A DNA stretch of 64,000 nt from Acetobacter senegalensis. GTDB lineage: Bacteria; Pseudomonadota; Alphaproteobacteria; Acetobacterales; Acetobacteraceae. A program made the position numbers and the translations under genes. The stretch spans positions 1-64,000 of the forward strand of contig NZ_LHZU01000135.1 in assembly GCF_001580995.1 (NCBI RefSeq), in the 5' to 3' direction. Positions 1 through 64,000 of this stretch are shown here, piece by piece. Within the stretch, counting starts at the first letter, position 1. Each line of letters opens with the position of its first letter. Under the pieces are notes generated by a model that did no database searches, was not told the DNA's origin, and saw only the letters and a list, made by a program, of their open reading frames with translations.

Positions 1-230
1 GCCAGACTTAAGAAGACGCCCTTGTCACCCCACCGCTTCCAACGGTTGTAGAGCGTCTTGTGCGGACCGTATTCCCGGGGCGCATCACGCCAGCGCATAC
101 CATTGCGGTTCACAAAAATGATGCCGCTCAGCACGCGGCGGTCATCAACGCGAGGTTTACCATGGCTCTTGGGAAAGAACGGCCGCAGACGCTCCATCTG
201 TTCATCCGTCAGCCAAAACAGGTCGCTCAT
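1..230 (-). CDS. IS5-family transposase OrfA, N-terminal part (partial)
   Basis: Reading from the ATG at 228-230 on the minus strand gives the typical start of an IS427-group OrfA: DEQMERLRPFFP, then VDDRRVLSGIIFVNRNG and RWRDAPREYGPHKTLYNRW. The frame is open to the window edge with no internal stop. The copy at 55.5 kb, by contrast, has a stop near its start. In this group OrfA is the N-terminal DNA-binding/DDE half, and the full enzyme is made by frameshifting into OrfB, which is not visible here. An AAGGAG-type ribosome site lies just upstream of the ATG. Confidence 0.85.
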   Translation of the reverse strand, partial: MSDLFWLTDEQMERLRPFFPKSHGKPRVDDRRVLSGIIFVNRNGMRWRDAPREYGPHKTLYNRWKRWGDKGVFLSL

Positions 231-292
231 CTTCAGTCTCCTTGCAGAGCCTGAATCAAAATTCCCTACACAAATCAATGGGTCCTGAGCCT
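1..292 (-). mobile_element. IS5-family (IS427-like) element, 5' end only; runs off window
   Basis: The terminal inverted repeat reads GGTCCTGAGCC at 281-291 on the plus strand, and the transposase starts inside it on the minus strand. The same terminus and a clearly related transposase recur in the copy at 55.5 kb. The element continues beyond base 1, so its other end and any target duplication cannot be checked. It interrupts the royal-jelly-family gene at 292. Confidence 0.85.
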
Positions 293-1014
293 AATGGATC
301 GACATTCACCAGCAGGGGCTCATGTGGGCGGTTCTCCACATTATGACCGTCCATGACAATAGGCCGTTCTGCCCATGCGACCGTAGAGGCATCGTCGACC
401 ATTACTCGTCGGGCACTGCCTGTTTCAACATCCAATACGATGAGTGCCCCCTTCCCAGCATCGGTCAGATAGGCATGTCTGTCGTTAAAGCGAATATCGT
501 CGATGTAGCTCCCCGCCTGTGCAATCTCCGATCCCAAAGGATAAATACGCAGGATGTGGCCGGTTGCCGGATCAATCCGGACAAGCTTGGCTCCTCCCGA
601 TATGGGTGCACCTCCAAAAGACGGAGTTCCGGTATCAACTACCCACAGTGTTCCGTCAGGGGCCATGTGGAGCGCATTCACGCTGACAAAACGATGTGTC
701 GGGTCTATTCCGGGCTTCCAGTCGTTCCAGTCGGCATTCGGAAACGGCTTTATGCCTTTTCTCTTCGTCAGAACGCCCACGGCTGGCCCGGGAAACCCGG
801 TCCAGCGAGGGCCTGCTACGAACACATGACCGCTGCCGAGGGCTACTGCGTTCCAGTCCATTGAGGTGGTCGTCGCTTCGACCCTGATGGTCTGGGCATG
901 GGATGGATCAGGTTGTGCGCATGCAGACATGAAACTCATGACTGCCGCTATGGCGATTTTTTGCAGATATCCTCTCGAAGGAGGCTGCCTTTGTTCATTT
1001 CCGCTGAGCGACAT
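256..1014 (-). pseudogene. Major royal jelly/yellow-family secreted protein, C-terminus cut by IS
   Basis: The protein starts at the ATG at 1014, five bases after the cupin stop, and not at the far-upstream ATG at 1110. It opens with a basic stretch, a hydrophobic segment and an MSACAQP motif that looks like a lipoprotein or secretion signal. The body has the beta-propeller features of the yellow/royal-jelly family (annotated in bacteria as L-dopachrome tautomerase-related): WNAVALGSGHVFVAGPRWTG, LWVVDTG, KLVRIDPATG, YIDDIRFND and YLTDAG. Family members usually run to about 370-400 residues; here about 240 are native, and the last 13 codons come from the insertion sequence. Loss of the final propeller blades makes function doubtful. 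It is the last gene of the 2868-256 operon. Confidence 0.75.
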
Positions 1015-1018
1015 AACT

Positions 1019-1453
1019 TCAGATATTTGCAATAAAACCGGAAGGCGTACCTTCGGCAGGATTGATAAACACCACGTCGTCCGGTGCCCGTCGTGGCGTG
1101 TCGATGGCAAGAAAAACGACAGGACTGCTTAAAATACAAGGAAGTGCATGTACGGCCCGTCGCGGGAAAACCAGCAGGTGGCCCGGTGCAAACGGGGCTT
1201 CAGTGGCCGGGTCATCAATCCAGAATGTTCCTTCTCCGGAAAGAACATGAAGAACTTCATCGCACTGGGTGTGATAATGCGGCGGCACATCCCGATAAAT
1301 CCGAAAGACCCTGATACTGGCTTCCGATTTGTCTGTCAGATAGGTATCCAGAAGCATCGTGTCCGCCGTTTCCGGGAACGCCGTGGCAATCTTATTGAGG
1401 TCGAACCGCCCACCCGTACGGTTCTGGGTCATCAGGTGCTCTTCTTCAATCAT
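1019..1453 (-). CDS. Small cupin-domain protein
   Basis: 144 residues forming a single cupin_2 barrel. Motif 1 is PPHYHTQCDEVLHVLSGEG, carrying His-x-His and Glu metal ligands. Motif 2 is around APGHLLVFPRRAVHAL, with the last His ligand. It is likely a soluble cytoplasmic metal-binding protein; the substrate cannot be told. Its ATG overlaps the stop of the upstream NTF2-like gene (ATGA), with GGAGA nine bases ahead, so the two are translationally coupled. A second possible start (MTQNRTGG) lies seven codons in. It sits in the HxlR-controlled redox operon. Confidence 0.8.
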   Translation of the reverse strand: MIEEEHLMTQNRTGGRFDLNKIATAFPETADTMLLDTYLTDKSEASIRVFRIYRDVPPHYHTQCDEVLHVLSGEGTFWIDDPATEAPFAPGHLLVFPRRAVHALPCILSSPVVFLAIDTPRRAPDDVVFINPAEGTPSGFIANI

Positions 1454-1836
1454 GATTTATATTCTCCGGTCATGAGCAGTTTCTGTATTGTGATTGTATC
1501 TGCGACCTGATGCAGCGCCGAGATCTGGCCGTCTCTCACTGTCCAGAAATGTGCAAATGCAATATCGCCCGACTGACCCTGTCTGGTCCGCACGCGATAA
1601 ACCCCTGTTGTCGCCACACTGTTTTCTTCGGCGATAAAACTGTGCGGATGCCTCACGTAATCCGAAAAGTGACTCTTTATCCGGGTGAAAAACTGCTCTT
1701 CTACGGCTTTTCGACCGACATACTGTCCACCTTCAGGAAAAGTGGCGAGAACATTCCAGACAATATTTTCCGCAAGCAATGCTGTGTCGCCAGTTTCGTA
1801 CCATGTCTTGACGCGTTTTTTTGCTGTTCCAGTCAT
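1450..1836 (-). CDS. NTF2-like/SnoaL-fold protein
   Basis: 128 residues with the cone-shaped NTF2/SnoaL fold signature: ENIVWNVLATFPEGGQYVGR near the start (the usual acidic/aromatic pocket segment), EEQFFTRI, and a closing strand FAHFWTVRDGQISALHQVAD. Members range from ketosteroid-isomerase-like enzymes to small-molecule binding proteins; the sequence alone does not decide. It lies 12 bases after the medium-chain dehydrogenase stop and overlaps the cupin start by four bases, so the four genes 2868-256 form one operon. Confidence 0.8.
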   Translation of the reverse strand: MTGTAKKRVKTWYETGDTALLAENIVWNVLATFPEGGQYVGRKAVEEQFFTRIKSHFSDYVRHPHSFIAEENSVATTGVYRVRTRQGQSGDIAFAHFWTVRDGQISALHQVADTITIQKLLMTGEYKS

Positions 1837-1848
1837 GATCTTTTTCTT

Positions 1849-2868
1849 TCAGGCGGGGAAACCTTCGAGCACGATTTTTCCTTTTGTCTGACCGCTTTCA
1901 ATCATCATGTGCGCCTCTCGCAAATTGGCAGCCGTGATGGGCCCGAGATTTTTGCCGAGCGTAGTGCGAATACGACCTTCATCCACAAGGCGGGACACTT
2001 CATTCAACAGTTTCCCCTGTGCGCTGATATCTGCCGTTTCGAACAGCGGACGTGTGAACATCAGCTCCCAGTGGAGGGACAGACTTTTCTTCTTGAGGGG
2101 TAAAACGTCGAGTTCAGTCGGATCGTCAATCAGGCCGAAATGCCCCTGAGGAGCAATCAGTTTGATAATGTCCGCCAGATGCTGATCTGTCTGCGTTGTG
2201 GAAAAGACGAAGCCGGGAGCGCCGGTCGGAAGTGCCACGACCTGCGGAGCCAGCGGCTTACTATGATCGACCACATAATGTGCCCCGAGGGACTTCACCC
2301 AGTCATGCGTTGCGGGGCGGGAAGCTGTGGCAATGACCGTAACGTCAGTCAGAGCCCGGACCAGTTGGATAGCCATGGAGCTGACGCCACCTGCGCCCCC
2401 GATGATCAGAACGGATGGCTTCATTCCCAGCACTAACCGACGGATATCAAGACGATCGAAAAGCATCTCGCAGGCCGTGATTGCTGTCAGCGGCAGAGCC
2501 GCAGCCTCAGCCCAGTTCAGGGAGTGGGGTTTACGGCCGACAATTCGCTCATCGACCAGATGGAACTCGGCATCGGTTCCCGGACGATCGAGCGTTCCCG
2601 CGTAGAAAACCTGATCTCCGATGGAGAAATCCGTAACGTCAGGTCCAACTCCGACAACAATTCCGGCTGCGTCCCAACCCGGAACCCGCCATTGCCCTGC
2701 CTCTGGCGAGGCGCTGCGACGCACTTTCGTATCGACAGGATTGACCGACACAGCTTTGATTTCCACCAGAAGATCCCGTCCTGACGGAACTGGTTTCGGC
2801 AGATCAATGTCTTGGAGTGAAGCCGGATTTTCGATGGGAAGAGGCTTCTGATAGCCGACAGCGCGCAT
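1849..2868 (-). CDS. Zinc-independent medium-chain dehydrogenase (quinone oxidoreductase type)
   Basis: 339 residues, full length for the 'zinc-type alcohol dehydrogenase-like' MDR subfamily (YogA/SA1988 type). The N-terminal GroES-like domain shows VEIKAVSVNPVDTKVR and WDAAGIVVGVGPDV. The Rossmann domain (from about residue 150) has the nucleotide-binding loop VLIIGGAGGVSSMAIQL and a VVDHSKPL segment. The catalytic zinc Cys/His set of true alcohol dehydrogenases is absent, so NADPH-dependent reduction of quinones or enones is the likely chemistry. It is the first gene of the operon and faces the HxlR regulator across a 100-base gap, the classic layout for HxlR control by electrophiles such as quinones or aldehydes (inference). 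Confidence 0.85.
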   Translation of the reverse strand: MRAVGYQKPLPIENPASLQDIDLPKPVPSGRDLLVEIKAVSVNPVDTKVRRSASPEAGQWRVPGWDAAGIVVGVGPDVTDFSIGDQVFYAGTLDRPGTDAEFHLVDERIVGRKPHSLNWAEAAALPLTAITACEMLFDRLDIRRLVLGMKPSVLIIGGAGGVSSMAIQLVRALTDVTVIATASRPATHDWVKSLGAHYVVDHSKPLAPQVVALPTGAPGFVFSTTQTDQHLADIIKLIAPQGHFGLIDDPTELDVLPLKKKSLSLHWELMFTRPLFETADISAQGKLLNEVSRLVDEGRIRTTLGKNLGPITAANLREAHMMIESGQTKGKIVLEGFPA

Positions 2869-2968
2869 GGTTTCTGCTCCTCTGTTGAGTAAGGAGAAGC
2901 TTGAGCGTTATACTCTCTTCCGACAAAAACGCACTTTTAACGCCCATAGTATCGGAAATGATACCATC

Positions 2969-3385
2969 ATGGCCCGTATTCGCCATAAATCACTCAATTG
3001 CAGTCCCGGCTGTGCCGTTGAGGCGACGCTTCAGCTCATTGACGGAAAATGGAAAGGGGTGATCCTCTATCATCTGTTTGAGGGCACCCTGCGCTTTAAT
3101 GCAATTCGTAAACGTCTGCCCAATATCACTCAGCGCATGCTGACGGCCCAGCTCCGCGAACTGGAGCATGACGGGTTCGTGCTGCGGACGGTCTATCCTG
3201 AGGTTCCGCCAAAGGTGGAGTACAGCCTCACAGTGCGAGGGCGTAGCCTAGAGCCAATCATCATGGCTCTCAAGAAATGGGGCGATGAGAACACAGAGTT
3301 CCGACATGACCGTGACATCCGTATAGATCAGGATGAGGTTTGCCCAGCTGCCCAATCTCCTGCGATTAAATCAACTACTGAATGA
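2969..3385 (+). CDS. HxlR-family transcriptional regulator
   Basis: 139 residues from the ATG at 2969, which has a GGAAA ribosome site; the longer frame from 2867 would overlap the neighbour's start and adds non-homologous residues. HxlR winged-helix hallmarks are visible: NCSPGCAVEATLQLIDGKWK, then LRFNAIRKRLPNITQRMLTAQLRELE (recognition region) and the wing VPPKVEYSLTVRGRSLEPI. Cysteines at the start of the domain are typical of thiol-based redox sensors in this family. Divergent from the dehydrogenase-NTF2-cupin operon, which it most likely controls. Confidence 0.9.
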   Translation: MARIRHKSLNCSPGCAVEATLQLIDGKWKGVILYHLFEGTLRFNAIRKRLPNITQRMLTAQLRELEHDGFVLRTVYPEVPPKVEYSLTVRGRSLEPIIMALKKWGDENTEFRHDRDIRIDQDEVCPAAQSPAIKSTTE

Positions 3386-3839
3386 TTGCTGCCGATATCG
3401 GAATTTCTTTTCCCGGCACGTTTAAAATCTGTTCTCGAACCGGTTATCAAAAGCTTTTGCTTGATATCAGGAATATTGAATTACCATTGAAACAAACGAT
3501 TATGTCACTAATCTATCCACCAGCTCACAACAGATATCTTTTCAGAGAGGAAAGCATCTTGAGAGAAAGGTCCACCCTACCAAAATGACGTAACAATGTC
3601 CGTTATGTGGAAGACGCATAAAAAGATGTTATGTCCGACATTAGGCGGTTACCGCCTGTCTGCTCAATGTTCACTGAACAGACAGGCGACTAAGGGGGAA
3701 GCAGACTCGGCTTTACGGGTCGTAAAGGCAAAATCTTGACGCTCTTCTGATCTCCCATCGGAAAAATCTTTCTAATGTCGCCTCAGAACCAGCATCTGCG
3801 TTTAGATACCGACTTGATGGACAAAAAATCGTCACGAGC
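3386..3839. other. Intergenic region with hairpin and degenerate repeat
   Basis: No convincing gene. A perfect 9-bp inverted repeat (GCCTGTCTG / CAGACAGGC, 3654-3687) has no T-run, so it is a weak terminator at best. The following CGACTAAGGGGGAAGCAGAC resembles the intergenic repeat family seen at 6.4, 9.7 and 14.0 kb. Confidence 0.5.
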
Positions 3840-5444
3840 TCAGGCAGGCTGAAGTAATTCCTCGGCAAGCTTCTGCTGCAGAAGCGGCCTTTGCCAGCGC
3901 CCCTGATCGAGCTTGATGATTTCCTGATCAATCTCTGCCACAACCTGCCGCGCAAAGGGGCCGAGGTGCAAATATAGCGCGCTGGTCATAACCACATATG
4001 GCAGCGCTTTTGGATTGTGTAGGGCACAGTCTGCCAGCATCCGCCAGAACTGTGTCGCCGAGCCCGGACCGGCCCGATGGATGCGGAAGAGCAGCCGGAA
4101 GAAACTGCGAAGATCTCCCTTGATCATCCGATGGGCATGCTTGCGTTTGAGCATACGTCCCAATCTGCGTACACGACCGAAATAGGCGGTCGGTTCATAG
4201 ATTGTTCTGAGCACCGTCCGGTAATCGTCCAGCACATCCCGACGTGGACGACTGGTCTCGAAATTCAGGCCGGCTGTACACTGATCACCCGACTGCGTTT
4301 GGCCGTCATCCACAAAGAGACGCCCTTCCCCCAGCAGTCGGCGTGTAAGCTGCGTCGTCGGCAGAGCATAAAGCAGCCCCACCATGCAGACAGGGATCGA
4401 CGTGTCTTCGATACACTCGATCATGCCCAAAGCGACGCTCCCTTTCTCGCTGTCGAAGCCCACAATGAAGCCGGCATTCACGAAAATTCCCGCGGCATGG
4501 ATGGTCTCGATGCTTTGTTGCAGACTCCGGCGGGTGTTCTGCTTTTTCTGCGTCATGACCAGTGTGTCGGTATCCGGGCTTTCAATCCCCACGAACACGG
4601 CGAAGAAATTGCTATCGGCAAGATCCTTCAGCAACTCGGCATCATCGGCAAGGTTGATCGACGCTTCGGTCGAAAACTCGAACGGGAAGCGCTTCTCGTC
4701 CTGCCATTGCTTGAGATCAGGCAAAAACTTCCTAAGCGCCTTTTTGTTGCCGATCAGGTTGTCGTCAACAAAATCGACATGTCCGCGATAACCGAGGGTA
4801 TAGAGCGCATCCAGTTCTGCCATGACCTGTCCGGTCGTCTTGGTACGCGGCACACGGCCATACAGTTCAATGATGTCACAGAATTCGCAACTGAACGGAC
4901 ATCCGCGTGAGAACTGAATCCCGACATGCAGATACTGGTCCAGCTTCAGCAGATCGAAACGCGGCAGAGGGCTTTTTGTGACGTCTGTCTTGCCCATAGG
5001 TGCTTCAAACACACCCTCCCTGGCACCGTTTCGCCACGCCGAGATGAAGTTGACCATGATCTCTTCAGCTTCCCCGAGAACCTGAAAATTTGCGGCCTTA
5101 TAGACAGGTGGGCTGGATGTGACATCCGGCCCTCCCACCACCACAGGCTTATCCTTGGCCCGGCATATGTCGATGATATGTAGGGCATCATTTCTCTGTG
5201 GAAGCATTCCCCCGGTCATCACCATATCGGCCCACGCGAAATCTTCTTCCGTCAGAAGTTCCGTGTTGCGATTGATCAGCCTGACGTCCCAGTTCTCTGG
5301 AAGCATGGCTGCCACGGTGATCAGGCCAAGAGGTGCCGCTGGGTAGCGTGCACCAGTCAGCTCACAAGCTTCCTTGTAGTTCCAGAACGAACCAGAGTTA
5401 AAAAGCGGAAAGATCATAAGGATCTTGCAGCTGTCAGTCATCAA
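3840..5444 (-). CDS. B12-binding radical SAM protein with DUF4070-type C-terminus
   Basis: 534 residues. The N-terminal 140 residues form a B12-binding-like Rossmann domain (RYPAAPLGLITVAAMLPE, then DMVMTGGM and VVVGGPDVTS). The radical SAM core follows with the iron-sulfur cysteines C182-x3-C186-x2-C189 in FSRGCPFSCEFCD, plus the VDFVDDNLIGN and FVGIESPD strands. The last 150 residues match the DUF4070 region found in hopanoid 2-methylase (HpnP) and many uncharacterised relatives. The domain-1 residues differ from HpnP as I recall it, so I do not assign that role; methylation or rearrangement of an unknown substrate is plausible. Monocistronic, with about 400 bases on its 5' side. Confidence 0.85.
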   Translation of the reverse strand: MMTDSCKILMIFPLFNSGSFWNYKEACELTGARYPAAPLGLITVAAMLPENWDVRLINRNTELLTEEDFAWADMVMTGGMLPQRNDALHIIDICRAKDKPVVVGGPDVTSSPPVYKAANFQVLGEAEEIMVNFISAWRNGAREGVFEAPMGKTDVTKSPLPRFDLLKLDQYLHVGIQFSRGCPFSCEFCDIIELYGRVPRTKTTGQVMAELDALYTLGYRGHVDFVDDNLIGNKKALRKFLPDLKQWQDEKRFPFEFSTEASINLADDAELLKDLADSNFFAVFVGIESPDTDTLVMTQKKQNTRRSLQQSIETIHAAGIFVNAGFIVGFDSEKGSVALGMIECIEDTSIPVCMVGLLYALPTTQLTRRLLGEGRLFVDDGQTQSGDQCTAGLNFETSRPRRDVLDDYRTVLRTIYEPTAYFGRVRRLGRMLKRKHAHRMIKGDLRSFFRLLFRIHRAGPGSATQFWRMLADCALHNPKALPYVVMTSALYLHLGPFARQVVAEIDQEIIKLDQGRWQRPLLQQKLAEELLQPA

Positions 5445-5851
5445 GGATGGAGTCCTCAGATAAAACAGCTGATTACGATCAAAGCAAGAAAGCCTGCTTT
5501 ATCGAAAGCGCGCCGGACCACATATTGGCCTAATTCAGTTTTAGGGGAGCTTTACGCAAGAGATACCTTACTCTTGCTGGCGTCGGGCAAGGAGGCTCTA
5601 AATGGCAATATCCCGGCGAAGGTTGTCACATACCCTTGGTAAAAGGGAATATCTTTATATCCTTAATGCCCAAGGATAGCGATAGCACGGCGTCTATTAG
5701 CATCATGATGCTGAATTTCTGAAGTGGGTTCCGAACCTCACGATAGAGAGAACAAATTTCCTTGTCCGCTATCGGGTTCGTTCTTCCTCTCTATTAAGCT
5801 GCCAGTCCACTTATGGGATCGAACCCGCATTGTCGGACATTCGCAGTTGCG
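5445..5851. other. Intergenic, no gene seen
   Basis: About 400 bases between the radical SAM gene start and the end of the VOC gene. Short frames here have no family features or ribosome sites. It must hold the radical SAM promoter, but no clear -35/-10 pair stands out. Confidence 0.4.
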
Positions 5852-6283
5852 TCATACGCTCGACACAGGGCGCGTTCCCAAAAGTTCGGTCAAGCGCAAA
5901 AGGTAGCCATCAGGATCCTGAACCAGCATCTCGATTTGCCCATGCTCAATCTCGTCCTGACGATACCATACCTCGTTCTGTTCGCGGAACAAGGCGACCG
6001 AGGCCAAGCGAAGCCGATCATGGATCGGCTGGATAGCGTCTACCTCGATCTGGAAGTTAATCCCACGCCCGAGCGGACGATCCAGCGACCCTACAGTCCA
6101 TGCGTCGGAATGCTCCTCTTCCAGCATGATCTGCGCAGTGGCGAGGCATAGGTAAACAAAGCCGTTCTCGGGCCTCTCGTAGCGCACTTGAAAGCCTAGG
6201 AGGTCGCAATAGAAGCGCATGCTGTCGGTAACGCTCGCGCAGGTTAGCTCTGGGACAAGCCTAGCCCATATGGTGTTGGTCAT
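5852..6283 (-). CDS. VOC-family (glyoxalase/bleomycin-resistance) protein
   Basis: 143 residues, one VOC module of two beta-alpha-beta-beta-beta repeats: VPELTCASVTDSMRFYCDLLGFQV opens the first, and FQIEVDAIQPIHDRL plus EMLVQDPDGYLLRLTE closes the second. This layout is typical of bleomycin-resistance-like binding proteins (called BleMT-like in databases). Candidate metal or ligand positions (E12 near the start, Q and E in the last strand) are present, but the ligand is unknown. It is a single gene with no obvious operon partner. Confidence 0.85.
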   Translation of the reverse strand: MTNTIWARLVPELTCASVTDSMRFYCDLLGFQVRYERPENGFVYLCLATAQIMLEEEHSDAWTVGSLDRPLGRGINFQIEVDAIQPIHDRLRLASVALFREQNEVWYRQDEIEHGQIEMLVQDPDGYLLRLTELLGTRPVSSV

Positions 6284-6368
6284 AGCAGTTTCGTTGCCTT
6301 GTGTATAAGAGCGAAGTCAATGATGTCCGGTGTCGGGTCATGGCGCTAGTGCTCACGACGTCTCCGAA

Positions 6369-6450
6369 GAGGGCGACTGCCGCCTATCTACTCTGTTTCC
6401 GTTGAAGCAACAGGCAGTTTCGCGGGGAGAACGATCCGGCTCGCTTTGCA
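6369..6450 (+). repeat. Degenerate intergenic repeat, copy A
   Basis: Begins GGGCGACTGC and continues to AACAGGCAGTTTCGCGGGGA about 40 bases later. The same order of words occurs in the copies at 9672 and 14043. It is non-coding and lies just upstream of a decayed transporter remnant in a stretch (6284-6625) that otherwise holds nothing recognisable. Confidence 0.6.
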
Positions 6451-6625
6451 ACGGCCAGACGATGCTTCCTGCTGCTCATGCAACTGCGTATGATCCGTAT
6501 TTTTTGACACATGCAGTCCCATCAAGATTCTGTTGTATGGTCTCGCTCCACGAGAGAACCATGGTGCGCGGAAGGTTGCGTTGGGAAACGTCGATAACAC
6601 ATGAAATCGCCTCGCAACGTCCTAA

Positions 6626-6901
6626 CCCTTTCCGTCCATCTTCCTCCTATTCGTAATTGGACTGGCTCTGTCCTGCATGGCCGTCTTCGCCGGACAATCC
6701 TGCGCCACCGGCTATACCGCACGGCATGCCAGGGAAGGACGGTCTGCGGCAACCGGTCTCTATCTCACCTGCTATTATCTGGGCAGAAGCATCGGCGCTG
6801 TTGCTCCCGCCCCTCTCTACACGCATCATGGATGACTCGGCTGTGCTGTCCTGATCGGTCTGGTGGCCTTGGCCAGCACAGCTCTCGCACGCGTGGCATG
6901 A
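6626..6901 (+). pseudogene. C-terminal remnant of an MFS efflux transporter
   Basis: An open plus-strand frame gives the last two or three helices of an arabinose-efflux/YnfM-type MFS permease: VIGLALSCMAVFAGQSC, GYTARHAREGRSAATGLYL, CYYLGRSIGAVAPAPLY, then after a single in-frame TGA, LGCAVLIGLVALASTALARVA and stop. The TGA stands where a Trp codon would be expected (HHG-W-LGC). Everything upstream of helix 10 is missing. No start codon or ribosome site precedes it, so this is a dead fragment. Confidence 0.8.
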
Positions 6902-6959
6902 AGAGAAGCAGTCGTTGACGCATAAAAGAAGAAAAAGCTGATCTGAGGCACAGACGGGA

Positions 6960-7925
6960 TCAGCGCAGTTGCCCAAAACGCTTCCTATATTCGGCGGGAG
7001 TCACGCCCAGATGATGCTGGAACAGCCTTCGCAGAACCCTGACAGACCCAAAACCTGCTTCCGCCGCCACAACTTTTGGCGGTTTCCGTCCTTCTTCAAG
7101 CTGCCCACGCGCGACGGCGAGACGTGTCTGCTCGACCCATCGGGCGGGTGACAGCCCCGTTTCCTGAGCAAAAAGCCGCGTCAGTTGCCGGCGTTCCAGC
7201 GCCACCATTTCTGCCATCGCTTTTACACTGTATTCAGCATCCGGCTGCTGCATGATCCGGCGCTGCAGGGACTGCAATGCCGACCGCCCGGCCGGAGACA
7301 ATTCTCTCTGCCGACTATATTGTAACTGACCGCCGGGCCGTTTGTAGAACAGCACGAGTTGCCGTGCGACATCACGGGCAATCCGCTCGCCCAGATCCTC
7401 CCGCACCAGCGAAAGCGCCAGATCGAGACCGGATGACACACCGGCCGCAGTCCGCAGAGCGCCTTCCTCCCGCACGATCGCATCCGCATCCACAGTGACG
7501 GCGGGAAACCGCTGGCAGACGCAGTCCACATCAGCCCAGTGCGCGGCGATGGTCTGTCCATCCAACAGGCCGGATTCCGCCAGTGGAAAGACGCCTCCAC
7601 AGATTGAGCCAAAACGACGGGCACGGGGGGCTTCCTGGCGCAGCCAGCCGGTCAAAACCGGATCACAGGGTCTTGTGGCGGCGTCAGGTGCGCCCGCTAC
7701 AAGCAGCGTATCAACGCATCTGCTGCTGACATCACTCAGCAGCAGGTCAGCCCTCAGGCTGAAACCGCTGGAACTCCGGATATCCTTCTCTCGTGCCACA
7801 ATGACAGATCGATAAAGCAGCCTGCCATGAAGAGTATTGGCTTCTGCGAAAACATCGGCTGGTCCGGCTATATCCATCAACTGGACGCCATCGCTTACCA
7901 CAAAGACAATCAGAAGTTCAGTCAT
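6960..7925 (-). CDS. GlxA-family transcriptional regulator (DJ-1/PfpI + AraC)
   Basis: 321 residues. Residues 1-180 form a DJ-1/PfpI-like class I amidotransferase fold with the nucleophile-elbow region FGSICGGVFPLAESGLLDG and AAHWADVD. The final 100 residues are an AraC-type double helix-turn-helix (VKAMAEMVALERRQLTRLFAQETG and VVAAEAGFGSVRVLRRLFQHH, ending LGVTPAEYRKRF). GlxA-type proteins sense small metabolites and activate catabolic genes. It follows the AarC-like gene by only 18 bases on the same strand, so the two are probably co-transcribed and it may control that gene. Confidence 0.9.
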   Translation of the reverse strand: MTELLIVFVVSDGVQLMDIAGPADVFAEANTLHGRLLYRSVIVAREKDIRSSSGFSLRADLLLSDVSSRCVDTLLVAGAPDAATRPCDPVLTGWLRQEAPRARRFGSICGGVFPLAESGLLDGQTIAAHWADVDCVCQRFPAVTVDADAIVREEGALRTAAGVSSGLDLALSLVREDLGERIARDVARQLVLFYKRPGGQLQYSRQRELSPAGRSALQSLQRRIMQQPDAEYSVKAMAEMVALERRQLTRLFAQETGLSPARWVEQTRLAVARGQLEEGRKPPKVVAAEAGFGSVRVLRRLFQHHLGVTPAEYRKRFGQLR

Positions 7926-7943
7926 CCTGTTTCCGGCACTTGT

Positions 7944-9762
<1,819 letters not shown>

Positions 9763-10622
9763 GGGCGTGTCGTCAGTTAAACGGGGGGATTATGAAGCTT
9801 GTACTCCCGTTTGATCTGTGATGTTTTCTTCCTGTTTCTGGAACGGGGAGAGTGTGAATGCGACGGTATGGTTTGAGCGATGGTCAGTGGGAGCGGATAA
9901 AAGATCTTCTCCCGGGTCGCGAAGGTCATGTCGGTGGGACGGCTGCGGATAACCGTCTGTTTATCGAAGCCGTGCTGTATCGTTACCGTGCAGGCATTCC
10001 CTAGCGTGATCTGCCTGCCCGGTTCGGGGACTGAAAGAACGTGCACCGGCGGCTGCGTCGCTGGTGCGAAGGCGGCTTGATCGAGCGGATTTTCCGGCAT
10101 CTGGCTGCTGACCATGACAACGAATACATGATGATCGACAGCACCATTGTCCGTGCTCACCAGCATAGCGCGGGTGCCCGTAAAAAAGGGGGGCGGATCA
10201 GGCCACCGGGCGGTCCCGTGGCGGACTGACCACGAAAATCCATGCCATTGTCGATGCCGCGGGAAAGGCTGCGGCTCTTTCCCTGACGCCCGGACAAAGG
10301 GCCGACATCACAGAAGCAGAGCCATTGCTCGATGAAGTCGATCCCGAGGTCTTCACCGCCGACAAGGCTTATGATGCCGATCCCCTCATCGAAAAGCTTG
10401 AAGAGCGGAAGATCACACCGGTTATTCCGTCAAAGAAAAACCGACGCAATCCACGGAAAATCCTCTTCTCGCTTTATAAAAAACGAAACATCATCGAACG
10501 CTCCTTCGCCAGACTTAAACAGTTCAGAGGTATTGCAACACGATATGACAAGCTGAAGTCAACTTTCCTCGCAGCCGTGCAATTCGTCTCCGCCATCATT
10601 GGAATTAACTGACGACACGCCC
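9763..10622 (+). mobile_element. Complete but inactive IS5-family (IS427-type) insertion sequence
   Basis: An 860-bp element bounded by inverted repeats GGGCGTGTCGTCAGTTAA (9763) and its complement ending at 10622, flanked by TA on both sides, consistent with a TA target duplication. It contains a two-frame transposase gene whose first frame has stops. It lies between the AarC-like gene and the sugE-lysE operon. Confidence 0.9.
9858..10612 (+). pseudogene. IS5-family transposase, OrfA interrupted by two stops; OrfB intact
   Basis: OrfA begins RYGLSDGQWERIKDLLPGR and reads GGTAADNRLFIEAVLYR, then meets TAG and TGA where family members have Trp (GIP-W-RDLP and GD-W-KNVH). It resumes with HRRLRRWCEGGLIERIF and DSTIVRAHQHSAG. 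The A6G6 run near 10180 is the usual frameshift site into OrfB, which reads GRSRGGLTTKIHAIVDA, TADKAYDADPL and NIIERSFARLKQFRGIATRYDK to the stop at 10612. Two nonsense changes in OrfA mean it cannot make transposase, though ends remain available to an enzyme in trans. Confidence 0.85.
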
Positions 10623-10692
10623 TAACAAAGCGGACACAGTATTTAAAGAAAACTTTCAATCACCAATTGCAGCGTCTTGATGATAAAGCACA

Positions 10693-11013
10693 TTATTCGT
10701 TGTTGGATATTTTCATTAAGATGAGGCCACAAACTATGAAAATTGCAGCTAAAGCTCTGACCAGCGTGAGCCCTTCCCCCAAGATGACTATCCCAACCAG
10801 AAATGCCCCAACTGCGCCTATTCCCGTCCAAACAGTGTAAGTCGTTCCCAGAGGCAACGACTTCATAGCCAGGGAAAGAAGGCCGAAGCTAATCAGCATC
10901 CCTACAAGCGTGATTATAGAAGGCCAGAACTTCGAAAATCCTTCTGACTGCTTCATGGCAGAGGCCCAGATTACCTCGAAGACGCCAGCAACAATAAGAG
11001 CAATCCAGTGCAC
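10693..11013 (-). CDS. sugE: SMR-family exporter, SugE/Gdx type
   Basis: 106 residues with four membrane helices, standard small multidrug resistance size. Glu13 in helix 1 (VAGVFEVIWASAMK) is the proton/substrate-coupling residue of the family. The downstream KQSEGFSKFWPS and LPLGTTYTVWTGIGAVGA segments fit the SugE/Gdx branch, which exports guanidinium or some quaternary ammonium compounds as a dual-topology dimer. Its start lies 28 bases after the LysE-type gene, implying co-transcription. I saw no guanidine riboswitch in front of it. Confidence 0.85.
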   Translation of the reverse strand: MHWIALIVAGVFEVIWASAMKQSEGFSKFWPSIITLVGMLISFGLLSLAMKSLPLGTTYTVWTGIGAVGAFLVGIVILGEGLTLVRALAAIFIVCGLILMKISNNE

Positions 11014-11040
11014 TGAAATCTTCCTATATTTTGAGAAATT

Positions 11041-11658
11041 TTAGAGTCCTTGTCGCAGCAAAAGAATTGCGAGGAAAAGCATCACACACCCGATAATAAG
11101 ATCCAGAATCTGCCATGATTTTGGCGTGGCAAACAGCGGCTGCAAAAAGCGTGCGCCATAGCCTAATGCTCCAAACCACAGAAAACTGGCAGATGCCTCC
11201 CCGGCTGCAAAAAAGGATCTGAGGTGGAGTGGCTGCGCTGTCGACGCTGTGCCCATCAAGAGAACTGTATCGAGATAAACATGCGGGTTCAGCCAGGTGA
11301 ACGCTGCGACGGAGGCCAACGCTTTCGGCAAAGAGACAGAAGCGCCTGTAGTAACTTTCATGCTCTCTGACTGTGTGGTCTGTCGTAGAGTTCTCAGGCC
11401 GTACCAGAACAGAAATCCAGCGCCAGCGAGCGTAAATCCTTTCGTGACTTGTGGGAGCGCCCCCAACAAAGCTCCCATGCCGCTCACCCCCGCGATAATC
11501 AGGACAGCGTCAGAGAAGCTGCAGAAAAGGACAATGGGACCGACATGCTCTTTCTTCAAACCCTGGCGAAGAACGAACAGATTTTGAGCTCCGATCGCGA
11601 CAATCAGCGAGGCAGAAAGCGCAAATCCGGAAAAAAAGCTGATAATGAAAGGTATCAT
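11041..11658 (-). CDS. LysE/ArgO-family amino-acid exporter
   Basis: 205 residues, typical LysE length, with six predicted helices. The N-terminal GFALSASLIVAIGAQNLFVLRQGL is the family hallmark, followed by SDAVLIIAGVSGMGAL and FTWLNPHVYLDTVLLMG, with the conserved helix-4 Asn-Pro. LysE proteins export lysine, arginine or related basic amino acids. It is divergent from the ArgP-like regulator at 11732 across 73 bases, exactly the lysE-lysG / argO-argP arrangement, so induction by basic amino acids is likely. Confidence 0.9.
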   Translation of the reverse strand: MIPFIISFFSGFALSASLIVAIGAQNLFVLRQGLKKEHVGPIVLFCSFSDAVLIIAGVSGMGALLGALPQVTKGFTLAGAGFLFWYGLRTLRQTTQSESMKVTTGASVSLPKALASVAAFTWLNPHVYLDTVLLMGTASTAQPLHLRSFFAAGEASASFLWFGALGYGARFLQPLFATPKSWQILDLIIGCVMLFLAILLLRQGL

Positions 11659-11731
11659 TCAGCCTTCTTACGCAACACAGTTAATGAAGGAAAACTTGAT
11701 TTTCTTATCCTGCTGAAGCAATTCTTTATTG

Positions 11732-12661
11732 ATGTTGGATTATAATGCTCTTGCGGCCGTCAGTGCTGTCATCCGGGAAGGCTCCTTTGACGGCGCGGCC
11801 AGGAAATTGAACATTACGGCCTCCGCCGTCTCTCAACGTGTCAGAGGGTACGAAGACAGACTGGGCGCTCTACTGATTATCCGAGGGCAACCATGCAGGC
11901 CGACAGACCTGGGGCGGGCCCTGGTAACTCATCTGGACAGGGTTCATCTGCTCGAAGCAGAGATTCCTCATCTTTCCCATGCATCAGGCCTCTTGTCCCA
12001 ACCTGAGGTTACTCTCAGAATTGCTGTAAACGCAGATAGTCTTGCAACATGGTTTTCAGGTGCGATCTCGCGCTTTGCTACAGACGCAGCCATTTGTCTG
12101 GACCTTCTTGTCGAGGACGAGACTTGTACAGCCGATCGTCTCCGATCAGGCGAGGTCACAGCCGCGATCACGGCCCAGACAGAGCCGGTCCCGGGATGCA
12201 GGTCCGTCCTGTTAGGGGCTATGCAGTATGTTGCCTGCGCTACTCCCGGCTTTATGGCAAGATACTTTAGTGCTGGAGGTACTGCGGCCGAGTTTAAGGA
12301 GGCACCCTGTATATGCTTTGACAGAGACGATGGCCTGGAGGCGCGATGGTTGCACGCTCTGCACAAGACAGATCTACCACGGCGTATACATTATATTCCC
12401 TCTACGCACGGCTTCCTTGATTTTACACTCAACAGTGTTGGATGGGGATTACAGCCGCTCGCCCTCGTGGACAGATATCTGTCTCTGGGCAATCTGATCG
12501 AAATCGTTCCAGGGCGTCGCCTCACTGTCGATCTCTACTGGACCATACCAAGAGTGAAGAGTAAATTATTGAACGACCTTACCCTTCACTTAAAAAATGA
12601 ATGTTCTCGATGTTTTTGGTTGGATGAAAATACAAACAATCATGATATATTATCCATTTAG
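11732..12661 (+). CDS. LysR-type regulator, ArgP/LysG-like
   Basis: 309 residues from the ATG at 11732 (a TTG precedes it directly). The N-terminal winged helix reads LAAVSAVIREGSFDGAARKLNITASAVSQRVRGYE, very close to ArgP/IciA and LysG. The effector domain follows (TLRIAVNADSLATWF, ATPGFMARYF, HGFLDFTLNSVGWGLQP). Divergent from the LysE-type exporter, whose transcription it presumably activates in response to intracellular lysine or arginine. The C-terminal tail is slightly longer and AT-rich compared with ArgP. Confidence 0.9.
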   Translation: MLDYNALAAVSAVIREGSFDGAARKLNITASAVSQRVRGYEDRLGALLIIRGQPCRPTDLGRALVTHLDRVHLLEAEIPHLSHASGLLSQPEVTLRIAVNADSLATWFSGAISRFATDAAICLDLLVEDETCTADRLRSGEVTAAITAQTEPVPGCRSVLLGAMQYVACATPGFMARYFSAGGTAAEFKEAPCICFDRDDGLEARWLHALHKTDLPRRIHYIPSTHGFLDFTLNSVGWGLQPLALVDRYLSLGNLIEIVPGRRLTVDLYWTIPRVKSKLLNDLTLHLKNECSRCFWLDENTNNHDILSI

Positions 12662-12711
12662 TTTCGATATATTTCCTATTTTTTGCGTAACAACTAAGCT
12701 GAAAGAACCCA

Positions 12712-12852
12712 TTATTTGTAATGTACCTCGTTGCATGCTTTGAGGGCAATCCCAATGCGTTGCTGGTTGTGGGGCGTTAATGGCAAAACAGGTCGTGGGG
12801 GCTGAGCGCTGGAGAGTCCCAGAAGATTGATGGCCGCATAAGCCACGCGCAG
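12712..12852 (-). pseudogene. C-terminal remnant of a dihydrodipicolinate synthase-family protein
   Basis: A minus-strand frame reads LRVAYAAINLLGLSSAQP, then PRPVLPLTPHNQQRIGIAL and ends at TAA 12714-12712. This is the C-terminal alpha-helical end of DapA/N-acetylneuraminate-lyase family proteins. No N-terminal barrel is present: upstream the sequence joins directly to a truncated methyltransferase in another frame, so a deletion fused the two gene ends. Confidence 0.7.
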
Positions 12853-13142
12853 GCTTCCACCTTCACGCCCTTCCTGTCTGCACGCAGGCGTGCCTGTTCG
12901 ATCATGGCGGATGTCAGGGCGATGCCCGTGACCTTCGCGCCAACGCGGGCCAGTTCACACGCGATAATCCCTGGACCGCATGCAACATCAAGCACTTTCA
13001 TGTCTCTGGTCACTGCGCAGGCAGCGAGCGTCTGCACCATGCTTTCCGCCTCTGCGTGGATAGCCAAATCAGCAAATGGCTTTGCCGAGCGTGTAAACTG
13101 GTCAACGATCCGGGTGTCATGAGGTCTGCGACAAGCAGACAT
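12777..13142 (-). pseudogene. Truncated SAM-dependent methyltransferase (N-terminal half)
   Basis: 121-codon frame. Residues 1-95 are the start of a class I methyltransferase: VDQFTRSAKPFADLAIH, then SAM motif I MKVLDVACGPGIIACELA and AMIEQARLRADRKGVKVE. The last 25 residues do not match the fold and are the out-of-frame reading of a DapA-family gene end. The catalytic and substrate half is missing, so it is almost certainly non-functional. Confidence 0.75.
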
Positions 13143-13229
13143 CTTATTCCTTTCCTTGGCATTTCAGGATAAGGAAAGGGCTGTTGGCCGTCTAACGCTA
13201 TCCGGCCATAAATGAGCGGATATCGGCCA

Positions 13230-14033
13230 ATGAAAAACCTGACCTCCAGAGAGACACAAGGCGTCCTTGTCGAGAACAGACAGGATGGCCCGGGGAAAAC
13301 CGGCGTTGTAATCCGTCTTCCGTCATCTTTTATGACTGGCACGCCCATCCATGCCACCAGATCACATATGCAAGACGCGGCACGACACAGATCGAAGGTC
13401 CGGACGGCCATCATCTATTGCCCACGGCTCATGCCATATAGATTCCGGCAGAAACACCTCATCGGACCATGATCCGCGATCTGGACGGTGTTTCCGTCTA
13501 TTTTTGATCCGGCATATTTTCCGCATGACCCCACGGACCATATCCAGACATTTCCCATAACGACAATGTTGCAGGAGATGTTGCTCCACACCGTACATTG
13601 GCAACCCGGTTCAGCAGAGCACGACCCCATTGCCCGGAGTTTTTTTCAAACCGTTGGCCCGCTCTGCACGGAGCAAATGCAAGCCAAAACAGCCCGGCTT
13701 TTCAAGCTACCGCGTGCCACCCACCCGTCTATCGTGCGGGTTATGGAAGCGGCCCTTACCAGCCCCAGGCAGACAAATCTAAATTTGATGTTGCGTCATG
13801 CCGGAATGTCGGAACGTAGTTTCCGTCGCCATTTTCATGGAGAAACCGGAATGACATGGCAAAATTGGATCGCACAGGCCCGTCTCTTCCACGCAGCAAA
13901 CCTGCTTGCCGAGGGTCAACGGGTAACGGATGTAGCGGCTGGTGTCGGTTACGCGTCGCTTAGCGCATTCGCAAAAGCTTTTACGAACCTGATGGGTATG
14001 TCGCCGGTCCACTTTCGAAACTTACAAACGTAA
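13230..14033 (+). pseudogene. AraC-family regulator with stop and frameshifts
   Basis: The C-terminal DNA-binding domain is intact in frame to 14033: NLMLRHAGMSERSFRRHFHGETG and VTDVAAGVGYASLSAFAKAF, ending MSPVHFRNLQT. The N-terminal cupin sensor is present but broken. DWHAHPCHQITYARRGTTQI is read from 13334, an in-frame TAG sits where IWIPAETPH would need Trp, and an extra T near 13500 shifts the frame at SVYF-DPAYFPHDP. A further shift separates a possible start at 13230. The neighbours are also decayed genes. Confidence 0.75.
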
Positions 14034-14042
14034 GGCTGAGAC

Positions 14043-14121
14043 GAGGGCGACTGCAGTCTGTCCGCTATGTTTCCATTAAGACGACAGGTAGTTGTGGGGC
14101 TGAATGGAACGTCGTCTGTAA
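14043..14121 (+). repeat. Degenerate intergenic repeat, copy B
   Basis: Reads GAGGGCGACTGC, then GACAGGTAGTTGTGGGGC and ACGTCGTCTGTAAG, aligning over about 75 bases with copies A (6369) and C (9672). It is non-coding and lies directly after the AraC pseudogene. Confidence 0.6.
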
Positions 14122-14252
14122 GGTGAAATACTGACTCAGTCGACATTCATGTGCGCGTTTTTCACCATCATTCCCGTCTTGCTAACGGGCTTTTTGCGCG
14201 CCATATTCCTTGCATCGTCCGACACTGCTTATCAGATACGGAGGATTCCAAA

Positions 14253-14828
14253 ATGCATTTTTCGCGGATGATTCATGCTGGCGCTGTTGTCGCCACATTG
14301 GCTTTCGGGGTGGCTGCCATGCCAGCGCAAGCACAGGGTAATTTGCACGTCATTGATGCGCAGGGGCATCAGGTTGGCATTCTGGTGCCAGTCCAGAATA
14401 TTCCCGCCACCCCCTCGATATCCGATATCGCGATGTTTGACGCCCTTGATCGCATGATGACACGCGATATCGCTGTCATGGAGGCTGCCGACCGGGAACT
14501 GACAGCACGACTGGTCAGCACGTTACGCGCCGTTCCGGCTATTGAGCACGGGCTGCCGAAGCAGGTCATGTCCGAGCAGCGTGTCGAAGCTGTCAGTATC
14601 GGTGAGCCCAGCGCATCCTGTACGCAGACAATTATGATGACCTCGAACGGTCAGTCGGCGCCGATCGTTCATGTGTCGAGCACCGGAGGCAAGGCCTGCT
14701 CGACGCTTGTATCATCACTGACCGTTGGAAAGCCCGAGAGTCAAAAGCCTGAGGCCACGACCTTGACCCCCGCCGTGGATACGCGGACGGCAGGTTCCGT
14801 GAACGAGCATGCCGGGAGTGTCCTGTAA
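14253..14828 (+). CDS. Secreted protein of unknown function
   Basis: 191 residues from the ATG at 14253, which has GGAGG ten bases ahead; the longer frame from 14151 has no ribosome site. Residues 1-27 are a clear Sec signal peptide (hydrophobic AGAVVATLAFGVAAM, cleavage near AQAQG). The mature part is rich in small residues, contains two cysteines (SCTQ and KACSTL, possible disulfide) and no known domain that I recognise. It is probably periplasmic. A PsiE-like gene follows 158 bases on the same strand. Confidence 0.65.
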   Translation: MHFSRMIHAGAVVATLAFGVAAMPAQAQGNLHVIDAQGHQVGILVPVQNIPATPSISDIAMFDALDRMMTRDIAVMEAADRELTARLVSTLRAVPAIEHGLPKQVMSEQRVEAVSIGEPSASCTQTIMMTSNGQSAPIVHVSSTGGKACSTLVSSLTVGKPESQKPEATTLTPAVDTRTAGSVNEHAGSVL

Positions 14829-14986
14829 AAGCAGTCCCTTCCCGCAGGAACGAAGCGATGCGGTTCAAACGGACGGTGAACGCTTTTGATCTGTGTCGTG
14901 TCCTGCATGGCGATACGCTCCGTTGTGGGAAAGCCCAACAGAAGACGTGAAACAGTATAATTCAGTTATTGGATGGGAAAACGGTT

Positions 14987-15544
14987 ATGGATGATATTTC
15001 CATGAAACGTTCCTGGCACAGCAGGGACTGGTCCCGCCTCATCAGACTGTTCAGCGGCCTGACATTCTACGAGCGCTTTGAACAGGCGATCATCTTGACC
15101 CTGATCGCGCTCATTATGCTGGTCAGCGCCGTTGCGACGATGCATCTGATCGGGGCGGTCTGGCATCTGGTTGTCGACGTCGGGGTCGATCCTATCAACC
15201 AGACAGTTTTTCAGACGATTTTCGGTGCGATCTTTACTGTCATCATCGCCCTTGAATTCAAGCATTCCTTGTTGGTCGTTCTTGCCCAACATGAGAACGT
15301 CATCCGGGTGCGGACCATAGTTCTGATCGCCCTGTTAGCGATTGCCCGCAAATTCATCCTGCTGGATCTGCATGAGGTAACCGCCGCAGAATTGTTCGCT
15401 CTTTCAGCCGCTGTTCTGGCTCTGGGTATCGTCTACTGGTTGGTTCGCGAACAGGATGCACGCGTCGCGCGAGATGCCCGGGAACAGGCACGTCTCGAAG
15501 ACACTGCCCCGTCCTGCCGCAAGGCTAGATATCCCTTGGCCTGA
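14987..15544 (+). CDS. PsiE-family (phosphate-starvation-inducible) membrane protein
   Basis: 185 residues from the ATG at 14987 (ribosome site GGGAAAA; a TTG six codons earlier is less likely). Four hydrophobic helices: LTLIALIMLVSAVATMHLI, VFQTIFGAIFTVIIALEF, RTIVLIALLAIARKFILLD and ELFALSAAVLALGIVYWLV. The segment ALEFKHSLLVVL is typical of the PsiE/DUF2670-like family. The function of the family is unknown; in E. coli psiE is under PhoB and Crp control. The basic/acidic C-terminal tail is cytoplasmic by the positive-inside rule. Confidence 0.8.
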   Translation: MDDISMKRSWHSRDWSRLIRLFSGLTFYERFEQAIILTLIALIMLVSAVATMHLIGAVWHLVVDVGVDPINQTVFQTIFGAIFTVIIALEFKHSLLVVLAQHENVIRVRTIVLIALLAIARKFILLDLHEVTAAELFALSAAVLALGIVYWLVREQDARVARDAREQARLEDTAPSCRKARYPLA

Positions 15545-15597
15545 ACTGTCAAGGAGAAGGCGGCACGAGAAAGTGCCACCTTCTCCTAAGGTTCATA

Positions 15598-15954
15598 TTA
15601 CATGACGTGCGACGAAGGCGTATTCTTTGTTGTCTCCTGGCCTGATCGGCTCAGATGATCTGTGTCGATCGCCCGGAAGGGCGGGATGGGCTGTCCGGGA
15701 TAATAAACCGGCCCATTATAGTTCTGATCCAACTGGCTTTCATTCAGCCGGTCAATCAGCATATCGCCTGTGCCGTCCACATAACGAGTGCGCGGCTCGC
15801 TTTTTTGCGTTGCAGAAGTCGACGGTGCCGGTCTTGCATCGAATGATGTCTGGGTCTTCCGGGTAACACCATCAGCATATGCACCCGATTGGCACAGCAG
15901 AGGCGCAATCAGGGCCAGGCACGACAAAACCCCTCTCATTCTTTTCATGCTCAT
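15598..15954 (-). CDS. Small secreted protein, unknown
   Basis: 118 residues with a signal peptide (KRMRGVLSCLALIAPLLCQSGAYA, cleavage near AYAD). The mature part is about 90 residues, polar and proline-rich (YYPGQPIPPFRAIDTD), without a domain I recognise. Basic-Met-Met start candidates at codons 1 and 3. It lies convergent to the PsiE gene and downstream of the Hsp20 gene on the same strand, separated by about 60 bases. Confidence 0.55.
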   Translation of the reverse strand: MSMKRMRGVLSCLALIAPLLCQSGAYADGVTRKTQTSFDARPAPSTSATQKSEPRTRYVDGTGDMLIDRLNESQLDQNYNGPVYYPGQPIPPFRAIDTDHLSRSGQETTKNTPSSHVM

Positions 15955-16013
15955 GATCTTTCGAGACTTCCCCTGGTCGTTCAGCCGACCGGGGAAGAGT
16001 TTTTGTCACGCCA

Positions 16014-16502
16014 TCAGGCAGCCTCTTTCTGCGCCTCAATCTGAGGCACAACTTGCCCTGCAGGCGTCGTGGACGACGTGATTGCGATACGGCGCGGTTT
16101 CAGCGCTTCCGGTATCTCACGCCTCAGGGTGATGGACAGGAGCCCGTTCTCGAAGCGGGCGTCGGTGACTTTCATATGCTCGGCCAGAGCGAAGCGACAT
16201 TCGAACTCTCTGCCTGCAATGCCGCGATGGAGATACTCGATCGCGTCTTGCGGCTCGGGCGCCTTTCGCCCTGTCACGACCAGAGTATTACGCTCCTGCG
16301 TGATCGTAAGGTCATTCTCGGCAAGACCGGCAACCGCCATGTCGATCCGGTAATCATCCTCACAGGTCTTAAGGATGTCGTAAGGCGGCCAATTATCGAC
16401 CGTCGGAATCCGGTTGGCGAGATCAAGAGCGTTCAGCATTCTGTCAAAGCCGATGCTTGAACGGAACAGGGGTGCAAAGTCAACAGTGGCTCTCATAGCC
16501 AT
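16014..16502 (-). CDS. Hsp20/IbpA-type small heat shock protein
   Basis: 163 residues from the ATG at 16502, chosen because AAAGGAG lies right before it; upstream codons in the frame are non-homologous. The N-terminal region VDFAPLFRSSIGFDRMLNALD is IbpA/HspA-like. The alpha-crystallin domain runs from about residue 38 (YDILKTCEDDYRIDMAVAG) to about 125, with LHRGIAGREFECRFALAEHMKV and ENGLLSITLRREIPEALKPRRIAI (GLL motif and C-terminal I-x-I-like tail). It acts as an ATP-independent holdase. CTTGAAG near 16604-16610 could be part of an RpoH -35 element, but the -10 match is weak. Confidence 0.9.
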   Translation of the reverse strand: MAMRATVDFAPLFRSSIGFDRMLNALDLANRIPTVDNWPPYDILKTCEDDYRIDMAVAGLAENDLTITQERNTLVVTGRKAPEPQDAIEYLHRGIAGREFECRFALAEHMKVTDARFENGLLSITLRREIPEALKPRRIAITSSTTPAGQVVPQIEAQKEAA

Positions 16503-16765
16503 ATTCTCCTTTGAGCAACATGGACACAAGATTGATGCAGCTTCTGACTGCACGCCGCCCCCTTTCGGCAGCCAGCAATCTGTATCTGGATTGCCCTTCA
16601 GAGTCTTCAAGAGGCGAAAATGAAAATAACACTGTACCCCCGACTCTCCCTATATCGTGGAGCTGAAATACTGGAGCTTAGAGAAGAATCGTTGGGAAAA
16701 CGACGTCTGTTCTCCGAAAACTGATGCAGACCTTAAAATGTCGATAAAGTAGGCGAAATCCGACA

Positions 16766-17226
16766 TTAGTGCTGGCTGACATCGACCCATTCTGCGCCAA
16801 CAAGTTCCACCAGTTGCTCCGGCGTCAGACATACGGAACTGTTCCGATCACCTGCTGCGGGCCAGACTTCGTCAAACGCACGCAAGGAGATGTCGCAGAA
16901 CACTCTGATCGGCTGCGGCAGCCCAAAGGGGCACACGCCACCAACGGGATGGCTTGTCAGTTCCAGTACCTCGTCCGCAGGCAGCATGCGAGGCCGGTTG
17001 CCGAACGTATCCTTCGTCTTGCGGTTATCCAGCCGTCCCGTCCCGGCATGACAACCAGGATCCGCTCATCCCCGACTTTCAGTGCGAGCGTCTTGGCAAT
17101 CTGCCCTTCCTCCACACCCAGCGCCTGAGCGGCTTCCGCCACTGTCACCGTACTGTCTGTCAGCACCACCGGTTCGATATCGGGTGCATTTACCTCGAAA
17201 AATGCCTGCACGGACTCCCGGCTCAT
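16766..17226 (-). pseudogene. YbaK/EbsC-family aminoacyl-tRNA deacylase, frameshifted
   Basis: Two overlapping frames together make a full-length (about 155-residue) YbaK/ProX-like protein. The first (from 17226) reads SRESVQAFFEVNAPDIEPV and QIAKTLALKVGDERILVVMPG. The second reads MLPADEVLELTSHPVGGVCP, FGLPQPIRVFCDISLRAFDE and PEQLVELVGAEWVDVS to 16766. The break is near the GGGACGGGAC stretch around 17035, where one missing base would restore VMPGTGRLDNRKTKDTFG. The catalytic-lysine region (AKTLALKV) is intact. Either a true single-base deletion or a sequencing error. Confidence 0.8.
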
Positions 17227-17311
17227 CTCTTCCCCTCCACAATGCTGGAAAACTGTTGGTCGTCCGGATGGTTACACATCCTGCATTTCTCGGACACAAT
17301 CACAGATCAGT

Positions 17312-18067
17312 TCAGAACGGCGCCACCCGAAAACTGCCAACATCAATCATGAAACTTCCGTCTGCCTCAATCCCGAAATAGCGCTTCACCGCTTCCGGTG
17401 CGGCCTGCTGCAGAGAACGGATGGCCACAACCCGCTCACTCGGGGTTTTCGTGCGTGCCACCCAGCTTGTGAAATCCATACGCAGGCGATGGGTCTGAAA
17501 GGCCTCCAGAGCAAACCCCGCCTGTCCTAGAAAAGCCGTCCATTCGGCAGATGAATAATCCCGCACATGCGAGACATCACGCAGCAGTTCCATCGACTGC
17601 AGCCAGCTATCCAGCAGGGCAGAAGATGGAGCCGTCACATCAATGAACAGAACCATGCCTGCAGAAGTCAGGACACGTCGAGCCTCCCGCAGACCTGCCA
17701 GAGCATCCGACCAGTGGTGGGTGGTAAAGCGACAGAACACGGCGTCAAAAGTTCCAGCGTCAAATGGCAGTTCTTCTGCAGGGGCCTGTATCGTCGTAAC
17801 ATTGTTCAAATTCCGCCGGGCAGCCTCGTGCGCCACGACCTGCAGCATCGAAGCGGTGATATCGCAGGCAACCACCTCTTCGACATGGGGCGCCAGACGG
17901 TAGGTCACGTGCCCTCCTCCACAGCCCAGGTCCAGAACGCGCCGCAGCCCTTCGCCCGCGACAAGACGTTCGATCCTGTCCAGATCGCTGCCCTGACTGT
18001 GCACTGCGCTGGCAACATAGTCCTGTGCCCGGTCGCCATAATGCCTTGCTGTGTATGAATCCGTCAT
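17312..18067 (-). CDS. Class I SAM-dependent methyltransferase (UbiE-like)
   Basis: 251 residues. SAM-binding motif I is RVLDLGCGGGHVTYRLAP, motif II VVACDITASML, motif III FDAVFCRFTTHHWSD and post-III ARRVLTSAGMVLFIDV; the later half is TAEWTAFLGQAGF-like. It belongs to the Methyltransf_11/UbiE group, soluble, with unknown substrate. It is divergent from the MmyB-type regulator gene at 18167 across 100 bases. In actinobacteria and proteobacteria MmyB-type regulators often face the methyltransferase or dehydrogenase they control. Confidence 0.85.
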   Translation of the reverse strand: MTDSYTARHYGDRAQDYVASAVHSQGSDLDRIERLVAGEGLRRVLDLGCGGGHVTYRLAPHVEEVVACDITASMLQVVAHEAARRNLNNVTTIQAPAEELPFDAGTFDAVFCRFTTHHWSDALAGLREARRVLTSAGMVLFIDVTAPSSALLDSWLQSMELLRDVSHVRDYSSAEWTAFLGQAGFALEAFQTHRLRMDFTSWVARTKTPSERVVAIRSLQQAAPEAVKRYFGIEADGSFMIDVGSFRVAPF

Positions 18068-18166
18068 CTTTTCTCACCTGCCTCTTATGTAATCTGCGAC
18101 GCCAGATTGCCGGATACAAAAAGAAGGAATAAGGTCTCATTTTATACTGGTATAAAAACCACCATC

Positions 18167-18949
18167 ATGAACCTTCCTTCTGAACAGCACCGCTCCCTTG
18201 GAGCCTTTCTGCGTGCGCGGCGTGACGCCCTGTCTCCCCAGGACGTTGGATTGCATGTCCTGCCCGGACGGCGTCGGGCTCGGGGGTTGCGGCGGGAAGA
18301 AGCCGCCCAACTCTGTGGTATCAGCACGACGTGGTATACATGGCTGGAACAGGGGCGGAATGTCTCCTGCTCGGCGACAACACTGGCGCGTATTGCCACG
18401 GCTCTGCATCTATCCCCTGCCGAAAGGCTCTATCTGTTTGAACTGGCACAGTTGAAGGATCCCGATGCCTCACGGCCAGTCACCGCATCCAGTCTTCCGG
18501 AACCCGTCCGGACTTTCCCGGAGCAGGTAACCATGCCTTGTTATGTGCTGGATCCCCTGTGGAATGCCTGCGTCGCCAACAAAGCGGGCCGGCGTCTCTT
18601 TGTTGGATGGCTGGACAGTAATGAGCGCAACCTGCTGCGCTATGTCTTTTTCGACCTCCAAGCCCGAACCTTTCTGGATGACTGGGAAGGCAGTGCCCGA
18701 CGGGTTCTTGCCGAATTCCGGGCTGCCAGCATCCATGGCGACACGCATCTGGCGGAAACACTCGTGCAGGAGCTTCGATCCCGAAGTCCGGATTTTGAAC
18801 GGCTGTGGCACAATCAAAGTGTATTACTACGAGAAGGCGGCCCTCGTCGGTTTCAACATCCGACTGATGGTCCATTGGACTTTGACCAGACTACTCTCAC
18901 CTTCACGACATGGCCGCACTACCAGCTGGTAACACTGAAACCAAGATGA
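18167..18949 (+). CDS. XRE-type regulator with MmyB ligand-binding domain
   Basis: 260 residues from the ATG at 18167. The N-terminal XRE helix-turn-helix starts LGAFLRARRDALSPQDVGL, then RRRARGLRREEAAQLCGIS and WYTWLEQGR (the WYxxLEQGR motif is diagnostic of the MmyB group). The PAS-like MmyB ligand-binding domain follows (YVLDPLWNACVANKAGRRLF, NLLRYVFFDLQAR, RSPDFERLWHNQSV). Such regulators may bind fatty acids or acyl-CoA. Its stop overlaps the start of the next gene (ATGA), so both are co-translated. Confidence 0.9.
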   Translation: MNLPSEQHRSLGAFLRARRDALSPQDVGLHVLPGRRRARGLRREEAAQLCGISTTWYTWLEQGRNVSCSATTLARIATALHLSPAERLYLFELAQLKDPDASRPVTASSLPEPVRTFPEQVTMPCYVLDPLWNACVANKAGRRLFVGWLDSNERNLLRYVFFDLQARTFLDDWEGSARRVLAEFRAASIHGDTHLAETLVQELRSRSPDFERLWHNQSVLLREGGPRRFQHPTDGPLDFDQTTLTFTTWPHYQLVTLKPR

Positions 18950-19482
18950 ACACTTTCGAAATCCTGCTCCCACATTATGATTTTTCTGAACGTCACGCGA
19001 TTATCATTCGAGGTCAGGCATCTGATATTCTCGATGCTGTTGCGGCTTTCCGCGTACAGAATGATCCCCTTGCGCGCCAGATTATCCGTCTGCGTGAACT
19101 TCCTGGCCGACTGATGAAGCGCCTGTCTGCCCCGCCACTGGATCTTGAAGATTTTACGCTTCTGGCGCGTACCGAACACGCACTTGCCTATGGTCTGGTT
19201 GGAGCGTTCTGGCATCCCGATTATGGACTGCGCTCCATTCCTTCTCCTAACGCTTTCATGGCTGGACAGCAGGGAGATCTCTGTAAACTGGTTCTTGGTT
19301 TTACTGTCGTTCCCATCAGCAAGAGCAGGTGTCGCCTCATAACCGAAACACGTGTTCTCTGCCTCAGTGACAAGGCCCGACAACGCTTTACGCCGTACTG
19401 GTTTCTGATCCGCCCCATCAGCGGGTTACTACGCCGCCGCATGCTCTGGAATATTCGCAGGATTGTTGAGCTGCAGTTATGA
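18946..19482 (+). CDS. Uncharacterised SRPBCC-like protein
   Basis: 178 residues from the ATG at 18946, overlapping the regulator's stop by ATGA. Reads FSERHAIIIRGQASDILDAV, LRELPGRLMKRL, FTLLARTEHALAYGLVGAFW, KLVLGFTVVPI, LITETRVLCLSDKARQRFTPYW and SGLLRRRMLW. This pattern occurs in small hypothetical proteins with a START/SRPBCC-like fold (strand-rich, TETRV and YW motifs), possibly binding a hydrophobic ligand. The coupling to an MmyB-type regulator suggests a shared small-molecule signal. Confidence 0.6.
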   Translation: MNTFEILLPHYDFSERHAIIIRGQASDILDAVAAFRVQNDPLARQIIRLRELPGRLMKRLSAPPLDLEDFTLLARTEHALAYGLVGAFWHPDYGLRSIPSPNAFMAGQQGDLCKLVLGFTVVPISKSRCRLITETRVLCLSDKARQRFTPYWFLIRPISGLLRRRMLWNIRRIVELQL

Positions 19483-19652
19483 AGTCATATCCGGACTTTC
19501 AGCGCCACATTTCGCAATCCCCAGAAAGGCCGCTATGGTTCCGGCTAGTCTCAGCATTTCCAGAGCAGTTTTATGATACCTGCCGGAAGTCTCTGTCCTT
19601 ACTAATGTGAAAATAACAGCGTAATAAGGCGGTTCGGGCATTTCAACGATAC

Positions 19653-20195
19653 TCATGAAAAGCCAGCCTTTTGCGGTACAAGTAGAGAGAAACTCTCCAG
19701 AAACACTTTGATCCTGTCACGATTTTGAGGCTCAGACAGCACTTCGGATATTTGGTTGGACGTCAAGTTCATGAGACTGAACCGAAGAAAAAGATCACAG
19801 GAGAATTTACTGCTGACCGTGCCGAATACAGTGCGCAGATCGGCAAGCATATCGTCTCCCCGATGCGAAGCATGCATCAGGGCAATCGGCTTTTCAGTAA
19901 GAAGATGACCGGAGACAAGCCAGTCAATGGCATTTTTCAGTCCTCCGGGAATGCTGCGCACATATTCCGGGCTGGATACGATCAGACCGTCACTCGCAGC
20001 GACCTGATCCATGAAGGTACACACTTGTGGCGGAAGTTCACCCGTTTCCAGGTCTGGCGAGAACACCAGAAGCGCACTCACCTGATCAAATACTGAGATA
20101 GAAAATGTCGCTGGCGCCATGAACGACAGAGCGCGCAGCATCGCAGTATTTGTCGAGTTGTGTCGTGCGCTTCCTGAAATAGCCAATATTTTCAC
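19653..20195 (-). CDS. NADPH-dependent FMN reductase
   Basis: 180 residues with a flavodoxin-like fold: ILAISGSARHNSTNTAML (phosphate-binding loop for FMN), then DGLIVSSPEYVRSIPGGLKN and AIDWL (isoalloxazine-contacting segment). This is the NADPH:FMN/quinone reductase family (AzoR/ChrR/YieF/SsuE-like). It follows the isochorismatase-like gene by nine bases on the same strand, an operon that would pair a cysteine hydrolase with a flavin reductase, but that gene is N-terminally truncated. Confidence 0.85.
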   Translation of the reverse strand: MKILAISGSARHNSTNTAMLRALSFMAPATFSISVFDQVSALLVFSPDLETGELPPQVCTFMDQVAASDGLIVSSPEYVRSIPGGLKNAIDWLVSGHLLTEKPIALMHASHRGDDMLADLRTVFGTVSSKFSCDLFLRFSLMNLTSNQISEVLSEPQNRDRIKVFLESFSLLVPQKAGFS

Positions 20196-20204
20196 GATAA
20201 TGCT

Positions 20205-20700
20205 TTAATTATCATATTCATATAAAACCCTGGAGCTATGGCTGTCGATAACACCTCGTTCCGAGGTATGGAGTATCTTACCTGTCGGCATGACTTTTGC
20301 ATAGGCGAATGCCAATGCCGCCATATATACAGAATGGACCTGATTTGCCGGAACTTCTGTCCGGTTGAACTCTAGATCACGCGTGGCGATCGCGTCATGC
20401 ACCCCGGTCACGTCGCATCCGAAGTCAACCGCAGCACGGACGGTCGCGTCGATGCAGACATGGCTCATTGCGCCTAGAATGGTCAGTTTCCGAATTTCCC
20501 GCTCATCAAGAAGTGTTTTAAGGTTCGCATCCCGGAATGCGTTCGGATGGTGCTTGAGAACTACCGGCTCCCCTTCCTTCAGCAGGACAAGCTCGTTGAT
20601 CTGTGCGCCATATTGCCCAGTGAAAAGAACAGAGTGCCCGCCAATGCCAGCCCGACCCCGGTAAGACTTCCTGGCTGCTGCCCTCCCCCATGATCTCCGC
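20205..20700 (-). pseudogene. Isochorismatase-like cysteine hydrolase, N-terminus removed by IS
   Basis: The open frame carries the C-terminal three quarters of an isochorismatase-fold hydrolase: LKHHPNAFRDANLKTLLDE, then LTILGAMSHVCIDATVRAAVDFG with the catalytic cysteine (SHVCID) and VTGVHDAIATRDLEF. The conserved N-terminal strand with the catalytic Asp (LIIIDIQNDY-type) is absent: the homologous part stops near 20690, exactly where IS5-like sequence starts at 20702. Codons before that are IS-derived. Without the Asp it should be inactive. Confidence 0.8.
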
Positions 20701-20701
20701 C

Positions 20702-20940
20702 GGCTCTGTTGCACAAATCAGCGATATGAGCGGGAATAGGTCTTTTATGACCCTCTTTTACTGGACGGCGTGTGTGAGAGGGATTCCGAGTGCTGTAATT
20801 TGGTTGAGTATGGCGACGCGGACGTGAACCTCCGTGACCTGACGGTCGAAATCCTAGGCCGTCAGACGCTGCCCCAGCAGTTTGATGCAGTGCATTTTCG
20901 TCTCGATACGGCTTCTTCTATGATAACCGCTCCATCTGGA
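20702..20940 (-). mobile_element. Fragment of an IS5-family element (3' end)
   Basis: Begins with a GGCTCTGTTGCACAAATC terminus at 20702. The minus strand encodes the transposase C-terminus: YHRRSRIETKMHCIKLLGQ, then RLTA, an in-frame TAG, DFDRQVTEVHVRVAILNQ and stop at 20758-20760. Only about 80 codons remain and the left part of the element is missing. It truncates the isochorismatase gene. Confidence 0.8.
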
Positions 20941-21105
20941 GGGTTCTAAAAACCCCATGGTTTATGTGCATGTCTATGATTCCATGCCTCCTATGGTGAT
21001 TGGGTGGGTGACTAGCAGTCAGGTTATGAGACGTCATTGGGATGATGTAGCGTGGGAAATACCGTGTTACGCTCTATGGTTTTCTTCCGTCTGCAGAGAG
21101 AACGA

Positions 21106-21500
21106 ATGATGCTTCAGATCCATCTACAGGCACGCACGACACCAGCCGTCCGGGCTGACATAGCGCGTTCATCAGAACCGGCATCCGTGCTCGCCAGACG
21201 CTACGGGATCAGCGATGAAACTGTCCGCAAGTGGCGCAGGCGTGGTTCAGACGCCTGCCAGAACCACAGCAGTCGTCCCTGGAAACTGACCTGGAAAGCC
21301 TCGGAGGAAGAGTGCGGCATTTCCTGCCTTATATATCGGGACAGCATCTGGCGTATTCTGAAAGATGCTGGATTGAACGGGCTGCCTTCTGCCCCAAAGA
21401 CCGCACCAGTTCGGGAACATTCCGGGATTACGATCCCGGTTATGTCCATATCGATGTGAAACATCTTCCTAAATTGCAGACGGCAGATGGAGAACGATAG
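21106..21500 (+). mobile_element. Decayed IS481-family transposase, N-terminal part
   Basis: From 21109 the plus strand reads MLQIHLQARTTPAVRADIA and VLARRYGISDETVRKWRRR, the helix-turn-helix start of IS481 transposases. After frameshifts it shows HSSRPWKLTWKASEEE, DSIWRILKDAGLNGLP and YDPGYVHIDVKHLPKLQTAD (first catalytic Asp region HIDVKHLPK). The rest of the DDE domain is missing; the sequence changes to an IS630-like fragment at about 21503. Confidence 0.75.
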
Positions 21501-21502
21501 AT

Positions 21503-21590
21503 GCTCCCGCTCGGTCCATCTTTGTCGAGACGGCGGTTCCGTCGATGAAGACCAGCCTGGCCGGATTGAGATCAGGCTGACTGTCGAACC
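21503..21590 (-). mobile_element. IS630-family transposase fragment
   Basis: The minus strand reads WFDSQPDLNPARLVFIDGTA followed by VSTKM, the central DDE segment of IS630 transposases (usual form RLVFIDETAVSTKM; here the Glu after Asp is Gly). Only about 30 codons survive. It joins directly to the 3' end of a truncated permease gene. Confidence 0.7.
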
Positions 21591-21709
21591 AGACTGGCAA
21601 ACGTAAGCCCGCCCAATACGCCTTGCGCTATGTAAACACCCCAAATGGAGGGAATAACCCCGATGTAGAACAAAGGGGCTGAACCATTTTTGGTAGCGGC
21701 GGCTCTCAT
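21591..21709 (-). pseudogene. Permease-like protein, first 40 residues only
   Basis: An ATG overlaps the receptor stop (TAATG), so translation is coupled. The product reads APLFYIGVIPSIWGVYIAQG then VLGGLTFASL, a hydrophobic first helix with the YxxQG(x)GGLTFxxLP pattern of RhtX/FptX/AmpG-like major facilitator permeases. This protein (YbtX/FptX role) commonly completes yersiniabactin/pyochelin uptake operons. The sequence then turns into IS630 remnant and stops at 21572. Assignment to the permease family rests on a short stretch. Confidence 0.6.
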
Positions 21710-23826
21710 TATTTGGAGTTATCTCCGATGGCAACCTTAAGGTTGAAGCCGACAGTTCTGCCAAAACTGATCTGCGCCACATTTCCCGCAGGCCCTGTAA
21801 AGGCATAGGTACGGTATAGTTTGTCGGTTACGTTGTTCGCATAAACCATTACCTCGTAACGGCTCCCGAAAGACCAAGTTGTTCTTAGGTCTAGCTGTGT
21901 GTACGTAGGCTGTTTTAGCAGGTTGGCAATATCAAAATACTGCGGGCCAGTTACACGCAAATCCAATCCGGGTTCAATACGCCCAAAACCCGTTTGAAAC
22001 CGCGTTGAAAGATGCCCCGCAGCCATAAACTCAGGAACGTAAGGCATACGCAGGCCAGCATAGTTATTGCCTGCGCCATCATTAAAGCTATCGAACTTCG
22101 AGATTGTTCTATTGCCATCTGCCCCAATAATCCAACCGGGTCTGAACTCCCACTGAATCTCCCCTTCCACACCACTGGCATGTGCACGTGCGGCACTGGC
22201 AATTGTCTGGTAGCCTGCCGGACCAACATAGACTTGCTCGTTCTGTAAGTGATTATAAAAATACCCTGCCCTTACAAAGAATTTCTTATGTCGGTACACC
22301 GTCCCTATCTCGTAACTCAGCTCCCGTTCCGGGTTGTAGGATGTTGCATCTGCAATGCTTGTTGGGGCGTAGTTAAACCCGGCAGGCTTGTAGCCCTGAC
22401 TGACCCGGCCATGAAGATGCCAGCCCGGCAAAGCTTCATAATCGAGAGAAACGTTACCGAGGCTCATGTTCTGATTGCGGCTCTTATTGCCCGCATAAAG
22501 CGTTTGCCCGCCATAGGTCGAATTGAACGCTATGCTGGACATATCACGCGAGAGACGACCACCTAGCCCCAGATCCAGATTTTTCAAAATATGCCAATAA
22601 ACATTGCCATAAAGGGCCACTGTTTCCGCACGGTTATGCGATGCGGTCAGTGGGTAGGGAATGTAACTTGGAACATAAGCGGCCGTCTGGCTTGTACGAT
22701 CCTGATATGTTGTCTGATGATAAAACCCCGTTACAACGTCAAAAAAACGATGTTTGCCTTCTGTACCAAAGCGCAGTTCCTGCGTATTAGCGCTCCACTG
22801 CTCCGGTTGGGTAGAAACATACGAATAGTAAGGGAACGAACGCGAAATATCGCTGTCTTGCCATGAGGCTATGACACTGAGTTTCCACCCATCAAAATGA
22901 TAGGCGCCGTGTAGAGATTCGTCATGCCCACACCGGCTCAGACGCGGGTCGGGAGTGCCCGGCACAACACTTGCAATTTTACGATCGCGCAAATTGTTGA
23001 AGCCCACATAAACATCCTGGCTCCCGTAACTGCAGGAACCATCAACAGCAAAGGCCAACTCCCAGGGCTGGTCGGTTGGCGCAAGTCGCAACGTGGCGCG
23101 CCCTCCACGGCTTTCAAAACCACCAAGACGTCTGGAACCCGTGGACGGATTGCTCACATTGCCCTGCTGCTCCTGAGAAGTCAGGGCAATGGAGCCATAA
23201 AGCCAGTCTTTTATCAGACTGCCGTCTGCCGTGCCGGTTACATGGTAACCATAACGGCTTTCCGCCCCGGCCTCGAACGAGGCATGGGCACGCGGACCGG
23301 GCTGGCGCGTTGCAATATCAATCACGCCGCCTTCAGCACTCTGGCCATACAGGGCCGCCTGTGGTCCGCGCAGCAGTTGCACGCTCTCAATACCAATAAG
23401 AGACTGCATAGCGTTAATGGGAAGCACGGGAACATCATCTACATAAAATGTTGTAGCTGGATGATAGAGGTCCTGCGCCGAGGTAATACCGCGCACTGTA
23501 ATGGCGGGGAAAAGAAAGCTCCCCGAGTTTTGAATCTGCACACCCGGTAACACGCGCGCCAGATCATTTGTCTCCCACACCTGTTTCTGGCGGAGTTGTG
23601 TGCCCGTTACAAACTGCCCGCTTGTGCCCGTCTGGTCCAGCCGCCGAGGCTGACGGACACCAACGACCTCCAGATGTTCCTTTGCGGCTTTTGGCGCACT
23701 TGTGTTGTTTTTGGCCGCTATTGTTTCTGCCTGCGCAGAACAGGATACAAGAACCCCGCCAGCCATAAGGCCTTTATAAAGTTTCTGATGCCACCGTGCT
23801 GATGTGTGAGTGTTAAAGTAAGACAT
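21709..23826 (-). CDS. TonB-dependent siderophore receptor, FyuA/FptA-like
   Basis: 705 residues from the ATG at 23826 (27 bases after the ABC gene stop); upstream codons in the frame belong to that gene's antisense. Signal peptide LYKGLMAGGVLVSCSAQAE. The plug domain runs from about 50 to 200: VWETNDLARVLPGVQIQ, LFPAITVRGITSAQDLYHPAT, SVQLLRGPQAALYGQSAEGG. The 22-strand barrel includes VSQGYKPAGFN and NPERELSYEIG, ending TAYTFTGPAG-like with SFGRTVGFNLKVAI. The closing GRTVG motif and RTYAFTG resemble the yersiniabactin receptor FyuA. Third gene of a Fur-controlled operon with two ABC half-transporters. Substrate is inferred. Confidence 0.85.
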   Translation of the reverse strand: MSYFNTHTSARWHQKLYKGLMAGGVLVSCSAQAETIAAKNNTSAPKAAKEHLEVVGVRQPRRLDQTGTSGQFVTGTQLRQKQVWETNDLARVLPGVQIQNSGSFLFPAITVRGITSAQDLYHPATTFYVDDVPVLPINAMQSLIGIESVQLLRGPQAALYGQSAEGGVIDIATRQPGPRAHASFEAGAESRYGYHVTGTADGSLIKDWLYGSIALTSQEQQGNVSNPSTGSRRLGGFESRGGRATLRLAPTDQPWELAFAVDGSCSYGSQDVYVGFNNLRDRKIASVVPGTPDPRLSRCGHDESLHGAYHFDGWKLSVIASWQDSDISRSFPYYSYVSTQPEQWSANTQELRFGTEGKHRFFDVVTGFYHQTTYQDRTSQTAAYVPSYIPYPLTASHNRAETVALYGNVYWHILKNLDLGLGGRLSRDMSSIAFNSTYGGQTLYAGNKSRNQNMSLGNVSLDYEALPGWHLHGRVSQGYKPAGFNYAPTSIADATSYNPERELSYEIGTVYRHKKFFVRAGYFYNHLQNEQVYVGPAGYQTIASAARAHASGVEGEIQWEFRPGWIIGADGNRTISKFDSFNDGAGNNYAGLRMPYVPEFMAAGHLSTRFQTGFGRIEPGLDLRVTGPQYFDIANLLKQPTYTQLDLRTTWSFGSRYEVMVYANNVTDKLYRTYAFTGPAGNVAQISFGRTVGFNLKVAIGDNSK

Positions 23827-23852
23827 ATCTTGTTTTCCAAAGAGAGTAAGGG

Positions 23853-25610
23853 TCAGTTCAGTGGGGCATTGGGGGCAACCCATGACCGGGGGCGCTGTTG
23901 TGCGTGCCAGAGCCGAGCATAGGTGCTGTTGAAAGACATGAGGGCTTTGTGCGTGCCACGCTCCACGATGTGACCGTTCTCCATCACCCAGATTTCGTCG
24001 GCGTCCTGTGCAATCCACAGGCGGTGAGCAATTGTGATTACTGTGCGATCCCCCCCAATGTGCTGTAGGGTGCTGCGAATGGCAGCTTCGCTCATCGTAT
24101 CAAGCTGCGAGGTTGCTTCGTCCATCACCAGTAAAGGTGCGTTCATAAGCAGTGCACGCGCTATGGCGAGGCGCTGCTTCTCTCCGCCGGAAAGCGCAGT
24201 TGCGGCAGCCCTGATTTCTGTGTTGAGGCCATGAGGCAGCTGCTGAATAAACTCATGAGCATGGGCTTGTTTGATGGCATCATGCACTGCCGCCTCAGAG
24301 GCCGTAGGGCAACCAAGGCGGATATTGTCGGATATTGTTCCTTCAAAAAAGTGCACGTCCTGCGGCACCAGAGTAATGCTCTGGCCAAGCATACTGCGGT
24401 CCATGCCCCGCAGGTCCACCCCACCTATTGTAATAGCTCCTGCACCAACGTCCTGCAGGCGAAGAGCCAAATGTGCGAGTGTGGTTTTGCCAGAACCTGA
24501 AATGCCAACAAGTGCAATTTTTGTACCTCGGCGGATTGTTCCTTCAATCGGGGCAAGGCCACCAGCAGAGGGATTATCTGCATCAAAAAGAACCGAGGCA
24601 TTTGAAAAATGCAGGCAGTACCCCTCCGGCTCCGCAACTTTTTCAGCCTGGGTCATGTTGGGTCGCACCATAATCTGGCTCATACGGTGGAGTGTATTCC
24701 TCGCAAAACGTAGCCCAGCAACCTGGCCTGCCAATTCAACAACACAGCGGGTAAAGCGGTAGGTCAGTATAATGGCTGCAAAAACAGCACCAGCGGAGAG
24801 ACCTTTTTGCTGAAAACTCATGACCAGCACGCCAATGGCAAGAGCCATTCCGGTCTGGGCGGCAAGGGCATACCCCATAATGGCAGGTGCAGGAGCCACC
24901 TCAAGCGCCATCTGGGCTGTTTTCAGGCTGTCCGTTGCCGCCTCTGCACGAGAGGAAATCTGCCCTTGTGTGTCAAAAAAACGGATCTCACCGGCACCTT
25001 CCAAAAGCGTCAGTGTAGCCTGCGCATAAGCTTCCTGTGCAGAGGCAAGACCGGCATCGGCCTTATCCAGCAGGCGGAATGCCAGCAGCATCATGCCAAT
25101 AACAGCCGGTAAACTGAGCGCCAGAACAGCGGCAGCAGAAACTGAAAGGAACCCAATCAGGACAAGAAGCAGAGCGGGTAAAGCCATACCGGGAATGACA
25201 ATGCCCCACAGATGGGTGAAAATATCTTGCACAGCAGCAAAACGGCTTGTCATGAGGTCCAGCAGCCTGGCGCTTTCGTCTGGCAACTGCCGCTGGGCCG
25301 GGAGCGCCATCAGATGATCAAGCAGGCGCAGCCTGATCTGTGACATGGCACGATACGTGCCGGTAAAATCTTGCACCAACCCCTGGGCGCGAAACAGCGC
25401 TTGTAGGCCAAAAGCTACGGCCAGACCTAACAGGATCATCAGTGCGCATGTGATACTGCTACGCCCCTCGGCCATCCATTGCACGCTGAGCAGTAACAGG
25501 ACGTAGCCTGCCGCTTCAGCCACAGAGGATGCCAAGCCATACACAAACCCAGCGCGCAACGCGGGGTCTGCAATAAGGGTGCGCAGCAGAACCTTGTAGT
25601 ATCCCTTCAT
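23853..25610 (-). CDS. ABC transporter with fused membrane and ATPase domains, YbtQ/PchI-like
   Basis: 585 residues: an exporter-type six-helix membrane domain (residues 1-310) joined to an ATPase (about 350-570). Walker A is LVGISGSGKTTL, signature ALSGGEKQRLAIARAL, Walker B APLLVMDEATSQLD and H-loop TVITIAHRLW. Together with the preceding half-transporter it forms a heterodimer. The fold is that of an exporter, but the context (siderophore receptor, AraC regulator, Fur box) is that of YbtPQ, IrtAB and PchHI, which import ferric siderophores. Its start overlaps the stop of the first ABC gene by four bases. Confidence 0.88.
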   Translation of the reverse strand: MKGYYKVLLRTLIADPALRAGFVYGLASSVAEAAGYVLLLLSVQWMAEGRSSITCALMILLGLAVAFGLQALFRAQGLVQDFTGTYRAMSQIRLRLLDHLMALPAQRQLPDESARLLDLMTSRFAAVQDIFTHLWGIVIPGMALPALLLVLIGFLSVSAAAVLALSLPAVIGMMLLAFRLLDKADAGLASAQEAYAQATLTLLEGAGEIRFFDTQGQISSRAEAATDSLKTAQMALEVAPAPAIMGYALAAQTGMALAIGVLVMSFQQKGLSAGAVFAAIILTYRFTRCVVELAGQVAGLRFARNTLHRMSQIMVRPNMTQAEKVAEPEGYCLHFSNASVLFDADNPSAGGLAPIEGTIRRGTKIALVGISGSGKTTLAHLALRLQDVGAGAITIGGVDLRGMDRSMLGQSITLVPQDVHFFEGTISDNIRLGCPTASEAAVHDAIKQAHAHEFIQQLPHGLNTEIRAAATALSGGEKQRLAIARALLMNAPLLVMDEATSQLDTMSEAAIRSTLQHIGGDRTVITIAHRLWIAQDADEIWVMENGHIVERGTHKALMSFNSTYARLWHAQQRPRSWVAPNAPLN

Positions 25611-27337
25611 GGCATGGCTCCATCGCCAAACTGGTGACGGGCATAGGTTCCATAAAGTGCTGATTTTTCCATGAGGTCTTCATGGCGCCCCAGAGCAGTC
25701 AGGTGCCCATGCTCCATAACTGCGATCTGCGCGGCCTCACGCACAGTGGCAAGCCGATGCGCGACAATAAGGATCGTACGCCCCTCAAGCGCACGCGCAA
25801 GAGCTTTCTGAATATGGAACTCACGTTCCGGGTCAACAAAAGCTGTTGGTTCATCAAGAAGAATAACGGGAGCCCGACTGACCAGAACCCGTGCAATGGC
25901 CAACCTTTGACGCTCCCCCCCAGAAAGACGGGCTCCGTTCCGCCCGATCGGTCCGTGCAACCCAAAGCGTTTGACACACCCAGAAAGATCACATTCGGCC
26001 AGAACATCAGTAATGTCACTTTCAGCAAGGTCCGGGCGATACAGAAGAAGATTATCCGCAAGGGAGTGCCCAAGAAGCACAGGATTCTGGAATACCGGGC
26101 AAATCAGCTGCCCAATAGCTTGCGGCACAAGTGTTTCAAGATCATGGCCGCCAATCAAAACACGGCCGGATGTTGGTTTGAGATTACCTGAAGCAAGCTG
26201 CAAAAGCGTACTTTTTCCCGCCCCACTGGCCCCAACAATGCCCGTTACCTGCCCCGCAGGACATGTTAGCGAGAAAGACGTCAGCACATTTTCATTTTCA
26301 AAGCGTTCAAGGCTGATATTTTCAAACACAACATCGTAGTATCTGTCGGCCTGAACCGTCACTGACGGATGCAGTGCTGCGGGTTGCGCGGTGCTTTCTG
26401 CACGCAGTGCGTTAAGGCGCTCCAATGTTGCGCGCAGGCGTGGAAGCGTGCCTGAAACAAACATAAGACGCTGAAGTGGCGTCATCAGCCCAATGCCAAG
26501 CAAAATGGAAAACAGGCAATCAGGCAGGCCAAGACCATGCGTCATGTGCAGGATGATTGCGCATGGCAGCACCAGAAGCAGGTTTGTGCCAACGCACATA
26601 AACACCATGACATAGCTCCATCTGGAGCGGCGCGTCATATCGCACGCCAGATGCGCCACATCTTGCAATGCTTCTGTCAGTGGAGGCAGGGAACTCGGGG
26701 ATCTGTTAAAAACCTTGAGGGTCATCAGCCCTTCCAGACAGGCCATGATGTTCTGGTTGATTCTGACATCAGCAAGATGCCATGCCCGACCATTGCCAGA
26801 GGCAACACGCCCGATCTGCCGCCAGGCCCATGCGGCTACTGGCAATAGTCCGACGCTGGCCAAAGCCATGACTGGGGAAATAACCACCAGAAAAAGCAGG
26901 CTGACCACAACTGTCACAAGGCTGATAATTGTATCGGGGAAAGTATGCGCAATGGCCGTCTCAAATTCGGCACTGTCATCAAGCGCCAGTTTTTTTAACA
27001 TTGCTCTGTGACTGGCCGTATAATCAGCCGGAAGTCTTTGTGTGAGATTTAAAATAGCCCTGCGTAAATCCCTGACCACATCAAATGCCAACCTGTGGCA
27101 GAGCACAGATGTTGCCCCCTGACACAGAAACGGCAGAAAAACGGCAGGGAGCAAAAACAGCGCAATCCGCGTAGCCGACTGGGCAGGAAGAGAACGAAAA
27201 AGCTGGCTTAGAACAACAAGTGGGATAAGCGCGCTCAGGGCTGTCAGAACAGAAAAAACACTGACTACATAAAACCGTGGTTTATACCGGTTTATATAAT
27301 CCGAAATACTCAAGCAGTCAGATGAACAACAGGACAT
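25607..27337 (-). CDS. ABC transporter with fused membrane and ATPase domains, YbtP/PchH-like
   Basis: 576 residues from the ATG at 27337; a GTG at 27376 is possible but its GGGAG lies too close. A cysteine-rich start (SCCSSDC) precedes six helices (FYVVSVFSVLTALSALIPLVVL and others), then the ATPase: Walker A IVGASGAGKSTLLQLA, signature RLSGGERQRLAIARVL, Walker B PVILLDEPTAFVDPE, H-loop LIVAHRLAT. It pairs with the next gene as a YbtP/YbtQ-type importer. The upstream region carries a Fur-like box at 27447-27467, so iron repression is likely. Confidence 0.85.
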   Translation of the reverse strand: MSCCSSDCLSISDYINRYKPRFYVVSVFSVLTALSALIPLVVLSQLFRSLPAQSATRIALFLLPAVFLPFLCQGATSVLCHRLAFDVVRDLRRAILNLTQRLPADYTASHRAMLKKLALDDSAEFETAIAHTFPDTIISLVTVVVSLLFLVVISPVMALASVGLLPVAAWAWRQIGRVASGNGRAWHLADVRINQNIMACLEGLMTLKVFNRSPSSLPPLTEALQDVAHLACDMTRRSRWSYVMVFMCVGTNLLLVLPCAIILHMTHGLGLPDCLFSILLGIGLMTPLQRLMFVSGTLPRLRATLERLNALRAESTAQPAALHPSVTVQADRYYDVVFENISLERFENENVLTSFSLTCPAGQVTGIVGASGAGKSTLLQLASGNLKPTSGRVLIGGHDLETLVPQAIGQLICPVFQNPVLLGHSLADNLLLYRPDLAESDITDVLAECDLSGCVKRFGLHGPIGRNGARLSGGERQRLAIARVLVSRAPVILLDEPTAFVDPEREFHIQKALARALEGRTILIVAHRLATVREAAQIAVMEHGHLTALGRHEDLMEKSALYGTYARHQFGDGAMP

Positions 27338-27446
27338 GTGCAGGGCTTTGGTCTGTTCCGGCAGGTGGAAAGGCACCTCCCGTCATGATCGGAGTTGACG
27401 CTTCTCGCTACCGCGATCGAACCAAACCATTGCGATCCGGTCCTGT

Positions 27447-27467
27447 AATTGATAATCATTCTTATTA
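27447..27467. promoter_or_regulatory. Fur box between siderophore operon and regulator
   Basis: AATTGATAATCATTCTTATTA matches the Fur consensus GATAATGATAATCATTATC in its GATAATCATT core and AT-rich right half. Located in the shared 156-base promoter region between the ABC operon (start 27337, minus) and the AraC gene (start 27494, plus). Confidence 0.75.
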
Positions 27468-27493
27468 TTTTTAATCCTGAGGCCATAGCGCTC

Positions 27494-28492
27494 ATGTCCG
27501 TAGAGATTTTATCGCGTGTTTCACGCACGCAAATGAAGCAGGCTCATGCGTTTTCTCCGTCCTATTACAAGGACGTGGACAAACTCGGCCGGGAAGCGGC
27601 CTTACAAGGCCGGATGCGCACCTTCACTCTTAGGGAGGGGCTGGAGCTAGGTGTGTTCGACCTCTATGCGCGCAGAGATTTCATGGGCACTTTTTCCGCC
27701 TCCCCTCAGCTTGTTATCGTCCTTATTACTGAAGGCCTCGCCTACGGCACTTTCCGGCATCGCAGCGATCACGCACCGTCCCCGCGTTTGAACTACCAGA
27801 CGGGAGACGTAATTGTTGCCTGTAATCTGGCAGCCGGGGAAACAACTTTTGGGTTAACAGCAGGCCAGAAATTCAGCGGGCTGGAACTTAGGGTGAGCTT
27901 TGATCTACTAGAACAGCTCATGCCCGGTTTTCTTGCCAAGGCGACATCCCACGACAGACCTGTCCAAGTTATAGGAAAAGCCGCGTGTTGGATGGCGCGC
28001 CTCTCGCGCACATTCACGCTAGGTGCTACAGCACGGACACTTCGGTCGGCAGCAGTAGATGGCAGACGCTCTCTTATGCTGGAAGGTTTTTCACTGTGCC
28101 TGCTGGATGAAGTGCTGGAAGCTTTCGACAGCGACAAGAAAGCAGCACTATGGCGCCAGGCGGGTCGCTACGAAGCATGTATCCGTGAAGCCGCCGCGTT
28201 ACTGACCACGCACCTCGCCGAGCCATGGACAATCAAAATGCTCGCAGAACGGGTCGGTCTCTCCGAAAAGCGTTTAAAAGACGGATTTCAAAAATACTAT
28301 CAGAACGGTCCCTATGGGTTTTTACAAAAAATTCGCATGGATAGGGCTAAATCTTTACTTATGCGCCAAACCACAAGCGTAACAGACGTCGCTTTACAGG
28401 TTGGATATTCAAACAGCTCGCACTTTGCAAAACTCTTCAAAAGAGAGTTTGGTATCAGCCCATCCAAGGTGCCCATGTCGGGTTTACCATAG
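27494..28492 (+). CDS. AraC-family regulator, PchR/YbtA-like
   Basis: 332 residues from the ATG at 27494 (GAGG twelve bases upstream); 15 extra codons upstream overlap the Fur site. The N-terminal sensor contains VIVLITEGLAYGTFRHRS, DVIVACNLAAGETTFGLTAG and KFSGLELRVSFDLLEQL, a pattern of PchR-type iron-siderophore regulators. The C-terminal double helix-turn-helix is WTIKMLAERVGLSEKRLKDG then TSVTDVALQVGYSNSSHFAKLF and FGISPSKV. Divergent from the uptake operon, it would activate it when the ferric siderophore is present. No siderophore biosynthesis genes are in the window, suggesting piracy of foreign siderophore. Confidence 0.88.
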   Translation: MSVEILSRVSRTQMKQAHAFSPSYYKDVDKLGREAALQGRMRTFTLREGLELGVFDLYARRDFMGTFSASPQLVIVLITEGLAYGTFRHRSDHAPSPRLNYQTGDVIVACNLAAGETTFGLTAGQKFSGLELRVSFDLLEQLMPGFLAKATSHDRPVQVIGKAACWMARLSRTFTLGATARTLRSAAVDGRRSLMLEGFSLCLLDEVLEAFDSDKKAALWRQAGRYEACIREAAALLTTHLAEPWTIKMLAERVGLSEKRLKDGFQKYYQNGPYGFLQKIRMDRAKSLLMRQTTSVTDVALQVGYSNSSHFAKLFKREFGISPSKVPMSGLP

Positions 28493-29492
28493 TTATATGT
28501 TCCGTCACATCAAAGACCAAAAGGATGCGAGACCATCTTCAGCGACGGCACTTTTGGCGCAGCATGCACTGGCAAGCTCGGCCTTCCTTTGAGATTTTGC
28601 ATGGTTTCCTCCCATTCGCCCTCCTGCATTGCCTGCCAGTCTACCGTGGTCGATCAGAGTGTGAGACAAACCGTCCCGAAGCAAGCAACCATCTTCTGAC
28701 TGCCAAAGTGATGTGGTTCAGCCGCAGAACAGTCATGTCTGACCTCATTAAATTCTTGCAGGAAAATATGCTTCGTTTTCGAGGCAACGACAATCCGCCA
28801 TGGAATGGATGCGAGGGTACTCCATGATCTCCCGCACCTTGCTCGGCTGCTCGACGGCAAGCAACGAGGGCACCTGCGACAACCGGACGAATATGCGGCG
28901 CGAAGAGCTGGAACTACAGATCAATGTGCGTGGCGATCTCGTCGGCATCATGACGGTTGCGTCGGGCAGCGAACAAACGAAAACCCCGCCCGTTTCCGGA
29001 CTGGTGTTCATGATGCGTTCGCATCGCAAATTCAGATGGTGCGGGGACAGGATTGGTTCTCAGCTTGCGGCAACCGCAAGTTGAGAGCAAAGCAAGATTA
29101 ATAGGCTGTTTTAATGAACTTTTTTCGGCACACGCATGACCTCCTACTGAAATAAAGGCCCCTACCCTCATAAAGCATAAAGTTCATGCATCCAGAGCTA
29201 TGTCAGCTTCCGCCGACATTCTGGGCATAAAATCGCTGGATGCCGTTTCTGCATAGCGGACACAGCTAGCGTGATTTCCCGCGACCAAGTTTAGGTAGGA
29301 AGCAGCCTTCCCGCTTTCGAAGCAGGAGTGGCATAATCACTTCCTGACCGGCACAAAACCGTTACAAACCCATTCTTTTTCCTCTCGTGTCAGAACCTGA
29401 ATTCATAGACTGCTTTTCACAATCGAGAACTGGAAACAGGTTGTTTCTGTTGACAAGAACCCGCTGTTTCCTGTCTAGAGACAACCAGCCAT
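28493..29492. other. One-kilobase gene-poor stretch with a possible recombinase remnant
   Basis: No intact gene. Around 28890-29030 the plus strand reads RREELELQINVRGDLVGIMT followed by VASGSEQTKTPPVSG, which resembles the distal part of large serine recombinases after the zinc ribbon. The match is short and no catalytic domain exists. From 29200 to 29340 there is further non-coding sequence with GCGGACA and TTCCCGCTTTCGAAGCAG words like the intergenic repeat family. TTGACA at 29450-29455 may be the -35 element of the riboswitch transcript. Confidence 0.4.
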
Positions 29493-29666
29493 GGTTCTTT
29501 CCGTGTGTTTCCCACATGGAAGGCTAAGAGGGAAACCGGTGCAATACCGGTGCTGCCCCCGCAACTGTATGCTGTGAGGCTGTCGGAACAAACGCCACTG
29601 TTATCTTCGATTGATGACGGGAAGGCTCCGACCTGCCGATGACCAGCAAGCCAGGAGACCTGCCAT
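29493..29666 (+). promoter_or_regulatory. Cobalamin (AdoCbl) riboswitch
   Basis: All conserved parts of the B12 riboswitch occur in order: GAGGGAAACCGGTGCAATAC (P3/L5 region), GCTGCCCCCGCAACTGT (B12 box core), GCCACTGTT, GACGGGAAGGC and CAGCAAGCCAGGAGACCTGC at the 3' end. It ends 100 bases before the GTG start of the TonB receptor. Repression by B12 of the receptor-cbtB-cbtA-PepSY transcript is the expected effect. Confidence 0.95.
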
Positions 29667-29766
29667 AGCGTGAAAGTCACGGACGGAGCTGCCGAACGGG
29701 GTGTGTCGGGGGCGAAACGATGCTCGGTCGTTTCCACCGCGGTGACGCCCTGTCGGAGCAATTGTC

Positions 29767-32022
29767 GTGCGTGCCGTACCCCGCGTCTTTGGCCTATTAG
29801 TTATCAGTGTTGGCTGTGTTTCGTCTGTTTGTGCCGCAACAGTCCAAACCAAGAAGGCAAAAGCACAGCCCTTTAAGAAACCGTCCACTCTCTGGAATGG
29901 CGCGCCCGAAGAGATAACGTCTTATGGCAAGACCCCGACGCTCAAGACAGCTCCGGCCATCGCTGGCAAGCTGGGTCTGTCCATTCAGCATTCTCCCGCC
30001 ACCATCAATGTCGTTTCACATGACCTGATGATGCAGCGTGGCTATGCCCAGGCCGAGGACGCTGCAGACAGCGCGCCCGGCGTGACATCTGGCGGTTCGC
30101 CCGGAAGCCCTGCGCAGCTCCTGATGCGAGGCTTCAGCGGCAATCAGATCCTCGTGCTGCGGGACGGGATCTATTTCGGTCCCACCACAATGGTGAACCG
30201 CCCTCAGAACAGCTTCAATCTGGAAAGCGTGCAGATCCTGAAGGGGCCATCCTCCGTTCTTTATGGGCAGGGTGCGGTTGGCGGTACGGAAGATGTGCGA
30301 ACCCGTGACCCCGCCTTCGATGCACCGCATGCAAATGCCCTGCTGTCCTACGGCAGCTTTAATACATGGAATGCCGGGATCGGTGGTTCAGTGCCAATCA
30401 CTAAAACACTGGCTCTGCGCACGGATTTCAGTCGTACATCTTCAGATGGCTATGTGAAAGGGGCTGACCCTCACTCGAACGATTTCACGACAACCCTTCT
30501 GTGGAAGCCGACGGACAAATTCACTGCTCGGCTGAGCATGGATTATCTGACCGATCGCCTCTCCACCTATTACGGCACACCGCTGGTCAATCTGTCGCAG
30601 ACAGGGGGACGTGTGGGCGGTCTGCTCAGTTCCTCACAAGGGCTTGGCATTACCAAAGCCTCGATGTGGCGTTATTATAATGTGCGTAATGCACAGGCGA
30701 GTTCGGTGAACGCCACGCCAACGCTTCATCTGGAATGGCAAGCCACACCAAACATCCTGATCCATAACAGCAGCTACTTCATCTATTCGAAACGTCTGTG
30801 GAACAACGCCGAAAGCCTCAGTTATATCGGTTCTGCCGGCAGCACGGACGCAAGTGGAAACACGATTGCACCGGGCCGCATCGGACGCGACAGATTCTAC
30901 GTTTTCCAGAATCAGCATCAGGTCGGCGACAGTCTCTACGCCCGGTTCGATTCCACAATTTTTGGCATGAAGAACCGCTTCATTCTCGGCGGCGATGCCT
31001 ACTATCTTCGCTTCATCCGCAACCGTGGTTTTCCCAACGCGGATTATGCCGACAGCGTTTCTCTCGCCAGTCCTGAACAGACAGGACTGGAAGACTTCGC
31101 CGGGGAATATCCCTACAAGAAATCCCCCACGACCATGGTGCAGGCCGGGCTGTTCATGGAAGACGTGCTGACCATTCGCGACGATCTGCGGCTTGTCGGG
31201 GGATTTCGGTACGACTGGCTTTCGCTGAACCGGCAGAATTACAATCAGGATGGCAGTTACAGCGCCGCCACCAGCTTCAAGGGACACTACAATCCCGACA
31301 ATTTCCGTATCGGTCCCGTATTCGATATCACCAAAAATGTGAGCGTGTATGGGGTCTATACAACAGGAGAAGACCCGCCGGGCTCCAATCTGTTCCTCGC
31401 CAACCGTGGCCAGTTCACGCGTCTGAGCCATTCAAGGCAGGGTGAGATCGGCATCAAGGCGAATGCGTGGGATGGCCGCTTCACGACGACACTGGCATTC
31501 TACGATATCCGACGCACCCGCATGCTCGTCGCAACCGGCGTCGATACGGTGGCCACGGCCGGTGCGCAGAAATCGCGCGGACTGGAATGGCAGGGCGATC
31601 TGGTTCTCGATCGCCACTGGAGCCTCTCCGGCAATGTCGCCTATACCTATTCACGTTACGGCTCCTTCCATCCCAGCGCATCGGTCGATGCGTCAGGTAA
31701 TCAGGTTCCGGACGTACCGGCCGTCACCGCCAATCTGTGGGCTATCTGGTCCCGTGTGCAGGGCCTGCCCCTCGATCTGGGCGCAGGCATGCGATACGTC
31801 TCTTCCCGCAAGGGTGATTACGCCAATACCCTGACCCTGAAGGATTATGCACTCGTGAATGTTTTCGCCGCATGGCATGCCTACAAGGGTGTGACCGTGT
31901 ATGGCCGTATCGACAATATCGGCAACAAGCATTTCATCCAGTGGGCGGACACCAGCTATCCCGATCAGGTGCTTCTGGGCGCGCCCCGGTCTTTTTCTAT
32001 CAGTGTTCAGGCGGGTTTCTGA
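29767..32022 (+). CDS. TonB-dependent receptor under B12 riboswitch control
   Basis: 751 residues from the GTG at 29767, with CGGAG about nine bases upstream. Signal peptide VFGLLVISVGCVSSVCAA. Plug domain: TINVVSHDLMMQRGYAQAED, SAPGVTSGGSPGSPAQLLMR, SVQILKGPSSVLYGQGAVGG. Barrel follows and ends with YPDQVLLGAPRSFSISVQAGF, with the terminal Phe needed for outer-membrane assembly. The sequence class is the FhuE/FpvA 'siderophore receptor' type, and not BtuB, but riboswitch control and the cbtB/cbtA neighbours point to uptake of cobalamin, cobalt or a cobalt chelate. Substrate remains inferred. Confidence 0.88.
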   Translation: MRAVPRVFGLLVISVGCVSSVCAATVQTKKAKAQPFKKPSTLWNGAPEEITSYGKTPTLKTAPAIAGKLGLSIQHSPATINVVSHDLMMQRGYAQAEDAADSAPGVTSGGSPGSPAQLLMRGFSGNQILVLRDGIYFGPTTMVNRPQNSFNLESVQILKGPSSVLYGQGAVGGTEDVRTRDPAFDAPHANALLSYGSFNTWNAGIGGSVPITKTLALRTDFSRTSSDGYVKGADPHSNDFTTTLLWKPTDKFTARLSMDYLTDRLSTYYGTPLVNLSQTGGRVGGLLSSSQGLGITKASMWRYYNVRNAQASSVNATPTLHLEWQATPNILIHNSSYFIYSKRLWNNAESLSYIGSAGSTDASGNTIAPGRIGRDRFYVFQNQHQVGDSLYARFDSTIFGMKNRFILGGDAYYLRFIRNRGFPNADYADSVSLASPEQTGLEDFAGEYPYKKSPTTMVQAGLFMEDVLTIRDDLRLVGGFRYDWLSLNRQNYNQDGSYSAATSFKGHYNPDNFRIGPVFDITKNVSVYGVYTTGEDPPGSNLFLANRGQFTRLSHSRQGEIGIKANAWDGRFTTTLAFYDIRRTRMLVATGVDTVATAGAQKSRGLEWQGDLVLDRHWSLSGNVAYTYSRYGSFHPSASVDASGNQVPDVPAVTANLWAIWSRVQGLPLDLGAGMRYVSSRKGDYANTLTLKDYALVNVFAAWHAYKGVTVYGRIDNIGNKHFIQWADTSYPDQVLLGAPRSFSISVQAGF

Positions 32023-32052
32023 TAGCCTGCCAGCCATAAGGAGTAATCATCC

Positions 32053-32262
32053 ATTACCACCCGCACTCTTCCTCCCGTTTCCGCAGCGGCGCCAATCCCT
32101 GTGAAGTCCCTGCTGCCTTGGGTTGTTTTCGGAACGCTCCTGTTCGCCCTGCAGCTTTATTTCGTTGGTGCGGAACAGGACGCGACGTCCCTCGTCTCCG
32201 GTCACATGGTGCATGAATTCGTCCATGATGGACGCCATCTCCTCGGTTTCCCGTGTCACTGA
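32053..32262 (+). CDS. cbtB: CbtB, small cobalt-transport subunit, apparent ATT start
   Basis: A 69-codon frame not opened by any usual start codon. It reads TTRTLPPVSAAAPIPVKSLL, one membrane helix (PWVVFGTLLFALQLYFVG) and the CbtB hallmark HEFVHDGRHLLGFPCH at the end, a His-rich cobalt-binding motif. AAGGAG at 32038-32043 sits nine bases before an ATT codon (32053), which suggests ATT initiation as in infC. The alternative is a GTG at 32101, which has no ribosome site and would remove the cytoplasmic head. CbtA and CbtB together form a predicted B12-regulated cobalt transporter. Confidence 0.8.
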   Translation: MTTRTLPPVSAAAPIPVKSLLPWVVFGTLLFALQLYFVGAEQDATSLVSGHMVHEFVHDGRHLLGFPCH

Positions 32263-32277
32263 CGGGGATCTGAGAAC

Positions 32278-32562
32278 ATGATGGGTCGCCTGCTGTCCCG
32301 CGGCATGTTCGCCGGGATACTCGCTTTCCTTTTTGCGCGGATCTTCGGTGAATCGCAGGTGAACCTGTCCATTGCCTACGAGGCTCATCAGGCCGCTCTG
32401 GCGCATGAACCGGCCGAACCGGAACTGGTGAGCCGCGCGGTGCAGGCAGGATGGGGGTTGCTGACCGCGATTGTGGTGTACGGCGCAGCGTATGGCGGTC
32501 TGTTTGCGGGGCGCTGCTCGGGTGCGCCTATGGCCGCACGTGTGCTTGAGGCCTCATCATGA
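32278..32562 (+). pseudogene. cbtA: CbtA cobalt-transport subunit, frameshifted and truncated
   Basis: 94 codons with the CbtA N-terminus: GRLLSRGMFAGILAFLFARIFGE, then QVNLSIAYEAHQAALAH, ELVSRAVQAGWGLLTAIVVYG and AAYGGLFAG. In intact CbtA (about 230-250 residues) GGLFA is followed by more helices. Here a one-base shift gives ALLGCAYGR in another frame, which also stops soon after. The remaining four or so helices are missing and the PepSY gene starts at 32559. Transport by the CbtAB pair is therefore doubtful. Confidence 0.75.
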
Positions 32563-33989
32563 CGGCCGTGACAATTTCTGTGCATCATTATCTTCGCAAA
32601 CGCCTGCTCAGAACTCTTTATATCACCCATCGCTGGCTGGGGATCAGCATGGGGATACTCATGATGTCGTGGTGCCTTTCAGGGATGGTGATGCTGTGGC
32701 AGCCTTGGCCTACCCCAGATCGTGTCTCAGCTGAAAAAGTACATGGTCTTTTCTATCTGCCTACACATCTGCCCCTGATTAACGCCTTGAACGAGTATGG
32801 GGCACGCTTCCAGTCGTTCCGCCTCAGCATGACCGGTTCCGAACCAGTTCTCACCCTCGTTCCTATTTCTGGTCCGCCTGTCAGCATTGATTTGAGGACG
32901 GGAAGAGCGGGATCCATCACACCAAACGATGCCAGTATGAATGCGGCGGCTTACGCATCCTCAGTTGGGGTGCAAAGTCCGCCTGTTTTTACTGGTACGA
33001 CCACGGATGACCAGTGGGTGCTTGATACTCCCGGTAGACTGACTGGTTTTGAACGATTTCGCTTTTCAGGTCCGCAAGAACTTGTCGTTTATATATCATC
33101 ATTGACGGGGGATGTGGTGCAGGCGACTGATACGAGTTCGCGCGCATGGTCCTGGATGGGTGCAATCCCACACTGGCTTTATCCTGCCATATTGCGACGC
33201 AATCCTCTGATGTGGAAATGGACCGTCATCTTGCTGGCGGGAATAGGAATGTTTCTGACTGCAACCGGCCTTTCCATCGGCCTTTTACGTCTGAGACGTC
33301 GATGGCCATTTTCGTATTATCGTCGCTGGCATCTTGCCCATCATCTTGGCGGCATGATGTTTGGCCTTCTTGCCTTGTCTTGGATCACTACAGGTTTTTT
33401 CACCATGAATCCAGGCGGCGTTTTTGCAAGCGAGCGAGAAGCGCGTTCGGCCGTGCATGTGACAGGAAGTGTGACGGGCGAGGAAATCCTCGCAGTTCTT
33501 AACCGTATCGTCCGTCTACATACGGTTGACTGGACAGACGTAAGCAGTGCGTTTCTAAAAGGGCATATCTTCTTGGCCGTTACTGATTCTGTTGGCAATC
33601 ACAAACGGCTTGATGCCCAGTTGTCGCCGTCTCCGCTCACAACAACAGAGTTAGGGGCATCAGCCACCTTTCTGGCATCCCCAGACCTGTACTATTTCAA
33701 TCGTCCCACGCACACGCGTCATTTCCCTGTCATTCGTATGGCCGCTGCAAACGGAACGCTCTTTTATCTTGACGCACGAACGGGAGAAGTGATCACCGCT
33801 TTCGACAGTGCGGCACAAAAGTCCCGCTGGTGGGTGTATGGACCGCACAACATGGACTTCTGGTCGTGGTTGCGGTCTCCTACTGCTCGTTTGATGGTGA
33901 TATTCCCCACCCTGTGCTGTGTTTTGAGCATCTATATAACCGGCGTCACGATCGGTATGAGACGTCTCGGTTTTATAAAGCGCCGGTAA
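32559..33989 (+). CDS. PepSY-associated inner-membrane protein
   Basis: 476 residues overlapping the cbtA remnant's stop by four bases. Topology: an N-terminal helix (HRWLGISMGILMMSWCLSGMV, the PepSY_TM signature), a periplasmic PepSY-like region to about 200, two helices (TVILLAGIGMFLTATGLSIGL and LAHHLGGMMFGLLALSWITT), a second periplasmic PepSY region and a last helix (LMVIFPTLCCVLSIYITGV). Such proteins often accompany TonB receptors and some act as reductases of chelated metal at the inner membrane. Its place in the riboswitch transcript suggests help in cobalt or cobalamin handling. Confidence 0.8.
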   Translation: MTAVTISVHHYLRKRLLRTLYITHRWLGISMGILMMSWCLSGMVMLWQPWPTPDRVSAEKVHGLFYLPTHLPLINALNEYGARFQSFRLSMTGSEPVLTLVPISGPPVSIDLRTGRAGSITPNDASMNAAAYASSVGVQSPPVFTGTTTDDQWVLDTPGRLTGFERFRFSGPQELVVYISSLTGDVVQATDTSSRAWSWMGAIPHWLYPAILRRNPLMWKWTVILLAGIGMFLTATGLSIGLLRLRRRWPFSYYRRWHLAHHLGGMMFGLLALSWITTGFFTMNPGGVFASEREARSAVHVTGSVTGEEILAVLNRIVRLHTVDWTDVSSAFLKGHIFLAVTDSVGNHKRLDAQLSPSPLTTTELGASATFLASPDLYYFNRPTHTRHFPVIRMAAANGTLFYLDARTGEVITAFDSAAQKSRWWVYGPHNMDFWSWLRSPTARLMVIFPTLCCVLSIYITGVTIGMRRLGFIKRR

Positions 33990-34083
33990 ATGTTCAAATA
34001 AACGAGAGAAATATCATTTCTAATGAATAATAAGTTTTAGTGATAAATGATAATATCTTGTCTGAAATATTCTATTTACTCCG

Positions 34084-34362
34084 TCATAGAATACCATCTG
34101 ATAGCAATTTGCGATGCAAGTTGCAGCCTCTACGCGTAAGACGCGCCGCCGCGCTTCCCCACCGCGCGGAAAATCCGGCGGCCACATATCCCATCAATAT
34201 CAATGATGCACGAATGCTACCATGATCCCCTTTGGGGACACCATACTCGCCACTTATCGGAAGGGAGAGGATGAATCGGCATTGTTCTTTTGTGAGATCT
34301 TTTGCGCCCAGATAGGGTCTAGCGGCCCCGCTTTGAACGGGGAAATCCATGACATTACTCAC
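34084..34362 (-). CDS. Small hypothetical protein
   Basis: 92 residues from a GTG at 34362 with AGGAGA six bases ahead. Reads FPVQSGAARPYLGAKDLTKE then QCRFILSLPISGEYGVPKGD, followed by a basic C-terminal part (RWGSAAARLTRRGC). I recognise no domain. The good ribosome site and a KDLTKEQCRFI segment support it being real. Confidence 0.45.
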   Translation of the reverse strand: MSNVMDFPVQSGAARPYLGAKDLTKEQCRFILSLPISGEYGVPKGDHGSIRASLILMGYVAAGFSARWGSAAARLTRRGCNLHRKLLSDGIL

Positions 34363-34495
34363 GGCCTGTCTCCTATTAGTTCGAATTCTTTAAACAATCA
34401 TACGTCTAGCCTGTGTCCACTTGCTGGCGGCAAACTTCGTCTAACGGAACAACGGAAATTCAGGACAACGAGATCATGACATCAATAGTCCGGTG

Positions 34496-34876
34496 CTATG
34501 TGCGACAATACATGCTCATCGCGCCTTTTTGCGCCCCGATCAGGTTCTGGACCGCAATATAGGCTTGCGCGTAATGTTTCCCTGATGCGTCTGCTGATAT
34601 ATCGGGAAGAGCCATTATCATCTCCATCGCCGCGTCCAGAAGCGGCCTGAAATGTGCTTCCAGATAGTTGCCGCGTTCGTGATACGTGATTGGTAAATCG
34701 GCTACCATCATTTGAAACAGTTCATAACCATTCTGCTGCAATTGTTCTTCTTCTGGCAAAGACACATCACTTCCCAAAAGGGAAACCACACAGGTTCGAT
34801 CCGGTGCCAGAAGAAGGATCTTCTCAAGCAAAGGATGAAGAACATGCGAAGACCGCTCGATAATAGGCAATCTCAT
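34496..34876 (-). CDS. Hypothetical protein downstream of the Rieske oxygenase
   Basis: 127 residues starting at the ATG at 34876, four bases inside the oxygenase stop (translational coupling); the frame continues upstream within the oxygenase but that part is antisense-like. Helical, with EKILLLAPDRTCVVSLLGSD and PLLDAAMEMIMALPDISADA. I recognise no domain. The coupling implies a function with the oxygenase. Confidence 0.6.
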   Translation of the reverse strand: MRLPIIERSSHVLHPLLEKILLLAPDRTCVVSLLGSDVSLPEEEQLQQNGYELFQMMVADLPITYHERGNYLEAHFRPLLDAAMEMIMALPDISADASGKHYAQAYIAVQNLIGAQKGAMSMYCRT

Positions 34877-35967
34877 GGGTCGGCCTCTTCTGCGCTCTTT
34901 GGCATCTGACCACACCGCCTGAGCAAATCGCGAAGTTGTTTGATAACCGGGAAGACTTCCTGATTGTGATCTCCGCCGAGGTCTTTCCAGGCGGCCTGTT
35001 CCAACTCGACAATCTCGCGATCTTCAGAGAAGACGCGCTCCGTGAATGCGACCACTATTGGCCAGGCAATATCCAGTAAAAAAGGCACTTTCAGTCGTTT
35101 GATCGACAACAGACCGAAGACACGGTTGGTCAGCTCCTCACGGTCCTGCGGGAGATACGAGATCCACAGTTCCATCACGGGATCCTCAATCCCTTGCGTT
35201 TCAATACGCAGGCTCTGATAGGGATATTGTGTCCTGATGGTCATGACGTCCCGATAGGCAAAATCCCGACCGTCACGGCGTCTCTGGCCGTAAATCAGCG
35301 CCTCACTCAAAGGCTGCTTGCCGCCCGTTCGTGCAAACGTGTAACGGGCCTCAACAAAATCATCTCCGTGATCCATTCCCAGAAACCGTGGCTTCATTTT
35401 GCCGACAAGTCGGCTATGCAGAACCTGGTGATTCATATCCATCAGGTTTTCATGCATGAAACTGTAATGACAGTTCACCACCTGGCCGAAGCGCCGCGTG
35501 CGGTAACGTCTGTCTCTCACCCTTGGAAAGTCAGGGAATGGGGTTTTGTCCGCAAGAGACTGATCCCCCATAAAAACAAAAATGAGCCCATCTTTTTCCC
35601 GGCAGGCCCAGGTCCTGAGACGCAGACATTGCGCTTCGGCAGAAACATTGGGCGAAACACATTGTCCGTATCGATTATATTTCAAACCATGAGCGATACA
35701 GCTTAGAAGATCACCATGGACCTCTCCTTTGGCGAGCAGAACCTGCCGATGGGCGCACAGGCCATCCAGAGCGTAAGGCACACCGCTTTTGGGACGCACG
35801 ACGACGATATGCCGTCCTGCAAACCGGACATCGATTGCCTTTTCCCGTCCCAATTCACGGAACCAGGCGACAGGATACCAGAAGTCAGGATTGGTTCTGA
35901 CACGTCTTAAATCGATCTCTGCCGCGCACGCTGAATGGTCTGAAATTTGGTGAAGCTCGTTTTCCAT
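34873..35967 (-). CDS. Rieske non-heme iron oxygenase, alpha-subunit type
   Basis: 364 residues. N-terminal Rieske [2Fe-2S] domain with C71-x-H73 (LCAHRQ) and C90-x2-H93 (CIAHGLKY). The catalytic mononuclear iron site is in ENLMDMNHQVLH (Asp177, His180, His184). The C-terminal domain is of the VanA/pheophorbide-oxygenase kind, without a recognisable beta subunit or reductase gene nearby. It lies about 340 bases downstream of a B12 riboswitch on the same strand, an unusual context that suggests expression when B12 is short. Substrate unknown. Confidence 0.88.
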   Translation of the reverse strand: MENELHQISDHSACAAEIDLRRVRTNPDFWYPVAWFRELGREKAIDVRFAGRHIVVVRPKSGVPYALDGLCAHRQVLLAKGEVHGDLLSCIAHGLKYNRYGQCVSPNVSAEAQCLRLRTWACREKDGLIFVFMGDQSLADKTPFPDFPRVRDRRYRTRRFGQVVNCHYSFMHENLMDMNHQVLHSRLVGKMKPRFLGMDHGDDFVEARYTFARTGGKQPLSEALIYGQRRRDGRDFAYRDVMTIRTQYPYQSLRIETQGIEDPVMELWISYLPQDREELTNRVFGLLSIKRLKVPFLLDIAWPIVVAFTERVFSEDREIVELEQAAWKDLGGDHNQEVFPVIKQLRDLLRRCGQMPKSAEEADP

Positions 35968-36077
35968 TGCCTCGGCATTTCAACTGGCTCAGCGCAAAGC
36001 GAAACGAAGCAACACCCCGACATGGAGCGTCATACCGTCTCTCACAGTTTCTCTGAGCAAGTGTACCCGTTACCAAT

Positions 36078-36104
36078 ACCGGACAGAATGCGTCCCTGTC
36101 CGGT
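36078..36104. terminator. Hairpin in the leader between riboswitch and Rieske gene
   Basis: Perfect inverted repeat ACCGGACAG / CTGTCCGGT with a nine-base loop. On the minus strand it lies between the 42-codon ORF stop and the oxygenase start. There is no clear U-run, so an intrinsic terminator is only possible; it may instead be a processing or sequestration hairpin. Confidence 0.4.
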
Positions 36105-36129
36105 GACTGAATCTCAAGTGTCTAACGGA

Positions 36130-36258
36130 TCAATGCTGTCTGCAGCACAAAAGCGTCATTCGTATATCGGCCACAAATGATGGGGTAAAAAACTCTGGCC
36201 TGAAAAAAGCCGTCGCCTGATTCATCAGGAACGACCGAGGCATGAGGCAGACAGGCAT
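36130..36258 (-). CDS. 42-codon ORF directly after the cobalamin riboswitch
   Basis: The ATG at 36258 is preceded by a very strong ribosome site GGGAGGAGAG at the right distance, 52 bases after the riboswitch core. Product begins PVCLMPRSFLMNQATAFF and ends MTLLCCRQH, with no family resemblance. It could be a leader peptide, or the start of a former B12-regulated gene whose remainder was lost. Confidence 0.5.
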   Translation of the reverse strand: MPVCLMPRSFLMNQATAFFRPEFFTPSFVADIRMTLLCCRQH

Positions 36259-36309
36259 ATATTCTCTCCTCCCTTCGGTCATCCCGCCCGACGGTTGGTG
36301 GCTGAGCAA

Positions 36310-36512
36310 TGGCAGGTCTCCTGGCTCACGGATCATGGCCAACCGGTTCCAACCTTCCCGTCCCCTATGGGAACAGTGGTCCACGTTCAGAGCGAACGAA
36401 CCAGCGGCATACCGCCTACAGTTGCGGGAGCAGCCTCCGACTTTGCGCCTGGACGGTCGTCTGACCAGTGCGTGACGGAGTTCCCTATTAACCCGCTTGC
36501 GCGGGACCATTG
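36310..36512 (-). promoter_or_regulatory. Cobalamin (AdoCbl) riboswitch, minus strand
   Basis: On the minus strand: GGGTTAATAGGGAACTCCG, then GGCTGCTCCCGCAACTGTAG, CCACTGTTCCC, GGGGACGGGAAGG and GTGAGCCAGGAGACCTGCC, all in riboswitch order. The B12 box reads GCTGCTCCCGCAACTG (usual GCTGCCCCCGCAACTG). The P5/L5 arm is longer than in the copy at 29.5 kb. The first coding sequences downstream are the 42-codon ORF and the Rieske oxygenase. Confidence 0.93.
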
Positions 36513-36906
36513 AAGCGTTTGCCTCTGTAACATGCCGCCAAACGCATCCAGCGTGCAAGCTGGAACATCATGGATGGGGCAGAAGGCAGATATCAGTTTT
36601 TCGCATGTAGAACATCCGTCTGGCTCGCCGACACGCCGGAAAACAAGCGCCCCGTTGATAATGTCTCTGGCTTTATCTCCTCCAGGTAAGGCTTTGCTTC
36701 CATCAACCCATGAACGATATTTATGTTTTTATGAAATAAAATCATTTTTGTTCACTGTATCATTCGGGCATAAAGCAGACACCGCGCTTACCAGTACACA
36801 TGATGATGACCACGACCTGAGAGAACTGGAAACGAAAATTGGGGCCATCTTGAATCCCCATAAATCAAATTCTGGTTTTTCGTGGTAAAAGGGATGCAGA
36901 GCCATA
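36513..36906 (+). other. Promoter region of mesX-mesD and of the divergent riboswitch transcript
   Basis: No gene supported: a 118-codon plus-strand frame has no ribosome site or family features. The region must hold the start of the minus-strand riboswitch RNA and the mesX promoter. I see no SAM or cobalamin riboswitch on the plus strand. An AT-rich stretch at 36715-36760 is a candidate promoter. Confidence 0.4.
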
Positions 36907-37890
36907 ATGATTAAGGACTTTACATTCAGTATCAATCGACTTCGCTTTGATGAGAACTATCATCCATCCGATAAGACGCGCCTCACGACCAATTTCGCCA
37001 ATCTGGCGAGAGGGGAAAGCCGTCAGGAAAACCTGCGTAATGTCCTGCTGATGATTGACAATCGTTTCAATGATCTGGCCCATTGGGATAATCCCAATAG
37101 GGATCGCTATTCCGTCGAGCTTGAAATCATTTCCGTCGACATGGATATCGATTTTTCTGGCAAAAGCGACAGCTTTCCGCTGATCGAAGTTCTGAACACG
37201 ACGATTGTCGATAAAAAAGCCAACAAGCGCATAGAAGGTCTCACAGGGAACAGTTTTTCCTCGTATGTGCGGGACTATGACTTCAGCGTGTTGCTACCGA
37301 AATATAACAAAGATAAGCCAGAATTTAGTGTTCCTGATAATTACGGGAACTTGCATGGAAATCTTTTTAAGAGCGTTGTGAATTCCACGGCGTACAAAAA
37401 TAATTTCAGGAAGCCCCCTGTCATATGCCTTAGTGTCTCAACCAATCGGATCTATCATCGGACAGAAAATCAGCATCCTGTATTGGGTATTGAATATCAG
37501 CAGCGCGAATTTTCCCTGACGGATTACTATTTTGAAAAAATGGGAATGCAGGTTCGCTATTTTATGCCGCCCAATAGCATGGCACCATTGGCGTTCTATT
37601 TCTCCGGCGATCTGCTGTCTGATTACTCCGCTCTTGAGCTTATCAGCACCATCAGCACGATGGAGTCTTTCCAGAAAGTTTACCGTCCTGAAATTTACAA
37701 TGCCAATTCTGTTGCTGCTGATTGTTATCAGCCGAGCCTGAAGCATCAGGACTATTCAAATACCCGAATTGTCTACGATCGCGAGGAGCGCAGCCAGCTG
37801 GCGACCGCACAGGGGAAATATACGGAAGAGAATTTCATCAAGCCGTATCACGATGTTCTTGAGCAGTGGTCTGCCAGTTACGCCGTTTGA
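36907..37890 (+). CDS. mesX: MesX (DUF1852), partner of methionine synthase MesD
   Basis: 327 residues of the DUF1852 family: KDFTFSINRLRFDENYHPSD, RLTTNFANLARGESRQENLR, EVLNTTIVDKKANKRIEGLT and KYTEENFIKPYHDVLEQW. Experimental work on folate-independent methionine synthases (Price and co-workers) found that MesD requires MesX and oxygen. The exact role of MesX is not settled; it may make or carry the methyl donor. mesD follows after 27 bases. The pair lets the cell make methionine without B12 or methyl-folate. Confidence 0.9.
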   Translation: MIKDFTFSINRLRFDENYHPSDKTRLTTNFANLARGESRQENLRNVLLMIDNRFNDLAHWDNPNRDRYSVELEIISVDMDIDFSGKSDSFPLIEVLNTTIVDKKANKRIEGLTGNSFSSYVRDYDFSVLLPKYNKDKPEFSVPDNYGNLHGNLFKSVVNSTAYKNNFRKPPVICLSVSTNRIYHRTENQHPVLGIEYQQREFSLTDYYFEKMGMQVRYFMPPNSMAPLAFYFSGDLLSDYSALELISTISTMESFQKVYRPEIYNANSVAADCYQPSLKHQDYSNTRIVYDREERSQLATAQGKYTEENFIKPYHDVLEQWSASYAV

Positions 37891-37917
37891 TCAATCAGAA
37901 ACACAAGGCCATCCCTT

Positions 37918-38946
37918 ATGAAAACACAGCTCCCTACCTCAACGGCCGGCAGCCTGCCCAAACCTTCATGGCTTGCCAAACCCGAGACGCTCTGGTCACC
38001 CTGGAAATTGCAGGGTGAGGAACTGATCAAGGGTAAACAGGATGCGCTGCGTCTAACCCTGGACGATCAGGATCGTGCCGGAATTGATATCGTCAGCGAT
38101 GGTGAGCAGACACGTCAGCATTTCGTCACGTCGTTTATTGAGCATCTCAGTGGTGTCGACTTCGAAAACCGTCAGACGGTTAAAATTCGCAACCGCTACG
38201 ATGCAAGTGTGCCGTCAGTCGTAGGCACCGTGACGCGTGAGAAGCCGGTCTTTGTCGAGGATGCGAAGTTTTTACGCACACTGACGAAGAAGCCCATCAA
38301 GTGGGCGCTGCCTGGCCCTATGACCATGATCGATACACTTTATGACGGCCACTATAAAAGTCGCGAGAAACTGGCCTGGGAATTCGCCAAAATCCTCAAT
38401 CAGGAAGCCAAAGAGCTGGAGGCGGTAGGCGTCGATATCATCCAGTTTGATGAACCCGCCTTCAATGTTTTCTTTGATGAGGTGAATGACTGGGGTATCG
38501 CAACATTAGAAAAAGCTATTGAAGGACTGAAATGCGAAACCGCAGTCCATATCTGCTACGGCTATGGCATCAAAGCCAATATTGACTGGAAAAATACTCT
38601 TGGTCAGGAATGGAGACAATATGAAGAGATCTTTCCCAGACTGCAGAAATCCAATATCGATCTGATTTCACTGGAATGTCAGAACTCCCGCGTTCCGATG
38701 GATCTGATTGAACTCATTCGTGGAAAAAAGGTCATGGTCGGCGCTATTGATGTGGCAACCAATACCATTGAGACGCCCGAGAAGGTCGCTGACATCTTGC
38801 GAAAGGCACTTCAGTTTGTCGATGCCGACAAGCTTTATCCCTGCACCAACTGCGGTATGGCTCCTTTGTCGCGCGAAGTGGCGCGAGGCAAACTCAATGC
38901 CTTAGGCGCAGGCGTGGAAATTGTTCGCAAAGAGCTCTCGGTCTGA
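37918..38946 (+). CDS. mesD: MesD, MetE-core methionine synthase (folate- and B12-independent)
   Basis: 342 residues, corresponding only to the C-terminal catalytic barrel of MetE (no N-terminal folate-binding half). It opens STAGSLPKPSWLAKPETLW. Zinc ligands are in place: His211 and Cys213 (AVHICYGYG), Glu253 (ISLECQNS) and Cys312 (CTNCGMAPLS). Homocysteine-binding DGEQTRQHFV and QFDEPAF are present. Co-transcribed with mesX and followed by a MetR-like gene. Methyl donor is not methyl-tetrahydrofolate in this family; its identity is uncertain. Confidence 0.92.
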   Translation: MKTQLPTSTAGSLPKPSWLAKPETLWSPWKLQGEELIKGKQDALRLTLDDQDRAGIDIVSDGEQTRQHFVTSFIEHLSGVDFENRQTVKIRNRYDASVPSVVGTVTREKPVFVEDAKFLRTLTKKPIKWALPGPMTMIDTLYDGHYKSREKLAWEFAKILNQEAKELEAVGVDIIQFDEPAFNVFFDEVNDWGIATLEKAIEGLKCETAVHICYGYGIKANIDWKNTLGQEWRQYEEIFPRLQKSNIDLISLECQNSRVPMDLIELIRGKKVMVGAIDVATNTIETPEKVADILRKALQFVDADKLYPCTNCGMAPLSREVARGKLNALGAGVEIVRKELSV

Positions 38947-39268
38947 GAGACCGCTGGATTGGGATTTCGGTGGGAGGAAGAGGCGCAGAGACAACCACGT
39001 CGGTGCACTCTTCCGATAGCCTGCTTTTTAGTGTGTCAGTCATGTCAGGCGGAAAGAGGTGCAGCGCCCACTTTTTTCCTGAAGGCTTCAGGCGGAAGAT
39101 TGAGGCCGCATTTAAATCCAGAACGAAGAAAGCGGTAGTTGTCAGTCGAAACCATGGGAAACTATCCGAATGGATCGCGCAGAAGCGTCACGATAAGCAT
39201 TTATAAAAATGAATTAAAATGATATATTTTTATCATTATATGAATTTTATGCATTTATTGGACGAGAC
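38947..39268. other. Intergenic region between mesD and metR
   Basis: 322 bases. A 78-codon plus-strand frame (38970-39206) has no family resemblance and only a weak GGAGG context, so I do not call it a gene. The last 70 bases are very AT-rich, with TGAATTTTATGCAT and ATGATATATTTTTATCAT palindromic sequence suited to the metR promoter or a MetR/self-regulatory site. Confidence 0.4.
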
Positions 39269-40168
39269 ATGAGTATTCTGGAGCGCAGTCATCTGACAAT
39301 CATTCGGGAAGTCACGCGAGAGGGCTCGTTGACGGCCGCCGGGATGCGCTTGAATCTGACCCAGCCAGCGCTCAGCCATTCTATCCGCAAGATCGAGCAG
39401 CAGCTCGGCGTAAAGATATGGCGGCGAGAGGGACGGTCACTCGTGCTCACCCAGGCAGGGGAATGGCTGTTATCACTGGCGAACCGTCTGCTTCCGCAGT
39501 TTGAACTTGCAGAAAATCGCCTTGAACAATTCGCAAATGGCGAGCGCGGTACACTACGCATCGGCATGGAATGCCACCCCTGCTATCAGTGGCTCCTGAA
39601 GGTGGTCTCTCCCTATTTAGATAGATGGCCGAAGGTTGATGTGGATGTGCGACAGAAGTTCCAGTTTGGTGGGATTGGCGCGCTGTTCAGTAATGAAGTT
39701 GATATTCTGGTCACACCTGATCCGCTTTACAAACCCGGCCTGACGTTCACACCGGTTTTTGATTATGAACTCGTTCTGGCTGTTGGTCCCGAACATCCTT
39801 TACGTGAGGAAAAGTTCGTATTGCCGGAGCAGCTTGCAGATGAAACATTGATTACCTATCCCGTTCCGTCAGAACGGCTTGATATTTACACGCAGTTTCT
39901 GCAACCAGCCGGGATTGGCCCACGGCAGCAAAAGCAGATTGAGACGACGGACATCATGCTGGTGATGGTGACCCATGGAAGGGGCGTCGCAGCGCTACCG
40001 CGCTGGCTGGTGGAAGAGTATGCCTCCCGCTTTGAACTTTACCCTGTAAAACTTGGCAAAAAAGGCATTGCGAAACAGATATTTCTTGGTCGCCGCGAAA
40101 CTGACGAAGAGATTCAATATCTGCGAGATTTTATCGAATTCGCCGCTTCACCTCATTCAGATCGTTAA
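39269..40168 (+). CDS. metR: MetR-like LysR-type regulator
   Basis: 299 residues. LysR winged helix: LTIIREVTREGSLTAAGMRL then LTQPALSHSIRKIEQQLGV. The effector domain carries close MetR matches: LRIGMECHPCYQWLLKVV (E. coli MetR has LRIAIECHSCIQWL), FDYELVLAVGPEHPL, ITYPVPSERLDIYTQFLQPA and GRGVAALPRWLVEE. MetR responds to homocysteine and controls metE/metH; here it follows mesXD and likely controls them. Confidence 0.85.
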   Translation: MSILERSHLTIIREVTREGSLTAAGMRLNLTQPALSHSIRKIEQQLGVKIWRREGRSLVLTQAGEWLLSLANRLLPQFELAENRLEQFANGERGTLRIGMECHPCYQWLLKVVSPYLDRWPKVDVDVRQKFQFGGIGALFSNEVDILVTPDPLYKPGLTFTPVFDYELVLAVGPEHPLREEKFVLPEQLADETLITYPVPSERLDIYTQFLQPAGIGPRQQKQIETTDIMLVMVTHGRGVAALPRWLVEEYASRFELYPVKLGKKGIAKQIFLGRRETDEEIQYLRDFIEFAASPHSDR

Positions 40169-40431
40169 GGATTGTTTCCGAAATTCACATTTAGAATATC
40201 TTCGCGTCTCTGCTTTTTTACGATGTCCGGTTTCTCTCTTTTCCTTTCGATACCGATGTTCCGTTTACGCCTCACCTCAGCCATTTGACCTTCGATCTGC
40301 GTTGCCAGAGAGCAGACATGGGGCCGACCAATCCCTTTGAAACTGCGATTTGTGCATGCGCCTCCTGCGACTACGCGGCCCCTTATTATCTTCCATTCGC
40401 TTGAGAATACTAACCATACGGTGATGAACGG

Positions 40432-42789
40432 TCAGAACTCCGAAACAACTGAGAAAAACGTTCCGCGCCGCTGACCATATTGTGCCTGATAGATTCCGAC
40501 CCCGCTGCCGTTCCTGAGCTGATAGCGTTTATCGAACAGATTAACGACATCAGCCCGCACCTTGATGTCGTGTCCGAATGGAACCTTTGTGAAGGTGTGT
40601 TGGTAGCCAATGTTGAACACGTCATATTCCGGCTCTTTCTCAAGGTTCGCAAAGCCGCTGCGCAGGCCATAACCATAGACGAAATCGACATAGGCCATAT
40701 CGTGCTTCGTGGTCCACGAAGCGCCGGCTGTCGCGGTGAATTCTCCCTGATGGTCAAGCTGGATGGCGTGACTCTTGATATAGGCCAGCTCAGCCGTATC
40801 AAACTGGTATTGTGCGGAATTGATGTCACGAGCCGACGTTTTTACGTAGGAAAAATTCCCGAATAATGACCATGGCCCATGTTTCCATGAACTTCCGAAT
40901 TCGGCACCGTAGACCCGGCCACGTTTGTAGCTGAATGGTGCCAGGATCACCGCACGGCCGAACTGTCCGAGATCGGTGAGATCGTGCGCCCATTTGGCGT
41001 AGGCATCGAGTGTGATCTGGAACTCGGGCGTGATGCGCTGAAGAATGCCCCCATCCACATAGTTTGATTTTTCGACCTTCGTCGCGTCATTGATCAGGTT
41101 AGCTGCAGCATTGGTTGTGCCTACGAATTTGGCCAATGTTGATGGATAGACATACTGGGGTGAAGGTGGAGCGAAATAGCGCGAATAACCGATGTGAAGG
41201 GTCGTGGTTCGTGTCGGTTTCCAGACCATGTTCGCACGGGGACTCAACTGTCCCTCGTTGCCAAAGGAGGACGCGAACCGGTCGTAACGGATACCATAAT
41301 TGAACGTCAGATTACGGGTGATCTTGTATTCGTCCTGGATATACGCCCCGGCCTCGACCGACCAGTTGCCTGTGTTGTCGATCAGGCGCACCGGTACATT
41401 CGAACTCTGTTTTCCTTGCGCATCGACGGGAAAGGCCAACGTATTGGTATCCAGCCGTTCGGACGTGTATTGCCCCAGAAGACCGGCCCGCAACGTATGG
41501 TGGTGCGCTACCTCGTATGACAGATCGAACTGCATGCCGCCGGTTGTGAAGTCGTTGACCTCATGTTCGGAAACACCCTGATAAATCAGGTCACGATCGC
41601 GATCGGGCGTGTAATCGATCCGGCCATAACGGAAATAGGGTGATGCCTGAAAGTTCAGCTTGTCCGTTGTACGCTGATAGGAGAGCACAGCGTAGTAATT
41701 CTGTTCCGTCTGGCTGTCATTCATCTTCGCCCAGTTCATTGACGGATCATGAGGATTCACGCCGGCCACAGCATAAATGGTGGTATAGTCGGGGCTGTTC
41801 ACATCGAATGTCTTGAACGAATTGGGAATTTCGAAATCCGCATAGGAGGCGCTGGTGAGCAGCGTCACCCTGCTGACATCGTCAATATGGTAGGACAGGT
41901 AGGAGAAGGCTTTTTCCTGCTCCGTCACATCATGAACGGCTCGGAAGGTATCGCTCGGGTTTTCAATACCGATATTGTTACGGGTGAACGACAGCGTGGT
42001 GAAATAATCCAGCTTTCCATGCTGGCCACCAAGCTGCGCGGACGGCACGAACGTGTTGTAGCTCCCGCCATAAAGCGAGACCTGGTTGTGCTTCAGGCTG
42101 TCGCCGGTCTTGGTGGTCACATCCACCACGCCTGCTGTGCGGAAGCCGAACTGTGCTGGCAGGGTTCCGGTCAGTAGATCCACCGACTGGATGATGCGGG
42201 TATCAAGTTCCTGCCCGAAGCCGTTCAGTCCTTCGGGCAGCAGCACACCGTTGACGCGGTAAGTGAGACCCCCGTGCTCTCCACGCACATGGACCTCGCC
42301 ATAACTGTCGAGCACGACGCCGGGCACACGCAGAAGGATTTGGCTGAAGGCCGCATTCTGTCCCCCAGGTGTGGTGGTAATCTGGTGCTGGTCGATGTGG
42401 TAATCGACAGCTCCCAAGCCGGGGAAAATGCGCGCGCGCTCCTGGTTAAGGTGGCCGACGACATTGATGTGCTCAGGGGCGCTTGAGTCGGTCGGAGCCG
42501 ATTTTCCAGACGGTGTGGCCTTCTTCCGTGCGCTTTTTTTTCTCTCGTGGCGGGCAGATTCGACATTCTGCGTCGCTGATGCGGGCTTGACGGTCATAGT
42601 GCCCGTACCCAGAGCGATAGTTTCATCAGCCTTTGCCGTGTTCATGCAGAACCAGCTCAGTCCCGCAGCCACGCAGGAACACAGCATAGCGCGTGAACTC
42701 GCGCGAAGTCGGATGCATTTATGACCGGAATTCTCCCCGGAATGCCTGTGCTTATAGGAATAGCATTTGCTATATTTCGAGGTGAGCAT
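40432..42789 (-). CDS. TonB-dependent receptor in the mntH transcript
   Basis: Up to 785 residues. Plug: [40 protein letters not shown] and [20 protein letters not shown]; the barrel ends [18 protein letters not shown] with the terminal Phe. The start is uncertain: the ATG at 42789 overlaps an operator-like palindrome and has no good ribosome site, while the ATG at 42687 gives [20 protein letters not shown], a plausible signal peptide. It lies just after the mntH remnant and shares its operator motif, suggesting a manganese- or iron-responsive receptor. A Lys/Arg-rich linker follows the signal. Confidence 0.82.
42760..42773. promoter_or_regulatory. Operator-like palindrome before the TonB receptor
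   Basis: ATAGCATTTGCTAT, arms ATAGCA/TGCTAT. The identical 14-mer occurs upstream of mntH at 43825-43838. If it is an operator, the receptor has its own metal-controlled promoter and starts downstream of 42760, supporting the ATG at 42687. Confidence 0.6.
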
Positions 42790-42834
42790 GAGGATATGGT
42801 TCTTCTGTGAAGGGTGCCCCGAGGGCGGTTGAGC

Positions 42835-43736
42835 CTAGGAAATCGTGTCGAAAAGCAGTTTGAAGTTGAGAACCAGAATGACAACCGCCTCGATCCACGA
42901 GAGCGCGGCGAGTTTCCTGGAAATGACGAACTCGCCCATTTTTCGGCGGTCGGAGACGAACAGGACCAGAGGAATGACGGCAAAGGGCAGTTGTATCGAC
43001 AGGATGACTTGGCTGAACAGCAGCAACTCGCGATGTACAGCATCTGGCTATTGGTCACGACCTCAGGCGACGGAAGGAAACCCTTCACGATACCCGCCAG
43101 AGGCGGGGCTGCCGCCACGACCTGAACGGCGAAGCAAATGGCAATGATGCTCAGAAGCCCGATGATAAAGGCTTCCAGATAGCGGAAGCCCCTGTTCATC
43201 AGGAACAGGATAATGAAGGTATCGAGCACCGAGATCACGGCGCCCGCAAGCAAAGGAATCCCGAACAGGAGTTGAAGCGCCACGGCCGTGCCGATGACCT
43301 CGGCCAGATCACAGGCGATGATGGCCAGTTCGCAGGCCAGCCACAGTATGATGTTGATGGCCGGTGGAAAATGGTCGCGACAGGCCTGTGCGAGATCCCG
43401 CCCGGTCGCGATGCCCAACCGTGCTGACAGGCCCTGGAGTAGGATCGCCATCAGGTTCGACAGCATAATAACGGAAAGCAAGGTGTAGCCGAACTGCGCA
43501 CCGTCCTGGAGATCGGTCGTCCAATTGCCGGGATCCATATAGCCGACCGAGACCATGTAACCCGACCCCACGAAGGCCAGAAAACGCCGGAGCCAAGATG
43601 CGTCGCCAGACGACAGATGCACCGTGGCAAAGGCTTCCGGCAGGCTGTTACTGTCGGTTTCCGTCAGCTTGGCAAAGCGCGAGACTCTAGGTTTCGAGAC
43701 AGGAGACGGAGTGCTGACGTGAGTGCGATGGGCCAT
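42835..43736 (-). pseudogene. mntH: NRAMP manganese transporter MntH with internal deletion
   Basis: The N-terminal five to six helices are intact: [20 protein letters not shown] (DPGN metal site), [20 protein letters not shown] and [20 protein letters not shown]. After SQMLYIA the sequence jumps, in another frame, to [20 protein letters not shown] and [16 protein letters not shown], which is the last quarter of MntH. About 120-140 residues, including the MPH metal-binding helix, are missing at about 43037, and the reading frame is lost. The product cannot be a working transporter. Confidence 0.85.
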
Positions 43737-43767
43737 GATGACCCAGTAGATCGTACACTGCGACTAT

Positions 43768-43838
43768 ATGCAATATGCTATATTAAAAAGTATATACAAA
43801 ATTATCATGTATATAATCATATATATAGCATTTGCTAT
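43768..43838. promoter_or_regulatory. mntH promoter region with palindromic metal-regulator sites
   Basis: Contains ATAGCATTTGCTAT at 43825-43838 and a related ATGCAATATGCTAT at 43768-43781, within an unusually AT-rich stretch. Such sites, in front of mntH, fit a Mur- or MntR-type manganese regulator. The sequence resembles alphaproteobacterial Mur boxes (TGCA-containing palindromes) only in part. Confidence 0.6.
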
Positions 43839-43987
43839 TCTATCCTCATTGGAATATATCTCCCAGACAGAAACAATTCTTCCCAGCAAGCTAGCTGTTA
43901 GGTTGTCACTCTCTCCCCCCTCCCCGCTCTTTCTCCTGCGCCCGGATACGCGCTGCCCCGCCCCTCTACGCCAATATACGAAGCAGT

Positions 43988-44150
43988 TGGTTGCGGGTAT
44001 CAGGTACCCCGATTTGAACCTACTGGCGCCAAGTCATTGAAATGATGGGGAATTTGATAGGCGTGTGGTGTTACGCGCAACAAAAAACCCCGTCAAGTCA
44101 GGGACTTAGCGGGGTTTTGAGGGTATCAATGGTTGCGGGGGCCTGCAACC
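43988..44150 (-). repeat. Two tRNA-fMet 3'-end-like fragments
   Basis: On the minus strand, CCCGCAACCA occurs at 43997-43988 and again at 44139-44130. The first is preceded by GGTTCAAATCGGGGTACC, resembling a T-arm plus acceptor of initiator tRNA (GGTTCAAATCC...CCCGCAACCA); the second is preceded by GCAGGCC. No complete tRNA can be folded. This looks like leftover attachment-site sequence from an element that inserted into a tRNA gene. Confidence 0.4.
44084..44118. terminator. Bidirectional intrinsic terminator
   Basis: AAAACCCCG ... CGGGGTTTT, a nine-pair stem with an 17-base loop and T-run on the plus strand and A-run (T on the minus) on the other side. It separates the mntH promoter region from vapBC. 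Confidence 0.7.
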
Positions 44151-44261
44151 AAAGAAAACTGCTGCTTGTCAGCGGGTTCGTAGAGAGGCTCGCTGCATGA
44201 CATAGTCGATTGATAAACAATCGTTTTTATCAATATTCTATCTCGCTGCGCCCTCTTTCGA

Positions 44262-44672
44262 TCAGACCGTGTCAGTCAGCCAGTCCTCGGTTCGAAGACC
44301 CTCTACCCGCTGAAATTCACGCAGATTACCGGTCACCACAATCAGCCCTCTGCTCCGGGCATGCCCGGCAATCATGAGGTCATATGGACCTATGATACGG
44401 CCATTCCGTTCAAGTTCGGCCCGAATGTCTGCCGTATGGGCGGCCGCTTCACTGTCGAATGGCAGGATCGCCAGCCTTGCCCCAAAGTGCTCGACCTCAC
44501 GTCTTGTGCGCACGGGATCAGACGAGCGTTCCGCGCCATAAAGCAGTTCATACAGAACCACGTCCGAGATGCAAAGTTCCTCCGCACAACTGTTGAACTT
44601 CGGACGCAACCCCTGCGGCCGATCTCGCAATACCCGGATACAGAGGTTCGTATCCAGCAGGTAACGCAGCAT
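44262..44672 (-). CDS. vapC: VapC-type PIN-domain toxin
   Basis: 136 residues. PIN-domain acidic residues are visible: Asp7 in RYLLDTNLCIRVLRD, Glu in SDVVLYELLYGAER, and Asp in IIGPYDLMIAGHARSRGLIV with the following VTGNLREFQRVEGLRTEDW. VapC toxins are magnesium-dependent ribonucleases, often cutting tRNA-fMet or rRNA. Its ATG directly follows the vapB stop, so the pair is one operon with the antitoxin first. Located beside IS remnants, typical of mobile toxin-antitoxin modules. Confidence 0.92.
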   Translation of the reverse strand: MLRYLLDTNLCIRVLRDRPQGLRPKFNSCAEELCISDVVLYELLYGAERSSDPVRTRREVEHFGARLAILPFDSEAAAHTADIRAELERNGRIIGPYDLMIAGHARSRGLIVVTGNLREFQRVEGLRTEDWLTDTV

Positions 44673-44897
44673 TCAGAGCGCCTCACGTTCCTGCATGACC
44701 GGCTGGTTCCGCTCTCCCAGATCCAACCCGGGAGCCGCAAAGAAATTATCCCACGCTGCGTCAGCGGGGGCTATGATCCGTCGTGAACCTTCGGACACAA
44801 TGACGACGTCACGCACTTGCTCCCCGAAGGCGACCATCTTTGGCAGACGCACTGCCTGCGAGCGGTTGGATAGAAAGAGTGTCGTACGGGTCAGCAT
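44673..44897 (-). CDS. vapB: VapB-type antitoxin
   Basis: 74 residues from the ATG at 44897, with GGGAGGG eight bases ahead; the GTG two codons upstream sits too close to that site. N-terminal AbrB-like swapped-hairpin DNA-binding domain (TLFLSNRSQAVRLPKMVAFG) and an acidic C-terminal toxin-binding tail (PADAAWDNFFAAPGLDLGER). It binds VapC and represses the operon. Confidence 0.9.
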   Translation of the reverse strand: MLTRTTLFLSNRSQAVRLPKMVAFGEQVRDVVIVSEGSRRIIAPADAAWDNFFAAPGLDLGERNQPVMQEREAL

Positions 44898-45079
44898 TGG
44901 CACATCCCTCCCAATGGATATGCATCATGTATATCCCATTTCAACAAAGATGTCCCGTACTTTCAGGCTCCTCCGCACCACATGCATACAATCCGGACAG
45001 GTGATACAGTGGCCCTTCCGCCTGCCCGATGATGGGATCGCTCTCCGGTCTCCCGGAAAGATAAAAAGACAGCATTCAT

Positions 45080-45846
45080 GACGGACAGGCCACGAAAACG
45101 GAGTAACGCTTTCGCTTTGGCAGAAGAGCGGGGGCGCCACTTGGAGGGATGTTTCCAGTGGAGGACAGGGGGCGCCGATTGTTGAACCAGGCGACCCATT
45201 TAAGCGTTGCCTACTCAACAGCTTCCCTGTTTTTCCATGACCCCCGGTCGATAGACGAGTTCGGTTTTATAACGTCCGTTAAATAGTCTCTGCGAGGGCG
45301 TTATCATAGAGATCCCCAACACTTCCGACAGACGCGACCAGTTCAGCGTCAGCCAGTCTTTGCGTGTAGCAAATGGGTACATATTGGACGGATTCAACCG
45401 GTCGTCGCAACACTTTCGATTATATGTTGTTTGAGCAGTTGGTCGAGTGCCTCTGCTGGTGTTTACCAACCGAGTGTTTTGCGTGGCCATGTATTCAGGG
45501 CAGGAGCAACCGCATCTAATGCATCGATAACATACTGGCTGCCGGTGCTCATCAATGAAGCTGGTCATGGTCTGAAGCGGCGGCCGAGTTCTCCTTGCAT
45601 AAAATATGCTAACGCCTTGCGCAGGATTTCATTCGCCTGCTGCAGTTCGCGGGTCACTCACCGCAGGCCCATTGGCGCGCCATGCAGACGGGTCCATTTC
45701 GACAGCATGTTAGGATCAATATCCCGCTTTGGAGCGATCATCATCACCGCAGACCACCGCGAAGGACGGTTCTTCTTTTCCTCCAGAACCATGCAGGCTG
45801 CAAGTTCGTAAAATTCAGGCAGAAAACGCTTCGGTTTATTGCCCAT
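45080..45846 (-). mobile_element. IS3-family remnant, split by foreign sequence
   Basis: On the minus strand OrfA is recognisable: KPKRFLPEFYELAACMVLEE, NRPSRWSAVMMIAPKRDIDP and TRELQQANEILRKALAYFMQ, then the OrfB start MTSFIDEHR. After an intervening IS30 fragment (45394-45548) the OrfB end follows: RLADAELVASVGSVGD, LYDNALAETI, LKWVAWFNNRR-type and SSTGNIPP. Multiple stops and frameshifts; the middle of OrfB is missing. Confidence 0.75.
45394..45548 (-). mobile_element. IS30-family transposase C-terminal fragment inside the IS3 remnant
   Basis: Reads YVIDALDAVAPALNTWPRKTLGW, in-frame TAA, TPAEALDQLL, then HIIESVATT and stop. This is the ending of IS30 transposases (LNxRPRKTLGWKTPAEAL). Only about 50 codons; inserted between the OrfB start and OrfB end of the IS3 element. 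Confidence 0.75.
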
Positions 45847-46120
45847 GAATTCTTCTCACCTCACAGCTCTTTCTGTCTCCACAAAACCTAGGGCAATTCA
45901 CTATTAGATCCTGTTTTATAGATCCTGTTTTACGAATTCCTTGAGCAGCACAGTTTTGATGTAATTCCGGTGAACGCGCGAGCCGCTTCTGGCCTGCCAG
46001 AATCCCAGACACCCGCAATTCCAGCTTCTCCTCAGATGAAGCCCCTCAATCATTATATCCGAAAGGCAGAGTTGCCCATAAATTCTGACTTCATGGAAAA
46101 ACGTAACGAAAACCAACTTT

Positions 46121-47458
46121 TTACTTCAGAAATTTAAGAAATAAATCTAAATCTTCAACTGATCTCATGAAGTAAACACTATACCAAACGTCGGAATTTT
46201 TCTTCAATACAGACTTTGTGTTCTGGAAAAACTTATTTTTTATGTCTTGCTTAGAAACATCAGGCAACGAACGTGAGGCATAGGAAATTGATCTGGAGTT
46301 CTTCAAAACGACAGTAACTTTTGCAAAACGCTTTTCTGGAGCTTCTTGCAGAGATGGAGCCTGAAAATCTGTTTCTCTTGCAATGAGTGACATTACAGAC
46401 AAAATGTCTGGTGCTATGGCGTCATCTTTAAACAAGGATAAATCAACATTTTTTTTGACAAGAAAAGCTGCCAAAATATACTCAATACTGAATTGTCCTT
46501 TTCTACCCGTTTCTGGTTTTGTTACAGTCAAGGCTGCATCTCCTCCAGAAGGAAACGTAACAATTACTTTTTCTATTTCATCCAATGAAAAATTATTATT
46601 TTTACGCAACTCTAGGAAAGCAGAAATCGGCAAATAGCTAGCGCCACAACATGGATATAGCTTGAAAATTAGTCCGGGATTTTCAAAGGCCCATTCTTTT
46701 CCCCAACCGTTCAGGCATATTGATGGCAGTGCGTCATCCATGCCTAATGTTTTAAAAAATCCAAATTGAGAGTCGAGAATATCTCTATTTCCCTCAACAC
46801 CAGCAAGAGTTAAGAGAATAGCTGATATAGCAGAACGTGCAGCAAAACCTGCATGAATAGGCTTCACTTCAGTTGAAAACTGAGCGCGTAATCCCGCTGC
46901 TTGAGTAGCCGCTATTCCTAAAGCATTACTTAGCAAATCGGGTGTCACGTTTAATAAATACCCAAGGGCAACCGTAGCACCTAAAGGACCCAAAGTTGCT
47001 GTTGCATGAAAGCCTGTCTCGTAATGTCTATGGCGCATGGCACGCCCTAACCGCGCCATGGCCTCCACTCCCACACAATACGCCGCTAAGAACTGGATAG
47101 CCGTGACATTCGGAATGTTTGGCAAGTATGCAAACAGAGCGGACAATACCACAATGCTGGGGTGGCCTCTTACGTCGGAATGGATATCGTCAAAATCGAG
47201 AACATGCGAAAGTGTCCCGTTTAATAATGCCGCTGTTGCCGGGTCCACTACTGTCTCTTGACCAAGGAGGAAGCTGCCTTTTTGCCCAGCCAGCGGCAAA
47301 AAAGCTGCTCTCACTTTCTGATAGGCTGGATTATCAATGCCCGCAAAAGCGCAGCCTAGGTAATCGATTAAACCCGACCGAGAAAGCTCAATCACACTTT
47401 CTGGAGGATGTGTCGTTAAAGCCAGCTCTGAAAAACGATATGTTAGGGAATAAGGCAT
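46121..47458 (-). CDS. MmgE/PrpD-family protein (YxeQ-like)
   Basis: 445 residues from the ATG at 47458, with TAGGAG nine bases ahead; ten upstream codons overlap the monooxygenase end. MmgE/PrpD signature segments: LIDYLGCAFAGIDNPAYQKV, ATAALLNGTLSHVLDFDDIH, HPSIVVLSALFA, RHYETGFHATATLGPLGATV and GWGKEWAFENPGLIFKLYPC. Family members are 2-methylcitrate dehydratases and relatives acting on succinyl or citrate-like acids. Length and operon context equal those of B. subtilis YxeQ in the S-(2-succino)cysteine pathway. Last gene of the 53843-46121 operon; its 3' end is distinctly AT-rich. Confidence 0.85.
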   Translation of the reverse strand: MPYSLTYRFSELALTTHPPESVIELSRSGLIDYLGCAFAGIDNPAYQKVRAAFLPLAGQKGSFLLGQETVVDPATAALLNGTLSHVLDFDDIHSDVRGHPSIVVLSALFAYLPNIPNVTAIQFLAAYCVGVEAMARLGRAMRHRHYETGFHATATLGPLGATVALGYLLNVTPDLLSNALGIAATQAAGLRAQFSTEVKPIHAGFAARSAISAILLTLAGVEGNRDILDSQFGFFKTLGMDDALPSICLNGWGKEWAFENPGLIFKLYPCCGASYLPISAFLELRKNNNFSLDEIEKVIVTFPSGGDAALTVTKPETGRKGQFSIEYILAAFLVKKNVDLSLFKDDAIAPDILSVMSLIARETDFQAPSLQEAPEKRFAKVTVVLKNSRSISYASRSLPDVSKQDIKNKFFQNTKSVLKKNSDVWYSVYFMRSVEDLDLFLKFLK

Positions 47459-47471
47459 AAAAAAACGGCTC

Positions 47472-48785
47472 CTACACTTTGGAGACAAAGCTGTTTTGTG
47501 GCCTTTCCAGACCTAAAATGTCGCGTAATGTTGCGCCCTCATACTCTTTCCTGAACAGTCCTCTTTTCTGCAATTCAGGAACAACATAGTCTACAAAAAG
47601 TTCAAATTGTCCCGGAAACCATGCTGGCATGATATTGAAGCCATCAGCCGCGTTACTCTCAAACCACTGCTGCAAATGGTCGGCAATAACAGATGGGGTG
47701 CCTTTTAGTACATTATGACCACGTGCCATCCCAACATGTAACGCTAACTCGCGCACGGTCATATTCTCTCTTAAGGCAAGAGCCTTCAAGAGCTCACCCC
47801 TGCTTTGGATTTCATCAGAAATAGCAAGATCTGCTGGAAGTGGGCCATCAAGGTCAAATTGCGTAACATCGTGCCCAAGACGTTCTGAAAGAAGCCCAAG
47901 CGCACTGGGTAGATCCGTCAATTCTTTTAGTTTTTGATAGTTTTCTTCTACTTCCTTTTCGTCACGACCAATAACCGGGAAGACACCGGGCATAACAACA
48001 AGGTCGTTACGCTCTCTACCAAAGGTTACAAGGCGTCCTTTAAGGCTTGCGTAAAATGCTTGCGCTTCTGCCAAATCTCCTTGTGCGGTAAAAACGATGT
48101 CCGCTGTACGTGCCGCAAGATTTTGTCCAGGCACTGAGGAACCTGCCTGAATAATAATTGGATGCCCTTGTGGTGGTCGCGATGCATTCAGCGGACCCTG
48201 AACCGTAAAAAATTGCCCTTTGTGGTTTAGTTGGTGCATTTTGCTTGGCAGAGCAAAAGTTCCGCTGGTCTTGTCGGCCACAATTGCACCATCGTCCCAA
48301 CTGTCCCACAACCCTTTGCAAACGTCGACAAATTCTTCCGCTATTTCATAACGGTTGTCGTGACCCGGGTGGGTGGACCGGGTAAAATTAGCAGCAGAGC
48401 GTGCGTAACTGGTTGTGACCACGTTCCAGGCTGCACGGCCATTACTGAGGTGATCAAGGGAAGCGAACGTACGCGCCACCTGATAAGGCTCACTATAAGT
48501 AGTAGAGACCGTCGCTGCCAGTCCTATATGCCGGGTGGACATGGCAATTGCGCCCAGCAAAGTTGTAGGCTCAAATCGGACCATGGTGGAAGGATGTGCT
48601 GTCAGGCTTGATGTCAGGCCATCCGCCAGAAAGAAAAGATCAAACTTGCCACGCTCTGCTATCGCGGCGATTTTCTGGAGAAGTGCTAGGTTTTCTGACC
48701 CCGTTTCCGCTTCTGGCACTCTCCATCCTGAAACATGGTGCCCTGTTGCTTGCACAAAAACGCCTAAATGCATTTGTTTTGACAT
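47472..48785 (-). CDS. Flavin-dependent monooxygenase, NtaA/SnaA/DszA family (YxeK-like)
   Basis: 437 residues, a luciferase-like monooxygenase. Family landmarks: LGVFVQATGHHVSGWRVPEA, AERGKFDLFFLADG, RFEPTTLLGAIAMSTRHIGL, STTYSEPYQVARTFASLDHL and NGRAAWNVVTTSY (the NVVTS flavin/substrate loop), then HPIIIQAGSSVPGQNLAAR. It uses FMNH2 and O2 to cleave C-N or C-S bonds. In B. subtilis YxeK oxidatively cleaves N-acetyl-S-(2-succino)cysteine; order and partners here match that operon. No flavin reductase gene lies in the island. Confidence 0.88.
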   Translation of the reverse strand: MSKQMHLGVFVQATGHHVSGWRVPEAETGSENLALLQKIAAIAERGKFDLFFLADGLTSSLTAHPSTMVRFEPTTLLGAIAMSTRHIGLAATVSTTYSEPYQVARTFASLDHLSNGRAAWNVVTTSYARSAANFTRSTHPGHDNRYEIAEEFVDVCKGLWDSWDDGAIVADKTSGTFALPSKMHQLNHKGQFFTVQGPLNASRPPQGHPIIIQAGSSVPGQNLAARTADIVFTAQGDLAEAQAFYASLKGRLVTFGRERNDLVVMPGVFPVIGRDEKEVEENYQKLKELTDLPSALGLLSERLGHDVTQFDLDGPLPADLAISDEIQSRGELLKALALRENMTVRELALHVGMARGHNVLKGTPSVIADHLQQWFESNAADGFNIMPAWFPGQFELFVDYVVPELQKRGLFRKEYEGATLRDILGLERPQNSFVSKV

Positions 48786-48812
48786 AGCTTTGTCCTTATC
48801 AAAATTTCACTA

Positions 48813-49568
48813 TCAAGACTGACGAAGAAAATCGGCAGTGCGCACATGTTGTGGATGGGTAAATAAGTCATGTGAGGGGCCGTGTTCGATAATGCGACCA
48901 TTCTCCATAAACGCGACGTTACCTTGCAAAGCGCGGGCAAAACTTAGTTCGTGTGTTACAATCACCATGGTCATTGCTTGCTCGCTTAATTGCTTCAGCA
49001 ATCTCGCCATGCTCTGCACCAGTTCCGGGTCTAATGCCGCCGTAGGCTCATCAAACAACATGACTTCAGGCTGCATGATAAGCGCTCTGACAATGGCAAC
49101 ACGCTGCTGCTGACCACCAGAGAGTGATGGCGGGAGAGCATTTGCGTGACTTTCCAAACCCACAGTTTTTAAAAGAGCCAATGCCTGATCTATAACATCC
49201 CCTCTCTTTTTCTTGAGGATTTTAATTGGCGCAATGACAATATTTTCCAAAACGGAAAGATGTGGGAAAAGGTTGTATTGTTGAAAAACCATGCCTATTT
49301 GGGTTCTCTGGCGTGCAATTTCTCGACCGGAGAGTTCGTATAGCTTGTCACCAGTTTGTCTGTAACCGATGATTTCACCGTTCAGCCGAATAATGCCACT
49401 ATCAATACGATCAAGATGATTAATGCACCGTAGTAATGTGGACTTTCCAGAACCCGAAGGGCCAAGTAGCACACAAGTCTGTCCCGATGGTACAATTAAG
49501 TTGATGTCATCAAGGATGGTTTTCCCTGAAATTTTTCTGGAAACACCTGATATTTCAAGACCGCTCAT
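48813..49568 (-). CDS. Polar amino-acid ABC transporter ATPase (YxeO/GlnQ-like)
   Basis: 251 residues. Walker A VLLGPSGSGKSTLLRCI, Q-loop GMVFQQYNLFPHLSVLENI, signature PPSLSGGQQQRVAIVRAL, Walker B EVMLFDEPTAALDPE and H-loop VIVTHELSFARAL. Length and the FQQYNLFPHLT-type motif place it in the polar amino-acid (PAAT) family. Its start overlaps the permease stop by four bases. Energises import of a cysteine-derived compound in the proposed pathway. Confidence 0.92.
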   Translation of the reverse strand: MSGLEISGVSRKISGKTILDDINLIVPSGQTCVLLGPSGSGKSTLLRCINHLDRIDSGIIRLNGEIIGYRQTGDKLYELSGREIARQRTQIGMVFQQYNLFPHLSVLENIVIAPIKILKKKRGDVIDQALALLKTVGLESHANALPPSLSGGQQQRVAIVRALIMQPEVMLFDEPTAALDPELVQSMARLLKQLSEQAMTMVIVTHELSFARALQGNVAFMENGRIIEHGPSHDLFTHPQHVRTADFLRQS

Positions 49569-50398
49569 AACGGCTGATCCTTACGCGAAAGTCGCCCCTC
49601 CACCCAGTATTGCCCTATGGATAAGAGAGACGTGACAACAAGATACCAGAGAGAGGCAACAATCAGGAGCGGTATAACATCATATGTGCGTTCATAAATT
49701 TCCTGAGCAGAATACAGTACATCCTGCAATGCTATCACAGAAACAACAGATGTTGCTTTTAATGTGCTTATAATCTGATTGCCCGCAGCAGGTAAAATGA
49801 CTCTGAATGCCTGTGGAAAAACAATGCTATACATCACGCCAGAATTGGTAAACCCTAACGCCCGAGCGGCATCCCGCTGTCCAGTTGGAATACTCCGTAA
49901 GCCGGTACGTATAATTTCACTGGTATATGCGGCGTCATGAAGAACCAATGCTAGAACTGCTGCGGAAAAGCCGGTCAACACATGGTTTGTTGGGAAAGAA
50001 TATAGCTCGCCCAAACCGGGCAGGGCCAAAACTAAGCGCGGATACAACGCGGCAATATTGAACCAGAAAAATAACTGTACAAGCATGGGAACAGAACGAA
50101 AAACCCATACATAAAACCAGCTTACACTTTGTAGTAGCCTACTATCGGCCTGCCGCATTGCTGCTAAAACAGTACCAAGTGGAAAGCCAAAAAAAACTGC
50201 AAAGAATGTCAGTTCAAGCGTGATCAGCAAGCCTTTGAGCAGGGCTGGTGCAGTAAAATCTGCAAAAACGATCTGCCATTCAAAACGAGGGTTTTTAAAA
50301 ATTGAATACAGAAGTGCGGCAACACAGGCGGCAACCACTATGGTCGCAAGGCGTTCCGCAATTTTTGTTTTGGGCACAATAACAAGGTTATGGCTCAT
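49565..50398 (-). CDS. Polar amino-acid ABC transporter permease (YxeN/HisM-like)
   Basis: 277 residues from the ATG at 50398 (GAAGGG seven bases upstream). Helices include AERLATIVVAACVAALLYSI, LLKGLLITLELTFFAVFFGF and LTGFSAAVLALVLHDAAYT. The EAA loop for ATPase contact is SIPTGQRDAARALGFTN. A cytoplasmic/first-helix extension of about 45 residues makes it longer than YxeN (about 224). Overlaps both neighbours by a few bases. Confidence 0.9.
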   Translation of the reverse strand: MSHNLVIVPKTKIAERLATIVVAACVAALLYSIFKNPRFEWQIVFADFTAPALLKGLLITLELTFFAVFFGFPLGTVLAAMRQADSRLLQSVSWFYVWVFRSVPMLVQLFFWFNIAALYPRLVLALPGLGELYSFPTNHVLTGFSAAVLALVLHDAAYTSEIIRTGLRSIPTGQRDAARALGFTNSGVMYSIVFPQAFRVILPAAGNQIISTLKATSVVSVIALQDVLYSAQEIYERTYDVIPLLIVASLWYLVVTSLLSIGQYWVEGRLSRKDQPL

Positions 50399-51338
50399 GT
50401 AAGGCCCTTCCATCATTTTGTGCGCCTACGGAATTTAGAATATCCATATTGCTATAACTTTTTCCAATTTCACCGTAAGAAATACCCCATTTACCAAGTA
50501 TTTTCTGGTAAATGCCGAGCTCTATTAAACGATTAACTGCATCTGTTATAACCGGTGTTAGCGAGGACTGGCGGGGTAAGCCCATTCCAACATAGCTTCC
50601 GTGGCGGTCTAGTGTAGCAGTAAGAACAACTTGGCCGTGGCTGCCTTGCGCCATGGCCTTTACGCCTTCGTAAGGGCCAAGAAAATAAGGAACACGCCCA
50701 CTAATAATAGCCTGAACACCTGCTGGGCGGGATGGAAAAAGCATGACAGTAATAGGCGCTGCCCCCGCTTGTTTGCAGTCTCGACTATGGTTTTGCAGCA
50801 CAGTTGCATTTTCTGTGCCAGATCCTGCTCCTATAGTGAAACCGCATAAATCATGCCACTGGGTCACCTGTCCTTGCGTTGTAGCCAAACCTAGGAGGCC
50901 AAGGCGCTTGTCATCAAAATAGGAAACAAAATCTATTTTTTTGAGCCGTGTTTCTGTTACATTCAGGTTAGCCAAAGCGACATCATAACGATGGCTGGCA
51001 AGCCCAAGGACCGTGCTTCCCAAGCTTCCAGGGTTCGCCCAGTACAGCTTTAACCCCAGTAGTTGGGCTACAGCTGCCATGATATCGATCTCCCTGCCCT
51101 GCAACTGCATCGTATCTGGCGTAAGAAACACCGTGGGTGGCGTTGTCGGGTGAGTGGCAACCAACAACGCTCCACTGCGCCTGTATTCAGCCGGGACACG
51201 CTTTTGCAGATCCTGTGCAACAGGCACGGAAATATCTGTTTGGTACGGAATAAAATTTTCCGCCTTGCGCCCTAAGTTCTGAACCAGAAAAAGGCCTAGA
51301 ACCATAAGAACACCCGCACAAAACACCTCTTTCTTCAT
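50388..51338 (-). CDS. Polar amino-acid ABC substrate-binding protein (YxeM-like)
   Basis: 316 residues. N-terminal hydrophobic segment VFCAGVLMVLGLFLVQNLG lacks an obvious lipobox cysteine at a signal-peptidase II site, so it is either periplasmic or membrane-anchored. Family 3 binding-protein motifs: LQGREIDIMAAVAQLLGLKL (GFDVDL-type), YDVALANLNVTETRLKKIDF and FTIGAGSGTENATVLQ. The receptor gene precedes it by 18 bases. In this operon it would deliver the outer-membrane receptor's substrate to the permease. Confidence 0.88.
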   Translation of the reverse strand: MKKEVFCAGVLMVLGLFLVQNLGRKAENFIPYQTDISVPVAQDLQKRVPAEYRRSGALLVATHPTTPPTVFLTPDTMQLQGREIDIMAAVAQLLGLKLYWANPGSLGSTVLGLASHRYDVALANLNVTETRLKKIDFVSYFDDKRLGLLGLATTQGQVTQWHDLCGFTIGAGSGTENATVLQNHSRDCKQAGAAPITVMLFPSRPAGVQAIISGRVPYFLGPYEGVKAMAQGSHGQVVLTATLDRHGSYVGMGLPRQSSLTPVITDAVNRLIELGIYQKILGKWGISYGEIGKSYSNMDILNSVGAQNDGRALHEP

Positions 51339-51356
51339 GAAAAAAGTGACTTGCTT

Positions 51357-53843
51357 TTAGAAACTTGCATTAACGCGTCCATAGTAATATGCGCCATAAA
51401 TAGGCAGACTGGATGCAACCTGATCATACGGGCGTGTGCCAAGATAGTTGTTTTGTGTCGGAACATGCCGTGGCCGTTGGTTGAAAATATTATTCGCGCC
51501 AATGGAAGCATGCCAGTGTCGGTTAAAGCGATACCCCACTTCCAGATCAGTCATCCAGACAGGTGTGTTGCTGAATTCAGAAAACTGAGATGTGGAATAT
51601 CTGACGGCCGCAGGCGCTAGATCCTGATATGTTAGCAGCGATGTAGTCTGCCCATAACGTGTCTGGCGCACATTTACATCCCACACACCGTTGCTCCAGA
51701 ATGCATTCAGCACAATTTTGCTCCGTGGCGAGGCTGTGGTGAGGTAACCAATTGTCTGGGCACTTACCAAGGGGTTGCCATCAGCATTTGTATTAACATG
51801 ATGCAGGCGGGTACGATTGAGATTAAGCATCATGGAAAGTGTAAGGTTTCCATATTGGTGCAAATGCAGAAGGTAGTCAGCCTGAAGATCCAAACCTTGT
51901 GTGCGGGTGCTTGCTGCGTTTGCCATATAGTTGGCTTTGATGTTGTTAAGGTCGACATTTCCGCCTGTAGGAAGCTCCATGCCTGTCAGGGCAATAGCAT
52001 CATACGCCGTCTGACCATTCACAAATCCTGATCCAATGATGCGGTCTCGAATATTGATCTGGTAAACATCTGCCGAGATATGGAAGCCATCAATCGGCTC
52101 CAGAATAATGCCACCTTCAACATTGGTAGATCGTTCAGGTTTGAGATGTTGTGCCCCAATTGAGCGACCAGCCTCACTGGTTGTTGACAACAGCCCCGAA
52201 GCTCCGGTGGGGGTTACGCCGAGGTTACTGAAATGCTCTTCAGCCAAAGATGGCGCACGAAACCCGTTACTAACTGTCCCACGTATGGCAATACGCTTGG
52301 TAAAGTCGTAACGTGTGCTGACTTTACCATTTTCTGTGTTGCCAAAGTCCGTATAATGCTCAAAACGGCCAGCGAAATCGAGATCCCAATGTTTAAGTGG
52401 GTGGAAATCTCCATCTATATAACCGGCCCATACATTTCTGTCCCAATGGCCAGCATTATAGGGTGAGAGCGCTGTAGAAGAGGCCATCCCCCCTTCTGAA
52501 TATGAAGCCAGATCGCCTGCGCGAATGCCATACATTTCCAGCCTGTGCTCAGCGCCCATGGCAAGAGTGACAGGTATGGCATGAGCAATAGAGAAATTAC
52601 GCCTTAGATCAAGATTACTGGTCCATTGGGATAAGGTGAAATTTGATGCTCTTACTTTAGTGGGAGAATAGCCATATTTTTTATAATAGCCCGAATTGAA
52701 GGTATCTTTGTTATCAATCCGGTCATTATCTTCTCCGTATAGAGTGCTAATATCCCAATCAAATCCTAGAAGGTTTTTGCCACGGAGGCCAATATTGGCC
52801 TGGTAGTCGTCCTCATCAATGATTTCTAGCGGTGAGAAGCCTGCTGGGAATGCTGTTGGTGCTACTGTTGGCAGGCGGTAGTGCTCTATGGCCTCAGCAT
52901 GACGATGCGCATAAGTAATCAAGCCGTAGCTTTCTATCCCTTCCGTAATAGGCTTTGCCCATTCCAGAGCAAGGTTGCCTCTTGTTTCTTCTGGCGTGGA
53001 AAGACTTTTATCAGACGTAGGTGCCCAGGAAGACCCTGGCGACCATTGGTGGCTCCAGACACTTTTAGAACTGTTGATGAAATGGTCTGTATGGTACACT
53101 TGGCCACTCAAATGCAGGAAGCCATCCCGCCCCAACTTCATTCCGCCATCTATACCAACAGAATATTGCCAGCCGTCACCGTTATAGGCATTCGCTCCTG
53201 TTTGAGCCGAAGCATCCAGACCATGGTCTGTTTTCTTTGTGATGATATTGACAACCCCGGCAATGGCGTCTGACCCATACATAGCGGCCGCACCATCCCG
53301 CAGAATTTCTATGTGGTCAATTGCGTTAGCTGGTATCATATTCAGATCCACAGCTGTTGACCCTTGCTGTGGACCTGCTGCTGCCGTCAGATTGGCTGTT
53401 GTATGCCTGCGCTTGCCATCCACAAGAACCAAAACTTCATTAGGGTTCAACCCACGCATACGAATTGCAGAGGTAAGCGCCCCTGTTTCTGTCGGTAAAG
53501 TTGCCATGGTAATGGACGGGTCAACACGCGTTATTGCATCAGCCAGATTCAGTTGGCCTGACCTCCGTAAAGTTGCGGCAGAGACAACGGTTATAGGCGA
53601 TGTACTATCGCGGGCTTTCCGGTTGGTCGCATGGGTCCCTGTAACAATGACAGATTCTGATTTTTCACTGGAAGACGTCCCTGCGTCCACCACATCGGCC
53701 GGAGCAACAGAGGCATTATTACTATACCGAGTATTCTGAGCATGGGCGGCAGAAAGAGGAAGAGCCGCACAGACGCCAATAAGCAAATACCGCTTTTTTG
53801 TGTGGTTTATATGTTGAAAAAAAAGATCACCACTCAACGACAT
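51357..53843 (-). CDS. TonB-dependent receptor of the yxe-like island
   Basis: 828 residues. Signal peptide KKRYLLIGVCAALPLSAAHA. Plug from about 60: SVIVTGTHATNRKARDSTSP, ITVVSAATLRRSGQLNLADA, IRMRGLNPNEVLVLVDGKRR and HIEILRDGAAAMYGSDAIAG. The barrel ends with YGAYYYGRVNASF, with terminal Phe. The plug's GLNPNEVLVLVDGKRRH pattern is of the large carbohydrate/amino-compound receptor group (CirA/OMR-like), not a classical siderophore group. First gene of the operon, so the whole sulfur-compound route probably starts with TonB-driven outer-membrane uptake, which Gram-positive yxe operons do not need. Confidence 0.88.
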   Translation of the reverse strand: MSLSGDLFFQHINHTKKRYLLIGVCAALPLSAAHAQNTRYSNNASVAPADVVDAGTSSSEKSESVIVTGTHATNRKARDSTSPITVVSAATLRRSGQLNLADAITRVDPSITMATLPTETGALTSAIRMRGLNPNEVLVLVDGKRRHTTANLTAAAGPQQGSTAVDLNMIPANAIDHIEILRDGAAAMYGSDAIAGVVNIITKKTDHGLDASAQTGANAYNGDGWQYSVGIDGGMKLGRDGFLHLSGQVYHTDHFINSSKSVWSHQWSPGSSWAPTSDKSLSTPEETRGNLALEWAKPITEGIESYGLITYAHRHAEAIEHYRLPTVAPTAFPAGFSPLEIIDEDDYQANIGLRGKNLLGFDWDISTLYGEDNDRIDNKDTFNSGYYKKYGYSPTKVRASNFTLSQWTSNLDLRRNFSIAHAIPVTLAMGAEHRLEMYGIRAGDLASYSEGGMASSTALSPYNAGHWDRNVWAGYIDGDFHPLKHWDLDFAGRFEHYTDFGNTENGKVSTRYDFTKRIAIRGTVSNGFRAPSLAEEHFSNLGVTPTGASGLLSTTSEAGRSIGAQHLKPERSTNVEGGIILEPIDGFHISADVYQINIRDRIIGSGFVNGQTAYDAIALTGMELPTGGNVDLNNIKANYMANAASTRTQGLDLQADYLLHLHQYGNLTLSMMLNLNRTRLHHVNTNADGNPLVSAQTIGYLTTASPRSKIVLNAFWSNGVWDVNVRQTRYGQTTSLLTYQDLAPAAVRYSTSQFSEFSNTPVWMTDLEVGYRFNRHWHASIGANNIFNQRPRHVPTQNNYLGTRPYDQVASSLPIYGAYYYGRVNASF

Positions 53844-53864
53844 TACCCTGCGCCTTTATAATTT

Positions 53865-53881
53865 AACTATTTAATATAGTT
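53865..53881. promoter_or_regulatory. Palindrome in the island's divergent promoter
   Basis: AACTATTTAATATAGTT, arms AACTAT/ATAGTT with five-base centre, 22 bases upstream of the receptor ATG and in the 184-base region shared with the M20 gene. It may be an operator or overlap the -10 region (TATAAT-like sequences occur nearby). Confidence 0.45.
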
Positions 53882-54027
53882 GATATAAAATACACCCACA
53901 CAATCTTCCGTCAATAAGGGCGCATGATTTCACGATGGTTTTTTGATGAATAAATATTAATGCCTTAACGGGCCAAAAATGACGCTACCAATCTCCCTAA
54001 TTTAGATAAGTTTCCACAAAAAGGATC

Positions 54028-55437
54028 GTGAAATTGCAAAATGAGAAAACAATCTGGCAACTAGTTGACCAGAAAGGCCCCGTTTTTGAAACTTTAAGTG
54101 AGAGTGTGTGGGACGTGCCCGAAACAAATTTTCAGGAGGTTTCTTCTTGTGCACTTCATAGAGAAACGCTCTTGGAGCAAGGGTTCAGGGTTACAGAGTG
54201 TGCAGGAGGCCTAAAAACTGCTGTCATGGGGGAAAGTGGCAAAGGCGGTCCGGTCATTGCTTTTCTGGGGGAGTTTGATGCACTCCCCAACCTCAGTCAG
54301 CAGGCCAATGTTTCCCACCCTGCCCCGATTACTCCAGACGGTAATGGGCATGGGTGTGGGCATAATTTATTAGGCGCGGGTGCGCTGGCAGCTGCAACAG
54401 CGGTAAAAGACTGGCTGGAACAGACGGGAACACCAGGCACGGTGAGATATTACGGCTGCCCCGCTGAAGAAGGCGGTGCGGGAAAAGTGTTCATGATCCG
54501 TAATGGCGCATTTGATGGCGTGGATTGTGCTATTAGTTGGCACCCTTTCGCTTTTACCACTGTCTGCCCTCCCTCTTCTCTTGCCAATGTCTGCATGGAC
54601 TTTGTTTTCACCGGCCGGTCATCCCATGCTGCGATGTCCCCTCATCTCGGGCGTTCAGCGCTGGATGCAGCGGAGCTTATGAATGTCGGTGTCAATTACT
54701 TACGCGAACACATGCTGCCAACCTCCCGTATCCACTACGCTTATATAAATGCAGGTGGAAAAGCGGCGAATGTCGTTCAGTCAGAAACGCGTATTCGTTA
54801 CATGATACGCGCTGAAAAACTGGAAGATCTTTTTCCGCTACAAAAGCGAGTGGAAAATATTGCGCATGGCGCCGCGCTGATGACTGAAACACAAGTTGAT
54901 ATCCAGGTTTTAAGCGGTATGGCTAACCTCATGCCCGCGCCAAAGCTGGAAAAACTGATGCAGCATAATATTGAAGAGCTTGGTCCACTACCTTTAAGCC
55001 CGACAGACTATCACTATGCTCAGGATATTCAGGCAACCATTCCACAAACCGACATCGTATCCGCGTATAGCATGATGGAAATTCCCTATCAGGAAAATGT
55101 CTCTATCTTTAATGAGATTATTCCGTACCGGCCTTATTTCACAAAAAATATCTTAGGTTCAACAGACGTTGGCGATGTGAGTTGGATTGTACCAACCGTG
55201 CAATTACTTGCAACCACCATGGCAGTCGGAACCTCGCTTCATTCATGGCAGGCTACTGCACAGGGGAAGTCCTCCCTTGCTCATAAGGGCATGCTGCATG
55301 CAGCCAAAATCATGGCTGCAACAGCCATTAATATCCTTGAAAATCCATCGATACTGGAAAAAGAAAACAAAAAACGAGATTATAAAGCCATCATTCCAAA
55401 AACGGTTGAACCGCCGTCAACGCATGAGCCACGATGA
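54028..55437 (+). CDS. M20-family amidohydrolase, AbgB-like (YxeP role)
   Basis: Up to 469 residues. AAGGA at 54021-54025 is too close to the GTG at 54028, so the TTG at 54034 (MQNEKTIWQLV) may be the true start. Metal ligands of the M20 fold are visible: HGCGHNLLGAGALAAATAV (His), CPAEEGGAGKVFMI (Glu-Glu), AISWHPFAF (His) and the C-terminal LHSWQATAQGKSSLAHKGM (His). The dimerisation domain carries FTGRSSHAAMSPHLGRSALD. Most like AbgB, an N-acyl-glutamate-type amidase, and larger than YxeP (about 380). Divergent from the receptor operon; would remove the N-acyl group from the pathway intermediate. Confidence 0.88.
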   Translation: MKLQNEKTIWQLVDQKGPVFETLSESVWDVPETNFQEVSSCALHRETLLEQGFRVTECAGGLKTAVMGESGKGGPVIAFLGEFDALPNLSQQANVSHPAPITPDGNGHGCGHNLLGAGALAAATAVKDWLEQTGTPGTVRYYGCPAEEGGAGKVFMIRNGAFDGVDCAISWHPFAFTTVCPPSSLANVCMDFVFTGRSSHAAMSPHLGRSALDAAELMNVGVNYLREHMLPTSRIHYAYINAGGKAANVVQSETRIRYMIRAEKLEDLFPLQKRVENIAHGAALMTETQVDIQVLSGMANLMPAPKLEKLMQHNIEELGPLPLSPTDYHYAQDIQATIPQTDIVSAYSMMEIPYQENVSIFNEIIPYRPYFTKNILGSTDVGDVSWIVPTVQLLATTMAVGTSLHSWQATAQGKSSLAHKGMLHAAKIMAATAINILENPSILEKENKKRDYKAIIPKTVEPPSTHEPR

Positions 55438-55508
55438 AAGAGGAATTCTATTGGTTTTTAATTTCTGAACTCTTGCTTCAAAGGTGCAGTAAGTAGTGGC
55501 TTGCACTA

Positions 55509-56332
55509 GGCTCAGGACCGATTGATATGGACGGAAGGATGTGATTCAGGCTCCTTGAGGAGACAGAAGATGAGTGATCTGTAGTGGCTGCCGGACCAGC
55601 AGATGGATCGTCTGCGACCCTTTTTCCCGGAGAGCCATGACAAACCTCGTGTTGACGACTGTCGTATGTTGAGCGGGATTATTTTCGTGAACCGAAATGG
55701 TCTGCGCTGGCGTGATGCTCCCCGGGAATACGGTCCACACAAGACGCTCTACAACCGCTGGAAGCGCTGGAGTGCTATGGGGATATTCATCCGCATGATG
55801 GAGGGACTGACTACCGGCGAGGTAGAGCCTCAGACGATCATGATTGATGCGACCTATCTCAAGGCCCATCGCACGGCGTCAAGCCTGCGGTTAAAAAAGG
55901 GGGGCCAGGCCGTCTGATCGGACGGACCAAAGGCGGGATGAATACGAAACTGCATGCCGTCACCGACCGGAACGGACGTCCGCTCGACTTCTTCATGACA
56001 GCAGGTCAGTGATTACACCGGGGCGGCTGCCCGTCTGGACGGTCTTCCACCGGCCGAATGGATGCTGGCAGATCGGGGCTATGACGCTGACTGGTTCCGG
56101 GATGCCCTGGAGGAAAAAGGGATCAGGCCCTGCATTCCGGGAAGAAGATCCCGCGGAAAACCAGTCAAATACGACAAGCGAAAATACAAAAGACGCAACC
56201 GCATCGAAATCATGTTCGGCCGCCTCAAGGACTGGCGGCGGGTCGCAACACGCTATGACAGATGCCCGACCGTCTTCTTCTCAGCCATCTGCCTCGCTGC
56301 AACCGTCTTGTTCTGGTTATGAGTCCTGAGCC
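55509..56332 (+). mobile_element. IS5-family (IS427-like) insertion sequence, damaged
   Basis: Ends GGCTCAGGACC (55509) and GTCCTGAGCC (to 56332) match the terminus at 281-291, though here in the opposite orientation. The two copies are similar but not identical. Flanks do not show an identical short duplication (ACTA versus CAGC), so the element may have recombined after insertion. It lies between the yxe-like island and the zinc island. Confidence 0.85.
55570..56322 (+). pseudogene. IS5-family transposase, early stop and 5-base deletion
   Basis: OrfA starts at the ATG 55570 but the fifth codon is TAG (the other copy has Phe). Reading resumes at QQMDRLRPFFPESHDKPRVD, LSGIIFVNRNGLRWRDAP and PQTIMIDATYLKAHRTASS to the AAAAAAGGGG frameshift run. 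OrfB reads GRLIGRTKGGMNTKLHAVTD, then loses frame at TAGQ where about five bases are missing (expected TAGQVSDYTGAA), and resumes WMLADRGYDADWFRDALEEK and RIEIMFGRLKDWRRVATRYD. It cannot produce transposase. Confidence 0.85.
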
Positions 56333-56425
56333 CAGCGAACAATTAGTTGACCCTGTTGCAGCCAGGGCGAGTAAATGCACGGTTTATCAGCAGGATACTA
56401 AGATGAATTTTATCGGTTGCGTAGA

Positions 56426-58633
56426 TCAGAAGTTCGCGGTCAACGTAAATCTCGCGGAAACTGGTTCAACCGGGTGCCCTGTCGCTCCACTACTTTCAGT
56501 GGAAGTCGGAGTCAGGCGATAGTCATACGCGTATTGCGCTGCGTACCCCCTGTTATTGAACATATTGAAAACATTGGCTTCAAGTCGGAGATTTTTTGTG
56601 AACCTGTATCCAACCATCATATTGAGCTCCTGATATCCTGAGGACCGGAGAGAGTTATCTTCCACCAGCGGATATCCGCCCAACCAGCGCACCTGCAGGC
56701 TTCCATACCAGGGACCATGAGAATCAGCCAGAACGCCAAACGACCATACAAACTTGGGGGCATTTGTCACGAACAACCCGTCAATCCCGTAATAAGCCGG
56801 ATCGTGCGTCCGATAGCGGGCCCGCGCGAAAGACAGGTCTGTGTTGAATTCAAGCCAGGAAAGAGGATTGTATTGTGCAGAAAACTCGACACCTTCCCGG
56901 CGGCTTGCAGGGCCTGGCGAATTCACCCCGTCGTCGCCGTCTTAACTCAATTCGGAATCGAAATCGATGATGAACACAGCCGCCTGCATATGGAAATGAT
57001 CCACAGGAGTTGTGCGCACGCCTATCTCGCCGCTAACGGCTGAGGTCATCAGGGGTACACTGACGGATGTAAATTCGCCCGAATTGTACGAACCCGATAC
57101 CGAACGAAAGTCGTTCGAATGGTAGGCTCGACCAGCACTGAGATACAGTTCCGTTCGCTTCCATGGACCAAAGATCAGACTTCCCTTTGGCTGAAAAAGC
57201 CATTGATGTTTGACGGTACGCGAACCATCGATAAGGTTATCGTCGATGCCACCCTGATAGTCTTCCCGAAGCCCCACAACTGTTCGCAACCATGGAAGCC
57301 AGTGAGTCGTATTCTGTACGTAAAAGCCCACTGCACCGAGATTAATGTTGTCGGCGTTGCACGCATACTGAGCGCTATCATTCAAACTGCCGGGACAATC
57401 CCGAAGCGCTACACGCTCATGGGTATGACGGCGATCAACGTACAGGATGTCATAACGCCCCTGGACACCCACGGATGTCTCGCTCTCAAAACGTCCGATA
57501 TGGTCATTTCGCGAGTAAGTCGATGTGCCTCCCAGCATCGTGCGCGTCTCATCCTGCTGATGTTGATCGCCATTAACGGGATCGTCCAGATAATGCGTGA
57601 AGTTGTTCCACAACGTCATCCGATTGTGCGAAGCAAAAGCGCTGGTAACCCACTTCCAGTTATCGCCGGCCATCCGATAATGCCCGGAGAGGCTATAACG
57701 TTCGGCAAATCCTCCGTCCGTGGGGTCAAGAGATCCGTAGCGACCGATCATCCCGCTGCGCATCGCCTCAAGTGGTTGATCATTTGTCGCGCGCCATTGA
57801 CCACGATAAAACATTCCGGTGAGATCAAAGCCATTACGATCATCACCATGCGTGAAATGCGAAATGGCCCGCAAGGTGCGTGCATTGTCGGGATAGCGCC
57901 ATGGGCCGTCGGCATGCTGCCAGGTGAAGGCATTGACCCACCGGTCTCCATTTTTAAACCTGGTCGTTCCACCAGCGTAGACGCGATAGTCACCCAGCGT
58001 TCCCGCGCTCGCGCTGATCTGACGCGGCACCTCGCTGGCAAGTTTCATGTGATCAGATCCAGCCACACCAAAGTCACCGATATTCGCGTAAAATGGCCCT
58101 TTCGTGTAATCTACTCCCCCCAGCAATTCGGGAATGAGAAAGTTGATATCAGTATAACCTTGCCCATGCGCATTCGTCGCACCGTTAACGGGCATATCGT
58201 CAACAAAGGTCGCCAGATCGGTACCGTGATCCAGGTTAAAACCACGGAGAAGAAGCTGATTGGCTTTCCCTTCGCCGGAATGCGTGGTCACGACGAGACC
58301 CGGAATCGCTTCCAGTATCTGTCCCACACGATAAGCGGGACGCATCTGAAGTTCCTTGGCCGTAATTGTTCCCTGACTGGCAGTTTGTGCCCGCCCGGTA
58401 AGATCCCGGCGCGATGCAACAACTTCAATATGCTCCTGACGAGATCTGGCCTGAACGGCGGGCTGCGACTGCACGACGGCTTTATCAGGTAATATCTTAT
58501 TGGTGGTCACGGGAGTGGTTTGCGCGAACGATTGGCTTGGGCATCCCAATATACATCCAAGAGCACCGCAGGCGCAGAGTATTCCGCGGCCTGCCTGTCT
58601 CCTCGTAAGTCCACGCACTGCACGAGATCGCAT
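56426..58633 (-). pseudogene. TonB-dependent receptor next to Zur-like site, one in-frame stop
   Basis: 735 codons from the ATG at 58633 with a signal peptide (GRGILCACGALGCILGCPSQ). Plug: LQMRPAYRVGQILEAIPGLV, GKANQLLLRGFNLDHGTDLA and FVDDMPVNGATNAHGQGYTD; barrel to the stop at 56426, ending PVSARFTLTANF. A single TAA (56942-56944) splits it after IIDFDSELS. The following codons DGDDGVNSPGPASRREGVEF are in the same frame, so only one codon is affected and no frameshift exists. The NAHGQGYTDINFLIPE plug is of a receptor class often found with zinc-uptake genes. Position after the Zur-like site and ZIP gene suggests zinc uptake. Confidence 0.8.
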
Positions 58634-58645
58634 TGGGCGTCCCTG

Positions 58646-58670
58646 ATGTTATGTTATAATGTTGCATTTT
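58646..58670. promoter_or_regulatory. Zur-like site upstream of the receptor
   Basis: ATGTTATGTTATAATGTTGC (58646-58665) with TTATAATG core resembles the Zur consensus GAAATGTTATANTATAACATTTC on the left half. It lies 13-37 bases before the receptor ATG. Right half is imperfect. Confidence 0.5.
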
Positions 58671-58716
58671 ATGGCAAAACTGCGAATGATCCGCAATATT
58701 GTTTTTGCGCTATATG

Positions 58717-59415
58717 TCACTGCGTCAGATGTAAAATCACAGCCATGAATGCCAGACCTGCAATGCTGGCCGTACCGCCGGCAAGACCTGGGTTCGCCGC
58801 ACGACTTCTGGGTAACAGCTCGGCCGTCCCAATGTAGAGGAAGCCGCCGGCAAACAAGGCAAGCAGAACTGAAAACCCTGCCGCCTCCACGTGAAAGGTC
58901 TGTCCGATCACAACGCCCGTCAGAGGTGCGCATGCATTGGCCAACAGCCAGCGATAGGATTGTTGCCATTGTATGGGCTGGGCCGTCGTCCGTCCCAAAG
59001 TGGTAAGCCCAATCATATTGGCGCCATCCGCCATATCATGGCCCAGCACAGCAGCAGCGACCAACCACCCTGTCCGATCCGAAAGCTGGAAAGCCAGCCC
59101 AATCCCCAGACCGTCCATAACACTATGGACCAATAAGCTCGCCCGCCCTGCGACTGGTCCGGCAGGACAGCGATGAAGCAATAGATACAAGCCAAAGCCC
59201 ATCGCCATCACTCCTGCCAAAAAGGTCGAAGTAAACCGACTGGCGCCTTCTTCGAGCGCTTCTGGCAGCAGGTCCATAAGCGCAAGCCCGACCACGCAGC
59301 CCCCGGTCAGGCCAAGCAGCAAATCAGTCCTGCGGTTGAATTTCATTGCCAGCAACCCGCCAAGCCCGGTGGACATACCAGCAGCAACACCGAGAATATA
59401 AGCAGTGGGTGTCAT
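58717..59415 (-). CDS. ZIP-family metal transporter
   Basis: 232 residues, eight helices. ZIP metal-site helices are clear: VHSVMDGLGIGLAFQL (His and Asp of helix IV) and AAVLGHDMADGANMIGLT (His-Asp of helix V, HDMADG in place of the common HExPxG). N-terminal AAGMSTGLGGLLAMKF. ZIP proteins import zinc or iron down a gradient. Its start overlaps the cysS stop by four bases, so it is part of the zinc operon. Confidence 0.88.
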   Translation of the reverse strand: MTPTAYILGVAAGMSTGLGGLLAMKFNRRTDLLLGLTGGCVVGLALMDLLPEALEEGASRFTSTFLAGVMAMGFGLYLLLHRCPAGPVAGRASLLVHSVMDGLGIGLAFQLSDRTGWLVAAAVLGHDMADGANMIGLTTLGRTTAQPIQWQQSYRWLLANACAPLTGVVIGQTFHVEAAGFSVLLALFAGGFLYIGTAELLPRSRAANPGLAGGTASIAGLAFMAVILHLTQ

Positions 59416-60893
59416 CTGGCGTCCTTACTCTGAGAATTTGGTGCAACGTCTTCCTGCCGATCACCCTTTTCTGCTGGGATTTGGCATAATGCGTCCTTCA
59501 CGTGCCACCGCGTTCCCTGTGCCGTATCTTCAAGGATAACGCCTCGGGCGAGCAGCACGTCACGCAACCGATCCGCTTCATCGAAATCACGCCTCTCACG
59601 CGCCTCGGTCCGACGGTCGACCATGTCGGATATGGACACATCCAATACGGGCGGTAGAGACGCCTGCTCTTCTTTCTGCAACAACCCCAACACGTGAAGT
59701 CCGCCGAGCAACTCCGCGCGAAGCCGGACACGGACGGACGGCGTTTCTGCTCGGCGCAGACGGCCGGCAGTCTCGAACAGGGCACTCAGAGCAGCCGGCG
59801 TGTTGAGATCATCATCAAGCGCTCGCGCCACGCTCAGTTCGGTAGAGCCATCGACACTATCCTCCTGAGCGAGGTGGTCTGTGTCCGAAAGAAGCCGACG
59901 CAGACGCTGCAGAGTCCGCCTGCACCGATCAAGAAGCTCCTTCGACCAGTCCAGGGGCTGCCGATAATGCGACGAGAGCAGCGCAAGTCTGATGGCTTCT
60001 CCTTCCGTCTCCTTCAGTAAATCGTGGACAAGCACGACATTGCCCAGGGACTTCGACATTTTTCTCCCCTCGACAGTGACAAAGCCATTATGAACCCAGA
60101 ACTTGCAATACTCTGCGCCATCACGCGCCGAGACACTTTGCGCAATTTCGTTTTCATGATGGGGAAAAATAAGATCCTGGCCTCCTCCATGAAGATCAAT
60201 CGGCAAACCGAGCCGGTTTTCGATCATAGCCGAGCACTCGATATGCCACCCGGGCCTGCCGCGGCCCCAGGGACTCTCCCACCCCGGAAGATCAGGAGAG
60301 GATGGCTTCCACAACACAAAGTCGGCGGGGTCATGCTTGAACGGTGCAATCTCCACTCGCCCCCCAGCCATCAGGTCTTCTTGTTTCCTGCCCGACAAAA
60401 CGCCATATTGCTCAAAAGACGGCACATGAAAAAGCACATGCCCTTCCGCGACGTAGGCGTACCCCCTGTCGATCAGACGACTGATGATCGAAATGATATC
60501 GGGAATGTGGTCAGTCACACGCGGTTCAAAGTCGGGGGTAAGCAGACCCAACGCCTTCATATCGGAACGATAGGCATCGATAAAACGATCCGTGAGCACC
60601 CTGATGGACTGACCCGTGCGCGCGGCTTCAGCGTTGATCTTGTCGTCGACATCTGTGAAATTACGTGCATAGAGCACACGCGAATATTTTTGACGCAAGA
60701 CGCGATACAGAAGATCAAAGACAACCGCCGAACGGGCATTGCCCAGATGAGCGTAGTTATAGACGGTAGGGCCGCAAACATACAGTGTGACCCTGTTCGG
60801 ATCACGAGGCTGGAACCTCTGCTTTCTTCCCGAAAGCGTATTTGTCAGAAACAGGGCATGACGACCCGGATCTGTTCCAGTTTCTTTCATCAT
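59412..60893 (-). CDS. cysS: Cysteinyl-tRNA synthetase (possible zinc-stress paralog)
   Basis: 493 residues, full class Ia CysRS. The zinc ligands are intact: Cys40 (LYVCGPTVYNYAHLGN, which includes the HIGH-equivalent), Cys220 (GWHIECSAM), His245 and Glu249 (LIFPHHENEIA). KMSKS is at 278-282. It makes Cys-tRNA. Its start overlaps the DUF1176-like gene (ATGA) and its end overlaps the ZIP gene. CysRS paralogs beside COG0523 genes are known members of Zur regulons (Haas and co-workers), so this may be a second copy. Whether another cysS exists in the genome cannot be seen from here. Confidence 0.9.
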   Translation of the reverse strand: MMKETGTDPGRHALFLTNTLSGRKQRFQPRDPNRVTLYVCGPTVYNYAHLGNARSAVVFDLLYRVLRQKYSRVLYARNFTDVDDKINAEAARTGQSIRVLTDRFIDAYRSDMKALGLLTPDFEPRVTDHIPDIISIISRLIDRGYAYVAEGHVLFHVPSFEQYGVLSGRKQEDLMAGGRVEIAPFKHDPADFVLWKPSSPDLPGWESPWGRGRPGWHIECSAMIENRLGLPIDLHGGGQDLIFPHHENEIAQSVSARDGAEYCKFWVHNGFVTVEGRKMSKSLGNVVLVHDLLKETEGEAIRLALLSSHYRQPLDWSKELLDRCRRTLQRLRRLLSDTDHLAQEDSVDGSTELSVARALDDDLNTPAALSALFETAGRLRRAETPSVRVRLRAELLGGLHVLGLLQKEEQASLPPVLDVSISDMVDRRTEARERRDFDEADRLRDVLLARGVILEDTAQGTRWHVKDALCQIPAEKGDRQEDVAPNSQSKDAR

Positions 60894-61429
60894 GACGGTC
60901 GATTTCCCGGATAGAGATATAGAGTGCGATAAGGACCTTCCCGACCGTCACATTCTGTCTTGGCGTCCAGCCGCTGCATTATGAAATCCGCTCCTGAGGC
61001 CTGCCAGACAGTCCAGGTGCCACAATCCCCTAAACTGTCGTCCCGATGAAGCGACGTCAGAACACCTGACTGATCATCGTAGGTCACATTGAACAGATAG
61101 GATGACGTGTTCCAGACCCCATGGTCCCATTGCCTGAATGTCAGAAGCTCTACAGGTGAAGAGGGCATAGCCCGGATCACGACCTGCGTTGTTTCTGACA
61201 GTCTGACCGTGCAGGGTATGATCCAAATACGGCCCTTGTTCTCTGGGAGGCTGCCCATCCGATAGGCCTGCCGTCCTGAGGGATTATGTGCATAATGCGT
61301 GCAGCCCTCCGGTATGACGTCCTGCACCATAGCGGGAAGATCGAAGCCCTTAGCATTACTGGGTGTAGAGTTTGTTACACCCAGAAGAAACACATAGAAC
61401 AATAATCGCTTTTTCCGACCTTCTCGCAT
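60890..61429 (-). CDS. Secreted DUF1176-like protein
   Basis: 179 residues with a signal peptide (KRLLFYVFLLGVTNSTPSNA). The C-terminal part LHRDDSLGDCGTWTVWQASG then ECDGREGPYRTLYL resembles DUF1176: paired cysteines and G-x-CGTW motif. Three to four cysteines suggest periplasmic disulfides. Function unknown; cysS overlaps its end and the carbonic-anhydrase-like gene lies 12 bases before it, so it is in the zinc operon. Confidence 0.65.
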   Translation of the reverse strand: MREGRKKRLLFYVFLLGVTNSTPSNAKGFDLPAMVQDVIPEGCTHYAHNPSGRQAYRMGSLPENKGRIWIIPCTVRLSETTQVVIRAMPSSPVELLTFRQWDHGVWNTSSYLFNVTYDDQSGVLTSLHRDDSLGDCGTWTVWQASGADFIMQRLDAKTECDGREGPYRTLYLYPGNRPS

Positions 61430-61441
61430 TCCCGCATCAGG

Positions 61442-62002
61442 TTACAGCTGATTAGCGATACGCCGGTAGGATCGTGCGAGACTGACATTCATTTCAGCCA
61501 CGCTCTCAGAAAATGCCGTGGCATCTTTGGTGACCTGTGGGACAGTCAACAGGTCGGTATTTGAATGAATCGTCGTTGTCGACGGGATATAAAACCCTTC
61601 TGTCAGCACACAATCTTCTACGACTGCATTATGCCGGACTACGCAGCCTCGCTCTACGGTGCAATTGAAGATAACCGAGTTAAAACCGATGAAAACCTCA
61701 TCACCTACAGTGCACGGCCCATGAATGATCGAACGATGCGCGATCGAGGTTCTCGACCCGATCGTGACGGCCGCGCCATCTTTCGAATGAATGACGACAC
61801 CGTCCTGAATATTTGATCCTCTGCCGATCCGTATCGGTTCGACCTCGCCGTTCTCATCGGTTTCGTCAGCACGAATGACAGCGTACGGTCCGATGAATAC
61901 ATCATCTTCAACAATCACGTGGCCACACAGAATAGCCGTCGGATCAACGAAAGCGCTCTCCGCCACTACGGGATAGTCGCCTCGTGGATTTGGTCTCAGC
62001 AT
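61442..62002 (-). CDS. Gamma-class carbonic anhydrase, Cam-like
   Basis: 186 residues forming a left-handed beta-helix with hexapeptide repeats. Metal-binding histidines are His72 (NIQDGVVIHSKDG), His89 and His94 (TSIAHRSIIHGPCTVGD), the three-histidine set of gamma carbonic anhydrases. The acidic loop EVEPIRIG and IRADETDENG resemble archaeal Cam near its proton-shuttle Glu. Hydration of CO2 is expected, although many relatives are inactive. Paralogs of this class are known to lie beside COG0523 genes in zinc-responsive clusters; gamma enzymes can use iron or cobalt in place of zinc. Confidence 0.85.
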   Translation of the reverse strand: MLRPNPRGDYPVVAESAFVDPTAILCGHVIVEDDVFIGPYAVIRADETDENGEVEPIRIGRGSNIQDGVVIHSKDGAAVTIGSRTSIAHRSIIHGPCTVGDEVFIGFNSVIFNCTVERGCVVRHNAVVEDCVLTEGFYIPSTTTIHSNTDLLTVPQVTKDATAFSESVAEMNVSLARSYRRIANQL

Positions 62003-62056
62003 GAGTTAGGTCCTCGATTTCCAAAGTTAGAAGCGAAAGGCGCCAAAAAGCGATGA

Positions 62057-63220
62057 TCAGGCATCCATCAGAATTTCGCCGGGCAGGTCGTTCGACATGG
62101 TCTCACCAGGCTGGTAGTGCATGACAGACCGGATTGCCTCACCACGATGCAGCAGATCGAAGGCCTTGTTGATCTGGTTATGCGTCATGTTGTGCGTGAT
62201 GTAGGGATCAACACTGAATTTTCCGGCCAGCCATTCATCCACCATTCCAGGAAGCTGCGAGCGCCCTTTCACGCCTCCAAAGGCCGTTCCGCGCCAGACA
62301 CGCCCTGTAATCAACTGGAATGGCCGAGTGGAAATTTCCTCTCCGGCACCCGCGACACCGATAACGGTGCATTCTCCCCAGCCCTTGTGACAAGATTCCA
62401 GCGCAGCCCGCATGACATCGACGCGTCCGATCGCCTCGAAGGAATAATCCACTCCGCCGCCCGTCATCTCGACGATCACCTTCTGGATCGGATCGGTATG
62501 ATCCGTCGGATTGACCAGATCTGTCGCCCCCAGATTTTTCGCCAGCAGGAATTTCGCGGGGTTGGTATCGACACCAATGATTCGCGAGGCACCAGCCATG
62601 ACGGCCCCCTGAATAACGGCCATCCCTATCGCGCCGAGGCCAAAAACCGCTACAGTAGAGCCGGGCTCGACCTTTGCCGCATTCCGCACGGCCCCCATGC
62701 CGGTCGGCACGGCACAGCCCATGACACTTGCCTTGGCAAGAGGCGCGTCCTTGGTAATTTTCGCAACCGCGATCTCGGGCAGGACGGTGTATTCGCTGAA
62801 TGTGCTGGTGCCCATATAGTGAAAAATCTGCCGCCCCTTATAGGAAAAGCGACTTGTTCCATCGGGCATTAGTCCGAGAGCCTGTGTCTCACGGATCGTC
62901 GAGCAGAGATTGGTCTTGCCCGAACGGATCATCGGACAGTTCGGATCTTCGGGAATGTAGAGCGGAATGACATGATCGCCCGGAACAACAGAAGTGACGC
63001 TTTTGCCTACATCCTCGACGATACCCACCCCCTCGTGACCGAGAATGCACGGAAAGCGTCCTTCAGGGTCATGCCCTGAAAGGGTAAACATATCGGTGTG
63101 ACACAGGCTCGTGGTGACAATCCTGACCAGAACCTCACCCTCCTTCGGGCCTTCGAGATCGACCAGATCAATCTCGAGCGGCATGTTCGGTTCCCATGCA
63201 ATAGCAGCACGCGTCTTCAT
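62057..63220 (-). CDS. Class III-like alcohol dehydrogenase with degraded structural-zinc site
   Basis: 387 residues of the zinc-dependent FrmA/AdhC group. Catalytic-zinc ligands Cys40 (TTSLCHTD), His62-Glu63 ([13 protein letters not shown]) and Cys169 ([10 protein letters not shown]) are intact, as is the NAD loop [13 protein letters not shown]. The structural-zinc loop, normally YIPECGECKFC...C, reads [19 protein letters not shown]: Asp92, Cys95, Ile98, Cys106, so two of four cysteines are lost. Substrate may be S-hydroxymethylglutathione or another alcohol. It lies in a COG0523/ZIP operon, consistent with a zinc-sparing enzyme. Confidence 0.88.
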
Positions 63221-63267
63221 TTTTGATGATCCCTCAAGAAAACATTAGTGGTTGACAATCGTATCTG

Positions 63268-64000
63268 TCAGGCTGGTTCCAGGCTTTCTGACTGACGGCG
63301 CCATATGGGGAATGGATCCGGCAGATGGGCATAACGGGCCGGATCAAAACTGTTGGTTTCGGGCACAAGGCAGGCATCGAGATCACGACGCAGTGCGGCC
63401 TCGTTCATCTCCGCAGTGCCGATGAAGACGATTTCCTGCCGACGGTCGCCATAAACAGAATCCCAGTTTCCCAACACGAAATCACGCCACTGATCGGTGT
63501 CAGGCCACTGGTTTTTCGGAATGGAAGCCCACCACAGTCCCATGGCTTCGCTGCGAACAAGTGCGCCCGCCTGGCTCATCTCCCCGACCCATTCGGGGCG
63601 TGTCGCAAGCCAGAAATGCCCTTTCGCGCGCACAACGCCAGGCCAGTTACGATCCAGAAACGCCTGAAATTTTGCTGGTTCAAACGGACGACGCGCACGA
63701 TAGACGAAATTGCGAATGCCATACTCATCGGTTTCGGGCACATGGTTGGCAAAACCATAAAGTTCCTTGAACCACAAAGGATGCTGATGCGCTTTGTCAT
63801 AGTCAAAGCGACCTGTATTCAGAATCCGCTCGATGGGAACCTGACCCATGTCCGTTTCAATAATATCTGCATCTGAGTTCAGGGCACGAATGATCTTCCG
63901 GGCAGCGTCTACCTGGTCGACTGTGGCGGTGGAGACCTTGTTAATGACCACGACATCCGCGAACTCAATCTGCTGGACCAGAAGATCGACCAGAGCGCGG
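63268..64000 (-). CDS. COG0523 (G3E) GTPase, zinc chaperone type, C-terminal part
   Basis: Runs off the window on its 5' side; about 244 residues seen. Contains the G-domain end VVVINKVSTATVDQVDAARK (NKxD-equivalent NKVS) and the CobW_C domain: IRNFVYRARRPFEPAKFQAF, AKGHFWLATRPEW and SVYGDRRQEIVFIGTAEMNE. The Walker A and CxCC metal motif lie outside the window. Proteins of this type (ZigA/YeiR/ZNG1) deliver zinc to client enzymes under zinc shortage. The neighbouring ADH, carbonic anhydrase and CysRS are typical clients or paralogs. Confidence 0.9.
   Translation of the reverse strand, partial: RALVDLLVQQIEFADVVVINKVSTATVDQVDAARKIIRALNSDADIIETDMGQVPIERILNTGRFDYDKAHQHPLWFKELYGFANHVPETDEYGIRNFVYRARRPFEPAKFQAFLDRNWPGVVRAKGHFWLATRPEWVGEMSQAGALVRSEAMGLWWASIPKNQWPDTDQWRDFVLGNWDSVYGDRRQEIVFIGTAEMNEAALRRDLDACLVPETNSFDPARYAHLPDPFPIWRRQSESLEPA

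Follow-up and report, generated by a model that had tools for sequence, protein, structure and literature searches.

Acetobacter senegalensis carries, in the window analysed here (64,000 nucleotides of contig NZ_LHZU01000135.1), an island of 9.3 kb (46121-55437) with seven genes, every one an open reading frame, which has been transferred horizontally between Acetobacter species. Judged from the sequence, this island may constitute a proteobacterial, outer-membrane-equipped yxe/scm sulfur-salvage locus that would take an S-(2-succino)cysteine-type thioether, N-acylated beforehand, to cysteine, a reading to which we give slightly less than an even chance.

Gene content and horizontal transfer

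The domain assignments of the island proteins are backed by Pfam and NCBIfam, in agreement with a sequence-only reading of this DNA that had listed a PrpD protein, a monooxygenase, an ATPase, a permease, a binding protein, an M20 hydrolase and a TonB receptor. The minus-strand genes run from 53843 to 46121 and either overlap or are separated by gaps of 13-27 bp, suggesting that they form one operon led by the TonB receptor gene, as the same reading had it. The M20 gene is divergent from this operon across 184 bp. The PrpD protein more likely begins at the ATG at 47458, which gives 445 aa as in A. cibinongensis, than at the TTG at 47488; the A. orientalis protein has 448 aa.

Table 1. Features of the island and of its two edges (positions in the window).
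Feature	Position	Strand	Remarks
Patchwork of transposase/IS30/IS3-like remnants, left island edge	45150..46118	.	
MmgE/PrpD protein, YxeQ clade, 445 aa	46121..47458	-	N + C domains; longer TTG frame from 47488
NtaA/DmoA-family FMN monooxygenase, YxeK-like, 437 aa	47472..48785	-	TIGR03860
Importer ATPase, 251 aa	48813..49568	-	ABC_tran; 42% to YxeO
PAAT-type permease, 283 aa	49565..50416	-	BPD_transp_1
Importer periplasmic binding protein, 316 aa	50388..51338	-	SBP_bac_3
TonB-dependent receptor, 828 aa, operon gene 1	51357..53843	-	Pfam plug + barrel
Divergent intergenic region	53844..54027	.	Alignable in three Acetobacter copies; presumed promoters
AbgB-type M20 amidohydrolase, 469 aa, divergent	54028..55437	+	E. 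coli AbgB likeness
IS5-family element copy, broken transposase frame, right island edge	55506..56337 (about)	+	

The island recurs in A. cibinongensis (94% DNA identity) and A. orientalis (90%) between unrelated flanks, so that all seven genes are found together in three species. Its GC content is 46.8% compared with 53.5% in the remainder of the window. On the right side the homology to A. cibinongensis ends at 55503 and the IS5-family copy begins three bases further on, while parts of the left edge match plasmid DNA with transposase, IS30 or IS3 annotations. The recurrence between unrelated flanks, the low GC content and the IS remnants on both sides together demonstrate horizontal transfer of the island, which confirms the earlier claims of an AT-rich, IS-flanked and acquired segment. 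When one flank was compared with 49 genomes of the genus, the best match outside its own genome reached 72% over part of the length, so that no empty insertion site could be read. A near DNA search of the plasmid collection did not find the island.

The PrpD protein and the monooxygenase

A yxe/scm locus has been defined by the clustering of at least three of five components (PMC9706529), the model being the yxeKLMNOPQ (scm) operon for S-(2-succino)cysteine breakdown in B. subtilis. The suggested likeness to this operon holds for three of the five, namely a YxeQ-clade PrpD protein, a YxeK-family monooxygenase and a PAAT importer, which are clustered in the island, but not for the other two, as YxeL is absent and an AbgB-type M20 protein replaces the YxeP-type one. 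The island further differs from the B. subtilis operon by its added TonB receptor and by a binding protein that is distant from YxeM.

The phylogenetic check that had been asked of both enzymes gave a firm answer for the PrpD protein, which falls into one clade with Bacillus YxeQ (22 of 36 rows, support 100/99; of ten generic loci, L047 and L049 are absent from this tree as they offered no usable frame, and L080 was taken from its annotation). It is not a 2-methylcitrate dehydratase, for which it scores 23 bits (cut-off 575), nor a cis-aconitate decarboxylase (CAD, IRG1), as it lies outside the CAD group and keeps Tyr146, which is absent from CAD. Iminodisuccinate epimerase (2HP0/2HP3), a member of the same MmgE/PrpD family and with 163 bits among the nearer solved relatives, falls outside the 22-row YxeQ clade. 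Arg100, His102 and Tyr146 are common to this epimerase and the window protein; however, His102 and Tyr146 are present in all 35 non-CAD rows and thus do not single out an epimerase. The structure 7BRA, solved as 'IRG1', was matched here to YxeQ, and its active site is described in PMC7347537 as completely conserved with that of iminodisuccinate epimerase. From this likeness of the active sites we propose that YxeQ, which is of unknown function in PMC9706529, may be an epimerase acting at the succinyl carbon.

For the monooxygenase (TIGR03860, NtaA/DmoA, 550.9 bits, cut-off 279.7) the same check left the sister group, YxeK or CmoJ, unseparated. To the YxeK ortholog from a species close to B. 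subtilis it is 51.6% identical over 434 aa, narrowly above the mark of 50% used for close YxeK homologs (PMC9706529), and enzymes without an adjoining PrpD gene (e.g. L055, L057 and L139) also reach 51-53% to the window protein, so that 52% to YxeK is not diagnostic. The identity to CmoJ is 40.2%, that between YxeK and CmoJ 48%. Although the window enzyme lies outside the 10-row CmoJ clade (support 100/100), AU tests accept its group as sister to CmoJ (p 0.51) as well as together with the YxeQ-linked rows (p 0.42), the groups having been named only after the tree was seen. In the second monooxygenase tree 29 of 75 rows were dropped as duplicates, near-duplicates, long branches or distant landmarks.

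The island might therefore, as this tree allows, salvage a different S-substituted cysteine or a thioether or sulfoxide by CmoJ-like chemistry, with the PrpD protein handling another dicarboxylic part. The ytn/CmoJ pathway of B. subtilis, which acts on S-alkyl-cysteine, shares the monooxygenase family and the larger clade with the island, three Erwinia plasmid loci carry MsrA divergently from an operon of PrpD protein and monooxygenase, some relatives have SfnB, ssuD or other organosulfur genes in their vicinity, and the island has neither acetyltransferase nor YxeP. We nevertheless regard this as unlikely, as the island enzyme is only 40% identical to CmoJ compared with 52% to YxeK and as the linked PrpD protein is placed firmly in the YxeQ clade. 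In addition, the Peribacillus locus L012, in which a CmoJ-group enzyme occurs with an acetyltransferase and a YxeP-like M20 protein, gave no PrpD match in the stretch examined.

Importer, receptor and hydrolase

The importer is of the same general type as YxeMNO, with 42% identity to YxeO for the ATPase and 30% to YxeN for the permease; the binding protein is more distant, at no more than 22% to YxeM over 161 aa. Closer permeases (53-58%) are found in Roseomonas, Erwinia, Pantoea and Winslowiella. The Winslowiella locus L086 combines the core of such an importer (ATPase and permease 54-55% to those of the window), a monooxygenase and a YxeQ-clade PrpD protein with YxeL, YxeP and a 2SL-like class-I lyase. 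Yxe loci containing 2SL are known from Dickeya and Enterococcus (PMC9706529); these and the Winslowiella locus have the PrpD clade in common with the island, which in turn lacks their lyase, acetyltransferase and YxeP.

In canonical binding proteins an ammonium Asp holds the free alpha-amine of the ligand. The window protein keeps the carboxylate Arg and has Pro in place of this Asp; throughout its group the Arg is found in all 20 proteins and the Asp in none, compared with 5/5 controls. As the Asp is also missing from YxeM of Bacillus loci with an acetyltransferase, its loss does not track the loss of that enzyme and was taken to say something only about the ligand of the group as a whole. 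The binding-protein structure predicted from four sequences reached a mean pLDDT of 42.6 and was left out of the analysis. The absence of YxeL noted earlier was confirmed: a search for a YxeL-type acetyltransferase had no match in the three Acetobacter genomes with the island, that of A. senegalensis among them, or in a Roseomonas genome, but was positive in four control genomes. Together with the binding proteins this lends indirect support to the idea that the substrate arrives already N-acylated.

The M20 protein (TIGR01891, 273.6 bits, cut-off 153.75) is, as had been guessed from its size, AbgB-like, with 45% identity over 462 aa to E. coli AbgB; with 30% over 181 aa to YxeP it is not a YxeP ortholog. 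The AbgA partner and the AbgT transporter of E. coli are absent from the island, and a YxeP-like protein (34%) is encoded elsewhere in the A. senegalensis genome. AbgB-type enzymes are not known as N-acetylcysteine deacetylases.

Copies of the receptor with 97-98% identity occur in two other genomes of the 49 in the genus. Its best match among solved receptors (68 bits) covers residues 61-207 only and does not indicate a ligand. In Pantoea, receptors adjoining similar genes are annotated as siderophore receptors, which would fit uptake of an aminopolycarboxylate or iminodisuccinate-type metal chelate and its breakdown by an epimerase and an NTA/EDTA-type monooxygenase. The score of iminodisuccinate epimerase given above and that of 3SDO (337 bits), which was deposited as NTA monooxygenase, is among the nearer solved monooxygenase relatives and groups with CmoJ, point the same way; however, EDTA monooxygenase matches the window enzyme far more weakly (238 bits) than YtnJ (357 bits), the epimerase is outside the YxeQ clade, and the sole acetyltransferase-bearing relative with this importer has a 2SL-like lyase and YxeP. 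We consider such a chelate quite improbable. A literature search found no work joining iminodisuccinate, monooxygenase and ABC transporter.

Among the loci examined, those of Roseomonas, rhizobia and Erwinia have the core of importer, monooxygenase and PrpD protein but neither receptor nor M20 gene, suggesting from Roseomonas and Erwinia that both genes are Acetobacter-side additions among these loci. They might thus be passengers of a yxe-like core, serving another substrate; the two M20 relatives with examined context are located elsewhere, and the receptor family is large (36 of the 49 genomes), with no monooxygenase near its Zymomonas and Kozakia relatives. This is improbable in our view, as the receptor and binding-protein genes are on one strand, the former 18 bp upstream of the latter, the seven genes have stayed together at 90-94% DNA identity in three species, and nine of 18 receptor cousins in the genus (not a random sample) are near an NtaA/DmoA-family monooxygenase.

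A putative salvage route

Under the sulfur-salvage reading we infer the following order of steps. The TonB receptor and the binding protein would gather the substrate, a scarce thioether of the S-(2-succino)cysteine type with its amine acylated beforehand (N-acetyl or peptide), and the ABC importer would bring it into the cytoplasm. There the YxeQ-type PrpD protein may convert the succinyl carbon from either configuration to the other, and the FMN monooxygenase would hydroxylate this carbon to yield oxaloacetate and N-acyl-cysteine. Finally, the AbgB-type hydrolase would free cysteine from the latter.

In favor of this reading we count the clade of the PrpD protein, the higher identity to YxeK than to CmoJ, the Winslowiella locus, the Arg/Asp pattern of the binding proteins and the active site of 7BRA, as well as the missing YxeL combined with the specificity of YxeK for the N-acetylated substrate stated in PMC12757645. 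Against it we count the AU p values, the equally similar enzymes without linked PrpD, the lack of known N-acetylcysteine deacetylases among AbgB-type enzymes, the loss of the Asp in acetyltransferase-bearing Bacillus and the general occurrence of His102 and Tyr146. A more specific proposal, which we hold to be doubtful, is that the YxeQ-clade proteins including 7BRA are N-acyl-S-(2-succino)cysteine epimerases and that the island encodes a route without acetyltransferase, its dedicated TonB receptor importing pre-acylated succinated cysteine or succinated peptides and its AbgB-type enzyme replacing YxeP.

In the titles and abstracts listed we found no description of a receptor-equipped yxe-like locus. 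If the salvage reading is true, an outer-membrane import system of its own would be worthwhile in nature for cysteine succinated by fumarate, or for something closely related to it. This would bear on a question left open in PMC9706529, namely whether the purpose of yxe loci is to repair damage inside the cell or to salvage from outside. It would also provide YxeQ with a concrete, testable role and suggest that B. subtilis IRG1 is a doubtful name for the deposited structure, which would be that of the yxe-operon protein.

Gene content of the island

The host genome (3.93 Mb), in which the island lies on contig C76, belongs to a genus group shared with A. cibinongensis, and the seven genes that the sequence-only reading had described are all present with the domains assigned to them. 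Its interpretation of the island as a relative of the Bacillus subtilis yxe operon, which degrades S-(2-succino)cysteine (2SC), stands for part of these genes: the PrpD protein falls into a YxeQ-type clade and the monooxygenase is 51.6% identical to YxeK (3SDO 41.1%, CmoJ 40.2%, DszA 39.6%), whereas the M20 hydrolase is AbgB-like and not YxeP-like. In agreement with the size noted before, the latter is 45% identical over 462 amino acids to E. coli AbgB and 30% over 181 to YxeP; against solved structures it scores 136 bits with HmrA and 53 bits with YxeP. The usual metal-binding Cys, Glu and His of M20 enzymes are among the residues aligned with AbgB (by eye). A YxeP-like protein (34%) is encoded elsewhere in the host genome. 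According to the available text of PMC12757645, YxeP is specific for N-acetylcysteine and without action on N-acetyl-2SC.

Two yxe components, YxeL and YxeP, were tested for in the island and not found, and the absence of YxeL had been recognized correctly, as no YxeL-type acetyltransferase was detected in the genome. By the published rule that at least three of five components be clustered (PMC9706529), the gene content narrowly makes the island a yxe-type locus.

Elsewhere in the window, an Nramp-type transporter frame (42657-43736, minus) covers its profile only up to position 164 of 357 and thus looks truncated or frameshifted, and a PIN-domain toxin (44262-44924, minus) is preceded by a weak MazE-like antitoxin frame.

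Genes of the island, with positions in the window
Gene	Position	Strand	Remarks
TonB receptor	53843-51357	minus	828 aa, first in reading order
Binding protein	51338-50388	minus	second in reading order
Permease	50416-49565	minus	third in reading order
ATPase	49568-48813	minus	fourth in reading order
NtaA/DmoA monooxygenase	48785-47472	minus	fifth in reading order
MmgE/PrpD protein	47458-46121	minus	last in reading order
M20 hydrolase	54028-55437		opposite direction to the six others

Phylogeny of the monooxygenase and the PrpD protein

Monooxygenase trees were calculated from 75 rows, then reduced to 46. A clade of 34 rows (support 96/93) comprises Firmicute YxeK (5), enterobacterial enzymes (7), CmoJ with 3SDO (10) and the window's group of 12 (93/97), the branching order among these four groups not being fixed by the 46-row tree. 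In AU tests a single clade made up of the 21 YxeQ-linked rows and three further ones had p 0.42, the window's group together with the CmoJ group p 0.51, and the 21 rows alone p 8e-5, the last presumably because two enterobacterial enzymes, located beside another kind of PrpD protein, and one Roseomonas enzyme nest with the window's group. Monooxygenases that are not beside YxeQ, for instance those of L055 and L057, likewise reach 53% identity to the window enzyme. The host genome is rich in flavin-monooxygenase loci; contigs C72 and C62 (L002-L006, L097, L098) hold five further matches of 32-40% identity.

In the PrpD tree of 36 rows the window protein is placed within a clade of 22 (support 100/99) together with YxeQ-type proteins of Bacillus, rhizobia, Roseomonas and enterobacteria. 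This clade does not include iminodisuccinate epimerase, cis-aconitate decarboxylase (CAD) or the eight generic proteins from Acetobacteraceae. His102 and Tyr146 are common to all 35 non-CAD rows, and Arg100 is found in 22/22 clade rows and 4/14 others, including iminodisuccinate epimerase (alignment, by eye).

In the yxe operon of a near relative (L084), K-L-M-N-O-P-Q stand in a single row, the names being assigned by gene order and length in B. subtilis. Its YxeQ (L084:8537-9874, minus) is 97% identical to PDB 7BRA/7E9D. YxeQ is thus the counterpart of 7BRA, an entry deposited under the name 'Bacillus subtilis IRG1', and this name (IRG1 being cis-aconitate decarboxylase) looks doubtful. The active site of 7BRA is described as completely conserved with iminodisuccinate epimerase and docking is given, with no mention of an enzyme or activity assay found in the available text (PMC7347537). 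Iminodisuccinate carries on nitrogen the 1,2-dicarboxyethyl group that 2SC carries on sulfur. As 2SC forms non-enzymatically, its succinyl carbon should occur in either configuration, which together with this analogy leads to the proposal that YxeQ-type PrpD proteins may act as epimerases at that carbon.

Relatives of the core and transfer between species

The order binding protein-permease-ATPase-monooxygenase-PrpD also occurs on plasmids of Roseomonas gilardii and R. mucosa (monooxygenase identity 74-75%). Three rhizobial loci (L053, L142, L143) carry PrpD-monooxygenase with a different importer ahead, and three Erwinia plasmid loci (L056, L140, L144) have the same kind of importer, with ATPase and permease 53-58% identical. 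Neither YxeL and YxeP nor an AbgB-type M20 protein or the receptor had a match in the stretches compared for these eight loci; an annotated, unrelated-looking GNAT gene lies 5 kb away in L140. L052 and, in L051, the PrpD protein were taken from the annotation, since frame calling was imperfect in the GC-rich loci. An msrA gene faces away from the PrpD-monooxygenase-importer operon in all three Erwinia plasmids, a divergent arrangement that hints at a chemistry of sulfoxides.

In a Winslowiella locus (L086, 2930-14987) a monooxygenase resembling YxeK (47% identity) is found together with Fe-ADH, a class-I lyase, YxeL (48%), YxeP (46%), a YxeQ-clade PrpD, a molybdopterin oxidoreductase and an importer that shares 54-55% identity with that of the window in ATPase and permease. 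Against an adenylosuccinate-lyase subfamily the lyase reaches 443 bits, under the cut-off of 626, so that its likeness to 2SL, the lyase of some yxe loci, is one of family and context. In two Pantoea loci (L141, L145) monooxygenase, PrpD and importer adjoin an annotated TonB siderophore receptor of weak resemblance to the window receptor (59 bits); in a third (L146) monooxygenase and PrpD adjoin a receptor so annotated, with no importer within the stretch.

The alignment of the island with A. cibinongensis (L007) covers 9375 bp at 94.2% DNA identity, that with A. orientalis (L131) 9229 bp at 89.7%. No other part of the window aligns to L007, whose flanks span 3.3 kb and 8.7 kb, or to L131, with a flank of 5.9 kb on one side and about 170 bp beyond the island on the other. 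In contrast, the window's cysS finds no more than local matches in these two genomes (69% over 261-305 bp). Both the AT-richness and the flanking IS remnants remarked on earlier were borne out: GC is 46.8% against 53.5% for the remaining window, the start of an IS5-family copy lies near 55506, and piecewise matches to transposase-annotated stretches mark the left edge. GC3 is 0.35-0.45 across the seven genes, and the L131 flank is AT-rich to the same degree as the island. The receptor occurs at 97% identity or more in 3 of 49 genus genomes; when 299 genomes of the family were searched with the PrpD protein, the best four matches (100, 91, 47 and 47% identity) are set apart from the next (36%).

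The receptor family and the proposed ligand

At E 1e-150 the receptor family is present in 36 of the 49 genus genomes. An NtaA/DmoA-family monooxygenase lies within about 10 kb of the receptor in 9 of 18 non-island contexts read, which were not randomly sampled, two loci of the genus genome G011 having been picked for an already known monooxygenase; in G011 alone, 2/8 receptors are paired with 2/4 monooxygenases above cut-off. The nine contexts show three arrangements (L119; L120-L122; L128-L130 with L134 and L138), and all three scanned binding proteins located between receptor and monooxygenase are of NMT1 type. Of four further relatives read on plasmids, that of Burkholderia (43%) lies among SfnB, LLM monooxygenases and TonB-ExbB-ExbD, and that of Lichenicola (43%) adjoins amino-acid-importer genes; those of Zymomonas (55%) and Kozakia have neither kind of gene alongside. 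A second TonB receptor adjoins the island (56426-58633, minus) and looks like a pseudogene, as its plug and its barrel are encoded in separate frames.

The Arg that presumably holds the ligand carboxylate is conserved in 25/25 aligned binding-protein rows. The Asp that we take to contact the alpha-ammonium group is found in 5/5 controls (AncQR, GlnH, TcyJ, HisJ, ArgT) and in 0/20 binding proteins of yxe-like or ytn-like loci. For YxeK the available text of PMC12757645 gives a strict preference for acetylated substrate. This preference, the missing Asp and the lack of a detected acetyltransferase favour an imported ligand that would be N-acylated; the missing Asp does not set the window apart from Bacillus, which does have the acetyltransferase.

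We regard the island as a yxe variant not known before, which probably functions like yxe on a putative substrate. The receptor cousins and NtaA/DmoA monooxygenases of other Acetobacter-group genomes may possibly represent a wider class of receptor-linked organosulfur loci.
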